Of a DNA stretch of 45,432 nucleotides, positions 1 through 45,432 are shown one piece after another (the stretch's first letter is position 1; the number at the start of each line of letters is the position of its first letter). The stretch covers positions 1 to 45,432 of the forward strand of contig NZ_BJNF01000085.1 of NCBI RefSeq assembly GCF_006539545.1, read 5' to 3'. A model generated the notes under the pieces. That model ran no database searches. It was not told where the DNA came from and was given only the letters and a program-made list of their open reading frames with translations. Position numbers and translations under genes: made by a program. This DNA is from Nitrobacter winogradskyi (GTDB lineage Bacteria > Pseudomonadota > Alphaproteobacteria > Rhizobiales > Xanthobacteraceae).

Positions 1-7
1 GGCCGCT

Positions 8-571
8 CTAGAATCGCGAAACGATCTCAGACAGCGTTGGGCGAGGCCGATCCTTGCTGGGTTTGGTTGGCGTGCCGATGTGGATAAAGCCCGCGAATCT
101 TTCGTCCGGCTTCAAACCGAGGCCGTCGAGTATGTCGCGATCGTAGGCGAACCAGCCTGTCAGCCAGTTCGCACCATAGCCGAGCGCGGTGACCGCCGTG
201 ACGATGTTCATGGCGCTTGCGCCCGCCGATAGAACCTGTTCCCACGACGGCACTTTCGGATGCGGCTTGATGCAGCTCACCACGCCGATCACCAGCGGCG
301 CCTCCATGAGTTGGCGCTTTTCGATTTCGATTTCTTCCTGTGGAGCCGATGGATTTTTGCGCGCGTAGACGCGGGCGATGACATCGCCGGCGCGGACGCG
401 TCCATCGCCTTCGAACACGATGAACCGCCACGGCACGATCTTGCCGTGATCGGGGACGCGCGAGCCGATGGTGAGAATGGTCTCGATCTCTTCAGGCGAG
501 GGACCCGGCCCGGTCATCTCTCGCGGCTTGACCGATCGGCGTGTACGTAGAAAGTCGATGATATCGGACAT
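8..571 (-). CDS. Nitroreductase family protein (YdjA-like)
   Basis: This 187-residue protein is a flavin-dependent NAD(P)H nitroreductase-fold protein. The N-terminal Arg-Arg-Ser-Val-Lys segment and the PDHGKIVPWRF block near residues 38-48 are the FMN-binding signature of the E. coli YdjA branch (183 aa there). The physiological substrate is not known for this branch. The reading frame is open 36 codons further upstream to position 679, but that extension is encoded by a dispersed repeat (residues MPTSLENA), so the ATG at 571 is preferred; an AAAG-type ribosome site lies just before it. It lies downstream of thrS on the same strand, separated by the repeat. The frame ends in TAG only seven bases from the window edge. 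Confidence 0.85.
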   Translation of the reverse strand: MSDIIDFLRTRRSVKPREMTGPGPSPEEIETILTIGSRVPDHGKIVPWRFIVFEGDGRVRAGDVIARVYARKNPSAPQEEIEIEKRQLMEAPLVIGVVSCIKPHPKVPSWEQVLSAGASAMNIVTAVTALGYGANWLTGWFAYDRDILDGLGLKPDERFAGFIHIGTPTKPSKDRPRPTLSEIVSRF

Positions 572-651
572 AGCTGCTTTCGTTGAACTTGCTGCCGTCT
601 GCTCGGTTCGTACGAGAGGCGACGCGATGGTGATCGGTTGGTTACGAGCCG

Positions 652-751
652 CTATAGCGTTTTCGAGCGAAGTGGGCATCGGTTCGCGTGAAGAAAACGC
701 GTCAAAACAATATTATAGAGCCCCGCTTCTGATTCAATCAGAAGCGATAAT
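652..751. repeat. Dispersed mosaic repeat, family A, copy 1
   Basis: This stretch reads CTATAGCGTTTTCGAGCGAA, then a CGGTTCGCGTGAAGAAAACGC block, and ends in a hairpin GCTTCTGATTCAATCAGAAGC. The same ordered blocks recur at 11719-11847, 15869-15971, 26520-26625, 40899-41020 and 41856-41940, with a fragment at 13230-13263. It lies between thrS and the nitroreductase; the thrS stop codon is four bases from its hairpin, so it may end the thrS transcript. Confidence 0.85.
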
Positions 752-754
752 GCT

Positions 755-2794
755 TTAGGGCGCTGTCCTGCTGCGTTGGATATCCGGCGGAACGGCTTCC
801 GCTACGAGCGCGGCAATGGCCTCGCCGGTTGGCATCACCTTCTGGCCGTCGCTACCCAAACGGCGGATGGACACCGATTGAGTCTCGGCTTCCTTCTTGC
901 CGACAACGAGCAAAGCGGGGATCTTCGCCAGCGAGTGCTCTCGCACCTTGTAGTTGATCTTCTCATTGCGCAGGTCCAGTTCGACGCGAAGCCCCGCGCG
1001 CCGCGCGGCGGCAGCGACCACTTTCGCGTATTCATCGCCATCCGACGTAATGGTGGTGACGACCGCCTGCACCGGCGCGAGCCAGAGCGGAAAGTGGCCG
1101 GCAAAGTGCTCGATCAGGATGCCGATGAATCGCTCGATCGATCCGCAGATCGCGCGATGCACCATCACCGGCGCCTTCTTGCCGCCGTCCGCGTCGATGT
1201 AGAAGGCGCCGAACCGCTCTGGCAGATTGAAGTCCACCTGTGTCGTGCCGCACTGCCAGTCGCGGCCGATGGCGTCGCGCAGCACGTACTCGAACTTCGG
1301 CCCGTAGAACGCACCCTCGCCGGGGTTGGTCTCGGTCTTGATACGGTTGTTCGACGCGGCGATGCGCTTGAGGACATCCGCCATCACCGCTTCGGCGTGA
1401 TCCCACGCCGCGTCCGAGCCCACGCGCTTGTCGGGGCGCGTCGAGAGCTTCACCGTCAATTCACCGTCGAAGCCGAAATCGGCATAGGTCGACAAGATCA
1501 GCTCGTTGATCTTGAGGCACTCGTCGGCGAGTTGCTCCTCGGTGCAGAAAACATGCGCGTCGTCCTGGGTAAAGCCGCGCACGCGCATCAGGCCGTGCAT
1601 TGCGCCTGAGGGCTCGTAGCGATGCACGACGCCGAACTCGGCGAGCCGCAGCGGCAGGTCGCGGTAGCTTTTGAGCCCGTGCTTGAAGAGTTGCACATGG
1701 CCGGGACAATTCATTGGCTTGATCGTGAACCAGCGCTTGTCCTCGGCTTCATCGCCGGCCGACTGCGCCGCGAACATGTTCTCGCGATACCATTCCCAAT
1801 GTCCCGAGGTCTCCCAGAGCGACTTGTCGAGCATCTGCGGCGCGTTGACCTCGTCATAATCTTCCGCGAGCCGCCGGCGCATGTAGGCGATCACGGCCTG
1901 GAAGATGGTCCAACCCCTGGCGTGCCAGAACACCACGCCCGGACCTTCCTCCTGGAAGTGGAACAGGTCGAGTTCGCGGCCGAGCTTTCGATGGTCGCGC
2001 TTCTCGGCTTCCTCGATCTGTTTGAGGTAAGCGTCGAGAGCCGCCTGGTTCGCGAAGGCGGTGCCGTAGATGCGCGTCAGCATCGGATTGTTGCTGTCGC
2101 CGCGCCAGTAAGCGCCGGCCACCTTCATCAGCTTGAACGCGTTGCCGATCTTGCCGGTCGAGGTCATGTGCGGGCCGCGGCAGAGATCGAACCAGTCGCC
2201 CTGGTAGTAGATCTTGATCGGCTCGTTGCCGGGGATGGCGTCGACGAGTTCGACCTTGAAGGCCTCGCCCTTGTCGCGAAACACCTGCTTGGTCTTCTCG
2301 CGATCCCATACATCCCTGGTGAAAGGCTGGTCGCGCGCGATGATTTCACGCATCTTCTTCTCGATCGCGGCGAAATCCTCGACCGAGAACGGCTCGTTGC
2401 GGAAGAAGTCGTAATAGAAGCCGTTCTCGATCACCGGACCGATGGTGACCTGCGTGCCCGGCCACAATGTCTGCACGGCTTCCGCCAGCACATGCGCGGC
2501 GTCATGACGGATCAGTTCCAGCGCGCGAGGGTCGTCGCGGCTGATGAATTCGATTGTGGCGTCCTGTTCGATCGGGTCGGCGAGATCGCTGACGATGCCG
2601 TCGAGCGCCATGGCCACCGTGCGCTTGGCCAGCGACGGCGAGATCCCCTTGGCGATTTCAAGGCCGGTGGTGTTCTTCGGGAATTCGCGCGTCGCGCCAT
2701 CGGGGAAGGTGAGGATGACGTTGTCGGTGGGTGAGACGGGCTTCAGGTTGGCGAGGCCGTACCGGAATCCGGCGGGGTCTTGTTTGTCGGACAT
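755..2794 (-). CDS. thrS: Threonine--tRNA ligase
   Basis: Class II threonyl-tRNA synthetase, 679 residues, which charges tRNA(Thr) in the cytoplasm. Domain order is complete: an N-terminal TGS domain (about 20-85), the editing domain with the [10 protein letters not shown] metal-site motif (about 97-106), the catalytic core, and a C-terminal anticodon-binding domain. The three zinc ligands of the core are visible: Cys in MNCPGH, His in DDAHVFC and His in VHRAICGS. Class II motif 2 is in the [11 protein letters not shown] segment. The ATG at 2794 has an AGGAGAG-like site upstream. The residues before the TGS domain form a short extension common in this group. Nothing in the frame is damaged. 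Confidence 0.98.
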
Positions 2795-2932
2795 TCACTC
2801 TCTCCTGTGGCTCACTCCTGCGAACGAGCGCAGGTAAGCGGGATGCTGCGGTATAGCAGCCGATTTGCGGCTTGCAACCCGTGAAGGCCAGCGGCCGCCG
2901 GATCCCGGAGAGGGAGCGGGCTTCGTTCCTGG

Positions 2933-3379
2933 TCAGTGCGCCCGATCATGGACGGGGGGATGGTTACCCACCTCGTCCATCCGCACCAGCCCCTCGAACC
3001 GCGCAAACATCGCAAGCCGGTCAGCCGGAACTGTTTGCTCGGCATTCGCCAGCGCCTGAGCGAGCGTGTTTGCGACGTCGGGAGCAATGCCGGCCTGCCG
3101 CAAAGCCTCGGCGTTCCTGATTTCGTCTCCCGCGCAGAGGATGATGGCCCAGCGCCCGTTCCGGTTTCGGAGCAGGGCGCGCCCGCCTGTCTCGCCCTGC
3201 GTCCAACCCGCAATGGCGTAGCCCGCCACGGCGACCACGGGCGCGACGTCCAGCTTTGCTTCCGGCTTGTCGAAGGTCGAATGGAGCAGATCGCGCACGG
3301 CGTCCTCGTCAGGCCCCGCGGCCGCCGATCCGGTGAGGCTCCAAAGGATGATGAGCGCGGCAAACAGTTTCGTCGGCAC
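2933..3379 (-). CDS. Small secreted protein, copper-uptake-associated family candidate
   Basis: A 148-residue protein with a signal peptide (hydrophobic AALIILWSLTG then cleavage near SAAAG). The mature part has a short helix, the segment AGWTQGETGGRALLRNRNG, and an ILCAGDEIRNAEAL segment with a single Cys. This order resembles the family that rhizobial annotations call copper uptake system-associated protein; that match is from memory and the biochemical role is unproven. The start is taken as GTG at 3379 because AAGGAGA sits seven bases before it; an in-frame ATG at 3406 would bury this ribosome site inside the gene and add charged residues before the signal peptide. It is divergent from the ArsC-like gene with 53 bases between them. 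Confidence 0.7.
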   Translation of the reverse strand: MPTKLFAALIILWSLTGSAAAGPDEDAVRDLLHSTFDKPEAKLDVAPVVAVAGYAIAGWTQGETGGRALLRNRNGRWAIILCAGDEIRNAEALRQAGIAPDVANTLAQALANAEQTVPADRLAMFARFEGLVRMDEVGNHPPVHDRAH

Positions 3380-3432
3380 TGAAATCTCCTTATACATTCG
3401 CTTCACGACAGCAATCTCCGGAGAGCCTTGCG

Positions 3433-3798
3433 TTGACCACCACCATCTACGGCATCAAGAACTGTGACACCATGAAGAAAGCGCGCGCCTGGCTCGACGA
3501 TCATGGCATCACCTATGACTTTCACGACTACAAGACGGCCGGCATTGATGGTGTCCGGCTCAAGGGATGGGCCGCGAAGCTCGGCTGGGAAGCATTGCTC
3601 AACCGCGCGGGCACCACGTTTCGCAAATTGCCGGATGCGGAAAAGGCGGGACTGACGGAAGTCAGGGCATTGGCCCTGATGATGAGCCAGCCCTCGATGA
3701 TCAAACGGCCGGTGCTTGAGGCCGGCGACAAGCTGCTCGTCGGATTCAAGCCGGAGATCTATGAAGAGCAGCTTCGGTCGCCCAAGACGAGGCGATAG
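3433..3798 (+). CDS. ArsC/Spx-family thioredoxin-fold protein (YffB-like)
   Basis: A 121-residue protein of the arsenate reductase ArsC / Spx / YffB family. It opens with a beta strand and the GIKNCDTMKKA motif (about residues 7-17), in which the single Cys is the family nucleophile. The FHDYKTAG segment, the downstream RKLPDAEK segment and the IKRPVL motif near residue 96 follow in the expected order, and the length matches YffB (118 aa). YffB-type proteins lack the full set of ArsC arginines, so glutathione-linked reductase activity of unknown substrate is more likely than arsenate resistance. The start is TTG at 3433, preceded by GGAGAG with eight bases of spacing. No arsenic operon genes are nearby. 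Confidence 0.85.
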   Translation: MTTTIYGIKNCDTMKKARAWLDDHGITYDFHDYKTAGIDGVRLKGWAAKLGWEALLNRAGTTFRKLPDAEKAGLTEVRALALMMSQPSMIKRPVLEAGDKLLVGFKPEIYEEQLRSPKTRR

Positions 3799-3982
3799 CG
3801 CAGCCTCGATAGATTCCGTCGCGCTGTCCGGATATTCGTACCCGTTGTCAATCCCTCATCGGGTGGAGGCCGACAAAACCGGTGGATGATTCCGCCGGTT
3901 GCGATGCTGATTGCCCACCTTTGCCGGAAATGGTTTATGACATCCTCGTGATCCGGACTGGCGGCCGGTTCTTGTCTGCAAA

Positions 3983-4642
3983 GTGGATACTGTGATGCTG
4001 CTGCGCTTGTTCCGGTTCTTTCTGCCGAAAGAGGAACGCTTCTTTGATCTGTTTTCCCGCCATTCGCAGACGGTCATGCTTGGGGCGGAAGCGCTTCAGG
4101 GAATGCTGAAGGGTGGCGAAGAAACACCGGCTTTCTGCCAGCGGGTCAGTCAGCTCGAGAACGATGCGGACGGCATCACGCGCGAGGTGCTGACAGCGGT
4201 CCGGCGCACCTTCATCACGCCGTTCGACCGCGTCGACATCAAGAATCTCATCACTTCGATGGATGACGCCATCGACCAGATGCAGCAGACGGCGAAGGCC
4301 GTGGTGTTGTTCGAGGTGCGCAGCTTCGAGCCGCCGATGCGCGAGATAGGCTCGCTGATCGTGGAATGCGCCAATCTGGTCCATCGCGCGCTGCCGCTGC
4401 TGGAGTCGATCAGCAACAACGTCGCCATGCTAATGGCGATTACCGAGGAGTTGGGCAAGCTGGAAGGCCGTGTCGATGATCTGCATGATATCGGCCTGAA
4501 GGAGCTTTTTCTGAAGCACCGCAACGCCAACGCCATGGACTTCATCGTCGGTGCCGAGATCTATGATCACCTGGAGAAGGTTGCCGATCGCTTCGACGAC
4601 GTCGCCAACGAGATCAGCAGCATCGTCATCGAGCAGGTATAG
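3983..4642 (+). CDS. DUF47 (PhoU-like) protein paired with PiT transporter
   Basis: A 219-residue all-helical protein of the DUF47 family, related to PhoU. Acidic-helix motifs such as LENDADGITREV (about residues 52-63) and DHLEKVADRFDDVANEI near the C-terminus correspond to the metal-binding helices of PhoU-like proteins. DUF47 genes nearly always precede a PiT phosphate permease, as here (15-base gap to the next gene), and are thought to regulate it; E. coli lacks this arrangement. The start shown is GTG at 3983; GTG at 3992 and ATG at 3995 are possible alternatives, and no strong ribosome site separates them. Confidence 0.9.
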   Translation: MDTVMLLRLFRFFLPKEERFFDLFSRHSQTVMLGAEALQGMLKGGEETPAFCQRVSQLENDADGITREVLTAVRRTFITPFDRVDIKNLITSMDDAIDQMQQTAKAVVLFEVRSFEPPMREIGSLIVECANLVHRALPLLESISNNVAMLMAITEELGKLEGRVDDLHDIGLKELFLKHRNANAMDFIVGAEIYDHLEKVADRFDDVANEISSIVIEQV

Positions 4643-4656
4643 GGCAGGACCGCGCC

Positions 4657-5661
4657 GTGGACGCCATGCTTGCTCTTCCGGTCCTCGTTGGCCTGATCGC
4701 CGTCGCGCTGCTGTTCGATTTCCTGAACGGGCTGCACGACGCCGCGAATTCGATCGCGACCATCGTCTCGACCCGGGTGTTGCGACCGCAATACGCGGTG
4801 ATCTGGGCGGCGTTCTTTAATTTCATCGCGTTCCTGGTATTCGGGCTGCACGTCGCCAATACCATCGGCACCGGAATCATAGATCCGAACGTGATCGATG
4901 CGCAGGTGATCTTCGCGGCGCTAGTGGGCGCCATCGTGTGGAATCTGGTGACGTGGGGACTGGGGATTCCGTCGAGCAGTTCGCACGCGCTGATCGGCGG
5001 TCTGGTCGGCGGCGGCGTCGCCAAGGCGGGCCTTTCGGCGGCGGTCTGGGGTGGTCTGTCGAAGGCGCTGCTGGCGATCGTATTGTCGCCGGTGGTCGGT
5101 TTTCTTCTGGCGCTCGTGCTGGTCGCGATCGTCTCGTGGCTGTCGGTGCGTTCGACGCCGTTCGCGGTCGATCGCGCATTCCGCATTTTGCAGTTCTTTT
5201 CAGCCTCGCTTTATTCGCTGGGTCATGGCGGCAACGACGCGCAAAAAACCATGGGCATCATCGCGGTGCTGCTGTTCTCGCAAGGTTACCTCGGCAGCGA
5301 GTTCAGCGTACCGTTCTGGGTGGTGCTGTCCTGTCAGGCCGCGATGGCGCTGGGGACGCTGATGGGCGGCTGGCGGATCGTGCGGACAATGGGGCTGCGC
5401 ATCACCAAGCTGACGCCGATGCAGGGCTTCTGCGCGGAGACCGGCGGCGCGGCGACGCTGTTCATGGCGACGTTCCTCGGCGTTCCGGTATCAACGACCC
5501 ACACCATCACCGGCTCCATTGTCGGCGTTGGCGCGGCGCGGCGCGTGTCGGCGGTGCGCTGGAACGTTGCGAGCTCCATCGTCTATGCGTGGGTCATCAC
5601 CATCCCCGCATCGGCGATCGTCGCCGCGCTGGCCTATTGGGCGGTGGCGATCGTCAGGTAA
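4657..5661 (+). CDS. pit: Inorganic phosphate transporter, PiT family
   Basis: A 334-residue inner-membrane permease of the PiT family that imports phosphate (as a metal-phosphate complex) with protons. Both copies of the family signature are present: [16 protein letters not shown] at about residues 20-35 and [14 protein letters not shown] at about 187-200, with [13 protein letters not shown] and [13 protein letters not shown] as the paired re-entrant loops. About ten membrane segments can be counted. The start is GTG at 4657. It forms a two-gene unit with the upstream DUF47 gene. Its 3' end overlaps the 3' end of the convergent sugE-type gene by eight bases. No Pho box was recognised upstream of the pair. 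Confidence 0.95.
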
Positions 5662-5968
5662 CGAGCTTCAGCCCGGCGATGCCGGCGACGATGAGGCCGA
5701 TGCAGGCCAGCCGCGCCAGCGTTGCCGGGTCGTCGAACAGCATGATGCCGAGGATCGCGGTTCCGACCGCGCCGATGCCGGTCCAGATCGCGTAGGCGGT
5801 GCCGATCGGAAGCGTCTTGAGCGCAAGTCCGAGCAAACCCAGGCTGATCGCCATGGCCGTCAGTGTCAGTACGGACGGCACCAGCCGCGTGAACCCTTCC
5901 GTGTATTTGAGGCCGATCGCCCAGCCGATTTCCATCAATCCGGCGGCGAACAACAAGAGCCATGCCAT
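5654..5968 (-). CDS. sugE: SMR-family guanidinium exporter (SugE/Gdx)
   Basis: A 104-residue four-helix membrane protein of the small multidrug resistance family. The first helix carries the essential glutamate in the context [13 protein letters not shown], which is the Gdx/SugE pattern rather than the EmrE pattern; Gdx proteins are proton-coupled guanidinium exporters working as antiparallel dimers. The remaining helices ([20 protein letters not shown], then [10 protein letters not shown] and the C-terminal one) fit the family. The start is ATG at 5968, with GGGAGGG six bases upstream; the frame stays open to 6142 but that part is leader RNA. The leader holds two ACGR-loop hairpins typical of a guanidine-II riboswitch, so the gene is probably induced by guanidine. 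Confidence 0.93.
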
Positions 5969-5990
5969 GCGGCCCTCCCAAGTCATGAGG

Positions 5991-6041
5991 CAGGGCCGTC
6001 CCCGCGCGTGGTTGTGTGGGATACGGGAGGTCGTCCTTCCG
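5991..6041 (-). promoter_or_regulatory. Guanidine-II (mini-ykkC) riboswitch
   Basis: On the minus strand the leader of the sugE-type gene contains two short hairpins with ACGR loops. Hairpin 1 (6041-6024) is CGGAAGGACGACCTCCCG: stem CGGAAGG/CCTCCCG with one A-C mismatch and loop ACGA. Hairpin 2 (6004-5991) is CGGGGACGGCCCTG: a five-pair stem with one G-U pair and loop ACGG. Both loops are flanked by GG and CC. They are 19 bases apart and hairpin 2 ends 22 bases before the start codon, just ahead of the ribosome site. Two GG-ACGR-CC hairpins before a sugE gene is the defining architecture of guanidine-II riboswitches. Each hairpin binds one guanidinium, and binding is expected to free the ribosome site. 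Confidence 0.85.
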
Positions 6042-6151
6042 CAGCCCTGATATGGGGCGGGCGGAGGCGTTCGGCAAGCATCCGGCTGGGTCCGGGCAGG
6101 GGATGCAAATCCCCTTGATCCGGCCGATTTTCCCTGCCACACAGCTCGCTG

Positions 6152-7771
<1,620 letters not shown>

Positions 7772-7783
7772 TTTCACCTGACG

Positions 7784-7812
7784 AAAACGGCCGGTGCGGG
7801 ACCGGCCGTTTT
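7784..7812. terminator. Bidirectional rho-independent terminator
   Basis: A perfect hairpin with arms AAAACGGCCGGT and ACCGGCCGTTTT around a five-base loop, 12 bases after the prfC stop codon. The T run on the plus strand and the A run on the other side make it usable in both directions, so it can also serve the convergent small gene ending at 7826. Confidence 0.92.
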
Positions 7813-7825
7813 GAAAAGTGAAGGG

Positions 7826-8125
7826 TTAGCGCATCGGGCCGCCGGGGCGGGGGGCGCCGTTGATGCCTGCCGGCGGCGGTGCTGCATCCATCGATCCGGC
7901 GGCGCCTGCGTCGACGTTGCCACGCCCTGGAGCCGCGCCGACCGTGCCTTTAGCCGATCCTCTCGGATGAACTTTCTGGGTATGCGCCGATCCGGACGCT
8001 CCCGCGCTGCCACGGACGCTGTCGTTCTGCTGCGTCTGGCCGTAAGGCGAGGGCTGCTGAGCCTGGGCTCCCGCAATTCCGAAGGCCGTGACGGCAGCGG
8101 CGGCGGCGAGAAGTCTGAGGTTCAT
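7826..8125 (-). CDS. Small secreted low-complexity protein, unknown function
   Basis: A 99-residue protein with a clear signal peptide (MNLRLLAAAAAVTAFG, cleavage near AQA). The mature part is rich in Gly, Ala, Ser, Pro and Gln and has no recognisable fold or catalytic motif; it ends PPPAGINGAPRPGGPMR. The start is ATG at 8125, with GGAG nine bases upstream; an ATG at 8140 in the same frame overlaps this ribosome site. I do not recognise the family. Similar short Gly/Ser-rich secreted proteins are common in Bradyrhizobium relatives, which is only a general impression. It converges on prfC and shares its terminator. Confidence 0.65.
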   Translation of the reverse strand: MNLRLLAAAAAVTAFGIAGAQAQQPSPYGQTQQNDSVRGSAGASGSAHTQKVHPRGSAKGTVGAAPGRGNVDAGAAGSMDAAPPPAGINGAPRPGGPMR

Positions 8126-8309
8126 TTGCGTATGCTCCATCTGGTTGGTGGAGCGGCGATAACCGCGATCGACCGCCCGCGTTCCCAGTCATTCAAGGTG
8201 ATTGCGGGGTGTTGTTGCGACGAAAACATGTTTGCCCCCGTTCTTGCGCCGTGTTGCCTGAAACTCATCAAGGGTGTTAATCGGGGACCAGTGCACACAG
8301 GAGGATACG

Positions 8310-8894
8310 ATGGGACTATTGGTGATGATTGCTGGCCTTGTTCTGTCCCTCGGCGTGCATCTCGTCGTGACACGGCGCGAGTTTCGCGCGCGGCTGATCT
8401 CGTCCTATGGCGAAGGGCCGTACAAGATCGGGTTCTCGCTGATATCGGCTGTTGGCGTCGCGCTGACCCTTTGGGGATTTCTGAGTTATCGCGCCACCGG
8501 CGTGATCGACGTCTGGTATCCGCCGCGCGTGATGAAGCACATCGCCGAAGCGCTGATCCTGCCATCCATCATTCTTGTGGTCGCGTCCTATATCCGCGGC
8601 CGCATCTATGCGAAGCTGAAGCATCCGATGCTGGTAGGGATCAAACTGTGGGCGACGGCGCATCTGCTCGCCAACGGCGACCTCGGCTCGATCATCCTGT
8701 TCGGATCGATCCTGGCGTGGGCGGTTATCGACCGCATCTCGCTTAAGCACCGCTCGGATCCGGGCGGCCTGCCGATTCCGGTCGGCGGGGTTCGCAACGA
8801 CGTGATCGCCATTGTCGTCGGCATCGTCGTTTATGTCGCGATCGGCGCTCTTTTCCATCCTTTCGTCCTCGGTGTTCCCGTCTTCGGAGCGTAG
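8310..8894 (+). CDS. nnrU: NnrU family membrane protein
   Basis: A 194-residue integral membrane protein with about five or six membrane segments, matching the NnrU family. Typical are the early [11 protein letters not shown] helix, the [18 protein letters not shown] helix, and the loop [31 protein letters not shown], whose [20 protein letters not shown] pattern is the family signature. NnrU was described from denitrifier nitrite/nitric oxide reductase regulation, and the family is related to the isoprenoid isomerase Z-ISO; its biochemical role in bacteria is unsettled. The start is ATG at 8310 with AGGAGG six bases before it. One base separates its stop from panB, so the two are probably co-transcribed. 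Confidence 0.9.
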
Positions 8895-8895
8895 C

Positions 8896-9720
8896 ATGTC
8901 GGTCCAGTCGGCCATCAGGCGCAGGACGGCACCGGACATTCGCGCTCGCAAGAACGGCGATCCGATCGTGATGCTGACCTCGTATCACGCTCATACCGCG
9001 GCGCTGGTCGATCGTTACTGCGACGTCATTCTGGTCGGCGACAGCCTGGGCAACGTGATGCACGGTTTCGAGACCACCGTGCCGGTCACGCTCGACATGA
9101 TGATCCTGCAGGGCCGCGCGGTGATGCGCGGATCGCAACAGGCGCTGGTCGTGGTGGACATGCCGTTCGGCTCCTACGAAGCCTCGAAGGAGCAGGCGTT
9201 TCATTCCGCCGCGCGTATTCTCAAGGAGACGCTTTGCGGCGCGGTGAAGCTCGAAGGCGGCGTGAAGATGGCGGAGACCATCGCGTTTCTTTCCGCGCGC
9301 GGGATTCCCGTGATGGGGCATGTCGGCCTGACGCCGCAATCGATCAACACGCTGGGCTCGTTTCGCGCGCAGGGACGCGAGGAAGGGACATGGCAGCCGC
9401 TCGAGGATGATGCGCGCGCCGTCGCGGAAGCCGGCGCATTCTCGATGGTGATCGAAGCCGTCGCGGAGCCTTTGGCGCGCAGGATCACGGAAACAGTCGC
9501 GATCCCTACGATCGGCATCGGAGCCAGTCCCGCCTGCGACGGTCAGGTGCTGGTGCTGGAGGACATGCTGGGCCTGTCGCCGCGCGCGCCGAAATTCGTC
9601 CGGCGCTATGGCGAACTCGGCCCCATGATCGAGGCCGCGATCGAGGGCTATGCGCGCGACGTGCGCAGCCGCGCCTTTCCTGGCCCGGAGCACGTTTATG
9701 CCATGAAGCCGAAAAGTTAG
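8896..9720 (+). CDS. panB: 3-methyl-2-oxobutanoate hydroxymethyltransferase
   Basis: PanB, 274 residues, transfers a hydroxymethyl group from 5,10-methylene-tetrahydrofolate to 2-oxoisovalerate, the first committed step of pantothenate and CoA synthesis. The TIM-barrel metal and substrate motifs are intact: [12 protein letters not shown] (about 41-52), [14 protein letters not shown], and [11 protein letters not shown] with the catalytic-site histidine, followed by [18 protein letters not shown]. The frame extends upstream into nnrU, but ATG at 8896, one base after the nnrU stop, gives the normal length. No panC lies next to it. Confidence 0.97.
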
Positions 9721-9886
9721 GGGGCCGACTCGAATCCCTCAACTTTACGATCGCTTGACTAGAATTTTCTGATTGCCGCAACTGTTGCGAGAACACGTTA
9801 TCCGTGCAAAGTACGCCTGCCGCCAGCAGGCGGCGCGTTGAACAACAACACGACAGCCCACAAACGGCTGTACGCTCGGAGCACAG

Positions 9887-11695
9887 ATGCGAACCCTTAT
9901 TCTGGCCCTCGCCCTTTTGAATTTCCCCCTTGTCACACCGTCCTTTGCCGATGACTCCGGTCCCGTATTCACCGACCAGGGTGCGGCCTGGGATATGTCC
10001 AGCCGAAGCGATTTCTACACGCGCGATCAGGGTTCGCGCCTCATTCCGTGGGCGTGGTTCAAGGCGCTCAAGCAAGCTGACGGCGCTCCCTTTCTCTCCG
10101 ACGGTTTGACAAGGTACGGATACCTGCCGGCTCTCGATGCTTCAGCGGAGCTTCCGGTGGGATTCTACGCGTCCGGGCCGACCGGCGCGAAGGTCGTCGG
10201 GATGACGTGCTCCGCCTGTCACACGCGCCAGATCAAGGTCGCGGACCGGCAGTATCGCATCGACGGAGGGCCGGCTCTCGTCGATTTCCAGGCGTTTCTG
10301 AGCGACCTCGACAAAGCGATGGCGCGGGCAACATCCGATGATGCCGCGTTCAAGGCATTCGCGGCGTCTGTCCTTCAGACGCCCAAGCCTGATAGCGATA
10401 AGATCGCCGCTCTGCGGAGCGACGTGGACGCATGGTACGTTCGCTATCACGCCATTGTGGATCGGTCCCTTCCGAACCCTGGCTGGGGATTGGGACGCCT
10501 CGATGCGGTCGGCATGATCTTCAATCGCGTGACGGGGTTGGGCATCGGCCCCGAGCCGACCTTTCTGATCCCGGAGAACATTCACAGAGCCGACGCGCCG
10601 GTACGCTATCCTTTCCTCTGGAACGCACCCAAGCAGGACAAGACGCAATGGCCGGGCTTTGCTGATAACGGGAGCGATATCCTCGGGCTGGCTCGGAATG
10701 TCGGCGAGGTGATGGGCGTTTTCGGCAACTTCCAGCCGACGCGCGACGGCCTGTTCATCGACTTCCTGAACAACAACTCGGTGAATTTCGACGGGCTGCA
10801 AAAGCTTGAGGATCTTGCAAAGAAGATCGGGCCGCCGAAATGGCCATGGTCCGTCGATGCGACGCTCGCGGCCAAGGGCAAGACTGTCTTTGAACGGGCG
10901 GCTGCTGACGGCGGCTGCCAGGAATGCCATGGCCAGAAAGCCGGCAAGGAGCGTTTCCCCTTTCAAAAGACCTGGGCAACACCAATTCAGAACGTCGGGA
11001 CGGACACGCGTGAGTACGATATCCTGGGATGGACGGCCAAATCGGGCGTGCTGAAAGGCGCCTACATTCCGTTCGCGACCAAGCCTCTGAAAGAAACCGA
11101 CCTCGCGTTCAACATTCTTTCGACCTCGGTGATCGGCACGATCGGAGAGCATGTCCTGAGCTTTTCGAAAGGCGCCTCTCCACGCGCTCTCGGGGCCTCC
11201 GTTCAGTCAGAGGCCGCGCCGGGCGCACCTCAGCCCGTCGACGCCACTCAACTCCCGGCTGTCTTGCAGGATTTGCCGGGTGCATTCAGGTTCCCTGAAG
11301 CCGCTGCAACTCCTGAAACCCGTCTTCGACTGGACATGGGTGCCGGAAGCTCGAACACGGATGCCGCAACTCCCGCACCTCCGAAGGGCGCGTATGAATC
11401 GCGGGTTCTCTACGGTATCTGGGCGGCCGCGCCATACCTGCACAATGGTTCGGTCGCAAGTCTTGCCGAACTGCTCAAGCCTGCAAGCCAGCGGCAGCAG
11501 CGTTTTGCGATCGGTCCCGACTATGACGTGAATAACATCGGCATTGCCGCCAACCAGACCCAGGCCGGTAACTTTCGCGAAACGACCGGTTGCGACGATC
11601 TGAATTCCGGCAACAGCCGTTGCGGCCACGAGTTCGGGACGAGTCTGCCGGACACCGACAAGAAAGCGCTTCTCGAATATCTGAAAACGCTTTGA
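9887..11695 (+). CDS. Secreted di-haem c-type protein, RoxA/cytochrome-c-peroxidase-like
   Basis: A 602-residue exported protein with a signal peptide (residues 1-21) and two haem c sites, CSACH at 108-112 and CQECH at 344-348. The wide spacing, the WAWFKAL segment in the N-terminal part and AAPYLHNGSVASLAELL near residue 522 fit the large di-haem peroxidase-like proteins that include the rubber oxygenase RoxA; RoxA also uses CSACH for its N-terminal haem. RoxA is longer (about 680 aa), so rubber cleavage cannot be claimed; a peroxidase or dioxygenase acting on another hydrophobic substrate is equally possible. There is an extra C-terminal pair of cysteines (CDDLNSGNSRCGHEFG). It stands alone, with about 170 noncoding bases upstream and a repeat downstream. 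Confidence 0.8.
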   Translation: MRTLILALALLNFPLVTPSFADDSGPVFTDQGAAWDMSSRSDFYTRDQGSRLIPWAWFKALKQADGAPFLSDGLTRYGYLPALDASAELPVGFYASGPTGAKVVGMTCSACHTRQIKVADRQYRIDGGPALVDFQAFLSDLDKAMARATSDDAAFKAFAASVLQTPKPDSDKIAALRSDVDAWYVRYHAIVDRSLPNPGWGLGRLDAVGMIFNRVTGLGIGPEPTFLIPENIHRADAPVRYPFLWNAPKQDKTQWPGFADNGSDILGLARNVGEVMGVFGNFQPTRDGLFIDFLNNNSVNFDGLQKLEDLAKKIGPPKWPWSVDATLAAKGKTVFERAAADGGCQECHGQKAGKERFPFQKTWATPIQNVGTDTREYDILGWTAKSGVLKGAYIPFATKPLKETDLAFNILSTSVIGTIGEHVLSFSKGASPRALGASVQSEAAPGAPQPVDATQLPAVLQDLPGAFRFPEAAATPETRLRLDMGAGSSNTDAATPAPPKGAYESRVLYGIWAAAPYLHNGSVASLAELLKPASQRQQRFAIGPDYDVNNIGIAANQTQAGNFRETTGCDDLNSGNSRCGHEFGTSLPDTDKKALLEYLKTL

Positions 11696-11718
11696 ACGGT
11701 TGGCCTGCTTCGCCATTG

Positions 11719-11847
11719 TAGCGTTTTCCAGCGAAACACGTCCTCGGGGTTGACCCGAGGATGGAATCCGGTTCGCGTGAAGAGGACGCGTCAAAACAAG
11801 ATCACGTTTATGGTTTTGGATCGATTCGATCCAAAACCATCGTGATC
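11719..11847. repeat. Dispersed mosaic repeat, family A, copy 2
   Basis: The blocks TAGCGTTTTCCAGCGAAAC, CCGGTTCGCGTGAAGAGGACGC and GTCAAAACAAGATCACG match copy 1, with an extra CCTCGGGGTTGACCCGAGG hairpin inserted between the first two; the same insert occurs at 41856-41940. The terminal hairpin here is different (TGGTTTTGGATC / GATCCAAAACCA inside GATCACG/CGTGATC) and may terminate transcription of the di-haem gene, which ends 23 bases upstream of the repeat. Confidence 0.82.
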
Positions 11848-11963
11848 GAGCCGATCAGGTTCGCTTTTGCCTTGTCGGTGCCATATCGCTACGATACCGC
11901 AGCCGACATGGTGGGTTACGCGCCGCGCGGCGCTTGACGTTTGCGGAATTGGGGCGACTATAA

Positions 11964-12617
11964 GTGACTGAAATATATAGTGAAATTGATGATGAGCTCC
12001 GTCGCGAGCGACTCAAGAAAGTCTGGGGCCAGTATTCGGCGCTCATCATTGCCGCCGTCATACTCGCGCTCGTCGCTGTCGGCGGCTGGCGTGGATACCA
12101 ATATCTCCAGACCCAGAAGGCCGCCGAGGCCAGTTCAGCCTTTGAAGCGGCTGCTGCGTTGGCCGATCAGAACAAGCATGCCGAAGCCGAGGCGGCTTTC
12201 GCCAAACTGGCGGAGACCGCGCCTCTCGGATATCGTAATCTGTCGCGGCTTCGCGCCGCCGCGGAAGCCGCCAAGCATGATATCAATGCTGCGGTGAAAT
12301 TGTATGACGCGATCGCCACCGAGGGTGGATTCAGCAGCGTCGAGCGCGATTTCGCGCGGGTGCGCGCCGCCGCCTTGCTGGTGGACGCCGAGACCTACAA
12401 CAACATGCTGCAGCGGCTCGAATCGGCGGCTGCGCCCGAGGCGACGTTCCGCCATAGCGCGCGGGAGCTTCTGGCGTTATCCGCCTGGCGTTCCGACGAC
12501 GCCACGGCGGCGCGGAAGTGGCTTGATATGATCAGCGAGGATGGCCAGACCCCGTCCAGCCTGCGCAGTCGCGCCGAAGCCCTGCAAGCCTTGCTGCCGC
12601 CGGTTGCGAAGAGCTGA
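11964..12617 (+). CDS. YfgM-like tetratricopeptide membrane protein
   Basis: A 217-residue protein with a cytoplasmic N-terminal segment, one membrane helix (about residues 26-46, ALIIAAVILALVAVGGW) and a periplasmic alpha-helical TPR-like region to the C-terminus. This layout, and position upstream of der, match YfgM, which in E. coli associates with the SecYEG translocon and the chaperone PpiD. The start is GTG at 11964, the only candidate that keeps the full N-terminal acidic helix. It heads a three-gene run with the lipoprotein gene and der. The periplasmic part is rich in Ala, as is usual in this group. Confidence 0.85.
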   Translation: MTEIYSEIDDELRRERLKKVWGQYSALIIAAVILALVAVGGWRGYQYLQTQKAAEASSAFEAAAALADQNKHAEAEAAFAKLAETAPLGYRNLSRLRAAAEAAKHDINAAVKLYDAIATEGGFSSVERDFARVRAAALLVDAETYNNMLQRLESAAAPEATFRHSARELLALSAWRSDDATAARKWLDMISEDGQTPSSLRSRAEALQALLPPVAKS

Positions 12618-12656
12618 ACAGGCGTGCCGAAGTCAAGTTTGAACGAGAAACCGTCG

Positions 12657-13166
12657 ATGCGCCGCTCGGAACGTCTGTTGACTGTCGCCGTTCTGATCTC
12701 GCTGTGCGGCATGCTGGCCGGTTGCGGTGGTGGTGGTCTGAACAATTGGGATCCGACCGATATGCTCAATTTCCTCGACACCAAGAAGAAGATGCCGGGT
12801 AACCGCCAGCCGGTTTTCCCGAATGGTGTTCCGGGTATCGAGCAGGGTGTGCCGAAGGATCTCTACAAGGGTGATGTCGGGCTTCAGCAGGAGCAGGCTG
12901 CGGCGCCGCCCGATGAATCAGAGCTGACGCGACGCCAGGGCGCGGCGGACAGCTCGTCTCGTCGCGCCACAGCGGCCGATGCTCCCACAGCCGCTGCACC
13001 CCGCAAGCCCAAGCGTCTCGTTCATCGCCGGGCCACGTCCCTGCCAAAGGAAGAAGCTCCCCCAACGCGGCAGGCCGAGCCGCCGCCGCCCGCCGCGCCG
13101 CCGTCCGAGCCGGCTGCAGCGTCGCCATTCCCGGCTCCGCTGCCCAGCGGCAGCTTCTCGCGCTGA
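12657..13166 (+). CDS. Proline/alanine-rich lipoprotein of unknown function
   Basis: A 169-residue predicted lipoprotein. The signal peptide ends in the lipobox LAGC near residues 20-23, followed by Gly residues, a WDPTDMLNFLDTKKKMPG segment, and then a low-complexity Pro/Ala/Ser/Arg tail of about 100 residues. The signal peptide starts naturally at the ATG at 12657; a GTG at 12624 in frame would add 11 residues and cannot be excluded. In enterobacteria and many alphaproteobacteria the outer-membrane assembly factor BamB lies between yfgM and der; here no BamB beta-propeller repeats are visible and this short lipoprotein occupies the position. I do not recognise the family. Confidence 0.75.
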   Translation: MRRSERLLTVAVLISLCGMLAGCGGGGLNNWDPTDMLNFLDTKKKMPGNRQPVFPNGVPGIEQGVPKDLYKGDVGLQQEQAAAPPDESELTRRQGAADSSSRRATAADAPTAAAPRKPKRLVHRRATSLPKEEAPPTRQAEPPPPAAPPSEPAAASPFPAPLPSGSFSR

Positions 13167-13229
13167 CAGCGGTATCGGTGCTGCTGAAACACTGGTATTG
13201 AGACGCCGCCCTTGAGCATTATCCGGCTA

Positions 13230-13263
13230 ACCGGATTTCACTTCGCTCGAAAACGCTATAGAG
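13230..13263. repeat. Fragment of family A repeat upstream of der
   Basis: The sequence ACTTCGCTCGAAAACGCTAT within this stretch is the reverse complement of the first block of the family A repeats (compare 652-751 and 15952-15971). Only this end is present, 17 bases upstream of the der start codon and inside the presumed operon, so it may have displaced the native leader. Confidence 0.7.
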
Positions 13264-13279
13264 CGGGTGCGGAGCGTCG

Positions 13280-14647
13280 ATGTCTTTCACCATTGCCATC
13301 ATAGGCCGTCCGAACGTCGGAAAATCGACGCTGTTCAACCGTCTGGTGGGGCAGAAGCTGGCGCTGGTTGACGACGAGCCGGGCGTGACGCGAGATCGCC
13401 GCGAGGGGCAGGCGCGTCTCGGCGATCTCGATTTCACGGTGATCGACACCGCCGGCCTCGACGAGGGGCCGCGCGGGTCTCTGACGGCGCGCATGCAGGA
13501 GCAGACCGAGGCCGCGATTGCAGCCGCCGATGCGCTGATGTTCGTGTTCGACGCGCGCGCGGGCCTCACGCCAACGGATCGTTCATTCGCCGATTTCGCG
13601 CGCCGCGCCGACAAGCCGGTCGTGCTCGTCGCCAACAAGAGCGAGGGCAGGCACGGCGACGCTGGCGCGCTGGAATCCTATGCGCTGGGGCTCGGCGATC
13701 CGGTCGGCGTGTCCGCCGAGCACGGCGAAGGCATGGGCGATCTTTATGATGCCTTGCGCTCGGTGATGCCGGAGCCGGCGGAAGAGGTCGACGAGGAGGA
13801 GATCGTCGAGCCCGATATGTCGCGGCCGATCCGCGTGGCCATTGTCGGGCGGCCCAATGCGGGCAAATCGACCGTGATCAATTATCTGCTCAGCGAAGAG
13901 CGGCTGCTGACGAGTCCGGAAGCCGGCACGACGCGGGACTCGATCTCGGTCGAGCTAAACTGGAAGGGACGCGATTTCCGCATCTTCGATACCGCCGGAT
14001 TGCGGCGGAGGTCGCGGATCGAGGCAAAGCTAGAGAAGTTGTCGGTGGCGGATACGTTGCGCGCCGTCAGGTTCGCCGAAGTTGTCGTCCTGATGACGGA
14101 TGCGCAGAACAGGTTCGAGGAGCAGGATCTCCGCATCGCCGATTTGATCGAGCGCGAAGGCCGCGCGCTCGTGATTGCCGTGAACAAATGGGACTTGATG
14201 AAGGGCGGTTCGGCGCGGATTGCCTCGCTGCGCAACGATGTCGATCACTGGCTGCCTCAAGTCAGGGGCGCTCCGGTGGTCGCGATTTCCGGCCTGACGG
14301 GAGAGGGAATTGATGGGCTGATGACCGCGATCCAAACCGCCTATGCCGTATGGAATCGCCGTGTCGCAACGGCGTTGCTCAATCGCTGGTTTCAGCAGGC
14401 GGTCGCAGCCAGTCCGCCGCCTGCGGTCTCCGGTCGGCGGCTGAAGCTCAACTACGCAACGCAGACCAAGGCGCGTCCGCCGAGCTTCGTGGTGTTTTGT
14501 TCGCGGGCGGATGCCGTTCCGGAATCTTATCTACGCTATCTGGTCAACAGCTTGCGTGAGACCTTTGATCTGGCAGGCACGCCGATCCGAATCACGCTTC
14601 GCGAAAAAGCTAATCCGTTCGCGCATAAACGCAAGCGCAAGTCATAG
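13280..14647 (+). CDS. der: Ribosome biogenesis GTPase Der (EngA)
   Basis: Der, 455 residues, is an essential GTPase for maturation of the large ribosomal subunit. It has the family's two tandem G domains and a C-terminal KH-like domain. G domain 1: [14 protein letters not shown] near residues 8-21, [14 protein letters not shown] domain 2: [14 protein letters not shown] near 193-206, FDTAGLRRR and NKWDLMKGG. An acidic linker ([12 protein letters not shown]) joins them. The second NKxD is canonical, whereas domain 1 has NKSE in place of NKxD, a common variant of Der in this group. The KH-like domain ends in a basic tail (HKRKRKS). A fragment of a repeat lies directly upstream. Confidence 0.97.
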
Positions 14648-14731
14648 CGAGCACGGCGCGGACTGGGATGGCAGCCTCGGTGTGCGGACGTGAATGTGGA
14701 GACTTGAATGTAAGACTTGGATCGATGCCGG

Positions 14732-14899
14732 TCAGCGACTTTGAGGAGGCCGCGCACGCTGCATGAGCTGGGTTCTGTAGTTCACCAGCAGGTCTGCGGC
14801 CAGTTCGGCCGGAGTTCGGCGATCACCGCTGAGGTTTTTCGTGAATGGCGGCTTCTTGAAAGCAAGAGCGCGGATCACGCGTTCCACAATGGCTTGCAT
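14732..14899 (-). CDS. 55-residue conserved-looking small protein
   Basis: A short frame encoding MQAIVERVIRALAFKKPPF at its N-terminus, then a segment TKNLSGDRRTPAELAADLLV and ending QLMQRARPPQSR. AGGAG is placed six bases before the ATG at 14899. The protein is basic and predicted helical, without membrane segment, cysteines or signal peptide. It starts 51 bases after the stop of the SDR gene on the same strand, so the two may share a transcript. Good ribosome site, codon use like its neighbours and absence of a better frame on either strand support a real gene. I do not recognise the family. Confidence 0.65.
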   Translation of the reverse strand: MQAIVERVIRALAFKKPPFTKNLSGDRRTPAELAADLLVNYRTQLMQRARPPQSR

Positions 14900-14950
14900 C
14901 GTCAACTCCTGATCCGATCGAAACCATCCATCTCCAGAAAGGTTCCCGCA

Positions 14951-15670
14951 TCACGCATCGCGACTCTTGAGATCGTATAGGTTTCCGGTCTCGCTCCAGG
15001 AGGGCAGGCACATCGGGATGATGAGTTCGGCAATCTGTTCAGGCGTGTCCAGCGTCATGGGATCCTCGCCCGGGAACACGATGGCGCGCAGCCGGGTCCG
15101 GACCGGCCCCGGATCGAACAGGTTGACCCGGATTCCGGTCGTCGCGGTTTCGTTCGCCCAGCATCGCACGAGCGTATCCAGCGCGGCTTTCGAGGCTGCG
15201 TAGGGCCCGCGATAGGCATTGGCCTTGCCGGCGGCGCCGGAGGTGACGAACACCGCGCGTCCGGCGTCCGACTGCCGCAGCAACGGCTCCATGCAGCGGA
15301 TCAACTGAAAATTCGCGGTGACGTTGATCGCCATCACGTCCTGCCATGGCTTCAGTTCGATGTGTCCGAGCGGCGAGGAAGGACCGGCGATGCCGGCGTT
15401 GCCGACGAGAATATCGAGCTTGCCGTGGCGCTCGTTCAATGCGGCGCCGAGCCGGGCGATCCCGTCGAAGTCGGTGAGATTGAGCGGCACCAGCGTCGCG
15501 CTGCCGCCGTCGTTGCGGATGTCGTCGTCAAGCTCTTCGAGTCCGCCCTGCGTGCGAGCCACGGCGATCACATGCGCGCCGGCTTTTGCCAGCGCGCGCG
15601 CGGTGGCGTAGCCGATTCCGCGCGAAGCTCCGGTCACGAGCGCGATGCGGGAAGTGAGCGGTTTTGTCAT
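14951..15670 (-). CDS. Short-chain dehydrogenase/reductase
   Basis: A 239-residue classical SDR oxidoreductase. The Rossmann cofactor motif is TGASRGIG (about residues 14-21), followed by the NAG motif in VGNAGIAG, the catalytic Ser in VFVTSGAAG and the YxxxK pair in YAASKAALD. The Arg-rich turn after the second strand (VARTQGG) suggests NADP(H) preference. The substrate cannot be told from sequence. The gene reads toward the 55-residue gene; upstream, divergently, is the remnant of a GNAT acetyltransferase. The start ATG at 15670 is followed directly by the typical family N-terminus. Confidence 0.93.
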   Translation of the reverse strand: MTKPLTSRIALVTGASRGIGYATARALAKAGAHVIAVARTQGGLEELDDDIRNDGGSATLVPLNLTDFDGIARLGAALNERHGKLDILVGNAGIAGPSSPLGHIELKPWQDVMAINVTANFQLIRCMEPLLRQSDAGRAVFVTSGAAGKANAYRGPYAASKAALDTLVRCWANETATTGIRVNLFDPGPVRTRLRAIVFPGEDPMTLDTPEQIAELIIPMCLPSWSETGNLYDLKSRDA

Positions 15671-15720
15671 GACAGGGGGTGCTTCGTGCTAGGGGTGACG
15701 AGAACGGAGGTTTGCGCCTT

Positions 15721-15868
15721 ATGCCTGAATTATCCGCCGAGGCCAAAGCCCAATGGCGGTCGATGTCGCCGGCCGACCTGCCGCAGGTCTCGGCAATCGC
15801 GGCTTCCACGAGATTGCGTTCGACAAGCGGTTACAGCAATGCCTCGGCCTTCATGGTCCAGCCGCTCC
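15721..15868 (+). pseudogene. Remnant of a GNAT acetyltransferase
   Basis: The first 24 codons from ATG 15721 encode a typical GNAT opening with WRSMSPADLPQVSAIA. Near 15805 the frame appears to shift: the next frame continues with FHEIAFDKRLQQCLGLHGP, which fits the helix after the first strand of GNAT proteins better than the original frame does. At 15869 the sequence runs into a family A repeat, and no acetyl-CoA-binding motif follows. The gene is thus probably frame-shifted and cut off, with the repeat replacing its 3' part. The divergent SDR gene is intact. Confidence 0.6.
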
Positions 15869-15971
15869 AGAGCCTTTCCGCTTCTGATTGAATCAGAAGC
15901 GAGGCTCTATGATCTTGTTTTGACGCGTTTTCTTCACGCGAACCGGCACACTTCGCTCGAAAACGCTATAG
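15869..15971. repeat. Dispersed mosaic repeat, family A, copy 3 (inverted)
   Basis: In the reverse orientation to copy 1: hairpin GCTTCTGATTGAATCAGAAGC flanked by AGAGCC/GGCTCT, then TGACGCGTTTTCTTCACGCG and finally ACTTCGCTCGAAAACGCTAT. It joins the truncated GNAT gene to the methyltransferase leader; the methyltransferase ribosome site begins four bases after it. Confidence 0.88.
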
Positions 15972-15987
15972 GCTGGAGGTTCTGTTG

Positions 15988-16626
15988 GTGAATGAGTCCT
16001 CGGAATGGATTATCGATCTCTACGAACGGCACGCGCGGACCTTCGATCGCGAGCGCGGCAGGAGCCTGTTCGAACGCGGCTGGCTTGATCGGTTTCGCAC
16101 GGTCGCCGGCCCAAGAGCGGCCATCCTCGACATCGGTTGCGGATCAGGCGAGCCGATTGCGCGCGCGCTCATCGAGGCCGGACACAACATCACCGGTATC
16201 GATTCGGCAGAAACGATGATCGCAATCTGCCGTGAGCGCTTTCCGGCGCAATCGTGGGTGGTTGCCGATATGCGGAGCCTCGTCCTCCGCCGTCGGTTCG
16301 GCGGCATTCTTGCGTGGGACAGCTTTTTCCATCTTACACAAGCCGATCAACGGGCGATGTTTGCGGTCTTTGCCGCGCATGCGGCGGAAGGATGCGCGCT
16401 GATGTTCACCAGCGGCCCGCGTGCGGGCGAGGCGATCGGGTCATATCAGGGCGAGGCACTGTACCACGCGAGTCTCGATCCCGACGAATATCGGGCGTTG
16501 CTGCGTGCCCACCGATTTGATGTCGTCGACCACATTGCGGAAGACGCAATATGCGGTGGCCACACCGTATGGCTGGCGCGGTCAGATGGAAGCGGTCCTG
16601 CTGCTAGCGGTCCTGTTGCTTGCTAG
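15988..16626 (+). CDS. Class I SAM-dependent methyltransferase
   Basis: A 212-residue methyltransferase with motif I ILDIGCGSGEPIA (about residues 47-59), acidic residue of motif II in TGIDSAETM, and motif III-IV region VVADMRSL and LAWDSFFHL. The C-terminal half has the strands expected of the fold but nothing that names a substrate. The start is GTG at 15988, eight bases after GGAGG; a TTG three bases earlier is possible but less well spaced. Its leader abuts a family A repeat. Its end lies only eight bases from the convergent purF end, with no obvious terminator between. Confidence 0.85.
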   Translation: MNESSEWIIDLYERHARTFDRERGRSLFERGWLDRFRTVAGPRAAILDIGCGSGEPIARALIEAGHNITGIDSAETMIAICRERFPAQSWVVADMRSLVLRRRFGGILAWDSFFHLTQADQRAMFAVFAAHAAEGCALMFTSGPRAGEAIGSYQGEALYHASLDPDEYRALLRAHRFDVVDHIAEDAICGGHTVWLARSDGSGPAASGPVAC

Positions 16627-16634
16627 CGCGAGGG

Positions 16635-18149
16635 TCAGCTTGCTTCCGCGAGCAGCGACAATTGATGCGGCTGCGGTTCGATGTCGGTATGGTCGGTAAG
16701 GCTGGTCGGATAAGCGCCCGTGAAGCAGTGGTCGGCGTATTTCGGGTTGGCCGGATCGCGCCCGGGTTCGCCCATGGCGCGGTACATGCCGTCGATGGAG
16801 AGGAAGGCCAGCGAATCCGCGCCGATCATCTCACGCATCTCTTCGAGGCTGTGGGTCGCGGCCAACAGTCCGTTCCGGTCGGGCAGGTCGATGCCGTAGT
16901 AATCGGGATGAATGATCGGAGGCGAGGCGAGGCGGAAATGCACCTCCGTAGCCCCGGCATCGCGCATCATACGGACGATCTTTCTCGAAGTCGTGCCGCG
17001 CACCAGTGAGTCGTCGATCAGGATGATGCGTTTGCCGGCGATCGCTGCGCGGTTGGCGGAATGCTTCATCCGGACGCCGAGTTCGCGAACGCTTTGCGCC
17101 GGCTGGATGAATGTGCGGCCGACATAATGGTTTCTGATGATGCCGAGTTCGTAGGGCACCCCGGAGAAACGACTGTAGCCAAGGGCGGCAGGCACGCCGG
17201 AATCAGGTACCGGCACGACGACATCGACATCGACATGACTTTCGCGGGCCAGTTGCGCGCCGAACGCCTTGCGGACTTCATAGACCGAACGGCCTGCGAC
17301 GATCGAATCCGGCCGTGAAAAATAGATGTATTCGAAGATGCACGGCCTGGGCGGCATCGGAGGAAAGGGCTTGTGAATCTCGGTTTGAATAACGTCATCC
17401 TTGCGGTGAAACACGATGACTTCGCCCGGTTCGATGTCACGGACATACTTGGCGCCGATGATGTCGAGCGCACAGGTTTCCGAGGCAAGGATCGGGCAAC
17501 CGTCGAGTTCGCCGAGCACGAGCGGACGGATGCCTCGCGGATCGCGCGCTCCAACCAGCTTCTTGTTGGTCAGCGACACCAGCGCATAGGCGCCCTCAAT
17601 GGCCCGGAGCGCTTCGATATAGCGCTCGATGAAGCGGCCGCGCCTCGACTGCGCGACCAGATGCAGGATGGCCTCGGTATCGGAGGTCGATTGCATCAAG
17701 GCGCCGCGGCCTACCAGTTCGCGGCGCAGCGTCAGTCCGTTGGTGAGGTTGCCGTTGTGGGCGACGGCGAAGCCGCCGGCGTGGAGTTCGGCGAACAGCG
17801 GCTGCACGTTGCGCAGGATGGTGCCGCCGGTGGTGGAGTAGCGGGTGTGGCCGACAGCGGCGCTGCCGGGAAGACGCTCGATCACCTCGCGGCGGGAGAA
17901 GGCATCGCCGACAAGTCCGAGCCGGCGTTCGGAATGGAAGCGGTGGCCGTCGAAGGTCACGATTCCGGCCGCTTCCTGGCCGCGGTGCTGGAGAGCATGA
18001 AGGCCGAGCGCGGTGATCGCCGCGGCTTCCGGATGGCCAAAAATGCCGAACACGCCGCACTCCTCGCGCAGCGTGTCGCCGTCAAGATCGAAATCAGTCT
18101 CGGGATCGTTGGGGGAAGCGTCGCTGGAAAGACTCTGCTGACAGTCCAT
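16635..18149 (-). CDS. purF: Amidophosphoribosyltransferase
   Basis: PurF, 504 residues, makes phosphoribosylamine from PRPP and glutamine, the first step of de novo purine synthesis. The N-terminal-nucleophile glutaminase domain starts at Cys31 in EECGVFGIFG after a 30-residue propeptide that must be removed. The PRPP-binding motif is IILIDDSLVRGTT. The long propeptide is typical of the Bacillus-type enzyme, which holds a 4Fe-4S cluster; of its four cluster cysteines only that in ETCALD is kept (PPIIHPDYYGID and KYADHCFTG lack the others at the equivalent positions). ATG at 18149 with GAGG upstream is preferred to a TTG at 18194. It follows cvpA on the same strand, with 59 bases between them. 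Confidence 0.97.
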   Translation of the reverse strand: MDCQQSLSSDASPNDPETDFDLDGDTLREECGVFGIFGHPEAAAITALGLHALQHRGQEAAGIVTFDGHRFHSERRLGLVGDAFSRREVIERLPGSAAVGHTRYSTTGGTILRNVQPLFAELHAGGFAVAHNGNLTNGLTLRRELVGRGALMQSTSDTEAILHLVAQSRRGRFIERYIEALRAIEGAYALVSLTNKKLVGARDPRGIRPLVLGELDGCPILASETCALDIIGAKYVRDIEPGEVIVFHRKDDVIQTEIHKPFPPMPPRPCIFEYIYFSRPDSIVAGRSVYEVRKAFGAQLARESHVDVDVVVPVPDSGVPAALGYSRFSGVPYELGIIRNHYVGRTFIQPAQSVRELGVRMKHSANRAAIAGKRIILIDDSLVRGTTSRKIVRMMRDAGATEVHFRLASPPIIHPDYYGIDLPDRNGLLAATHSLEEMREMIGADSLAFLSIDGMYRAMGEPGRDPANPKYADHCFTGAYPTSLTDHTDIEPQPHQLSLLAEAS

Positions 18150-18208
18150 TGCGCCTCGCTTTTCGACGGCACCTGAGTAAGTCGTGAACGTCAAGTCCGC
18201 GCTCCCAA

Positions 18209-18841
18209 CTAATGTTCCGCCGGTTTGCCGTCGATCAGTTTTTGCAGGCTGTCTCGGGCAGGTTTGGAATAGCCATCGGAGCCCGGAGACTCAGCAGGTT
18301 CTGAATCCGGTTGCTCCACTTCGGGCTTATTCTTCTTGAGCTTGTTTAAGATGGTGTTCTCTGGATCGTCCGGCAAGAGCGACTGTAGCCAGGTGCCGGT
18401 GGAATTGAGCATCGTGAGCGATTTCGCGCCCGTGACCCAGTCCGGCCGCTGCTTGTCCGGAACCAGCCAGGTGAAGAACAGGAAAGCGACGACGACGATG
18501 AGCAGCCCCCGCGCAAGCCCGAACAGGAAACCAAGGGTGCGGTCGAGCGCGCCGATCCTCGAATCGAGAACCATGTCCGAAATGCGTGTCGTAAGGATCG
18601 AAATGACGATCAGGGTGCCGATGAAAACGCCGCCGATCACGGCCGCTGCCGCGATCGTGTCGTTGTTGAAATAATTCTTCGCGAACGGCAGAAGCTTCTG
18701 GAAGGAGTAAAGGGTGGCCAGCGCGGCGATGCCCCATGAGGCGATCGACAGGATTTCGCGCATGAAGCCGCGAATCATCGCCAGCAGGCCCGAAATCAGC
18801 ATCACGCCGAGCAGAACGAGGTCGAGGATTGTTATCGGCAT
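18209..18841 (-). CDS. cvpA: CvpA family membrane protein
   Basis: A 210-residue membrane protein of the CvpA (colicin V production) family, with four membrane helices in the first 150 residues: ILDLVLLGVMLISGLLAM, IASWGIAALATLYSF, AAAVIGGVFIGTLIVISIL and GLLIVVVAFLFFTWL. The conserved RGFMREILSI and DRTLGFLFGLARG loops are present. The C-terminal 60 residues are hydrophilic (KKNKPEVEQPDSEPAESPG). ATG at 18841 is the family start; the longer frame to 18916 adds an unlikely polar extension. The pairing with purF downstream is the classic cvpA-purF order of E. coli. CvpA is linked to envelope homeostasis, but its activity is unknown. Confidence 0.93.
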   Translation of the reverse strand: MPITILDLVLLGVMLISGLLAMIRGFMREILSIASWGIAALATLYSFQKLLPFAKNYFNNDTIAAAAVIGGVFIGTLIVISILTTRISDMVLDSRIGALDRTLGFLFGLARGLLIVVVAFLFFTWLVPDKQRPDWVTGAKSLTMLNSTGTWLQSLLPDDPENTILNKLKKNKPEVEQPDSEPAESPGSDGYSKPARDSLQKLIDGKPAEH

Positions 18842-18958
18842 CGGCTGGTCAGGTCCGCTCGTAAATCTCGAAAACCGCGAATCGTCGTTCGATCGCCTGC
18901 CGGGGCAGACTATCATGCGGCACGTCCGGAGGGACGTATTCGCATAACACGATCATTA

Positions 18959-19060
18959 GAGTCTGTTTCAACCGCGTTGAATTCAGACTCGTCGTCTATC
19001 TTTACTATTTGAGCATGATCTTTTCCGAAAACCGGTTTCCACTTTTCGGGGATCATGCTC
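18959..19060. repeat. Dispersed repeat, family B, copy 1
   Basis: The stretch ends in a large hairpin, GAGCATGATC at 19011 pairing with GATCATGCTC at 19060, with AAAACCGGTTTCCACTTTTC between. The preceding part, GTCTGTTTCAACCGCGTTGAA, and the whole order are repeated in inverted orientation at 24887-25004. It fills most of the 287 bases between cvpA and radA. Confidence 0.88.
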
Positions 19061-19128
19061 CAGCCTTGCATCGGCCTTGCGGCCGGCGCGGGATGTATAG
19101 CGGCGGCAGGCCGCAACGTCACGCCGCT

Positions 19129-20580
19129 TTAGCCTCCTTGACGACGGTTTTGGCCGGGTGTGGCATTTTTCTCCGGGTCTGCGCGTTTGCCGGGACGGAC
19201 TTGCCCGCGCGCGGCGATATCCGCCACCAGCGTGGTCAATCCGGCGACGGTATCGAGGGAAAGACCGGCATCGCTGCCGATATCTCCGCGGGCCGATTCC
19301 GGCAGCACGGCACGTCCGAATCCGAGCTTGGCGGCTTCCTTGAGCCGCGCCGAGGTTTGCGCCACCGGCCTGACCGCGCCGGATAGCGAAATCTCGCCGA
19401 AATAGACCGCGTCGGTCGGGAGCTGGGCGTTTGTCAGCGATGACACCAGCGCCGCGGCCGCGGCAAGATCGGCGGCCGGCTCGTTGATGCGCAGACCGCC
19501 CGCCACATTGAAATAAACGTCGTGCCCCGAAAGCTTGACCCCGCAATGCGCTTCGAGAACCGCCAGCACCATGGACAGCCGGCTCGAATCCCAGCCGACG
19601 ACGGCGCGTCGCGGCGTTCCGAGCGAGGTCGGCGCCACCAGCGCCTGTAATTCCACCAGCACCGGCCGGGTGCCCTCGATGCCCGCGAAGACCGCCGTGC
19701 CCGGACTGCCGAGATCGCGCTCCGACAGGAACAGTTCGGACGGGTTGGAGACCTCGCGCAGGCCCAGTCCCGTCATCTCGAAGACGCCGATCTCGTCGGT
19801 GGGACCGAACCGGTTCTTCACCGCGCGCAGAATGCGAAACTGCTGCGAGCCTTCGCCTTCGAACGACAACACCGCGTCGACCATGTGCTCGACCACGCGT
19901 GGACCGGCGATCTGGCCGTCCTTGGTGACATGGCCCACCAGGATCAGAGCCGCTCCGGATTTTTTGGCGAAGCGTATGAGCGCCTGCGCCGAGGCGCGAA
20001 CCTGCGTGACCGTTCCCGGCGCGGATTCCACCGTGTCGGTCCACATGGTCTGGATCGAGTCGATCACCACGAGACGCGGCACCGTGCCTTCGGACAGGGT
20101 GGCGACGATATCCTCAACCGAGGTTTCCGCCGCCAGTTGCACCGGCGCGTCGGCAAGCCCGAGGCGTTCGGCGCGCAACCGCACCTGCGCGACCGCCTCC
20201 TCGCCGGAAATGTAGACCGCGCGATGGCCGGCGCGCGCCAAAAGGCTCGTCGCCTGCGTAAGGAGGGTCGATTTGCCGATTCCCGGATCGCCGCCGACCA
20301 GAAGGACGGAGCCGCGCACAAAGCCGCCGCCAGTCACGCGATCGAGTTCGGCCATGCCGGAGGAGAGGCGTGGCGCGTCCTGCGTCTTGCCCGTCAGCGT
20401 CTCCAGCGTGAACAGCCGGCCCTTGCGCCTGGAACGCACGCTGACCGGCATCGTCGTCGCACCGGTGATATCCTCCTCGGCCAGCGTATTCCATTCGCCG
20501 CAGCCGTCGCACTTGCCCTGCCAGCGGTTATAGGCCGCGCCGCAGTTCTGGCAGACGAAGGAGAGGGCGGATTTAGCCAT
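19129..20580 (-). CDS. radA: DNA repair protein RadA
   Basis: RadA (Sms), 483 residues, a RecA-like ATPase and helicase that promotes branch migration in recombinational repair. The N-terminal zinc finger has two CxxC pairs, CQNC and CDGC, at about residues 10-29. Walker A is GGDPGIGKST (about 97-106), and the RadA-specific KNRFGPTDE motif follows near residue 258. The C-terminal Lon-protease-like domain (from about 300) is present but ends in a basic low-complexity tail (KRADPEKNATPGQNRR). The start ATG at 20580 is 9 bases from the stop of alr, so alr and radA are probably co-transcribed from upstream dnaB-alr. Confidence 0.97.
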   Translation of the reverse strand: MAKSALSFVCQNCGAAYNRWQGKCDGCGEWNTLAEEDITGATTMPVSVRSRRKGRLFTLETLTGKTQDAPRLSSGMAELDRVTGGGFVRGSVLLVGGDPGIGKSTLLTQATSLLARAGHRAVYISGEEAVAQVRLRAERLGLADAPVQLAAETSVEDIVATLSEGTVPRLVVIDSIQTMWTDTVESAPGTVTQVRASAQALIRFAKKSGAALILVGHVTKDGQIAGPRVVEHMVDAVLSFEGEGSQQFRILRAVKNRFGPTDEIGVFEMTGLGLREVSNPSELFLSERDLGSPGTAVFAGIEGTRPVLVELQALVAPTSLGTPRRAVVGWDSSRLSMVLAVLEAHCGVKLSGHDVYFNVAGGLRINEPAADLAAAAALVSSLTNAQLPTDAVYFGEISLSGAVRPVAQTSARLKEAAKLGFGRAVLPESARGDIGSDAGLSLDTVAGLTTLVADIAARGQVRPGKRADPEKNATPGQNRRQGG

Positions 20581-20589
20581 TGATCGGTG

Positions 20590-21777
20590 TCAGGTTCGGG
20601 ACTCGGCCGGGCCGCCTTTATAGACTCGGTGGTAGCGGCCGCCGAGGCTGGTCAGCACCTCATAACCAATGGTGCCGAAATGGTGAGCGAGTTCGTCCAC
20701 GGTGATGCCTTCGCCAATCAGCGTCGCCAGATGACCACGCCGGACTCCGGCGTGGGCTGGCAGATCGGTGATGTCGACCGCCAGCAGGTCCATGGAAATC
20801 CGGCCCGCCACCGGACATCGCGTTCCAGCGACAACGACCTCGGCTCCGCGCGTGCCGTCATTGCTGCCGCCGGCGCGGAAATAGCCGTCGGCGTATCCCG
20901 CCGAGACGACGGCAAGCCGGGTCGGCCGCCGCGCGGTCCAGGTTGCGCCGTAGCCGACGCTTTCGCCTTTGTCGATCGAGCGGGTCTGGATGATCCGGGC
21001 CTTCAAGTCGATCACCGGCTGCATCGGATTGCCCGCTTCCGGCGTGGGGTTGACGCCATAGAGCGCGGCGCCCGGACGCACCAGGTCGAACTGATACTGG
21101 GCCCCGAGAAAAATGCCGGACGAGTTCGCCAATGAGGCCGGAACCCCGGAAAACTGCCTGGCGATCTCACGAAACGCCGCGACCTGACTGGCATTGAGCG
21201 GATGGTGGAGGCTTTCCGCACACGCCAGGTGACTCATCACCAGCGTGACACCATGATCGCCGGCATTGATTCTTGGAAGGATGCCTTGCGCCTCATCCAG
21301 GGTGAGACCCAGGCGGTTCATTCCGGTGTCGATGTGAATGGCCGCGCCACCCGCCCAGCCGGTGCGCCGGCAAAACACGTCCCATTCCGCAAGTTCATTG
21401 AGATCGCCGATTACCGGCCGGCAATTGATTGTCGCGAAGGCGTCACCGCAATTCTGGAAGAAGCCATCCAGCACATAGATGTCGGCGGTGGAAGCGGCGG
21501 CGCGAACCACCCGCGCCTCATCGAGCGTGGCGACGAAAAACGTCCTGCATCCGGCAGCGCTCAGCGCGCGCGCCACGGGCCGGGCGCCACAGCCGTAAGC
21601 GTCAGCCTTGACCACCCCCGCGCATTCGGCGGGCACGGCGGTTTTCTCCAGCTTGCGCCAGTTGGCGACGATGGCGTCGAGATCGACCGTGAGGGTGCCG
21701 GTTGCCGCGGCTGCCGCAGTCGCCGCGCCGGTATCGGCCGGCACGCCTCTTACTTTAGAATCGGGCATGAGATTCAT
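20590..21777 (-). CDS. alr: Alanine racemase
   Basis: Alr, 395 residues, a PLP enzyme that interconverts L- and D-alanine for peptidoglycan synthesis. The PLP lysine lies in VVKADAYGCG (about residues 55-64) and the catalytic tyrosine in SVGYGATW in the C-terminal domain; DTGMNRLG and the SMDLLAVDITD segment are also canonical. The N-terminus has an Ala/Thr-rich extension ahead of the first strand (TLTVDLDAIVANW). The start is uncertain: GTG 21801, ATG 21777 and ATG 21768 are all in frame without a clear ribosome site; 21777 is given. It lies between dnaB (68-base gap) and radA (9-base gap). Confidence 0.95.
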   Translation of the reverse strand: MNLMPDSKVRGVPADTGAATAAAAATGTLTVDLDAIVANWRKLEKTAVPAECAGVVKADAYGCGARPVARALSAAGCRTFFVATLDEARVVRAAASTADIYVLDGFFQNCGDAFATINCRPVIGDLNELAEWDVFCRRTGWAGGAAIHIDTGMNRLGLTLDEAQGILPRINAGDHGVTLVMSHLACAESLHHPLNASQVAAFREIARQFSGVPASLANSSGIFLGAQYQFDLVRPGAALYGVNPTPEAGNPMQPVIDLKARIIQTRSIDKGESVGYGATWTARRPTRLAVVSAGYADGYFRAGGSNDGTRGAEVVVAGTRCPVAGRISMDLLAVDITDLPAHAGVRRGHLATLIGEGITVDELAHHFGTIGYEVLTSLGGRYHRVYKGGPAESRT

Positions 21778-21845
21778 GCCGCATGCTACGCCCGGCCGCA
21801 CGGCGGTTCAACCGCGCGAGCGGTCGGTCTGGAAGGTCTGTAAGG

Positions 21846-23333
21846 CTAGATCCGCTCGGGCAGGTGACCTTCATGTGCGAGATCGCTGAAGCGCGTGAAC
21901 TGCCCCTCGAACTGCAGCTCGACGGTGCCGGTGGGTCCATGTCGCTGCTTGCCGATGATGACCTCCGCCTTGCCGTGCACCAGCGACATATCGAGCTGCC
22001 ATTTCTCGTGCTCCGGGGTGCCCGCGCGCGGCTCCTTGTTCTGGAGGTAGTATTCCTCGCGGAAGACGAACATCACGACATCGGCGTCCTGCTCGATCGA
22101 ACCGGATTCGCGAAGGTCTGAAAGTTGCGGGCGCTTGTCGTCACGGCTTTCGACCTGACGCGACAGTTGCGACAGCGCGAGGATCGGAACGTTCAGTTCT
22201 TTCGCCAGCGCTTTCAGGCTGGTTGTGATCTCGGTGACTTCCTGCACGCGGTTGTCGCTGCGCTTGCCGCTGCCCAGCAGAAGCTGGATGTAGTCGACGA
22301 TCAGCACGTCGAGCCCCTTCTGGCGCTTCAGGCGACGCGCGCGCGCCGTCAACTGCGAAATCGACAGGCCGCCCGTCTCGTCGACGAAAAGCGGCAGGTG
22401 CTCCAGCTCGATGGTGTGATCGCGGATCTTCTCGAAGTCGCTTTCGGTGATGCCGCCGCGCCGGATATTGCTGGAAGCGATGCTGGTCTGCTCGGCGAGA
22501 ATACGCGTCGCCAGTTGCTCTGCCGACATTTCGCAGGAGAAGAATCCCACGATTCCGCCATTGACGGTCTTCATCGTGCCGTCGGGCTGAAGCTCCGCCT
22601 GATAGGCTTTGGCGATATTGTAGGCGATGTTGGTGGCGAGCGCCGTCTTGCCCATGCCCGGCCGTCCCGCCACGATGATCAGATCGGACGGCTGCAACCC
22701 TCCCATTCGCGAGTCGAGGTCACGCAGCCCCGTCGCGATGCCGGACAGTTTCCCGTCGCGGCGATAGGCGTTGGCCGCCATGTCGAGCGCGGTCTTCATC
22801 GCCTGGGAAAATTTCTGGAAGCCGCCTTCATAGCCGCCGGATTCGGCGAGTTCGTAGAGCCGGCGCTCGGCATCCTCAATCTGCGCCTTCGGCGCGAAAT
22901 CAACCGGCGCGTCATAGGCGACGTTGACCATGTCCTCGCCGATGTGAATCAGGTCCCGGCGCAGCGCCTGCTCATAGATCGTGCGTCCGTAATGCAGGGC
23001 GTTGATGATCGTGGTGGCTTCCGCCGCCAGACGGGCGAGGTACTGGCTTGCGGTCATTCCGCCGATGTCGGTGTCAGCGGGAATGAAGGTCTTGACCGTC
23101 ACGGGCGTTGCGATCTTGCCGCTGCGGATCAGGCTACCCGCGGTCTCGAAGATGGTCCGATGCACCGGGTAGAAGAAGTGCTTCGGGTCGAGGAAATCGG
23201 ACACCCTGTAGAATGCGTCGTTGTTGACGAGAATCGCGCCGAGAAGGTCGCGCTCCGCTTCGAGATTATGCGGCGGGGTGCGATAGGCTGGCGTCGCATC
23301 AGGCGCAAGCTTCAGGATGTTCGAATCAGCCAT
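21846..23333 (-). CDS. dnaB: Replicative DNA helicase DnaB
   Basis: DnaB, 495 residues, the hexameric 5'-3' helicase of the replication fork. The N-terminal primase-interacting domain starts after PPHNLEAERDLLGAIL (about residues 18-33). The C-terminal RecA-like domain has Walker A GRPGMGKTALAT (about 217-228) and Walker B VLIVDYIQLL, followed by the SQLSRQVESR arginine-finger segment. ATG at 23333 is chosen because the longer frame to 23486 runs through a set of GC-rich tandem repeats and has no homology-like content. No intein is present. In many relatives rplI lies upstream of dnaB; here the upstream gene is a cyclopropane-synthase-like gene. Confidence 0.97.
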   Translation of the reverse strand: MADSNILKLAPDATPAYRTPPHNLEAERDLLGAILVNNDAFYRVSDFLDPKHFFYPVHRTIFETAGSLIRSGKIATPVTVKTFIPADTDIGGMTASQYLARLAAEATTIINALHYGRTIYEQALRRDLIHIGEDMVNVAYDAPVDFAPKAQIEDAERRLYELAESGGYEGGFQKFSQAMKTALDMAANAYRRDGKLSGIATGLRDLDSRMGGLQPSDLIIVAGRPGMGKTALATNIAYNIAKAYQAELQPDGTMKTVNGGIVGFFSCEMSAEQLATRILAEQTSIASSNIRRGGITESDFEKIRDHTIELEHLPLFVDETGGLSISQLTARARRLKRQKGLDVLIVDYIQLLLGSGKRSDNRVQEVTEITTSLKALAKELNVPILALSQLSRQVESRDDKRPQLSDLRESGSIEQDADVVMFVFREEYYLQNKEPRAGTPEHEKWQLDMSLVHGKAEVIIGKQRHGPTGTVELQFEGQFTRFSDLAHEGHLPERI

Positions 23334-23358
23334 GGCTTTCGGATTCTGACCTTTATTC

Positions 23359-23427
23359 TTTGCGGGATGGGCCCCGCTATATTTGCGGGATACGAGCCCC
23401 GCTATTTGTGGGATACGGGCCCCGCAT
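23359..23427. repeat. Three imperfect tandem 23-base repeats upstream of dnaB
   Basis: Three head-to-tail units, TTTGCGGGATGGGCCCCGCTAT, ATTTGCGGGATACGAGCCCCG and TTTGTGGGATACGGGCCCCG as cores, begin near 23359, 23382 and 23405. Each can fold into a small GCGGG/CCCGC hairpin. They lie 26 to 94 bases upstream of the dnaB start, within its probable leader or promoter. Confidence 0.75.
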
Positions 23428-23609
23428 AAAGCGCCGCTCCGGTGGACGGCGGAAGCAAGGTCATGCCCCTTATGCCCGATTCCCACATGACCTTAAATGA
23501 AACTCGAGTCGCTAACGCAACGAACTTGACTGCCGGCTGAACCTTCTCTGCGACTCATCGTCGAGCCGCGATGCACGAAGCATAAGCTGCTGTTGATCAT
23601 GCATCATTC

Positions 23610-24854
23610 TCACGCGATTTGAAGCCGTGGCCGGTGCTTTTGCTCCAGACCGCGCAGCTTTGCCTCCCCGCGCTGGATGTAGTCGCGCGTTATCGGCACG
23701 ATGCCTTGCCGTTTCGTGATCTGAATCTGGAAATTCATCAGATTCTGTTTCCGAAACGACATTTCCGATGCCGCCAGATAGAATTCCCACATCCGCGCGA
23801 ACCGCTCGTCATATAGCCGCACCGCTTCCTCGCGTCGCGCCATGAAGCGCTCGCGCCATGCCTTCAGCGTCTCTGCATAGTGCAGACGCAGGACTTCGAT
23901 GTCGCAGACCAGCAGCCCGGCGCTCTCGATGGCCGGCAGGACTTCCGACAGCGCGGGAATGTAGCCGCCGGGGAAGATATATTTCGCGATCCAGGGATTG
24001 GTGATGCCCGGACCTTCCGAACGGCCGATCGAATGCAGCAGCATGACGCCATCGGGTTCGAGCAGCCCGGCGCAACGCTTGAAAAAAGTATCGTAGTGGT
24101 CGACGCCGACGTGCTCGAACATTCCGACAGATACGATGCGATCGAACGGTCCGGGGATGTCGCGATAATCCTGAAGCAGAAACTTCGCCGACCGCGTCAG
24201 TTTTTTCTCCACCGCGCGGGCGTTGGACACCTGAAACTGTTCGGTTGACAGCGTAATGCCGGTGACGTTGGCGCCGGTCATTTCCGCAAGATACAGGCCG
24301 AGGCCGCCCCAGCCTGAACCGATATCAAGAACGCTGTGACCGCGTTCGAGCAGCAGCTTGGCGACGATATGCCGTTTCTTTCCAAGCTGGGCGTCGTCCA
24401 GCGTCATGTCGGGGGTTTCAAAATACGCGCAACTGTATTGCTTGTCCGCATCCAGGAACAGCGAATAGAGCCTGCCGTCGAGGTCATAATGGCGCGCGAC
24501 ATTATTTCTTGACCGCCCGCGTGGGTTGAACTGCTGGATATTGCGGACGAGATAGCGGAGCCACCACTGCAACTTCCCCCAGCGGGGCATGACGTCGGGC
24601 TGGTCAAGGATTACCGTCAGGAGATCAGCGATCGATCCCCGTTCAATCAGCAACGTGCCGTCGGTATAAGCCTCGCCGAAGGACATTTCAGGATCGAGCA
24701 GAAGCTGGCGCGCGACTTCGCTCGTCGTCAGCCGCACGCGAACGGGTTCGCCGGTGCCGTCGCCGCAGGTAAAGGTCAGGCCGCTCGCGGTTACGAATGT
24801 GATCGAGCCGCGCCGGACAAACTGGTTCAGAAAAAACCGTAATACACGGTCCAT
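23610..24854 (-). CDS. Cyclopropane-fatty-acyl-phospholipid synthase family methyltransferase
   Basis: A 414-residue SAM-dependent methyltransferase of the Cfa / mycolic acid cyclopropane synthase family, which modifies unsaturated acyl chains of membrane phospholipids. SAM motif I is VLDIGSGWGGLGLYLAE (about residues 180-196); the preceding NNVARHYDLDGRLYSLFLD and YSCAYF segments and the MFEHVG motif with the bicarbonate-site glutamate are all family hallmarks, as are PWIAKYIFPGGYIP and the C-terminal WRERF segment. The frame is open to 24938, but its first residues are encoded by the family B repeat at 24887, so ATG 24854 (GGTGG upstream) is preferred; ATG 24866 is possible. Other activities of the family (methylation without ring closure) cannot be excluded. 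Confidence 0.92.
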   Translation of the reverse strand: MDRVLRFFLNQFVRRGSITFVTASGLTFTCGDGTGEPVRVRLTTSEVARQLLLDPEMSFGEAYTDGTLLIERGSIADLLTVILDQPDVMPRWGKLQWWLRYLVRNIQQFNPRGRSRNNVARHYDLDGRLYSLFLDADKQYSCAYFETPDMTLDDAQLGKKRHIVAKLLLERGHSVLDIGSGWGGLGLYLAEMTGANVTGITLSTEQFQVSNARAVEKKLTRSAKFLLQDYRDIPGPFDRIVSVGMFEHVGVDHYDTFFKRCAGLLEPDGVMLLHSIGRSEGPGITNPWIAKYIFPGGYIPALSEVLPAIESAGLLVCDIEVLRLHYAETLKAWRERFMARREEAVRLYDERFARMWEFYLAASEMSFRKQNLMNFQIQITKRQGIVPITRDYIQRGEAKLRGLEQKHRPRLQIA

Positions 24855-24886
24855 CGAAACCACCATCAACACGAGGACGCGCGCTA

Positions 24887-25004
24887 GAGCATGATCCCGA
24901 AAAGTGGAAACCGGTCGGATAGGATCATGCTCAAACAAAAAGTTAAGCGACGAGTCTGGTTCAACGCTGTTGAATCGGATTCAACGCAGTTGAAGCAGAC
25001 TCTG
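24887..25004. repeat. Dispersed repeat, family B, copy 2 (inverted)
   Basis: Begins with the hairpin arms GAGCATGATC and GATCATGCTC (24887 and 24929 region) around CCCGAAAAGTGGAAACCGGT, then runs through GACGAGTCTGGTTCAACGC to GTTGAAGCAGACTCT. It is the inverted counterpart of 18959-19060, with additional TTGAATC-GATTCAA symmetry. It lies between the divergent cyclopropane-synthase-like gene and the mono-haem gene. Confidence 0.88.
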
Positions 25005-25211
25005 GCCGCCGTAACTCCGGGAATGGTGTCCAAGTTCCATGAGAATGTAGTGTCGTATGGTCCGGTTCACCAGTGCTCGGACCGCAACGCCGATATCCGA
25101 AATGAAGACGCGGTGTCCTTTGCGTCCATCTCGGCGCTTCCATTCGCGGCGTAATGAGCTAAAACGTGGCCGCTGCGATGGAAGCGCAGTTTCCGCACCC
25201 GGAGGATGAGA

Positions 25212-26504
25212 ATGTCGAGCCGAGCGCTCAGCTTAGCGACGGTGATGCTCGTGACCGTCGTTTTTGCGGCAGGTGATGCGGGAGCGAAGAATCTCGATGC
25301 GGGAAAATCGGCTCCTCAGATGTTCTCAGGGAACTGCGCAGCCTGCCACAAAGGGGCCAGGGGACTACTCAGGACCGTGCCGCCCGGATCGCTGCCAGGT
25401 TTTTTGCGTCAGCATTACACCACCGGTCCCGACATGGCCGGGATGTTGAGCGCTTATTTGATCTCCAACGGCGCGACCGATCAGCGGCGGCGCGTCGAGC
25501 CGCCGAAGTCACATCCGGGTGATCTGAGAACCGAACCGAGACAGATGGAACGGCAAGGCCGGAAACCGCTTCCGCAGCCGGCACAGCCTCCTGAGTCTGC
25601 CGCGCAGCAGAATGAGGCTCAGGTGGGCAAGGACCGGCGGACGCCCGCAAACAAGAGAAAGCCCGGCAAGCAGAGCCCGGAAGAGGCGGCGAAAGCCGGT
25701 GCCGCGGGGCAGGGCGCGTCTCCTTCCGATGCTGCTGTGAAGCCCGAGACGGCGAAGACCGAACCGTCCGGCGCGACGCCGCCTAAGGAAAACGAAGCCG
25801 TCAGCGAAGAAGCGGTTCAGGAGAAAACCTCCAGGGGAGCGGCTTCAAAACCGGAGCCCGCCGGGGAAGATGCGGCCGAAGACAAGACCGCGAAGGACGA
25901 AGCGCCAAAGAAGGAATCCGCCAAGGACGAGGCCGGTGGGAAGCAGCCTGCTTCGGAGCAGGCCGCGAATCCGAAGGCGGTCGGTTCGGACGAGCCGAAA
26001 CCTGATTCCGTTCCATCCTCTCATGACAAGGCTGGCGCCGGCAAAGACGGAACAGCCGGCAAACTTGACGTCGACAAATCTGAAGCCGGACAATCCAGTG
26101 CGGCGGGAAGCGGCAAGCCCGACGGCGCCCCGGCCGATGCCGCGACTTCCGGTGAGCCGAAAGCTGTGCCGTTGCGGGCCGATCCCGTTCCAGCGGTGAC
26201 GCCCGCGCCGAAACCTGATCCTGCTCCCTCCGCGAATGACAAGCCCGACCTTGGCAAAGACGGAGCCGATGGCAAGCCTGCCGCTGATAAATCAGAAGCC
26301 GGAAAGTCCAGTGCGGCGGAGAGCGGCAAACCCGACAGCATCCCGGCCGATGCTCCAACCTCCGGCGAACCGAAAGCGGTGCCGCTGCGTGCCGATCCCG
26401 TTCCAGCGGTCACGCCCTCACCAAAGGTCGGCGAAGGCAATGCCTCGCCGTCTGCGGAGCCCGCCGCTTCGTCGTCCGCGCCGCCACCGGCTCCCGACCG
26501 GTAG
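25212..26504 (+). CDS. Secreted mono-haem protein with long low-complexity tail
   Basis: A 430-residue exported protein. After a signal peptide (residues 1-22) comes a compact c-type haem region of about 70 residues: CAACH with the haem His, then a short helix and GPDMAGMLSAYLISNG, in which one Met could be the second axial ligand. From about residue 95 to the end the chain is Ala/Pro/Lys/Glu/Asp-rich and probably unstructured; it includes a near-exact tandem duplication of 71 residues (units starting PKPDS and PKPDP). GGAGG ends directly before an ATG at 25206, so the second ATG at 25212, six bases further, is the likelier start. The role is unknown; the tail could span the periplasm or bind other proteins. 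Confidence 0.75.
   Translation: MSSRALSLATVMLVTVVFAAGDAGAKNLDAGKSAPQMFSGNCAACHKGARGLLRTVPPGSLPGFLRQHYTTGPDMAGMLSAYLISNGATDQRRRVEPPKSHPGDLRTEPRQMERQGRKPLPQPAQPPESAAQQNEAQVGKDRRTPANKRKPGKQSPEEAAKAGAAGQGASPSDAAVKPETAKTEPSGATPPKENEAVSEEAVQEKTSRGAASKPEPAGEDAAEDKTAKDEAPKKESAKDEAGGKQPASEQAANPKAVGSDEPKPDSVPSSHDKAGAGKDGTAGKLDVDKSEAGQSSAAGSGKPDGAPADAATSGEPKAVPLRADPVPAVTPAPKPDPAPSANDKPDLGKDGADGKPAADKSEAGKSSAAESGKPDSIPADAPTSGEPKAVPLRADPVPAVTPSPKVGEGNASPSAEPAASSSAPPPAPDR
25995..26420 (+). repeat. Two tandem 213-base units inside the mono-haem gene
   Basis: Units 25995-26207 and 26208-26420 encode two 71-residue copies that share SEAG, SGKPD, SGEPKAVPLRADPVPAVTP and several DK motifs in the same order; a third copy starts (CCAAAG) at 26421 and diverges. 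The period is an exact multiple of three, so the frame is kept. Confidence 0.88.
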
Positions 26505-26519
26505 CGCTTTCGAAGCGCT

Positions 26520-26625
26520 ATAGAGCCCTTTCGCTTCTGATGTAATCAGAAGCGAAAGGGCTCTATGATTTTGATTTGACGCGTTTTCTTCACGCGAACC
26601 GGTGTCCACTTCGCTTGAAAACGCT
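26520..26625. repeat. Dispersed mosaic repeat, family A, copy 4 with perfect 22-base hairpin
   Basis: Starts with a hairpin with perfect 22-base arms (26520-26541 and 26545-26566, core CCCTTTCGCTTCTGAT) and a three-base loop, followed by ATTTTGATTTGACGCG, TTTTCTTCACGCGAACCGG and ACTTCGCTTGAAAACGCT. The hairpin begins 16 bases after the mono-haem gene stop and is followed by T-rich sequence, so it probably also acts as its terminator. A 19-base palindrome with AGCGCTT/AAGCGCT arms joins it to the stop codon. Confidence 0.9.
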
Positions 26626-26677
26626 CTGCTTGATCGCTGCAACTTCGAATCCGAGCGGACAGGCCGCGAGATCGCGG

Positions 26678-27796
26678 TCACATCATCGATATCAGGCCGC
26701 CGCCATGGCGCTCCAGCCGTCCGGCCAGTTCCAGTTCAAGCAGGACCGTGCGCACGACGGCAGGCGGGGCATTCGCCATCCGAATCAGATCGTCGAGTCC
26801 GACCGGCGCCGGACCCAGCAAGGCGATTATCCGCGCACGGTCGCCTGCGGCGGGCTCTTCGGTCCAGGGCTCACTGGGCTCCGGTTCTTCAGCGGGCAGA
26901 TCAACCGGCCGTCTTATGATCGGCCGGACAGCATTGATGACGTCGGCTGCTTCGGTGATCAGTGTCGCGCCCTGCTTGATGAGATCGTTGGTGCCGGCGG
27001 CGCGCGGATCGAGCGGCGAGCCCGGCACGGCGAAAACCTCGCGGCCCTGCTCGGCGGCCATGCGGGCGGTGATCAGAGAGCCGGACCGATGCGCTGCCTC
27101 GACCACGACGACGCCGATCGCGGCGCCGGAGATCAGGCGGTTGCGCCGCGGGAAATCGCGGGCACGCGGAACATGCCCCATCGGCATTTCAGAAATCGCG
27201 CCGCCGCCTTCCAATACGGCTGCCAGAAGATCCTCATGTTCCAGTGGATAGATGCGGTCGTGGCCACCGGCAAGCACCGCGACGGTCCCGCGCGCTACGC
27301 TCGCGCGATGCGCCGCCTGATCGATGCCGCGCGCCAGCCCCGATATGATGACAAAACCGGCGTCCCCGAGATCATGCGCCAGCGTTTGCGCGAACTTGTG
27401 ACCGGCGCCGGATGCGTTGCGTGAACCGACGATGGCGATCATGGGACGCTCCATGACGTCGAGGTTGCCGCGCACGCCCAGCAGCGGTGGTGCATCGTCG
27501 ATCGTTGCAAGGTGCGGGGGGTAGCCGGCCTCTCCCGGCGCCAGCAGGCTGACGCCGATGCGCCGCGAGGCTGCCAGTTCGTTCCGCGCGTCTGCTTCCG
27601 TGCAAAGCCGGCTGGGACGGGAAGCGCCGCCACGCCGCGCCAGATCGGGCAGCCGGATAAGCGCCTCGCTGGCGCTGCCGAAATGGTTCACGAGCGAACG
27701 AAAGGTCCGCGGCCCGACGTTATCGGACCGGATCAGCCGCAGCCAATCGATCCGCTGCGCTTCGCTCAGCCGCCTGTCTGGATTCCGGATATTCAC
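26678..27796 (-). CDS. dprA: DNA-processing protein DprA
   Basis: DprA (Smf), 372 residues, loads RecA on incoming single-stranded DNA during natural transformation and is found also in bacteria not known to be competent. An N-terminal SAM/helix-hairpin-like domain (about 1-75) precedes the Rossmann-like DNA-binding domain with [32 protein letters not shown] and [16 protein letters not shown], and a C-terminal winged-helix DML1-type domain closes with [15 protein letters not shown]. The start is GTG at 27796, with AGAGGA well placed upstream. It lies 30 bases downstream of plsY on the same strand. Confidence 0.95.
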
Positions 27797-27826
27797 GCTG
27801 TCCTCTTAGCCGGATACCGACGCGGC

Positions 27827-28417
27827 TTACGCTTTCGCGCCGATCCTGCCTTCACTGCCAGCGATAAGGCGGGTGATATTCTCGCGGTGCTTGAACCAGA
27901 GAAGCGTCGTCAGCACTGCGAACAGCAGCGCGAATTGTGGATGCCCGAAGCCCCATAACAATAATGGCGTGGTGAGGCTGGCGAGCAGAGCCGACAGAGA
28001 TGAGTAGCGCGTCGTGAAGGCGACGAGCAGCCAGATCGCGCAAAAGGCGAGCGCCGCGGGCCAGAAAAGGCCGAGCAGTACGCCGATATATGTCGCAACG
28101 CCCTTACCGCCGCGGAACTTGAGCCACACCGGAAACAGATGGCCAAGGAACGCTCCAAGCGTCGCGGCCATCGCCGCGCCCGGTCCGGAGAGGAGCAATG
28201 CGATCACGACGGCGGCCGTGCCTTTCAGCATATCGCCCAGAAGCGTCGCCGCCGCGAGCCCCCTGCGCCCGGTGCGAAGAACGTTGGTCGCGCCGATATT
28301 GCCCGAACCGATCGAGCGCAAATCCTGTGTGCCCGCGATCCGCGTCAGGATCATACCGAACGGGATGGAGCCAAGCAGGTAGCCGAAGACGAAAGCGATC
28401 AGGCCGTTAGGGAACAT
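27827..28417 (-). CDS. plsY: Glycerol-3-phosphate acyltransferase PlsY
   Basis: PlsY, 196 residues, acylates glycerol-3-phosphate with acyl-phosphate in the inner membrane, the first step of phospholipid synthesis. The family's three signature loops are intact: [11 protein letters not shown] near the N-terminus with the [14 protein letters not shown] block, then [18 protein letters not shown], which holds the acyl-phosphate and phosphate-binding residues. Five membrane helices can be counted (family: seven including re-entrant parts). ATG at 28417 with CGGAGC nine bases upstream is preferred to ATG at 28459. With dprA downstream it probably forms an operon. Confidence 0.95.
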
Positions 28418-28672
28418 CGAAAAGGGCTCCGAATGCCAAATGCCGTCGATGTAAACCATGGATCGGCATGGTCACGCCACGGCAGATATTCACACCGTCG
28501 CGGGCATCAACATTCGGCTGCAAAGATTTATGCGGACGATAAACTTTCAAAAATTGCATCCCATGACCACGCCTTCTTCCGACGGCATCGGAGGGGAAGG
28601 CCCTATGGTTTTGATTTTTCGGATAGTTATTCGAGCGGATAGAACCTTCCTTCGATCGAAACACCTGTCATG

Positions 28673-29974
28673 TCAGGCGTGCTCGAAAACCGTGCGTCCG
28701 CCGACGATCGTCCGAACAACCCGGCCCGAGAACCGGGATTCGTCGAATGGCGTATTCTTGCATTGCGATTTGAGATTGGCGGGATCGAGAATCCATGGCA
28801 CGTCAGGATCGATCACGATCACATCGGCGGGCGCGCCCGGTCGCAGCGATCCGCCGGGCAAACCCAGCAGTTCCGCGGGCCGCGTCGACATCGCCCGGAT
28901 CAGCGTTATGAAATCCAGTTCCGCGTTGTGCACGAGCCGCAGCGCGGCCGTCAGCATGGTCTCCAGCCCAATCGCACCGGCCGCGGCTTCCGCGAACGGC
29001 AGACGCTTGGTTTCCACGTCCTGCGGGTTATGGTCGGACATCACCACATCGATCAGGCCCGACGCCAGCGCCGCGACCAGCGCGCGGCGGTCGTCCTCGC
29101 CGCGCAACGGCGGCGACAATTTCAGAAACGTGCGGTACGGCCCGATATCGTTTTCATTCAGCGTCAGATGATTGATCGATGCGGATGCGGTGACGGGAAG
29201 CCCGGCATCGCGCGCTCGCATCAGGATATCGAGCGATTCCGCGCAGGTCAGGGACGCCGCGTGGTAGCGGCCGCCGGTCAGCCCGACGAGCCGCATGTCG
29301 CGCTCCAGCATCACCGCCTCCGCGGCCGCAGGAACGCCCGTCAATCCGAGACGGGAGGACAGTTCGCCCTCGTTCATGACGCCGTCGCCGACGAGATGAG
29401 CATCCTCGGTGTGATGGACGATCAGCGCGTCGAAGTCGCGGGCATAGGCGAGGGCGCGGCGCATCACCTGCGCGTTCATCACGCTGCGGGCGCCATCGGT
29501 GAAGGCGACCGCGCCGGCCTGCTTCAGGAGGCCGATCTCGGTCATCTCCTTGCCGGCAAGACCCTTGGTCAGCGCCGCCATCGGATGAATGTTGACGATC
29601 GCGGTATCCCGCGCGCGGCGCAGCACGAAATCGACGGTGGCGGAATTGTCGATCACCGGCGAGGTGTCAGGCTGGCAGACAATGGTGGTGATCCCGCCGG
29701 CGGCGGCGGCGCGGCTTGCCGATGCGAAGGTTTCGCGATGGCCCGCGCCCGGCTCGCCGACGAAGGCGCGGATGTCGATCAAGCCCGGCGCGACAATCAT
29801 GCCGGCGCAGTTGATGATGTCGGCGCCTTCGGGCGCGCCCGCCGCGCCGATGCCGTGCCGCGCATCGCGAATAATTCCATCGGCGATGAGTACGTCCCCG
29901 GGGCCGTCGAGATCGCGCGCGGGATCGACGATGCGGGCGTTGGCGAGCAGGATCGGGCGATGGCCGCTCAGCAT
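28673..29974 (-). CDS. Dihydroorotase-like protein, probably non-catalytic (PyrC' type)
   Basis: A 433-residue class I dihydroorotase-fold protein. The catalytic metal ligands of the first strand are lost: the family's DxHxHxR pattern reads DIRAFVGEPG here (about residues 67-76), so both histidines and the carbamoyl-aspartate-binding arginine are replaced. The later HHTEDAHL and SDHNPQ motifs remain, while the fourth-strand His region reads SASINHLTL. Such inactive DHOases (PyrC' of Pseudomonas) act as structural partners of aspartate carbamoyltransferase. pyrB lies directly upstream (78-base gap), as in that system. A catalytic DHOase must then be elsewhere in the genome. ATG at 29974 has AAGGTG upstream; a GTG at 29983 is possible. 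Confidence 0.9.
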   Translation of the reverse strand: MLSGHRPILLANARIVDPARDLDGPGDVLIADGIIRDARHGIGAAGAPEGADIINCAGMIVAPGLIDIRAFVGEPGAGHRETFASASRAAAAGGITTIVCQPDTSPVIDNSATVDFVLRRARDTAIVNIHPMAALTKGLAGKEMTEIGLLKQAGAVAFTDGARSVMNAQVMRRALAYARDFDALIVHHTEDAHLVGDGVMNEGELSSRLGLTGVPAAAEAVMLERDMRLVGLTGGRYHAASLTCAESLDILMRARDAGLPVTASASINHLTLNENDIGPYRTFLKLSPPLRGEDDRRALVAALASGLIDVVMSDHNPQDVETKRLPFAEAAAGAIGLETMLTAALRLVHNAELDFITLIRAMSTRPAELLGLPGGSLRPGAPADVIVIDPDVPWILDPANLKSQCKNTPFDESRFSGRVVRTIVGGRTVFEHA

Positions 29975-30052
29975 ATGCGGCACCTTCGCGAACTGTTCGC
30001 TAACATCGCGCGTGACAATGCTCGCCGTGCAAATCGGTGGGAGGGCTCGCGT

Positions 30053-31006
30053 TCACGCATTCGGCAGGTTCCTCGCCAGCGCTTCCAGCACCGCCATCCG
30101 CACCGCCACGCCCATTTCCACCTGCTCGCGGATCAGCGACTGCGTGCCGTCCGCGACGATCGAGTCAATCTCGACGCCGCGATTCATTGGTCCCGGATGC
30201 ATGACCAGCGCGTCGGGCTTGGCGTAGGCGAGCTTCTTCTGGTCGAGGCCGAAATAGTGGAAATACTCGGAGCTCGACGGCACGAACGAGCCGCTCATCC
30301 GCTCGCGCTGCAGCCGCAGCATCATCACGATGTCCGCGCCGTCCAGTCCCTCGCGCATATCGCGGGCGACCTCGACGCCCATGCGCTCGATGCCCGGCGG
30401 CAACAGCGTGGAGGGCGCGACGACGCGGACGCGCGCGCCCATGGCGTTGAGCAGGATGATGTTGGAGCGCGCGACGCGCGAGTGGAGAACGTCGCCGCAG
30501 ATCGCGACCAGAAGTCCGTCGAGCCGTCCCTTGTTGCGGCGGATGGTCAGGGCGTCCAACAGCGCCTGGGTCGGATGTTCGTGGGAGCCGTCGCCGGCGT
30601 TGATGACGGAGCCGTCGACCTTGCGCGCCAGAAGCTCCACCGCGCCGGAGGCGGAATGGCGCATCACCAGGATGTCCGGATGCATGGCGTTGAGCGTCAT
30701 CGCGGTATCGACCAGCGTCTCGCCCTTGCGGGTCGATAGTGACGACACCGACATATTCATCACATCGGCGCCGAGCCGCTTGCCGGCGATCTCGAATGAT
30801 GACTGGGTGCGGGTCGAAGCCTCGAAGAACAGGTTGACCTGGGTGAGACCCCGCAGGGAGGCGCGTTTCTTGTCCACCTGGCGGTTCAGTTCGACATATT
30901 CTTCGGAAAGATCGAGAAGGCCGGTAATATCGGCGACGGAAAGGCCCTCGATGCCCAGCAGATGCCGGTGGCCGAGGACAAAGCTAGATTTGGCTGTCGA
31001 TGTCAT
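30053..31006 (-). CDS. pyrB: Aspartate carbamoyltransferase catalytic subunit
   Basis: PyrB, 317 residues, condenses carbamoyl phosphate and aspartate in de novo pyrimidine synthesis. The carbamoyl-phosphate motif [13 protein letters not shown] (about residues 56-68) and the aspartate-binding [22 protein letters not shown] and [11 protein letters not shown] segments are complete. ATG at 31006 gives the normal N-terminus; the longer frame to 31141 adds a Pro-rich stretch not seen in this family. Located directly upstream of the degenerate DHOase gene, with which it probably forms a PyrB-PyrC' holoenzyme. No attenuator or obvious regulatory element was recognised in the leader. Confidence 0.97.
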
Positions 31007-31178
31007 TAAAGCCAGAGCTATAGGCACACTCGTCCGTGGGGGCAAGGCCGAACAGCGCGCAGGCAAGTTTTCCCCCGCCGAAGGGAGGTCACGGTAAACG
31101 ATGGCAAGATCGCTGGCGTGATCTGGCCGCTGTTCGGGCATAAAGTCACATGGATATCATCGCCGGCGGAGGCGGTTC

Positions 31179-32819
31179 ATGACGCAGCCCTTCAGGACGC
31201 ACGAGGTCTTCAACCAGTCGCCGCCGTTCGAGGATGTCGATCTGTTCACGCTCGACCGTCCGCTGGCGGAGGCAGTGGCGGCGAACGGCGGAGCCGCGGC
31301 CCGCGACGAAATGAAGGCGTTTGGAAAGCACTGGGGTTCGGCGGCGATGGCCGCGCGCGGACGTCTCGCCAACGAGAACCCGCCGAAGCCGCGAATCTTC
31401 GATGCGCGCGGCAACCGGCGCGACGAGGTCGAATTCCATCCCTCCTATCATGAACTGATGGCGCACAGCACTCATGCCGGCCTCCACAATTCCACCTGGA
31501 CCGCCGACGGCGGGCCCGCGGCCGGCGCGGCGGAAGTGGTGCGCGCTGCAAAATTCTACATGGCCGCGCAGGTCGAGACCGGACATCTCTGCCCGATCAC
31601 CATGACCCGCGCGTCAGTGGCGACGCTTGCGGTGCAGCCCAACCTGCTGGCGGAGACGATGCCGGTGATCGCGACCCGCAGCTACGATCCGTCGTTCGCG
31701 CCATGGCGGACCAAGCGCGGCATGACGCTCGGCATGGGCATGACCGAGAAGCAGGGCGGCACCGACGTGCGCGCCAACCAGACCCGCGCCGTGCGTGATG
31801 GCGACGCCTATCATATCACCGGCCACAAATGGTTCATGTCCGCGCCGATGTGCGACGCGTTTCTGGTGCTGGCGCAGGCCGAGGGCGGACTGACATGCTT
31901 CTTCACGCCGCGCTTCCGCCCGGACGGATCGGTCAACACGATTCATCTCCAGCGGCTGAAGGACAAGCTCGGCAACCGCTCCAACGCTTCCTCCGAAGTG
32001 GAATTCGTCGAAGCTTTTGCCCGGCGCGTCGGTGAAGAAGGCAAGGGCGTCCGCGCCATCCTGCAGATGGTGCAATTGACGCGGCAGGATTGCGCCATCG
32101 CCTCGGCCGGCCTGATGCGCTCGGGGCTGGCGCATGCGCTGCATCACGCGCGTCATCGCAGCGTGTTTCAGAAGCGTCTGGCCGATCAGCCGTTGATGCA
32201 GGCGGTTCTTGCCGATATGGCGTTGCGGGTGGAGGCGTCGGTGGCGCTGGTGATGCGTCTGTGCCGCGCCTTCGATGAAGCACCGTCCGACCCGAAGGCG
32301 GCGGCGTGGATGAGGCTTTTGACGCCCGCCGTGAAGTATTGGATCTGCAAGAGCGCGCCGGGCCTTCTGTACGAGGCGATGGAGTGCCTCGGGGGAAACG
32401 GTTATGTCGAGGAGGGCATTCTGGCCCGGCACTATCGCGAGGCGCCGGTGAACGCGATCTGGGAAGGCTCCGGGAATGTGATGTGCCTCGACGTGCTGCG
32501 GGTGTTGGCCCGCGACGGGGAGGCCGCCGTCGCCGTGCTTGACGATCTCGCGGCGGATACCAGCGATCTGCCGGGTGCGGCGGAAGCGGTGGCTTTTCTC
32601 GCCGGGACCTTCCGTCGGCCTGACGGCGAGCGCGCCGCGCGCCAGGCGGTGGAAACGCTGGCGCAACTGGCCGCAGCCGCGGCGCTCAACCGGACCGCGC
32701 CGGATCAGGCGGCGCTGTTCGCGGCGACGCGGCTCGGCCACCCCCACGGGAGCATGTTCGGAACGGCCGAACTGTCTGCCGCCCAGAGCCGCGATCTGCT
32801 TGAGCGAGCACTGCCGTGA
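31179..32819 (+). CDS. aidB: AidB-like acyl-CoA dehydrogenase
   Basis: A 546-residue flavoprotein of the AidB branch of acyl-CoA dehydrogenases (E. coli AidB: 541 aa). The branch is visible from the N-terminal THEVFNQSPPFEDVDLF, then HPSYHELM, the FAD-site GMTEKQGGTDVRANQT and HKWFMSAPMCDAF, and the C-terminal LLYEAMECLGGNGY and IWEGSGNVMCLD. AidB is induced by alkylating agents in E. coli and binds DNA through a C-terminal region, but its true substrate is not known. No Ada operon lies nearby, so regulation cannot be stated. It starts at ATG 31179, divergent from pyrB. Confidence 0.95.
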   Translation: MTQPFRTHEVFNQSPPFEDVDLFTLDRPLAEAVAANGGAAARDEMKAFGKHWGSAAMAARGRLANENPPKPRIFDARGNRRDEVEFHPSYHELMAHSTHAGLHNSTWTADGGPAAGAAEVVRAAKFYMAAQVETGHLCPITMTRASVATLAVQPNLLAETMPVIATRSYDPSFAPWRTKRGMTLGMGMTEKQGGTDVRANQTRAVRDGDAYHITGHKWFMSAPMCDAFLVLAQAEGGLTCFFTPRFRPDGSVNTIHLQRLKDKLGNRSNASSEVEFVEAFARRVGEEGKGVRAILQMVQLTRQDCAIASAGLMRSGLAHALHHARHRSVFQKRLADQPLMQAVLADMALRVEASVALVMRLCRAFDEAPSDPKAAAWMRLLTPAVKYWICKSAPGLLYEAMECLGGNGYVEEGILARHYREAPVNAIWEGSGNVMCLDVLRVLARDGEAAVAVLDDLAADTSDLPGAAEAVAFLAGTFRRPDGERAARQAVETLAQLAAAAALNRTAPDQAALFAATRLGHPHGSMFGTAELSAAQSRDLLERALP

Positions 32820-32849
32820 GCGCGGACTACGATTCCAATAAGGAGTATG

Positions 32850-32941
32850 GGGCATCATGGCCGGGCTTCGTCCCGGCCATCCACGCCTTTCTGTTGCGAG
32901 GCTGCATGATGTGGATACCCGGCACAAGGCTGGCCATGACG
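32850..32941. repeat. Dispersed palindromic repeat, family C
   Basis: Consists of a perfect 24-base hairpin (32857-32880, arms ATGGCCGGGCT and a matching CCCGGCCAT) followed by CCACGCCTTTCTGTTGCGAG and GTGGATACCCGGCACAAGGC, ending GGCCATGACG. The GGCCGGG...CCCGGCC, CACGC and GTGGATaCCCGG... order is a familiar intergenic repeat in Rhodopseudomonas and Nitrobacter relatives (recalled, not checked). It separates aidB from the CPBP gene. Confidence 0.75.
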
Positions 32942-32951
32942 AAAGGGAAGA

Positions 32952-33746
32952 ATGTCGATGACTTCCGCTGAAGCGCCCGTGTCTTCTGCTGTGGCGCCGC
33001 CGCCACTGCCTCCGCAACCGCGCCTCCCGCGAGCCTGGAAATTCCTCGGCACCAGCCTGTGGGGGCTCGTGGTGTTCGCCGCGATGTTCGCGGGGCAGCT
33101 ATCCGTGCTTGCTTATTTCGTGATCACTGATGACGCGCCGTTCAGTTTGGACGAGGTCGCGGAACAGGCTGAAAGCGGCCTGACGGTCGCGCTGTCGGTG
33201 GTCACGGGACTGCCGGCGGTCTTGCTCGCGCTGTGGATCGCGATCCGGCTCTCGGGGGTGCCGTTCGCCGATTATCTCGCGCTGCGCCGGGCTTCCTGGC
33301 GTCACCTGCTGCTCGGCATTGTCGCCATGGTCGTGCTCGTCACCGGATGGGAGGGGATATCCAAGGCGGTGGGACACGAAAGTTCGCCTGCCTTCATGGT
33401 CGATGTGGCAAAGTCGGCCCGCGCCGATGGCGCGCTGTGGCTTCTGGTGGTTTCGTTCTGCGTCGTGGCGCCGGTCAGCGAGGAACTCCTGGCGCGCGGA
33501 TTCCTGTATCGCGGCTGGTCGGAGTCCTTCCTGCGTCCCATCGGGGCGATCGTGCTGTCATCGCTGGTGTGGACCGCGATGCATCTCCAATACGACTGGT
33601 TCTTCTTCGGACAGATCTTCTCGATCGGATTGCTGTTCGGTTATCTCCGGTATCTCAGTAGTTCGATCTGGCCGACCGTGATCCTGCACGGATTCAACAA
33701 CCTCGCGGCGACGCTGCAAACGTTATGGCTCGCCGGTTCGCCGTGA
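32952..33746 (+). CDS. CPBP family intramembrane metalloprotease
   Basis: A 264-residue membrane protein with a Pro-rich N-terminal tail and about seven membrane helices. The CPBP (Rce1-like) motifs are in order: VSEELLARGFLYRG (about 175-188) for EExxxR, the following helix with AMHLQYDWFFFGQIF, and ILHGFNNLAAT (HxxxN). These give the metal-binding active site of prenyl-protein-peptidase-like or bacteriocin-immunity-type proteases; the substrate is unknown. ATG at 32952 and ATG at 32958 are both possible starts, an AGGGAAG site being better spaced for the second. Its stop codon TGA directly abuts the convergent ruvX/yqgF stop. Confidence 0.9.
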   Translation: MSMTSAEAPVSSAVAPPPLPPQPRLPRAWKFLGTSLWGLVVFAAMFAGQLSVLAYFVITDDAPFSLDEVAEQAESGLTVALSVVTGLPAVLLALWIAIRLSGVPFADYLALRRASWRHLLLGIVAMVVLVTGWEGISKAVGHESSPAFMVDVAKSARADGALWLLVVSFCVVAPVSEELLARGFLYRGWSESFLRPIGAIVLSSLVWTAMHLQYDWFFFGQIFSIGLLFGYLRYLSSSIWPTVILHGFNNLAATLQTLWLAGSP

Positions 33747-34238
33747 TCATCCCGGCCCGGACGTTCGCCGCTGCGTCGCTAGCCGGTCCAGCGCGCCCTG
33801 CAGAATAAAGATCGCGGCGTGTTCGTCGATGACTTTGGCGCGCCTTGCGCGACTCATGTCCAGTCCGATCAATTCGCGTTCGACGGCCGCCGTCGAAAGC
33901 CGCTCGTCCCACAGCCCAATGGCGAAATCGGTGAGCCTGGCCAGATTGCGCGCGAAGGCACGGGTCGATTGCGCGCGCGGTCCTTCGCTGCCGTCCATGT
34001 TGATCGGCAATCCAAGGATGAAACCTGCCGCGCGGCGTTCGCCTGCAATGGCGAGAAGCCGCGCGGCATCCAACGTGAACGTCTTGCGACGGATGGTTTC
34101 GACGCCGGCGGCGAGGCGGCGATCGGGATCGGACACCGCGACGCCGATGGTCTTGGTGCCGAGGTCCAATCCGACGAGCGCTCCGCGCGCGGGCCAATGC
34201 GCGGCGGCTTCGACCAGCGGGAGGACGGATGCAGGCAT
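33747..34238 (-). CDS. ruvX: Putative pre-16S rRNA nuclease / Holliday junction resolvase YqgF
   Basis: A 163-residue RNase H-fold nuclease of the YqgF/RuvX family, linked to 16S rRNA 5'-end maturation. Catalytic-site motifs are visible: [17 protein letters not shown] (about 23-39) with the first Asp, [11 protein letters not shown] (about 76-86) and DERLST (about 111-116), and a final [12 protein letters not shown] helix with the last acidic residues. Start ATG at 34238 is preferred; ATG 34253 is also in frame, and GGGGAG lies rather close to the first. The frame is open far upstream (to 34976), but that part is antisense to gatC and gatA. It is divergent from gatC. Confidence 0.93.
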
Positions 34239-34406
34239 GGCTCCCCATATCATGCGCGGGACAGGCCGGGCAAAGGGGCCGCGGGTCTGCTCGGGCGACC
34301 CCTCGCCACTACGAATGGTTGCGGTGCGAAAGCCGGGTCTGCTATAGGCGTGACAACGCCTGTCAGACGACAGTGCCTTACGATCGAGCCTGCGGGGGCT
34401 TACAAT

Positions 34407-34694
34407 ATGTCCGTTGATGCCGCTACCGTCCGCCGCATCGCGCATCTGGCGCGCATAGCGGTCGATGACGCCGAGGTGCCCCATCTGCAAGACGAATTGA
34501 ACGCGATTCTGGCCTTCGTCGAGCAGTTGCAGGAAGTGAACGTCGATGGTGTCGAGCCGATGACGTCCGTGACGCCGATGGCGATGAAAATGCGGTCCGA
34601 CGTGGTGAATGACGGTGAAATCGCGGACAGGATCGTCGCCAACGCGCCGGTGACGCACGACCACTTCTTTCTGGTGCCGAAGGTTGTCGAATAA
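34407..34694 (+). CDS. gatC: Aspartyl/glutamyl-tRNA amidotransferase subunit C
   Basis: GatC, 95 residues, the small scaffold subunit of the GatCAB complex, which converts mischarged Glu-tRNA(Gln) and Asp-tRNA(Asn) to Gln-tRNA(Gln) and Asn-tRNA(Asn). The family N-terminus [17 protein letters not shown] and the [15 protein letters not shown] helix, and the later [10 protein letters not shown] and FFLVPKVVE segments, are all present. ATG at 34407 is the normal start; the open frame reaching back to 33819 is antisense to ruvX. A 68-residue gene separates gatC from gatA. Confidence 0.97.
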
Positions 34695-34708
34695 CAGGTT
34701 TTGATTTG

Positions 34709-34915
34709 ATGTGTCTGCTCTGCGGCGATGAAAAGGCTTATCGGGCCTATATGGATTACCTCGACGCCATGGAGCGCCAGGGCCGGACCGCCGATCCCGA
34801 CGAGGCGGCGAACGCCGTTCTCGACAGGCTCCATGCGGTCGATACGGCGCCTGCCGATGATCCCCGGAACGACAGGACGCTGTCGCCTTTTTTTTGCAGC
34901 GCGGTTGATAGATGA
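34709..34915 (+). CDS. 68-residue CxxC protein between gatC and gatA
   Basis: A small acidic protein with [19 protein letters not shown] at its N-terminus and a second Cys near the end ([10 protein letters not shown]). The CLLC pair could bind a metal or redox partner. The middle, [19 protein letters not shown], is predicted helical. It starts at ATG 34709, 14 bases after the gatC stop, and its TGA overlaps the gatA ATG (ATGA at 34912-34915), so gatA translation is probably coupled to it. I do not recognise the family; location and coupling suggest co-expression with the amidotransferase but no function can be assigned. Confidence 0.7.
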
Positions 34916-36390
34916 CGGACCTGACCTCGCTCACGCTGGCCGAGGCGCGTGACGGTCTCGCGCGCAAATCTTTCACCTCGCTGGAATTGACCGACGCGCA
35001 TCTCGCGGCGATGGAGCGGGCGCGCGTCCTGAACGCCTATGTGCTGGAGACGCCGGAGCAGGCGAGGGCGATGGCGCGCCAGGCGGACGAGCGGATTGCC
35101 AAAGGCGAGGGCGGCCCGCTCAACGGTCTTCCGCTCGGCGTGAAGGACCTGTTTGCGACGGAAGGCACGCGGACCACGGCGTGTTCGCGCATTCTCGGTG
35201 ATTTCAGGCCGCCCTATGAATCCACGGTAACGTCGCAACTCTTCACGCGCGACGGCGCTGTGATGCTCGGCAAGCTCAACAATGATGAGTTCGCGATGGG
35301 ATCGTCGAACGAGACCTCGTGCTACGGTCCGGTCGTCAATCCATGGCGGCGGCAGGGCTCCGATGTAAAACTGGTGCCCGGCGGTTCATCCGGCGGCTCG
35401 GCCTCGGCGGTGGCGGCCGGACTCTGTCTCGGTGCAACCGCGACCGATACGGGCGGCTCGATCCGCCAGCCCGCGGCCTTCACCGGCACGGTCGGCCTCA
35501 AGCCCACTTACGGACGTTGCTCCCGCTGGGGCACGGTCGCGTTTGCGTCTTCGCTCGATCAGGCCGGGCCGATCGCACGCACGGTGCGCGACGCCGCGAT
35601 TTTGCTGCGCTCGATGGCCGGCCACGACCCGAAGGATACGACGTCGGTCGATCGTGACGTGCCCGACTATGAGGTTGCGGTCGGCAGATCCGTCAAGGGA
35701 ATGAAGATCGGCCTTCCCAGGGAGTACCGGCTGGACGGGATGCCCGCCGAGATCGAGAAGCTGTGGTCGCAGGGCGCCGATTGGCTGAAAGCGGCGGGCG
35801 CCGAACTGGTGGAGGTGTCGCTACCCCACACGAAATACGCGTTGCCTGCTTACTACATCGTCGCGCCGGCCGAGGCGTCGTCCAACCTCGCGCGCTACGA
35901 TGGCGTCCGTTACGGCGCCCGCGCCGATGGACGCAATATCGTCGAGATGTACGAGAACACCCGGGCGAAAGGATTTGGCGCGGAAGTTCGCCGTCGCATC
36001 ATGATCGGAACCTATGTTTTGTCCGCGGGTTACTACGATGCGTATTACCTGCGTGCACAGAAGGTTCGCACCTTGATCAAGAAGGACTTCGAGGATTGCT
36101 ATGCGGCGGGGGTCGACGCGATCCTCACTCCGGCAACACCGTCCGCCGCCTTCGGCATCGGCGAGAAGACTGCTTCCGATCCGATCGAGATGTATCTCAA
36201 CGACATCTTTACGGTGACGGCGAACATGGCCGGCCTGCCGGGCATTGCCGTGCCCGCGGGCAGGGACGCCCAGGGGCTTCCGCTCGGGCTGCAACTGATC
36301 GGCCGCCCGTTCGACGAGGAGGCGGTTATCTCGCTCGGGGAGGTGATCGAACAGGCCGCCGGACGCTTTACGCCGGAGGTATGGTGGTGA
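34912..36390 (+). CDS. gatA: Aspartyl/glutamyl-tRNA amidotransferase subunit A
   Basis: GatA, 492 residues, the glutaminase subunit of GatCAB. The amidase-signature triad is intact: Lys78 in [10 protein letters not shown], the cis-Ser159 in PGGSSGGSA and nucleophile Ser183 in [11 protein letters not shown]. The C-terminal half has the expected [19 protein letters not shown] and GIAVPAG segments. The start ATG overlaps the stop of the 68-residue gene by four bases, and the 3' end overlaps a following 100-residue gene, so this is a tightly packed operon. Presence of GatCAB implies that at least one of the glutaminyl- or asparaginyl-tRNA pathways is indirect. Confidence 0.98.
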
Positions 36391-36689
36391 CGCCGGATGC
36401 TTTCAAAGCCAGCTTGGCAAATGCCGAGCCGCCGCAGGGCGTTTCGGTGCCGCTTGTGGCCTTGTGGTGGGCCGCCAAGGGCGACTGGAACAAGGCGCAT
36501 GTCATCGTGCAGCCGGTGGTGGGGCCGGAGGCCGCGTGGGTCCACGCCTACCTGCACAGGCTTGATGGCCGCGAGATCGGCAACGCCGCTTACTGGTACC
36601 GCCGCGCGGACAAGCCATTTGGAAAGGGCTCGTCCGAGGACGAGTGGAATCAGATCGTCGCGGAATTGCTGGGTGGCGGCAACGGCTAG
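36387..36689 (+). CDS. 100-residue conserved-looking protein after gatA
   Basis: A soluble protein with [38 protein letters not shown] and [13 protein letters not shown] segments; Trp- and Tyr-rich, without cysteines or membrane helices. The pattern [28 protein letters not shown] recurs in a small uncharacterised family found in many Proteobacteria (recalled). The start is taken as GTG at 36387 because GGAGG is seven bases upstream and the codon overlaps the gatA stop as GTGA; ATG at 36381 would be only one base from the same site. Its coupling with gatA suggests co-expression. No function is known to me. Confidence 0.8.
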
Positions 36690-36745
36690 CCGGTATCGGA
36701 AGGGGCAGGCCGCCTGCCGGTTTGCCGCCGTTCAGGTGCGGCGCT

Positions 36746-36777
36746 GGCATTGACCACGACCGGCATTGACCACGACC
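36746..36777. repeat. Two exact tandem 16-base units
   Basis: GGCATTGACCACGACC occurs twice in direct succession 69 bases upstream of the patatin-like gene, in its probable leader. Copy number may vary between strains. Confidence 0.8.
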
Positions 36778-36859
36778 GTAGATAGATCGTCGGGATGATT
36801 GCCATTCGCTGCGTCACGAACCATAGTCGGCGCGCGATTGGCGGGGCCCCTGCACGACC

Positions 36860-38236
36860 ATGCGTTCAGCATTTGCTGTTATCGGACTATGCGCGCTGCT
36901 GCTCGGTTGCGCGTCGATCCAGAACGCGCCCGTCAACCAGCCGGGCAGCAGCGCCGACCTCGTAGGCCAGCTACGCGAAAACTTCGAAGAATGGGCCGCC
37001 ACTGACGACAGTCTGGTGGTGCTATCGTTCTCAGGCGGCGGTACGCGGGCGGCGGCCTTTTCCTTCGGCGTGCTGGAAGAACTGGCGCAGACGCCGGTGC
37101 GCGGCGGCGCATCCATGATCGACCGTATCGATTTCATTTCCGGGGTGTCCGGAGGGTCGGTGACCGCTGCCTATTTCGGGTTGCGCAAGCGCGAGGCCAT
37201 GGCCGACTTCCGTGAAAAGTTTCTTCTGCGCAATGCCGAGGAGGGACTTCAAACCGACCTCAACCTCGCCACGCTTGGCAGGGCGTTCGCCGGCGGCATC
37301 AACGACTCCAGCGGGCTGCCGCGCTGGCTCGACGCCAACCTGTTTCATGGCGCGACCTTCGCCGATCTGCGAAGGACGGTGCGCCCGCGGGTATGGATCA
37401 ACGCCTCCGACATCTACAATCGCACACCTTTCGTTTTTGGAGCGACCGCGTTCAGTGCGATGTGCAGCGATCTCGCCTCCTATCCGCTGGCGAACGCCGT
37501 GGCGGCGTCGGCGGCGGTGCCTGTCGCATTCGCGCCGGTGGTGATTCAGACCTTTCCCGGTCGATGCAAGGATCCGCTACCGGACTGGATCGTGAAGGCG
37601 CGGGACAACCGCAATGCGCCGCCGATGCTGAGCGCCTTTGCCAAAGCCATCAGCCGCTATCATGACGGCGAAATTCCCTTCATCAAGCTGCTCGACGGCG
37701 GTTTGGTCGACAACTTCGGCCTGTCGGGTTTCACCATCTCGCTACTGTCGGCGCGCACGCCTTATGAACCGCTGTCACCCGAGCAGGCCGTCAAAATCCG
37801 GCGCGGACTTGTTGTGGTCGTGGACGCCAAGACCGGCGTTTCAGGCAACTGGATCAATACCATTGAAGGCCCAAGCGGCGTCGATCTGGTCAAGGCGGCG
37901 GCGAGTACCGCGATCGATGCCAGCGTCGGCGCGGGTTTCACGGCTTTCGAGCGCACCATGGGTGACTGGCAGGCGGGGCTGATCCGTTGGCGTTGTGGCC
38001 TGTCGGCGGCGGAGCGCGCGCGTTACGGGGCACGCCCGGGCTGGAACTGTCGCGATCTTAAATTTTTTGTCGGCCGGGTCGGCTTCGATCAACTCGATCC
38101 CGCGCGCGCCGCTCGCCTCGAGACCGTTCCGACCCGATTCCACTTGCCGCCGCAGCAGGTGGACGAGGTGATCGCGGCAGGTCGCGACGCATTGCGGGCA
38201 AGCTCCGCCTTTCGCATGTTCGCCGGACGCATGTAA
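36860..38236 (+). CDS. Patatin-like phospholipase lipoprotein
   Basis: A 458-residue predicted lipoprotein: signal peptide with lipobox LLGC (Cys17), then a patatin-like acyl hydrolase domain. The oxyanion glycine run is SFSGGGTRAAA (about residues 56-66), the nucleophile elbow GVSGGS (about 94-99), and the catalytic Asp is in DGGLVDNFG (about 281-289). A C-terminal segment with two Cys (RWRCGLS, WNCRD) follows. It probably acts on lipids or acyl groups at the inner leaflet of the outer membrane or in the periplasm. It lies between the gatA cluster and gatB on the same strand but has its own leader, so functional connection with the gat genes is doubtful. Confidence 0.9.
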   Translation: MRSAFAVIGLCALLLGCASIQNAPVNQPGSSADLVGQLRENFEEWAATDDSLVVLSFSGGGTRAAAFSFGVLEELAQTPVRGGASMIDRIDFISGVSGGSVTAAYFGLRKREAMADFREKFLLRNAEEGLQTDLNLATLGRAFAGGINDSSGLPRWLDANLFHGATFADLRRTVRPRVWINASDIYNRTPFVFGATAFSAMCSDLASYPLANAVAASAAVPVAFAPVVIQTFPGRCKDPLPDWIVKARDNRNAPPMLSAFAKAISRYHDGEIPFIKLLDGGLVDNFGLSGFTISLLSARTPYEPLSPEQAVKIRRGLVVVVDAKTGVSGNWINTIEGPSGVDLVKAAASTAIDASVGAGFTAFERTMGDWQAGLIRWRCGLSAAERARYGARPGWNCRDLKFFVGRVGFDQLDPARAARLETVPTRFHLPPQQVDEVIAAGRDALRASSAFRMFAGRM

Positions 38237-38303
38237 GCGAGCGGAGACCTCGCACATAAAAGATTGGGTTTCCCAATCGTGAGCCCCGGAGTAAAAACCG
38301 CGC

Positions 38304-39788
38304 ATGAACGCACCTGTCAAACCGTCCAACCTGATCAAAGGCGCAACCGGCGAGTGGGAGATGGTGATCGGGATCGAAGTCCACGCCCAGGTCACCTCCA
38401 ACGCAAAACTGTTCTCCGCCGCCTCGACCGCCTTCGGCGGCGATCCCAACAGCCATGTTTCGCTGGTCGATGCGGCGATGCCGGGAATGCTGCCGGTCAT
38501 CAACGAGGAATGCGTTCGCCAGGCGGTGCGGACCGGCCTGGGGCTGAACGCCAGGATCAATCTGCGCTCGGTGTTCGACCGCAAGAACTATTTCTATCCC
38601 GACCTGCCGCAGGGCTATCAGATCAGCCAGTACAAGTCGCCGATCGTCGGCGAGGGCGAGGTCGTGGTCGATCTTGCCGACGGCACAAGCTTCGTGGTCG
38701 GGATCGAGCGGCTGCATCTCGAACAGGACGCCGGCAAGTCCCTGCACGATCAGCACGCGGACATGAGCGCGATCGACCTGAACCGTTCCGGCGTGGCGCT
38801 GATGGAAATCGTATCCAGGCCCGACATGCGCTCCTCCGAACAGGCCAGGGCCTACGTGACCAAGCTGCGGACGATCCTGCGCTATCTCGGCACCTGCGAC
38901 GGCGACATGGAGAAAGGCAACCTCCGCGCTGACGTCAACGTCTCGGTGCGTCGGCCGGGCGAACCCTTCGGCACGCGCTGTGAGATCAAGAACGTCAACT
39001 CCATCCGATTTATAGGTCAGGCGATCGAGCACGAGGCGCGCCGGCAGATCGGCATTCTCGAAGACGGCGGCAGCATCGATCAGGAAACGCGGTTGTTCGA
39101 TCCGGATAAGGGCGAGACCCGCGCGATGCGCTCCAAGGAAGAGGCGCACGACTACCGCTATTTCCCGGATCCCGACCTGCTGCCGCTGGAGTTTTCGCAA
39201 TCCTTCGTCGATGCGCTGAAGGCCGACCTGCCGGAGTTGCCCGATCAGAAGAAGGGACGCTTCATCGCGGATCTTGGCCTGACACCGTATGACTCCACCG
39301 TGCTGGTCAGCGAGCATGAGAGCGCCAACTTCTACGAGTCGGTCCTGGCCGGTCTTGCGAACGCGCGACGCGACGGGAAAGTCGCCGCCAACTGGGTGAT
39401 CAACGAACTGTTCGGACGCCTCAACAAAGAGGGCGTGAGCATCGCGGCGTCGCCGGTGTCGGCGTCCCAGCTCGCTGCGATCATCGACCTGATCGGCGAG
39501 GGGACCATCTCCGGCAAGATCGCCAAGGATCTGTTCGAGATCGTCTGGACCGAAGGCGGCGATCCACGGGTGCTGGTCGAGGCTCGCGGGATGAAGCAGG
39601 TCACCGACATGGGCGCGATCGAAAAGGTGGTCGACGACATCGTCGCCGCCAACCCGGATAAGGTCGCACAGGTCCGCGCCAAGCCGCAGATGATCGGCTG
39701 GTTCGTCGGTCAGGTGATGAAAGCGTCCGGCGGCAAGGTCAATCCGCAGGCGGTGAACGATCTGCTCAAGACCAGGCTTGGTCTGTAG
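38304..39788 (+). CDS. gatB: Aspartyl/glutamyl-tRNA amidotransferase subunit B
   Basis: GatB, 494 residues, the kinase and tRNA-binding subunit of GatCAB, which activates the misacylated residue with ATP before amidation. The N-terminal cradle has [17 protein letters not shown] (about 24-40), the [18 protein letters not shown] segment, and [16 protein letters not shown]; the C-terminal YqeY-like tail binds the tRNA D-loop and is complete to [22 protein letters not shown]. Upstream GGAG is 13 bases from the ATG. It lies 68 bases after the patatin-like gene, separated from gatA by about 1.9 kb. Confidence 0.98.
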
Positions 39789-40444
39789 CCTTCGGCTGCC
39801 GGTTCAACTCGCGCGGCTGCATTCCTCGCTTTGACGGCATCGACGCGCCGACTGCCTCGTTGTCTGGTGCATGGTTTTCGACGGACGCCGCGCGGGCCGA
39901 GGGGACAGCCATCGAGCTGCTTCATCATTGAACTGCGTTTGCTTAAGCGTACGCCGGCCATGCTGATAGCGGTCGGCGGAGTAGGAAAGCTGAATCGGTT
40001 TTCGCGAATCGCATTTCAAGATTCGCGAAAACATGCGTCGTAGCGGACGCCGAAGGCGGCTTTCAAAGTTATCGGCGAAAATATTTTTATTGCCAAAAGT
40101 CAGGACTCGGAGTCCGCATCTATATCGATTTCAGTGGCGCCGCTGGTCGGTGTGATGCGTGCCGCGCATCCGCCGTCCGTTTGTTGAATTAAGAATATCG
40201 TTGCGGCGCAGCCATTATTTGAAATCACGAAAAACGCCTGCTTGGGTTTCCCGTGGCTTGCTGGCATCGTCCATCCACGAGTCTCCGTATAACCTTGGCG
40301 CGCGCCACTGTCGTGCCGCCGTGAGATGTCAACACTTCCTTAAGCGGGACGCTGTTTTTTTTTTGATGTTGGTGTATTCGAAAGATGTGCATTTCGATTC
40401 CCGAATGCATGCAGCGACGAAGCCATCTCACTCTGGAGGGCAAC
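39789..40444. other. Gene-free stretch of 656 bases with one perfect inverted repeat
   Basis: No convincing gene was found on either strand; the longer open frames lack ribosome sites and protein-like composition. The stretch holds the inverted repeat at 39999-40031 (next entry), a small palindrome GGACTCGGAGTCC at 40103-40115, and an A/T-rich patch near 40077-40096 that is unusual for this GC-rich DNA and could be a promoter. Confidence 0.6.
39999..40031. repeat. Perfect inverted repeat downstream of gatB
   Basis: Twelve-base arms TTTTCGCGAATC and GATTCGCGAAAA flank a nine-base loop, followed by CATGCG. It lies 210 bases after gatB, too far for a dedicated terminator, and resembles the short TTCGCGAA-type intergenic palindromes common in rhizobial genomes. 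Confidence 0.75.
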
Positions 40445-40579
40445 ATGGCCAAGAAGGCGAAGAAGGCGAAAGCCAAGGCGAAGACGACGAAGAAGGTGAA
40501 GAAGACGAAGAGCGCGGTGAAGAAGACTGCGAAGAAGACCCGCAAGGTCGCCAAGAAGGTCGCCAAGAAGAAGAAGTAA
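40445..40579 (+). CDS. 44-residue Lys/Ala-rich histone-H1-like protein
   Basis: A very basic peptide that starts MAKKAKKAKAKAKTTKK and continues in KK, VKK, AKK and TKK repeats to the C-terminus; about 60% of its residues are Lys. GGAGGG is five bases before the ATG at 40445. This composition matches the Lys-rich tails of bacterial histone-H1-like proteins and suggests binding to DNA or RNA. The strong ribosome site and the clean start and stop argue for a real gene rather than low-complexity noise. The preceding 20 codons are also open but contain cysteines and lack a ribosome site. Confidence 0.7.
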   Translation: MAKKAKKAKAKAKTTKKVKKTKSAVKKTAKKTRKVAKKVAKKKK

Positions 40580-41419
40580 GCTCGCTTTGGAATCGCCGGC
40601 TGCTTGATGCCGGTGACGTCGTCGGGGCCGAGACAGTTTGCTTCCAGGCAGATTTCAGTTCGGGTGACGACGACGAGAGAGGGTGTCGGCGAGACATCAG
40701 GTCAAACGGTCGGATCGTTGTTTCGGAGTTCCTCCTCGACAACTGGTCCGAAGGAAGAGCGCGGTGAGTCTCATCGCCGGTCTTCTTCAGCGCGGATACC
40801 AAGTCCGCGATCACTGGCGGCTCAGGCTGCGGTGAGAGTTGGTCCTGACGTGTTCACCGACGCCCTCGTCCTGCCGCTGGCTCGGCTATCAAGCTTTCTT
40901 CGCTTCTGATCAAATCAGGGGCGCGCTACCGGATTTGATTTGACGCGTCTTCTTCGCGTGAACCGGTATACCCATCCACGGGTCGAGCCCGGGGACGTTC
41001 TTCGCGCGAAGACGCTATAGCTCTCGCGTCGTCATTTCCCGTCTTACAATAGAGCGGCTGCTGGAAGCCTTGCGGATCGCGATGATGCTGACGGCATCGT
41101 CCCGGATAGCGCCTTTGCTCGCGCGCCTTGGATCCGGGCTGTAACGATGGTTAGCGGTTTGCCAAATCTCACAGTAAACCGAATCGTGTGAAATGACGAA
41201 AACCATTGTCATATAAGGGTTTTCTGATCCGAAGTGATAGCTGTCCGCCGATGACGTTCACGTTCGATTCATCGCGATACTTAAACTGCTCTTCAAATTT
41301 CACCTTCATGATCCGTGTGTCTGGACGGCACGCCGGCGAACGGCGGTTGGATCCAGCGGGGCGCTGACAGGTGGATGGGCCGCACTCGAAGCAGGGCGGC
41401 AAAAAAGGGGAACAGAGGG
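40580..41419. other. Gene-poor stretch of 840 bases with a family A repeat
   Basis: Apart from the repeat at 40899-41020 I see no supported gene. A 65-codon minus-strand frame (41212 to 41015) has no ribosome site and runs into the repeat. The sequence from 41150 to 41300 has lower GC content than its surroundings. The last part is the leader of the Sel1-like gene. Confidence 0.55.
40899..41020. repeat. Dispersed mosaic repeat, family A, copy 5 (inverted)
   Basis: Ordered blocks TTCGCTTCTGATCAAATCAG, GATTTGATTTGACGCGTC, TTCTTCGCGTGAACCGGTAT, an internal hairpin CCACGGGTCGAGCCCGGGG and TTCGCGCGAAGACGCTATAG match copies 3 and 4 in the same orientation, with more divergence and with an added hairpin like those in copies 2 and 6. 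Confidence 0.82.
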
Positions 41420-41686
41420 ATGTTTCAGGGGCAGATCGACTTCGAGACGGCGGTGCCGGTGAGCGCTGACGCAATTCAGGATATTCTTTTCGAGCGGGGA
41501 CTGTACTGGGCGAGCGGTCGTGCTGGTCTGGTCGATCTGGTGGCCGCGCATAAATGGTTCAATCTTGCCGCCCTCAAGGGACACGCTGAAGCGGCCGCGA
41601 TGCGCCGCGAAGTTGCCGCGCTGATGTCCGAGACCGAGATCGTCATGGCGCAACGCGATGCGCGGGCCTGGATGACGGTGCACTGA
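41420..41686 (+). CDS. Small Sel1-repeat-like protein
   Basis: An 88-residue soluble protein. The segment ILFERGLYWASGRAGLVDLVAAHKWFNLAALKGHAEA resembles one Sel1/TPR-type helix pair: the stretch VAAHKWFNLAALKGHAEAA has the Sel1 spacing of aromatic, Ala and Gly residues. Single-unit Sel1-like proteins of this size are common in Bradyrhizobium relatives and their function is unknown. The start is ATG at 41420 with GAGGG close by and AGGGG eleven bases upstream; a longer frame to 41315 lacks support. No neighbour suggests a partner. Confidence 0.7.
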   Translation: MFQGQIDFETAVPVSADAIQDILFERGLYWASGRAGLVDLVAAHKWFNLAALKGHAEAAAMRREVAALMSETEIVMAQRDARAWMTVH

Positions 41687-41855
41687 CGAGCCGCTTTGAC
41701 TTGCGTCGTACGCGCGGCGGGACCCATTTCATCTGGCAACTGAAGACAGCACCCTCGCGTGAAGAATGTCCCGGATCGGACTTGGGGCCGGATACCGGTT
41801 CGCGTGAATACGGAAACATTGTTCCTTTTTCGGCGGTTTGCCAGAGTTTCGCTTC

Positions 41856-41940
41856 TATAACGTTTTCGAGCGAAGCATGTCCTCGGGCTTGACCCGAGGA
41901 TGGAATCTGGTTTGCGTGAGGAAAAACGCGTCAAAACATG
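41856..41940. repeat. Dispersed mosaic repeat, family A, copy 6
   Basis: TATAACGTTTTCGAGCGAAG is followed by the hairpin CCTCGGGCTTGACCCGAGG, then TTTGCGTGAGGAAAAACGCG and TCAAAACATGA. The hairpin insert is nearly the same as in copy 2 (11719-11847). A more degenerate block with CCGGTTCGCGTGAA lies just upstream at about 41790-41810. Confidence 0.82.
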
Positions 41941-41988
41941 AAGATAAAGTCATTCACCACTTCTCTGAAGAGGTGAGGGACTTTGAGT

Positions 41989-42144
41989 TCAGTCAGAGGC
42001 GGAAAGGCTCTCATCTTCAGGCTTTTTGTTGGGGGCGGACGCGCGGGCGCGGTTGATCTTCCGTCGATTCCACAAAACAGCGCCAATGGTAGCGGAGATC
42101 ACCAGAAACGGGATCACATACACATAGACTTTCAGAACGCTCAT
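41989..42144 (-). CDS. 51-residue single-span membrane protein
   Basis: A short frame MSVLKVYVYVIPFLVIS at the N-terminus, continuing ATIGAVLWNRRKINRAR and a polar tail ending PEDESLSASD. It has one membrane helix (about residues 5-25) followed by a positively charged stretch, so the tail is probably cytoplasmic. The start is ATG at 42144 with only a weak AAGG upstream. Composition is that of a real small membrane protein, not of a chance frame, but I do not recognise it. It lies between a family A repeat and the gene at 42354. Confidence 0.55.
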   Translation of the reverse strand: MSVLKVYVYVIPFLVISATIGAVLWNRRKINRARASAPNKKPEDESLSASD

Positions 42145-42353
42145 GATGCGTGGCCTTGTAGCATATCCAGGAACTTTCGCGCCGTTTGAGTACGAGGGCC
42201 CTTCGTTGTCAGACTTTGAATGGGCCTGGCCAGCTTGAGGTGATGCGACGCGTCGTCACATACCGTCATGCGACGCTCGTCATCCGCAACTCACCAGCCT
42301 GATCGTGCAAAAGCCTGATCTGAACTCGGCGGGGGCAGGCGGGTTCATTTCGG

Positions 42354-42647
42354 CTAATCGTTGTCGTCCAGTTCTGCGTTCCAGCCGCGCGCCTTGGCGC
42401 GTGCGATGGCCTCAGTATAAACGCGATCGTGGCGTTCGGCCAGTTCTGGCGGTAACGCACTGGGAACGTTACCATATTGATCCCAAAGGTGGTTCACTTT
42501 GCTCATCAGCGCCTGCATCTGCCCGGCGTCCCAGCCCGCGCAATCCTGCGTTTCAGGGATGAGTCCGAAAACGCGCGCATCGAGCACGGTTCGCCCGAGC
42601 GCGGTTATCCCGTGCGTGTCTTGATCGAGTCCGACGTATTTAGCCAT
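42354..42647 (-). CDS. 97-residue conserved-looking protein divergent from dabB
   Basis: A soluble acidic protein: MAKYVGLDQDTHGITALGR at the start, then ARVFGLIPETQDCAGWDAG, a helix with MQALMSKVNHLWDQYGN, and LPPELAERHDRVYTEAIARA toward the end. It has one Cys and no membrane segment. I recall similar short proteins in chemolithoautotrophs, but the function is unknown. ATG at 42647 with AAGAGA upstream is the start; the frame reaching 42677 adds 10 poorly supported residues. It shares a 210-base A/T-rich divergent region with dabB, so the two may be co-regulated. Confidence 0.75.
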   Translation of the reverse strand: MAKYVGLDQDTHGITALGRTVLDARVFGLIPETQDCAGWDAGQMQALMSKVNHLWDQYGNVPSALPPELAERHDRVYTEAIARAKARGWNAELDDND

Positions 42648-42716
42648 GGTAGTTCTCTTGCTTGAAAAACGATTCAATGAGCGTCAGGGTCAAACTATAT
42701 TAGCTTACTTTGGGGG

Positions 42717-42746
42717 TTGAATAAGAAATTCAAATTTCTGCTTATT
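42717..42746. promoter_or_regulatory. A/T-rich nested palindrome upstream of dabB, candidate LysR-type operator
   Basis: Overlapping dyads lie in the divergent region: TTGAA-N7-TTCAA (42717-42733), GAAATT-CA-AATTTC (42725-42738) and outer arms AATAAG/CTTATT (42720-42746). The spacing TTGAA-N7-TTCAA is that of LysR-type regulator sites, and CbbR is the LysR-type regulator of CO2-fixation genes in autotrophs. That CbbR acts here is inference only; no regulator gene is in the window. Confidence 0.4.
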
Positions 42747-42857
42747 CGATACTTCCTTATATGATGCCCCACGTCAGTCTGCTCCGGCCAGCTGGAGCAG
42801 GGGGCCCTCTCGACTGCTTCGACATCGCGCCATCCCGATTCAACAAGGAGTGTTGCC

Positions 42858-44558
42858 GTGGATCAATGGGTCTCTTGGTGTCTGGTGGTATTGCCGGCGC
42901 TCCCGGTACTATCGGCGATAGTGGCCCCGCTGGCAGGATCTGGTCAGCAAGCACGGGCGGCGCGCCTCAGCGTGGCGATGACGGCTGTCACCTGCGTGGT
43001 CTCAGTGGTTTTGCTGGTGGCGGTGCTGCGTGCCCCGCAGGGCGATGTGACAGTGGCGCGGCTCGGGCCCGCGGCTCTCATGCTCGACAACCTCGCCGTG
43101 GCGATGGCGGTGCTGGTATCTGCCATCAGCCTGGTGGTGCATGTCTACTCCGTGCGCTACATGGCCGACGAGCCTGGCTACGTGCGGTTTTTCGCCATGC
43201 TGGACCTGATGACGGCTGTCATCCTGTTGATGGTGACCGCCGCCGATCTGCTCACGCTGCTGGCAGCCTGGTTCCTGATCGGGGTGCTGCTGTTCTTCCT
43301 GCTCGGCTTCGATACGACCCGCAAGGCCAGCGGCCGCTATGCCTTGTGGACCTTCCTGACCTATCGCGTGGGCGATCTGCCGATGGTGGGCGCGGCGTTG
43401 CTGTTGTGGCATGGCTATGGCACCGCCGAATTGCCGGAACTGTTCGCGCGGATCACCGCCAATCCGGGTATGCAGCTCGGCGGAGTAGCGGTGGTGCCGC
43501 TGGTGGCGCTGTTGCTGGCGCTCGCGGCGTTTGCCCGCTCGGCGCAGTTCCTGCTGCATACATGGCTGCCCTATACGATGGACGGTCCAACGCCGGTGTC
43601 GGCCCTGATGCATGCGGGCATCGTCAACGCCGGCGGATTTCTGTTCAACCGCTTCGCGCCGGTGTTTGTTCACGCGCCCGACGCGCTGCACCTGGCGTTC
43701 GTCGTTGGGCTGGTGACGGCGCTGATCGGCTCGGCGCTGATGCTCACGCAGAATGACGTCAAGAAATCGTTGGGTTATTCCACCATGGGGCAGATGGGCT
43801 TCATGATCATGGAATGCGGGCTGGGCGCATTTTCGCTCGCCGTCTATCATCTCATCGCGCATGGACTGTTCAAGGCTACGCTGTTTCTCAACGCGGGCAA
43901 CGTGATCGGCGACAGCCGCCGCGACGATGGCGTGCCGCCCGATGATATCTACAGCTTCGTGGTCGAGCGCCGTCCCCTGCGCGAAGTCCAGAAAGTGCCA
44001 TGGCTGTGGGCCGCGCTCGCCACCGTATTGGTGCCGGCGCTGGTGCTGGGTCTGTCACATGGGATGGTGGCGGCGGATTTCTTCCACAAGCAGGGTTCCG
44101 TGGTGCTGCTGTTCTTCGGCTGGGTCACCGGTGCGCAACTGTTCTTTTCCATTCATAAAATGCCCAGTGAGAGTCCGTTGCGCACACTGACCATGGTCCT
44201 CCTGTCCTTTTTCATCGTGGTGGTGGGCTACACACTGATCGCTCATACGTTCGAGAGCTTCCTCTACCCGGACGAGGAGTTGCGCGACGCCATCTATGCC
44301 GCGGCGAGCATCAATGTCCTGGCTTTTGACATTCTCGTGGTGCTCGTCACGGTCGCGCTTGTCGGTTCCTGGCTGGCCACCTTCTATACCCACTCCCTCG
44401 AGTTCGAGGGCAAGCCCGGCACGCGGTGGAACGCCATCTACCTCAATCTCTACGCCCTGTTTTCGCGAGAGTTCTACGTGTCCTACATCTACACCCAACT
44501 GGCGCGCGGCACGCTGAGCGCGACCAAGCGGGTGAACATCTGGCTGCGTTGGGTCTGA
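42858..44558 (+). CDS. dabB: DabB-like NuoL/Mrp-type membrane subunit of an inorganic-carbon transporter
   Basis: A 566-residue membrane protein of the proton-conducting NuoL/MrpA family with about 14 helices. Core family motifs: FARSAQFLLHTWLPYTMDGPT in two overlapping pieces (FARSAQFLLHTWLP and MDGPTPVSALMHAGIVNAG, about 216-258), and the Lys-containing QNDVKKSLGYSTMGQMGFM; HLIAHGLFKATLFLNAG follows. Without other complex I genes, and with a DUF2309 gene downstream, it fits DabB, the cation-coupled partner of DabA. The DAB complex drives hydration of CO2 to bicarbonate, supporting carbon fixation. The start is GTG at 42858, eight bases after AAGGAG. Five bases separate it from the next gene. 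Confidence 0.92.
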   Translation: MDQWVSWCLVVLPALPVLSAIVAPLAGSGQQARAARLSVAMTAVTCVVSVVLLVAVLRAPQGDVTVARLGPAALMLDNLAVAMAVLVSAISLVVHVYSVRYMADEPGYVRFFAMLDLMTAVILLMVTAADLLTLLAAWFLIGVLLFFLLGFDTTRKASGRYALWTFLTYRVGDLPMVGAALLLWHGYGTAELPELFARITANPGMQLGGVAVVPLVALLLALAAFARSAQFLLHTWLPYTMDGPTPVSALMHAGIVNAGGFLFNRFAPVFVHAPDALHLAFVVGLVTALIGSALMLTQNDVKKSLGYSTMGQMGFMIMECGLGAFSLAVYHLIAHGLFKATLFLNAGNVIGDSRRDDGVPPDDIYSFVVERRPLREVQKVPWLWAALATVLVPALVLGLSHGMVAADFFHKQGSVVLLFFGWVTGAQLFFSIHKMPSESPLRTLTMVLLSFFIVVVGYTLIAHTFESFLYPDEELRDAIYAAASINVLAFDILVVLVTVALVGSWLATFYTHSLEFEGKPGTRWNAIYLNLYALFSREFYVSYIYTQLARGTLSATKRVNIWLRWV

Positions 44559-44563
44559 CCGCC

Positions 44564-45322
44564 ATGATCGCTTTGCTCCTTGCCTTGATCCTTCTGCCGC
44601 TGTTTCCCCTGAGCATGTTGTTCAACGCCGGGCTCCAGGCGCTGCCCGTCTGGCTGCGTGTTCCGGTGCTTCTGGCTTTCCCCGCCGCGGGCGCGTGGCT
44701 GCTCAACCAGGCGGCGCCGCCGCCTGAGCAATACATCCTTCCGCTACAACTATTGGCGGCGTTCACCGCGCTGCTCTACGCTTGGCGACTGCTTTCGGTG
44801 CAGGAGGTGTTCATCTGGGCGCGGTTGCAGGCCACTTCGGTCTGGCCGCTGGTGTGGCTGGCTTGGCTGCACGGCCTGCACGGGAAGACCCTCCTGTTCG
44901 TGGCTCTGGCGATGACGATCCCCGCCGCGGTGCTGATGATTCTCGGTTCCGGCCTGAGCAGCCGCTTCGGGGGGGCCTATCTCGGCCTGCGTGGACGCAT
45001 CGGCCCGGCTTTTCCGCGCCTGACCCTCGCGTGGGTGGTGACCCTGCTCGCGGCGCTGGCGGCGCCGCCGTTCCCTGGATTCTTCGCCATGCTTGCGGTG
45101 TTGCAGCAGATTCCTGTTGGCCTGGCGGCTGTCGTGCTCGCGGTGTGGTTGCTGTGGAGCTGGGCGGCCGCGTTGCTATGGCAGCACGGCCTGTTCGGGC
45201 GCGAATGGCCGCGTCCTGCGGGAACGGTCGATCTGTCATACGGCGCTGGCCTGGGGCTGATGCTTACTGCCGTTGCCGCAGTGCTGGCTTCGATCGGAGG
45301 ATGGTCATGGTGGATGCATTGA
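44564..45322 (+). CDS. NDH-like membrane protein between dabB and dabA
   Basis: A 252-residue membrane protein with about seven hydrophobic helices and short loops. The helix AWVVTLLAALAAPPFPGFFA (about 150-169) resembles the APPFPGF-type re-entrant helix seen near the C-terminal part of NuoM/NuoN-like subunits; other parts show no family motif I can name. It starts at ATG 44564, five bases after dabB, and its end overlaps the DUF2309 gene by 16 bases, so the three are translationally linked. The canonical DAB operon has dabB directly followed by dabA; this gene would be an extra membrane subunit. The longer frame from 44426 overlaps dabB and is not supported. Confidence 0.8.
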   Translation: MIALLLALILLPLFPLSMLFNAGLQALPVWLRVPVLLAFPAAGAWLLNQAAPPPEQYILPLQLLAAFTALLYAWRLLSVQEVFIWARLQATSVWPLVWLAWLHGLHGKTLLFVALAMTIPAAVLMILGSGLSSRFGGAYLGLRGRIGPAFPRLTLAWVVTLLAALAAPPFPGFFAMLAVLQQIPVGLAAVVLAVWLLWSWAAALLWQHGLFGREWPRPAGTVDLSYGAGLGLMLTAVAAVLASIGGWSWWMH

Positions 45323-45432
45323 ACCTCGGCCGGCGTCTGCGGGTGCGCTCGACCGCCTATGTGGCGGGTGAGCCGGTGCCGTTCTTCTGGCCGATGCGGA
45401 CCTTCATTCACCACAACCCGCTCTACGGCCTC
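45307..45432 (+). CDS. dabA: DabA-like DUF2309 protein, 5' end only
   Basis: Only the first 42 codons are in the window. They encode RRLRVRSTAYVAGEPVPFFW and then PMRTFIHHNPLYGL, which is the start of the DUF2309 family (consensus about FIxxNPLxGxE). DabA is a cytoplasmic zinc protein resembling a beta-carbonic anhydrase that, with DabB, hydrates CO2 taken in. The ATG at 45307 overlaps the preceding gene by 16 bases and has GGAGG a few bases upstream (45296-45300). The zinc ligands lie beyond the window edge, so completeness cannot be judged. Confidence 0.85.
   Translation, partial: MVDALNLGRRLRVRSTAYVAGEPVPFFWPMRTFIHHNPLYGL

Follow-up and report, generated by a model that had tools for sequence, protein, structure and literature searches.

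The right end of the window (the whole stretch of 45,432 nucleotides that was analysed, which is the entire contig C85 of its Nitrobacter winogradskyi genome) carries a DAB1-type operon in which a membrane protein is encoded between dabB and dabA. It is likely that this middle protein represents a NuoM-type antiporter subunit reduced to its C-terminal half and deprived of the protonatable half-channel residues, and that it is a structural, non-conducting element packed against DabB. The three-gene DAB is already known and the window is a Nitrobacter instance of the DAB1 type: the operon belongs here to a nitrite-oxidising bacterium, the type being already known from sulfur bacteria. What is added is the proposal, drawn from alignments and a predicted structure, that the middle protein would be half of an antiporter subunit without the proton-path residues. 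The parts of the literature covered by the search contained no description that equates the middle gene with the C-terminal half of NuoM without the proton residues.

The DAB1 locus of the window

Table 1. Genes of the DAB1 operon at the right end of the window.
Feature	Position	Strand	Description
dabB (DAB1 type)	42858..44558	+	NuoL-like membrane subunit, 566 aa, GTG start
middle gene	44564..45322	+	252-aa membrane protein, ATG start, homolog of hneap_0908
dabA 5' end	45307..45432	+	ATG 45307, 42 codons, then contig end

A sequence-only reading of this DNA had assigned the NuoL-like gene and a following DUF2309 gene to a DAB cluster, and had considered the three genes as one unit on account of their five-base and minus-16-base junctions. 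Both points were borne out. The three frames are as it described, with a 5-base gap between the dabB stop and the middle gene and a 16-base overlap between the middle gene and dabA; the GTG start of dabB is preceded by AAGGAG, and the dabA start by GGAGG. The DabB protein matched PF00361 (152 bits, E 2e-44) and PF00662 (50 bits, E 3e-13). The contig edge falls 42 codons into dabA, and this fragment alone scored 16.4 bits against PF10070, for a cut-off of 25. Its residues are all identical (42/42) to those of the full-length 1037-aa DabA of a close relative, G004, which scored 815 bits against the same profile. The frame is therefore that of a DUF2309/DabA protein, and the extension through this relative settles the doubt that the sequence-only reading had left about the frame beyond the edge. 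The middle protein of G004 is 97% identical to that of the window. A DabA placed after the middle gene, as established via the 42/42 identity, characterizes the DAB1-type three-gene DAC, and the DAB2-type arrangement, in which dabA directly follows dabB without an intervening gene, is not that of the window.

No PF10070 match was obtained in the whole assembly to which the window belongs. Of the neighbours that had been suggested as worth a look, Rubisco and a carboxysome gene are present on contig C97 of the same genome, where a P-II gene situated 15 nt from the contig end is followed by LysR, RbcL (97% identical to N. hamburgensis RbcL) and CsoS2, with CbbQ further on. The order P-II, LysR, RbcL, CsoS2 is the one observed 3' of dabA in N. 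hamburgensis and in G004. Because of this agreement, the most likely place for the remainder of the window's dabA is a gap in the assembly between C85 and C97, a join that we infer.

The sequence-only reading was wrong in presenting the known DAB systems as two-subunit ones: H. neapolitanus DAB1 has the same gene order, in print since 2015 as NuoL, a putative transmembrane hypothetical protein, a 1046-aa DUF2309 protein and PII/SbtB, and the linkage of its P-II gene with the carboxysome locus is in print as well (PMC4633670). According to the available excerpts of later sources, three operon types were distinguished, one with PII at the 3' end (COGNAT 2017, PMC5700660); dabAB1 with its interstitial gene rescued carbonic-anhydrase-free E. 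coli, and a Pfam family was already assigned to the middle gene (PMC7714395, 2020); and DAB1 was termed a three-subunit DAC, DAB2 working with two subunits (PMC13144422, 2026). In favour of the sequence-only reading, a 2021 review, in the portion consulted, described the functional DAB unit as a DabA-DabB heterodimer and discussed the DAB pumps as two-protein modules for engineering (PMC8438413). Genome G943 was taken as that of H. neapolitanus on the basis of a 99-residue DabA2 stretch identical to PDB 9rd0 and of the DabA1 motif Cys, which is residue 462 as in the DabA1 numbering of PMC7714395. Its DAB1 and DAB2 loci are designated L208 and L209.

Distribution and linkage of the middle gene

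A nine-sequence profile of the middle protein (A1), with seven candidates scored per genome, gave a strong match (E at most 7e-39) in 35 of 369 genomes and weak matches only (E 2e-8 or worse) in eight others; 10 of the 11 weak matches lay in frames of 493 residues or more. When the same genomes were searched with a DabA profile, two candidates being scored per genome, 83 possessed a DabA of any kind and 36 a DAB1-type DabA, defined by a score over 1100 bits. A strong middle-gene match was present in 35 of these 36 genomes, the exception being G737, in which dabA is cut at the contig start, and in none of the 47 genomes of the same set with only other DabA types. In a phylum survey, in which 68 of 398 genomes contained DabA, the middle gene was matched in none of the 32 DAB2-like loci. 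An order-level search returned it in 5/150. The order dabB, middle gene, dabA was found in all 40 loci fetched from the 35 genomes and the order-level search (one with dabA cut). The spacing between dabB and the middle gene, with start codons picked by script, ranged from -4 to +21 nt in 50/50 units, and the middle gene overlapped dabA in 41 out of 49. A P-II gene was located 3' of dabA in 46/48 related loci, two of which (L007 and L155) are one contig. As the sequence-only reading had supposed, the middle gene codes for a conserved membrane protein that goes with this type of cluster.

In a quick DabA tree with 115 rows, long branches and an arbitrary root, every one of the three gene orders was set apart on one side of a branch; the three-gene rows had been selected by their middle gene. 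The counts in the 369 genomes are a fairer test of the association between the middle gene and DAB1. Within the window's genus, the middle gene was found in seven of nine genomes, that of the window included, and no match to it was obtained in the other two, G007 and G008. The latter is 99% complete in about 50 contigs, and the operon may be truly absent from it. The dN/dS ratio of the middle gene, calculated between the window and four Nitrobacter relatives, was 0.09–0.32, which rules out a chance frame, as does the spacing from dabB kept in every unit.

Fifty middle genes were extracted. Alignment A2 contains 47 of them plus that of the window and leaves out the second L009 copy, L017 and L188, the match in L188 being marked with one stop. 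A4 (47 rows) is A2 minus L009, and A5 comprises 41 of the 50 rows of A3, without L009, L209 and seven near-copies.

Several loci carried more than one DAB or RubisCO region. In N. hamburgensis plasmid 1 (L009), the dabB-middle-dabA-PII unit is duplicated in tandem (13237–19123 and 20156–26042) just before LysR, RubisCO and CsoS2, and the two middle proteins share one protein accession. At about 7082–8410 of locus L051 (G000:C110), LysR and P-II occur as a pair for a second time, next to a further RubisCO that has 57% identity to the carboxysomal enzyme of N. hamburgensis; about 100 nt there match the 3' end of dabA, and this may be what is left of a second DAB copy. In five loci (L008, L155, L156, L159 and L160), the DAB1 unit is preceded on the same strand, at a distance of about 0.06 to 1.8 kb, by a two-gene DAB2-like dabB-dabA, so that both types are side by side.

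Fold, kinship and residues of the middle protein

The AlphaFold2 model of the middle protein (pLDDT 90.8, pTM 0.88) displayed eight membrane segments by our own count, the first and the sixth being broken (residues 2–26 and 151–182). The length of 252 residues given by the sequence-only reading was correct, and its seven helices should be eight segments; the APPFPGF helix that it pointed out exists in the window protein and the motif is not universal, the H. neapolitanus protein having LPIFPSF there. The best Foldseek matches were antiporter subunits of Mrp and complex I, the names behind the chain letters being those that we take them to carry. For ranks 1–13 the TM-score normalized on the query was 0.77–0.83 and that on the target 0.42–0.49; the middle protein thus covers about half of each antiporter chain, and Foldseek does not tell which half is matched. 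With 252 aa it is not a full-length 14-helix NuoM/MrpD subunit, and it stays below the PF00361 gathering score. One of nine middle-family members matched PF00361, at positions 206–285, with 20.6 bits for a cut-off of 21.5. The window protein had no Pfam or NCBIfam family at E values up to 1, and the L208 protein had no Pfam family.

The half concerned was indicated by profile comparison. In hhalign, A4 aligned to residues 230–479 of the 500 of the NuoM-like protein encoded directly upstream of dabA in multi-antiporter clusters, with a probability of 89.8–91.6%, E values of 1.8e-6 to 8e-7 and 214–224 columns, as compared with 0.1% for the reversed alignment and 0.6% for DabB. Subsets of seven upstream sequences gave 88.4–92.1%, the second, downstream NuoM-like gene 12.6–23.1%, and a complex I NuoM set mixed with NuoN 5.8%. 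The cleaned controls, which are shallow, gave 0.2–1.2% with 3–4 NuoM and 0.4–9.7% with 3–10 other antiporters. Single upstream NuoM-like sequences (n = 14) scored against A4 from -0.1 to 27.0 bits, with a median of 23.3, and chloroplast NdhD (NAD(P)H-quinone oxidoreductase chain 4, from the PDB) matched A1 over residues 338–426 (20.1 bits, E 0.0035). As judged from these alignments, the middle protein looks like a NuoM-type antiporter subunit without its N-terminal half, extending from about TM7 to TM14; that it is more closely related to the NuoM-like gene next to dabA is suggested as a lead rather than as proof. A duplicated piece of DabB is ruled out as the origin of the middle gene by the 0.6% hhalign probability. 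The idea that it supplies a missing C-terminal part of DabB is equally ruled out, DabB being full length (566 aa, for 551 in DabB2); the PF00361 match ends at profile position 226 in the window DabB and 257 in DabB2.

In 32 of the 35 multi-antiporter clusters (L052 and L054–L087), a long dabA is immediately preceded by a NuoM-like gene of full length. A second NuoM-like gene lies downstream in 31 of the 35, where it usually comes after a NuoL-like gene and before a further M-like frame. Such clusters are not unreported, NuoM in such operons having already been noted for clade C in the accessible part of COGNAT 2017 (PMC5700660). L052 (G371:C13), close to the start of its contig, encodes a 995-aa DabA that forms the longest terminal branch in the DabA tree; the 3' end of this dabA is overlapped by a short gene for a NuoL-like protein (440 aa), and no NuoM-like gene was found there.

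Of the 19 charged positions that NuoM-like proteins conserve within the aligned region, the middle proteins keep six and partly keep two; another eight are lost in most or all of them, and the last three lie in a gap. The six kept are R32 (45/47), R75 (47/47), R80 (42/47), R134 (43/47), R152 (46/47) and D223 (47/47). The two partly kept are the TM8 Lys position, ionisable in 34/47 and occupied by Ala in the window, and R435 (35/47). The positions of the TM7 Lys, the two His and the TM12 Glu are ionisable in none of the 47 proteins. D307 and R366 are also lost in 47/47 and E459 is among the eight lost positions; these three are not counted in the proton path, so the loss of residues is not confined to it. 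The designations TM7, TM8 and TM12 and the roles of these residues are presumed from complex I.

The situation is different in DabB, where all seven proton-path positions (S, H, K, S, H, H, K) are kept in 49/49 DAB1-type proteins. Of the lateral ion pairs, R182 and D185 are kept in 49/49, and K235 is R in 45 and K in four. The position of NuoL Glu144 and DabB2 Ile151 is H in 28, F in 10 (window included), Y in six, Q in three and N in two. In DabA, the residues C351, D353, H524 and C539 and the finger Glu444 (DabA2 numbering) are kept in all 48 DAB1-type relatives, the corresponding part of the window's dabA being off the contig. For DAB2, the excerpt of PMC13144422 traced a proton path through DabB TM4–11 and the DabA finger helix with Glu444. 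With these proton-path and active-site residues kept, the DAB1 core appears, at the level of sequence, to work as DAB2 does. A replacement of the DabA finger helix by the middle protein is ruled out, the finger Glu being kept in 48/48. The AlphaFold2 model of DabB was weak (pLDDT 72.4), and its details and fold search were not used.

Roles considered and comparison with known systems

We propose a model in which DabB would provide a NuoL-like proton path and DabA would be a carbonic-anhydrase-like enzyme hydrating CO2 as protons flow, a mechanism transferred from published DAB2 work. The operon would run from dabB to the middle gene and dabA and then, as in relatives, to P-II and the alpha-carboxysome locus. 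Each antiporter subunit of complex I turns its C-terminal half towards the N-terminal half of the one that follows. By analogy with this half-to-half packing, the middle protein would be a member of the complex lying against that face of DabB, at the site of the next antiporter subunit in complex I or Mrp, where it would shield or set the state of the lateral ion-pair face of DabB while being itself silent for protons. Anchoring of the complex, which the sequence-only reading had evoked, is possible. A more detailed scenario, in which this proton-dead half comes from the NuoM-like gene before dabA in multi-antiporter DABs, caps DabB and sets its lateral ion pairs, DAB1 being intermediate between the multi-antiporter DABs and the two-subunit DAB2, is tentative, and we give it somewhat less than an even chance.

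Other roles were weighed against this one. The middle protein might be an assembly or stability factor for DabB and DabA that stays outside the working complex. The position of its gene between dabB and dabA at translational-coupling distances and the lack of a Pfam or NCBIfam family are in line with this, as is the fact that DAB2 works with two subunits (PMC13144422, in the part consulted), but the antiporter half-fold of the model fits a neighbour of DabB and the invariant residues extend along most of the length, from P12 to D223, which makes such a factor rather unlikely. A direct transport of ions, by a second half-channel changing the ion or the coupling stoichiometry, is less probable again. 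It would agree with the homology to NuoM-type subunits, with the TM8 position still ionisable in many family members though not in the window, and with the proposal, in the excerpt of PMC5700660, that the number of ions is determined by how many membrane subunits there are. The TM7 Lys, the two His and the TM12 Glu are nevertheless lost throughout the family while DabB retains its whole path, and the suggestion of the sequence-only reading that the third subunit could alter ion coupling is, as regards the carrying of ions, not favoured because these residues are missing. The least probable role, for which we see little chance, is to dock the co-encoded P-II/SbtB-like protein, which would regulate uptake by this route: the P-II gene is nearly always 3' of dabA, but the sequence gives no sign of an interaction, and P-II could bind DabA or DabB as well.

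The structural, non-conducting half-subunit packed against DabB is the reading that we retain, and it may be needed for function. A construct named DabA1/B1 gave no rescue of a can deletion mutant in PMC12859837, the consulted text of which is silent on the middle gene; set against the rescue obtained with the interstitial gene (PMC7714395), this is a hint that the middle gene matters, strain, vector and tags also differing between the excerpted experiments. If the carboxysome-linked DAB1 needs its third gene, constructs of that type with two genes are bound to fail. A proton-dead half-antiporter, if true, would be a clean test case for the steering of proton transfer by neighbouring antiporter subunits.

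The closest known system is H. neapolitanus DAB1 (hneap_0909 dabB1, hneap_0908 and hneap_0907 dabA1; L208), which has the same gene order as the window. The two DabBs are 56% identical, the middle proteins 41% identical over 225 aa (E 2e-30), and the L208 DabA1 (1046 aa) and the full-length DabA of G004 53% identical; the linkage with P-II and the carboxysome, in print for H. neapolitanus, is seen in related Nitrobacter loci. The window differs by its PPFPGF motif, which is PIFPSF in H. neapolitanus, and by its dabA cut by the contig end. H. neapolitanus DAB2 (DabA2-DabB2; PDB 9rd0; L209) has the same DabB proton-path residues as the DAB1-type DabBs and a DabA of the same family, with the active-site and finger residues of the window's relatives, whereas it consists of two genes, without the middle gene, and its short DabA (827 aa) is on a separate branch of the DabA tree. 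The clade C multi-antiporter clusters share a long DabA and contain, in the C-terminal half of their upstream NuoM-like protein, the best profile match among those compared; they differ by the NuoL-like and second NuoM-like genes downstream of dabA and by antiporter subunits of full length. With NuoM, NdhD and MrpD, the middle protein has in common the half-fold found by Foldseek, a sequence match to the C-terminal half and six of the conserved charged positions, while it is half as long and devoid of the TM7 Lys, the two His and the TM12 Glu.
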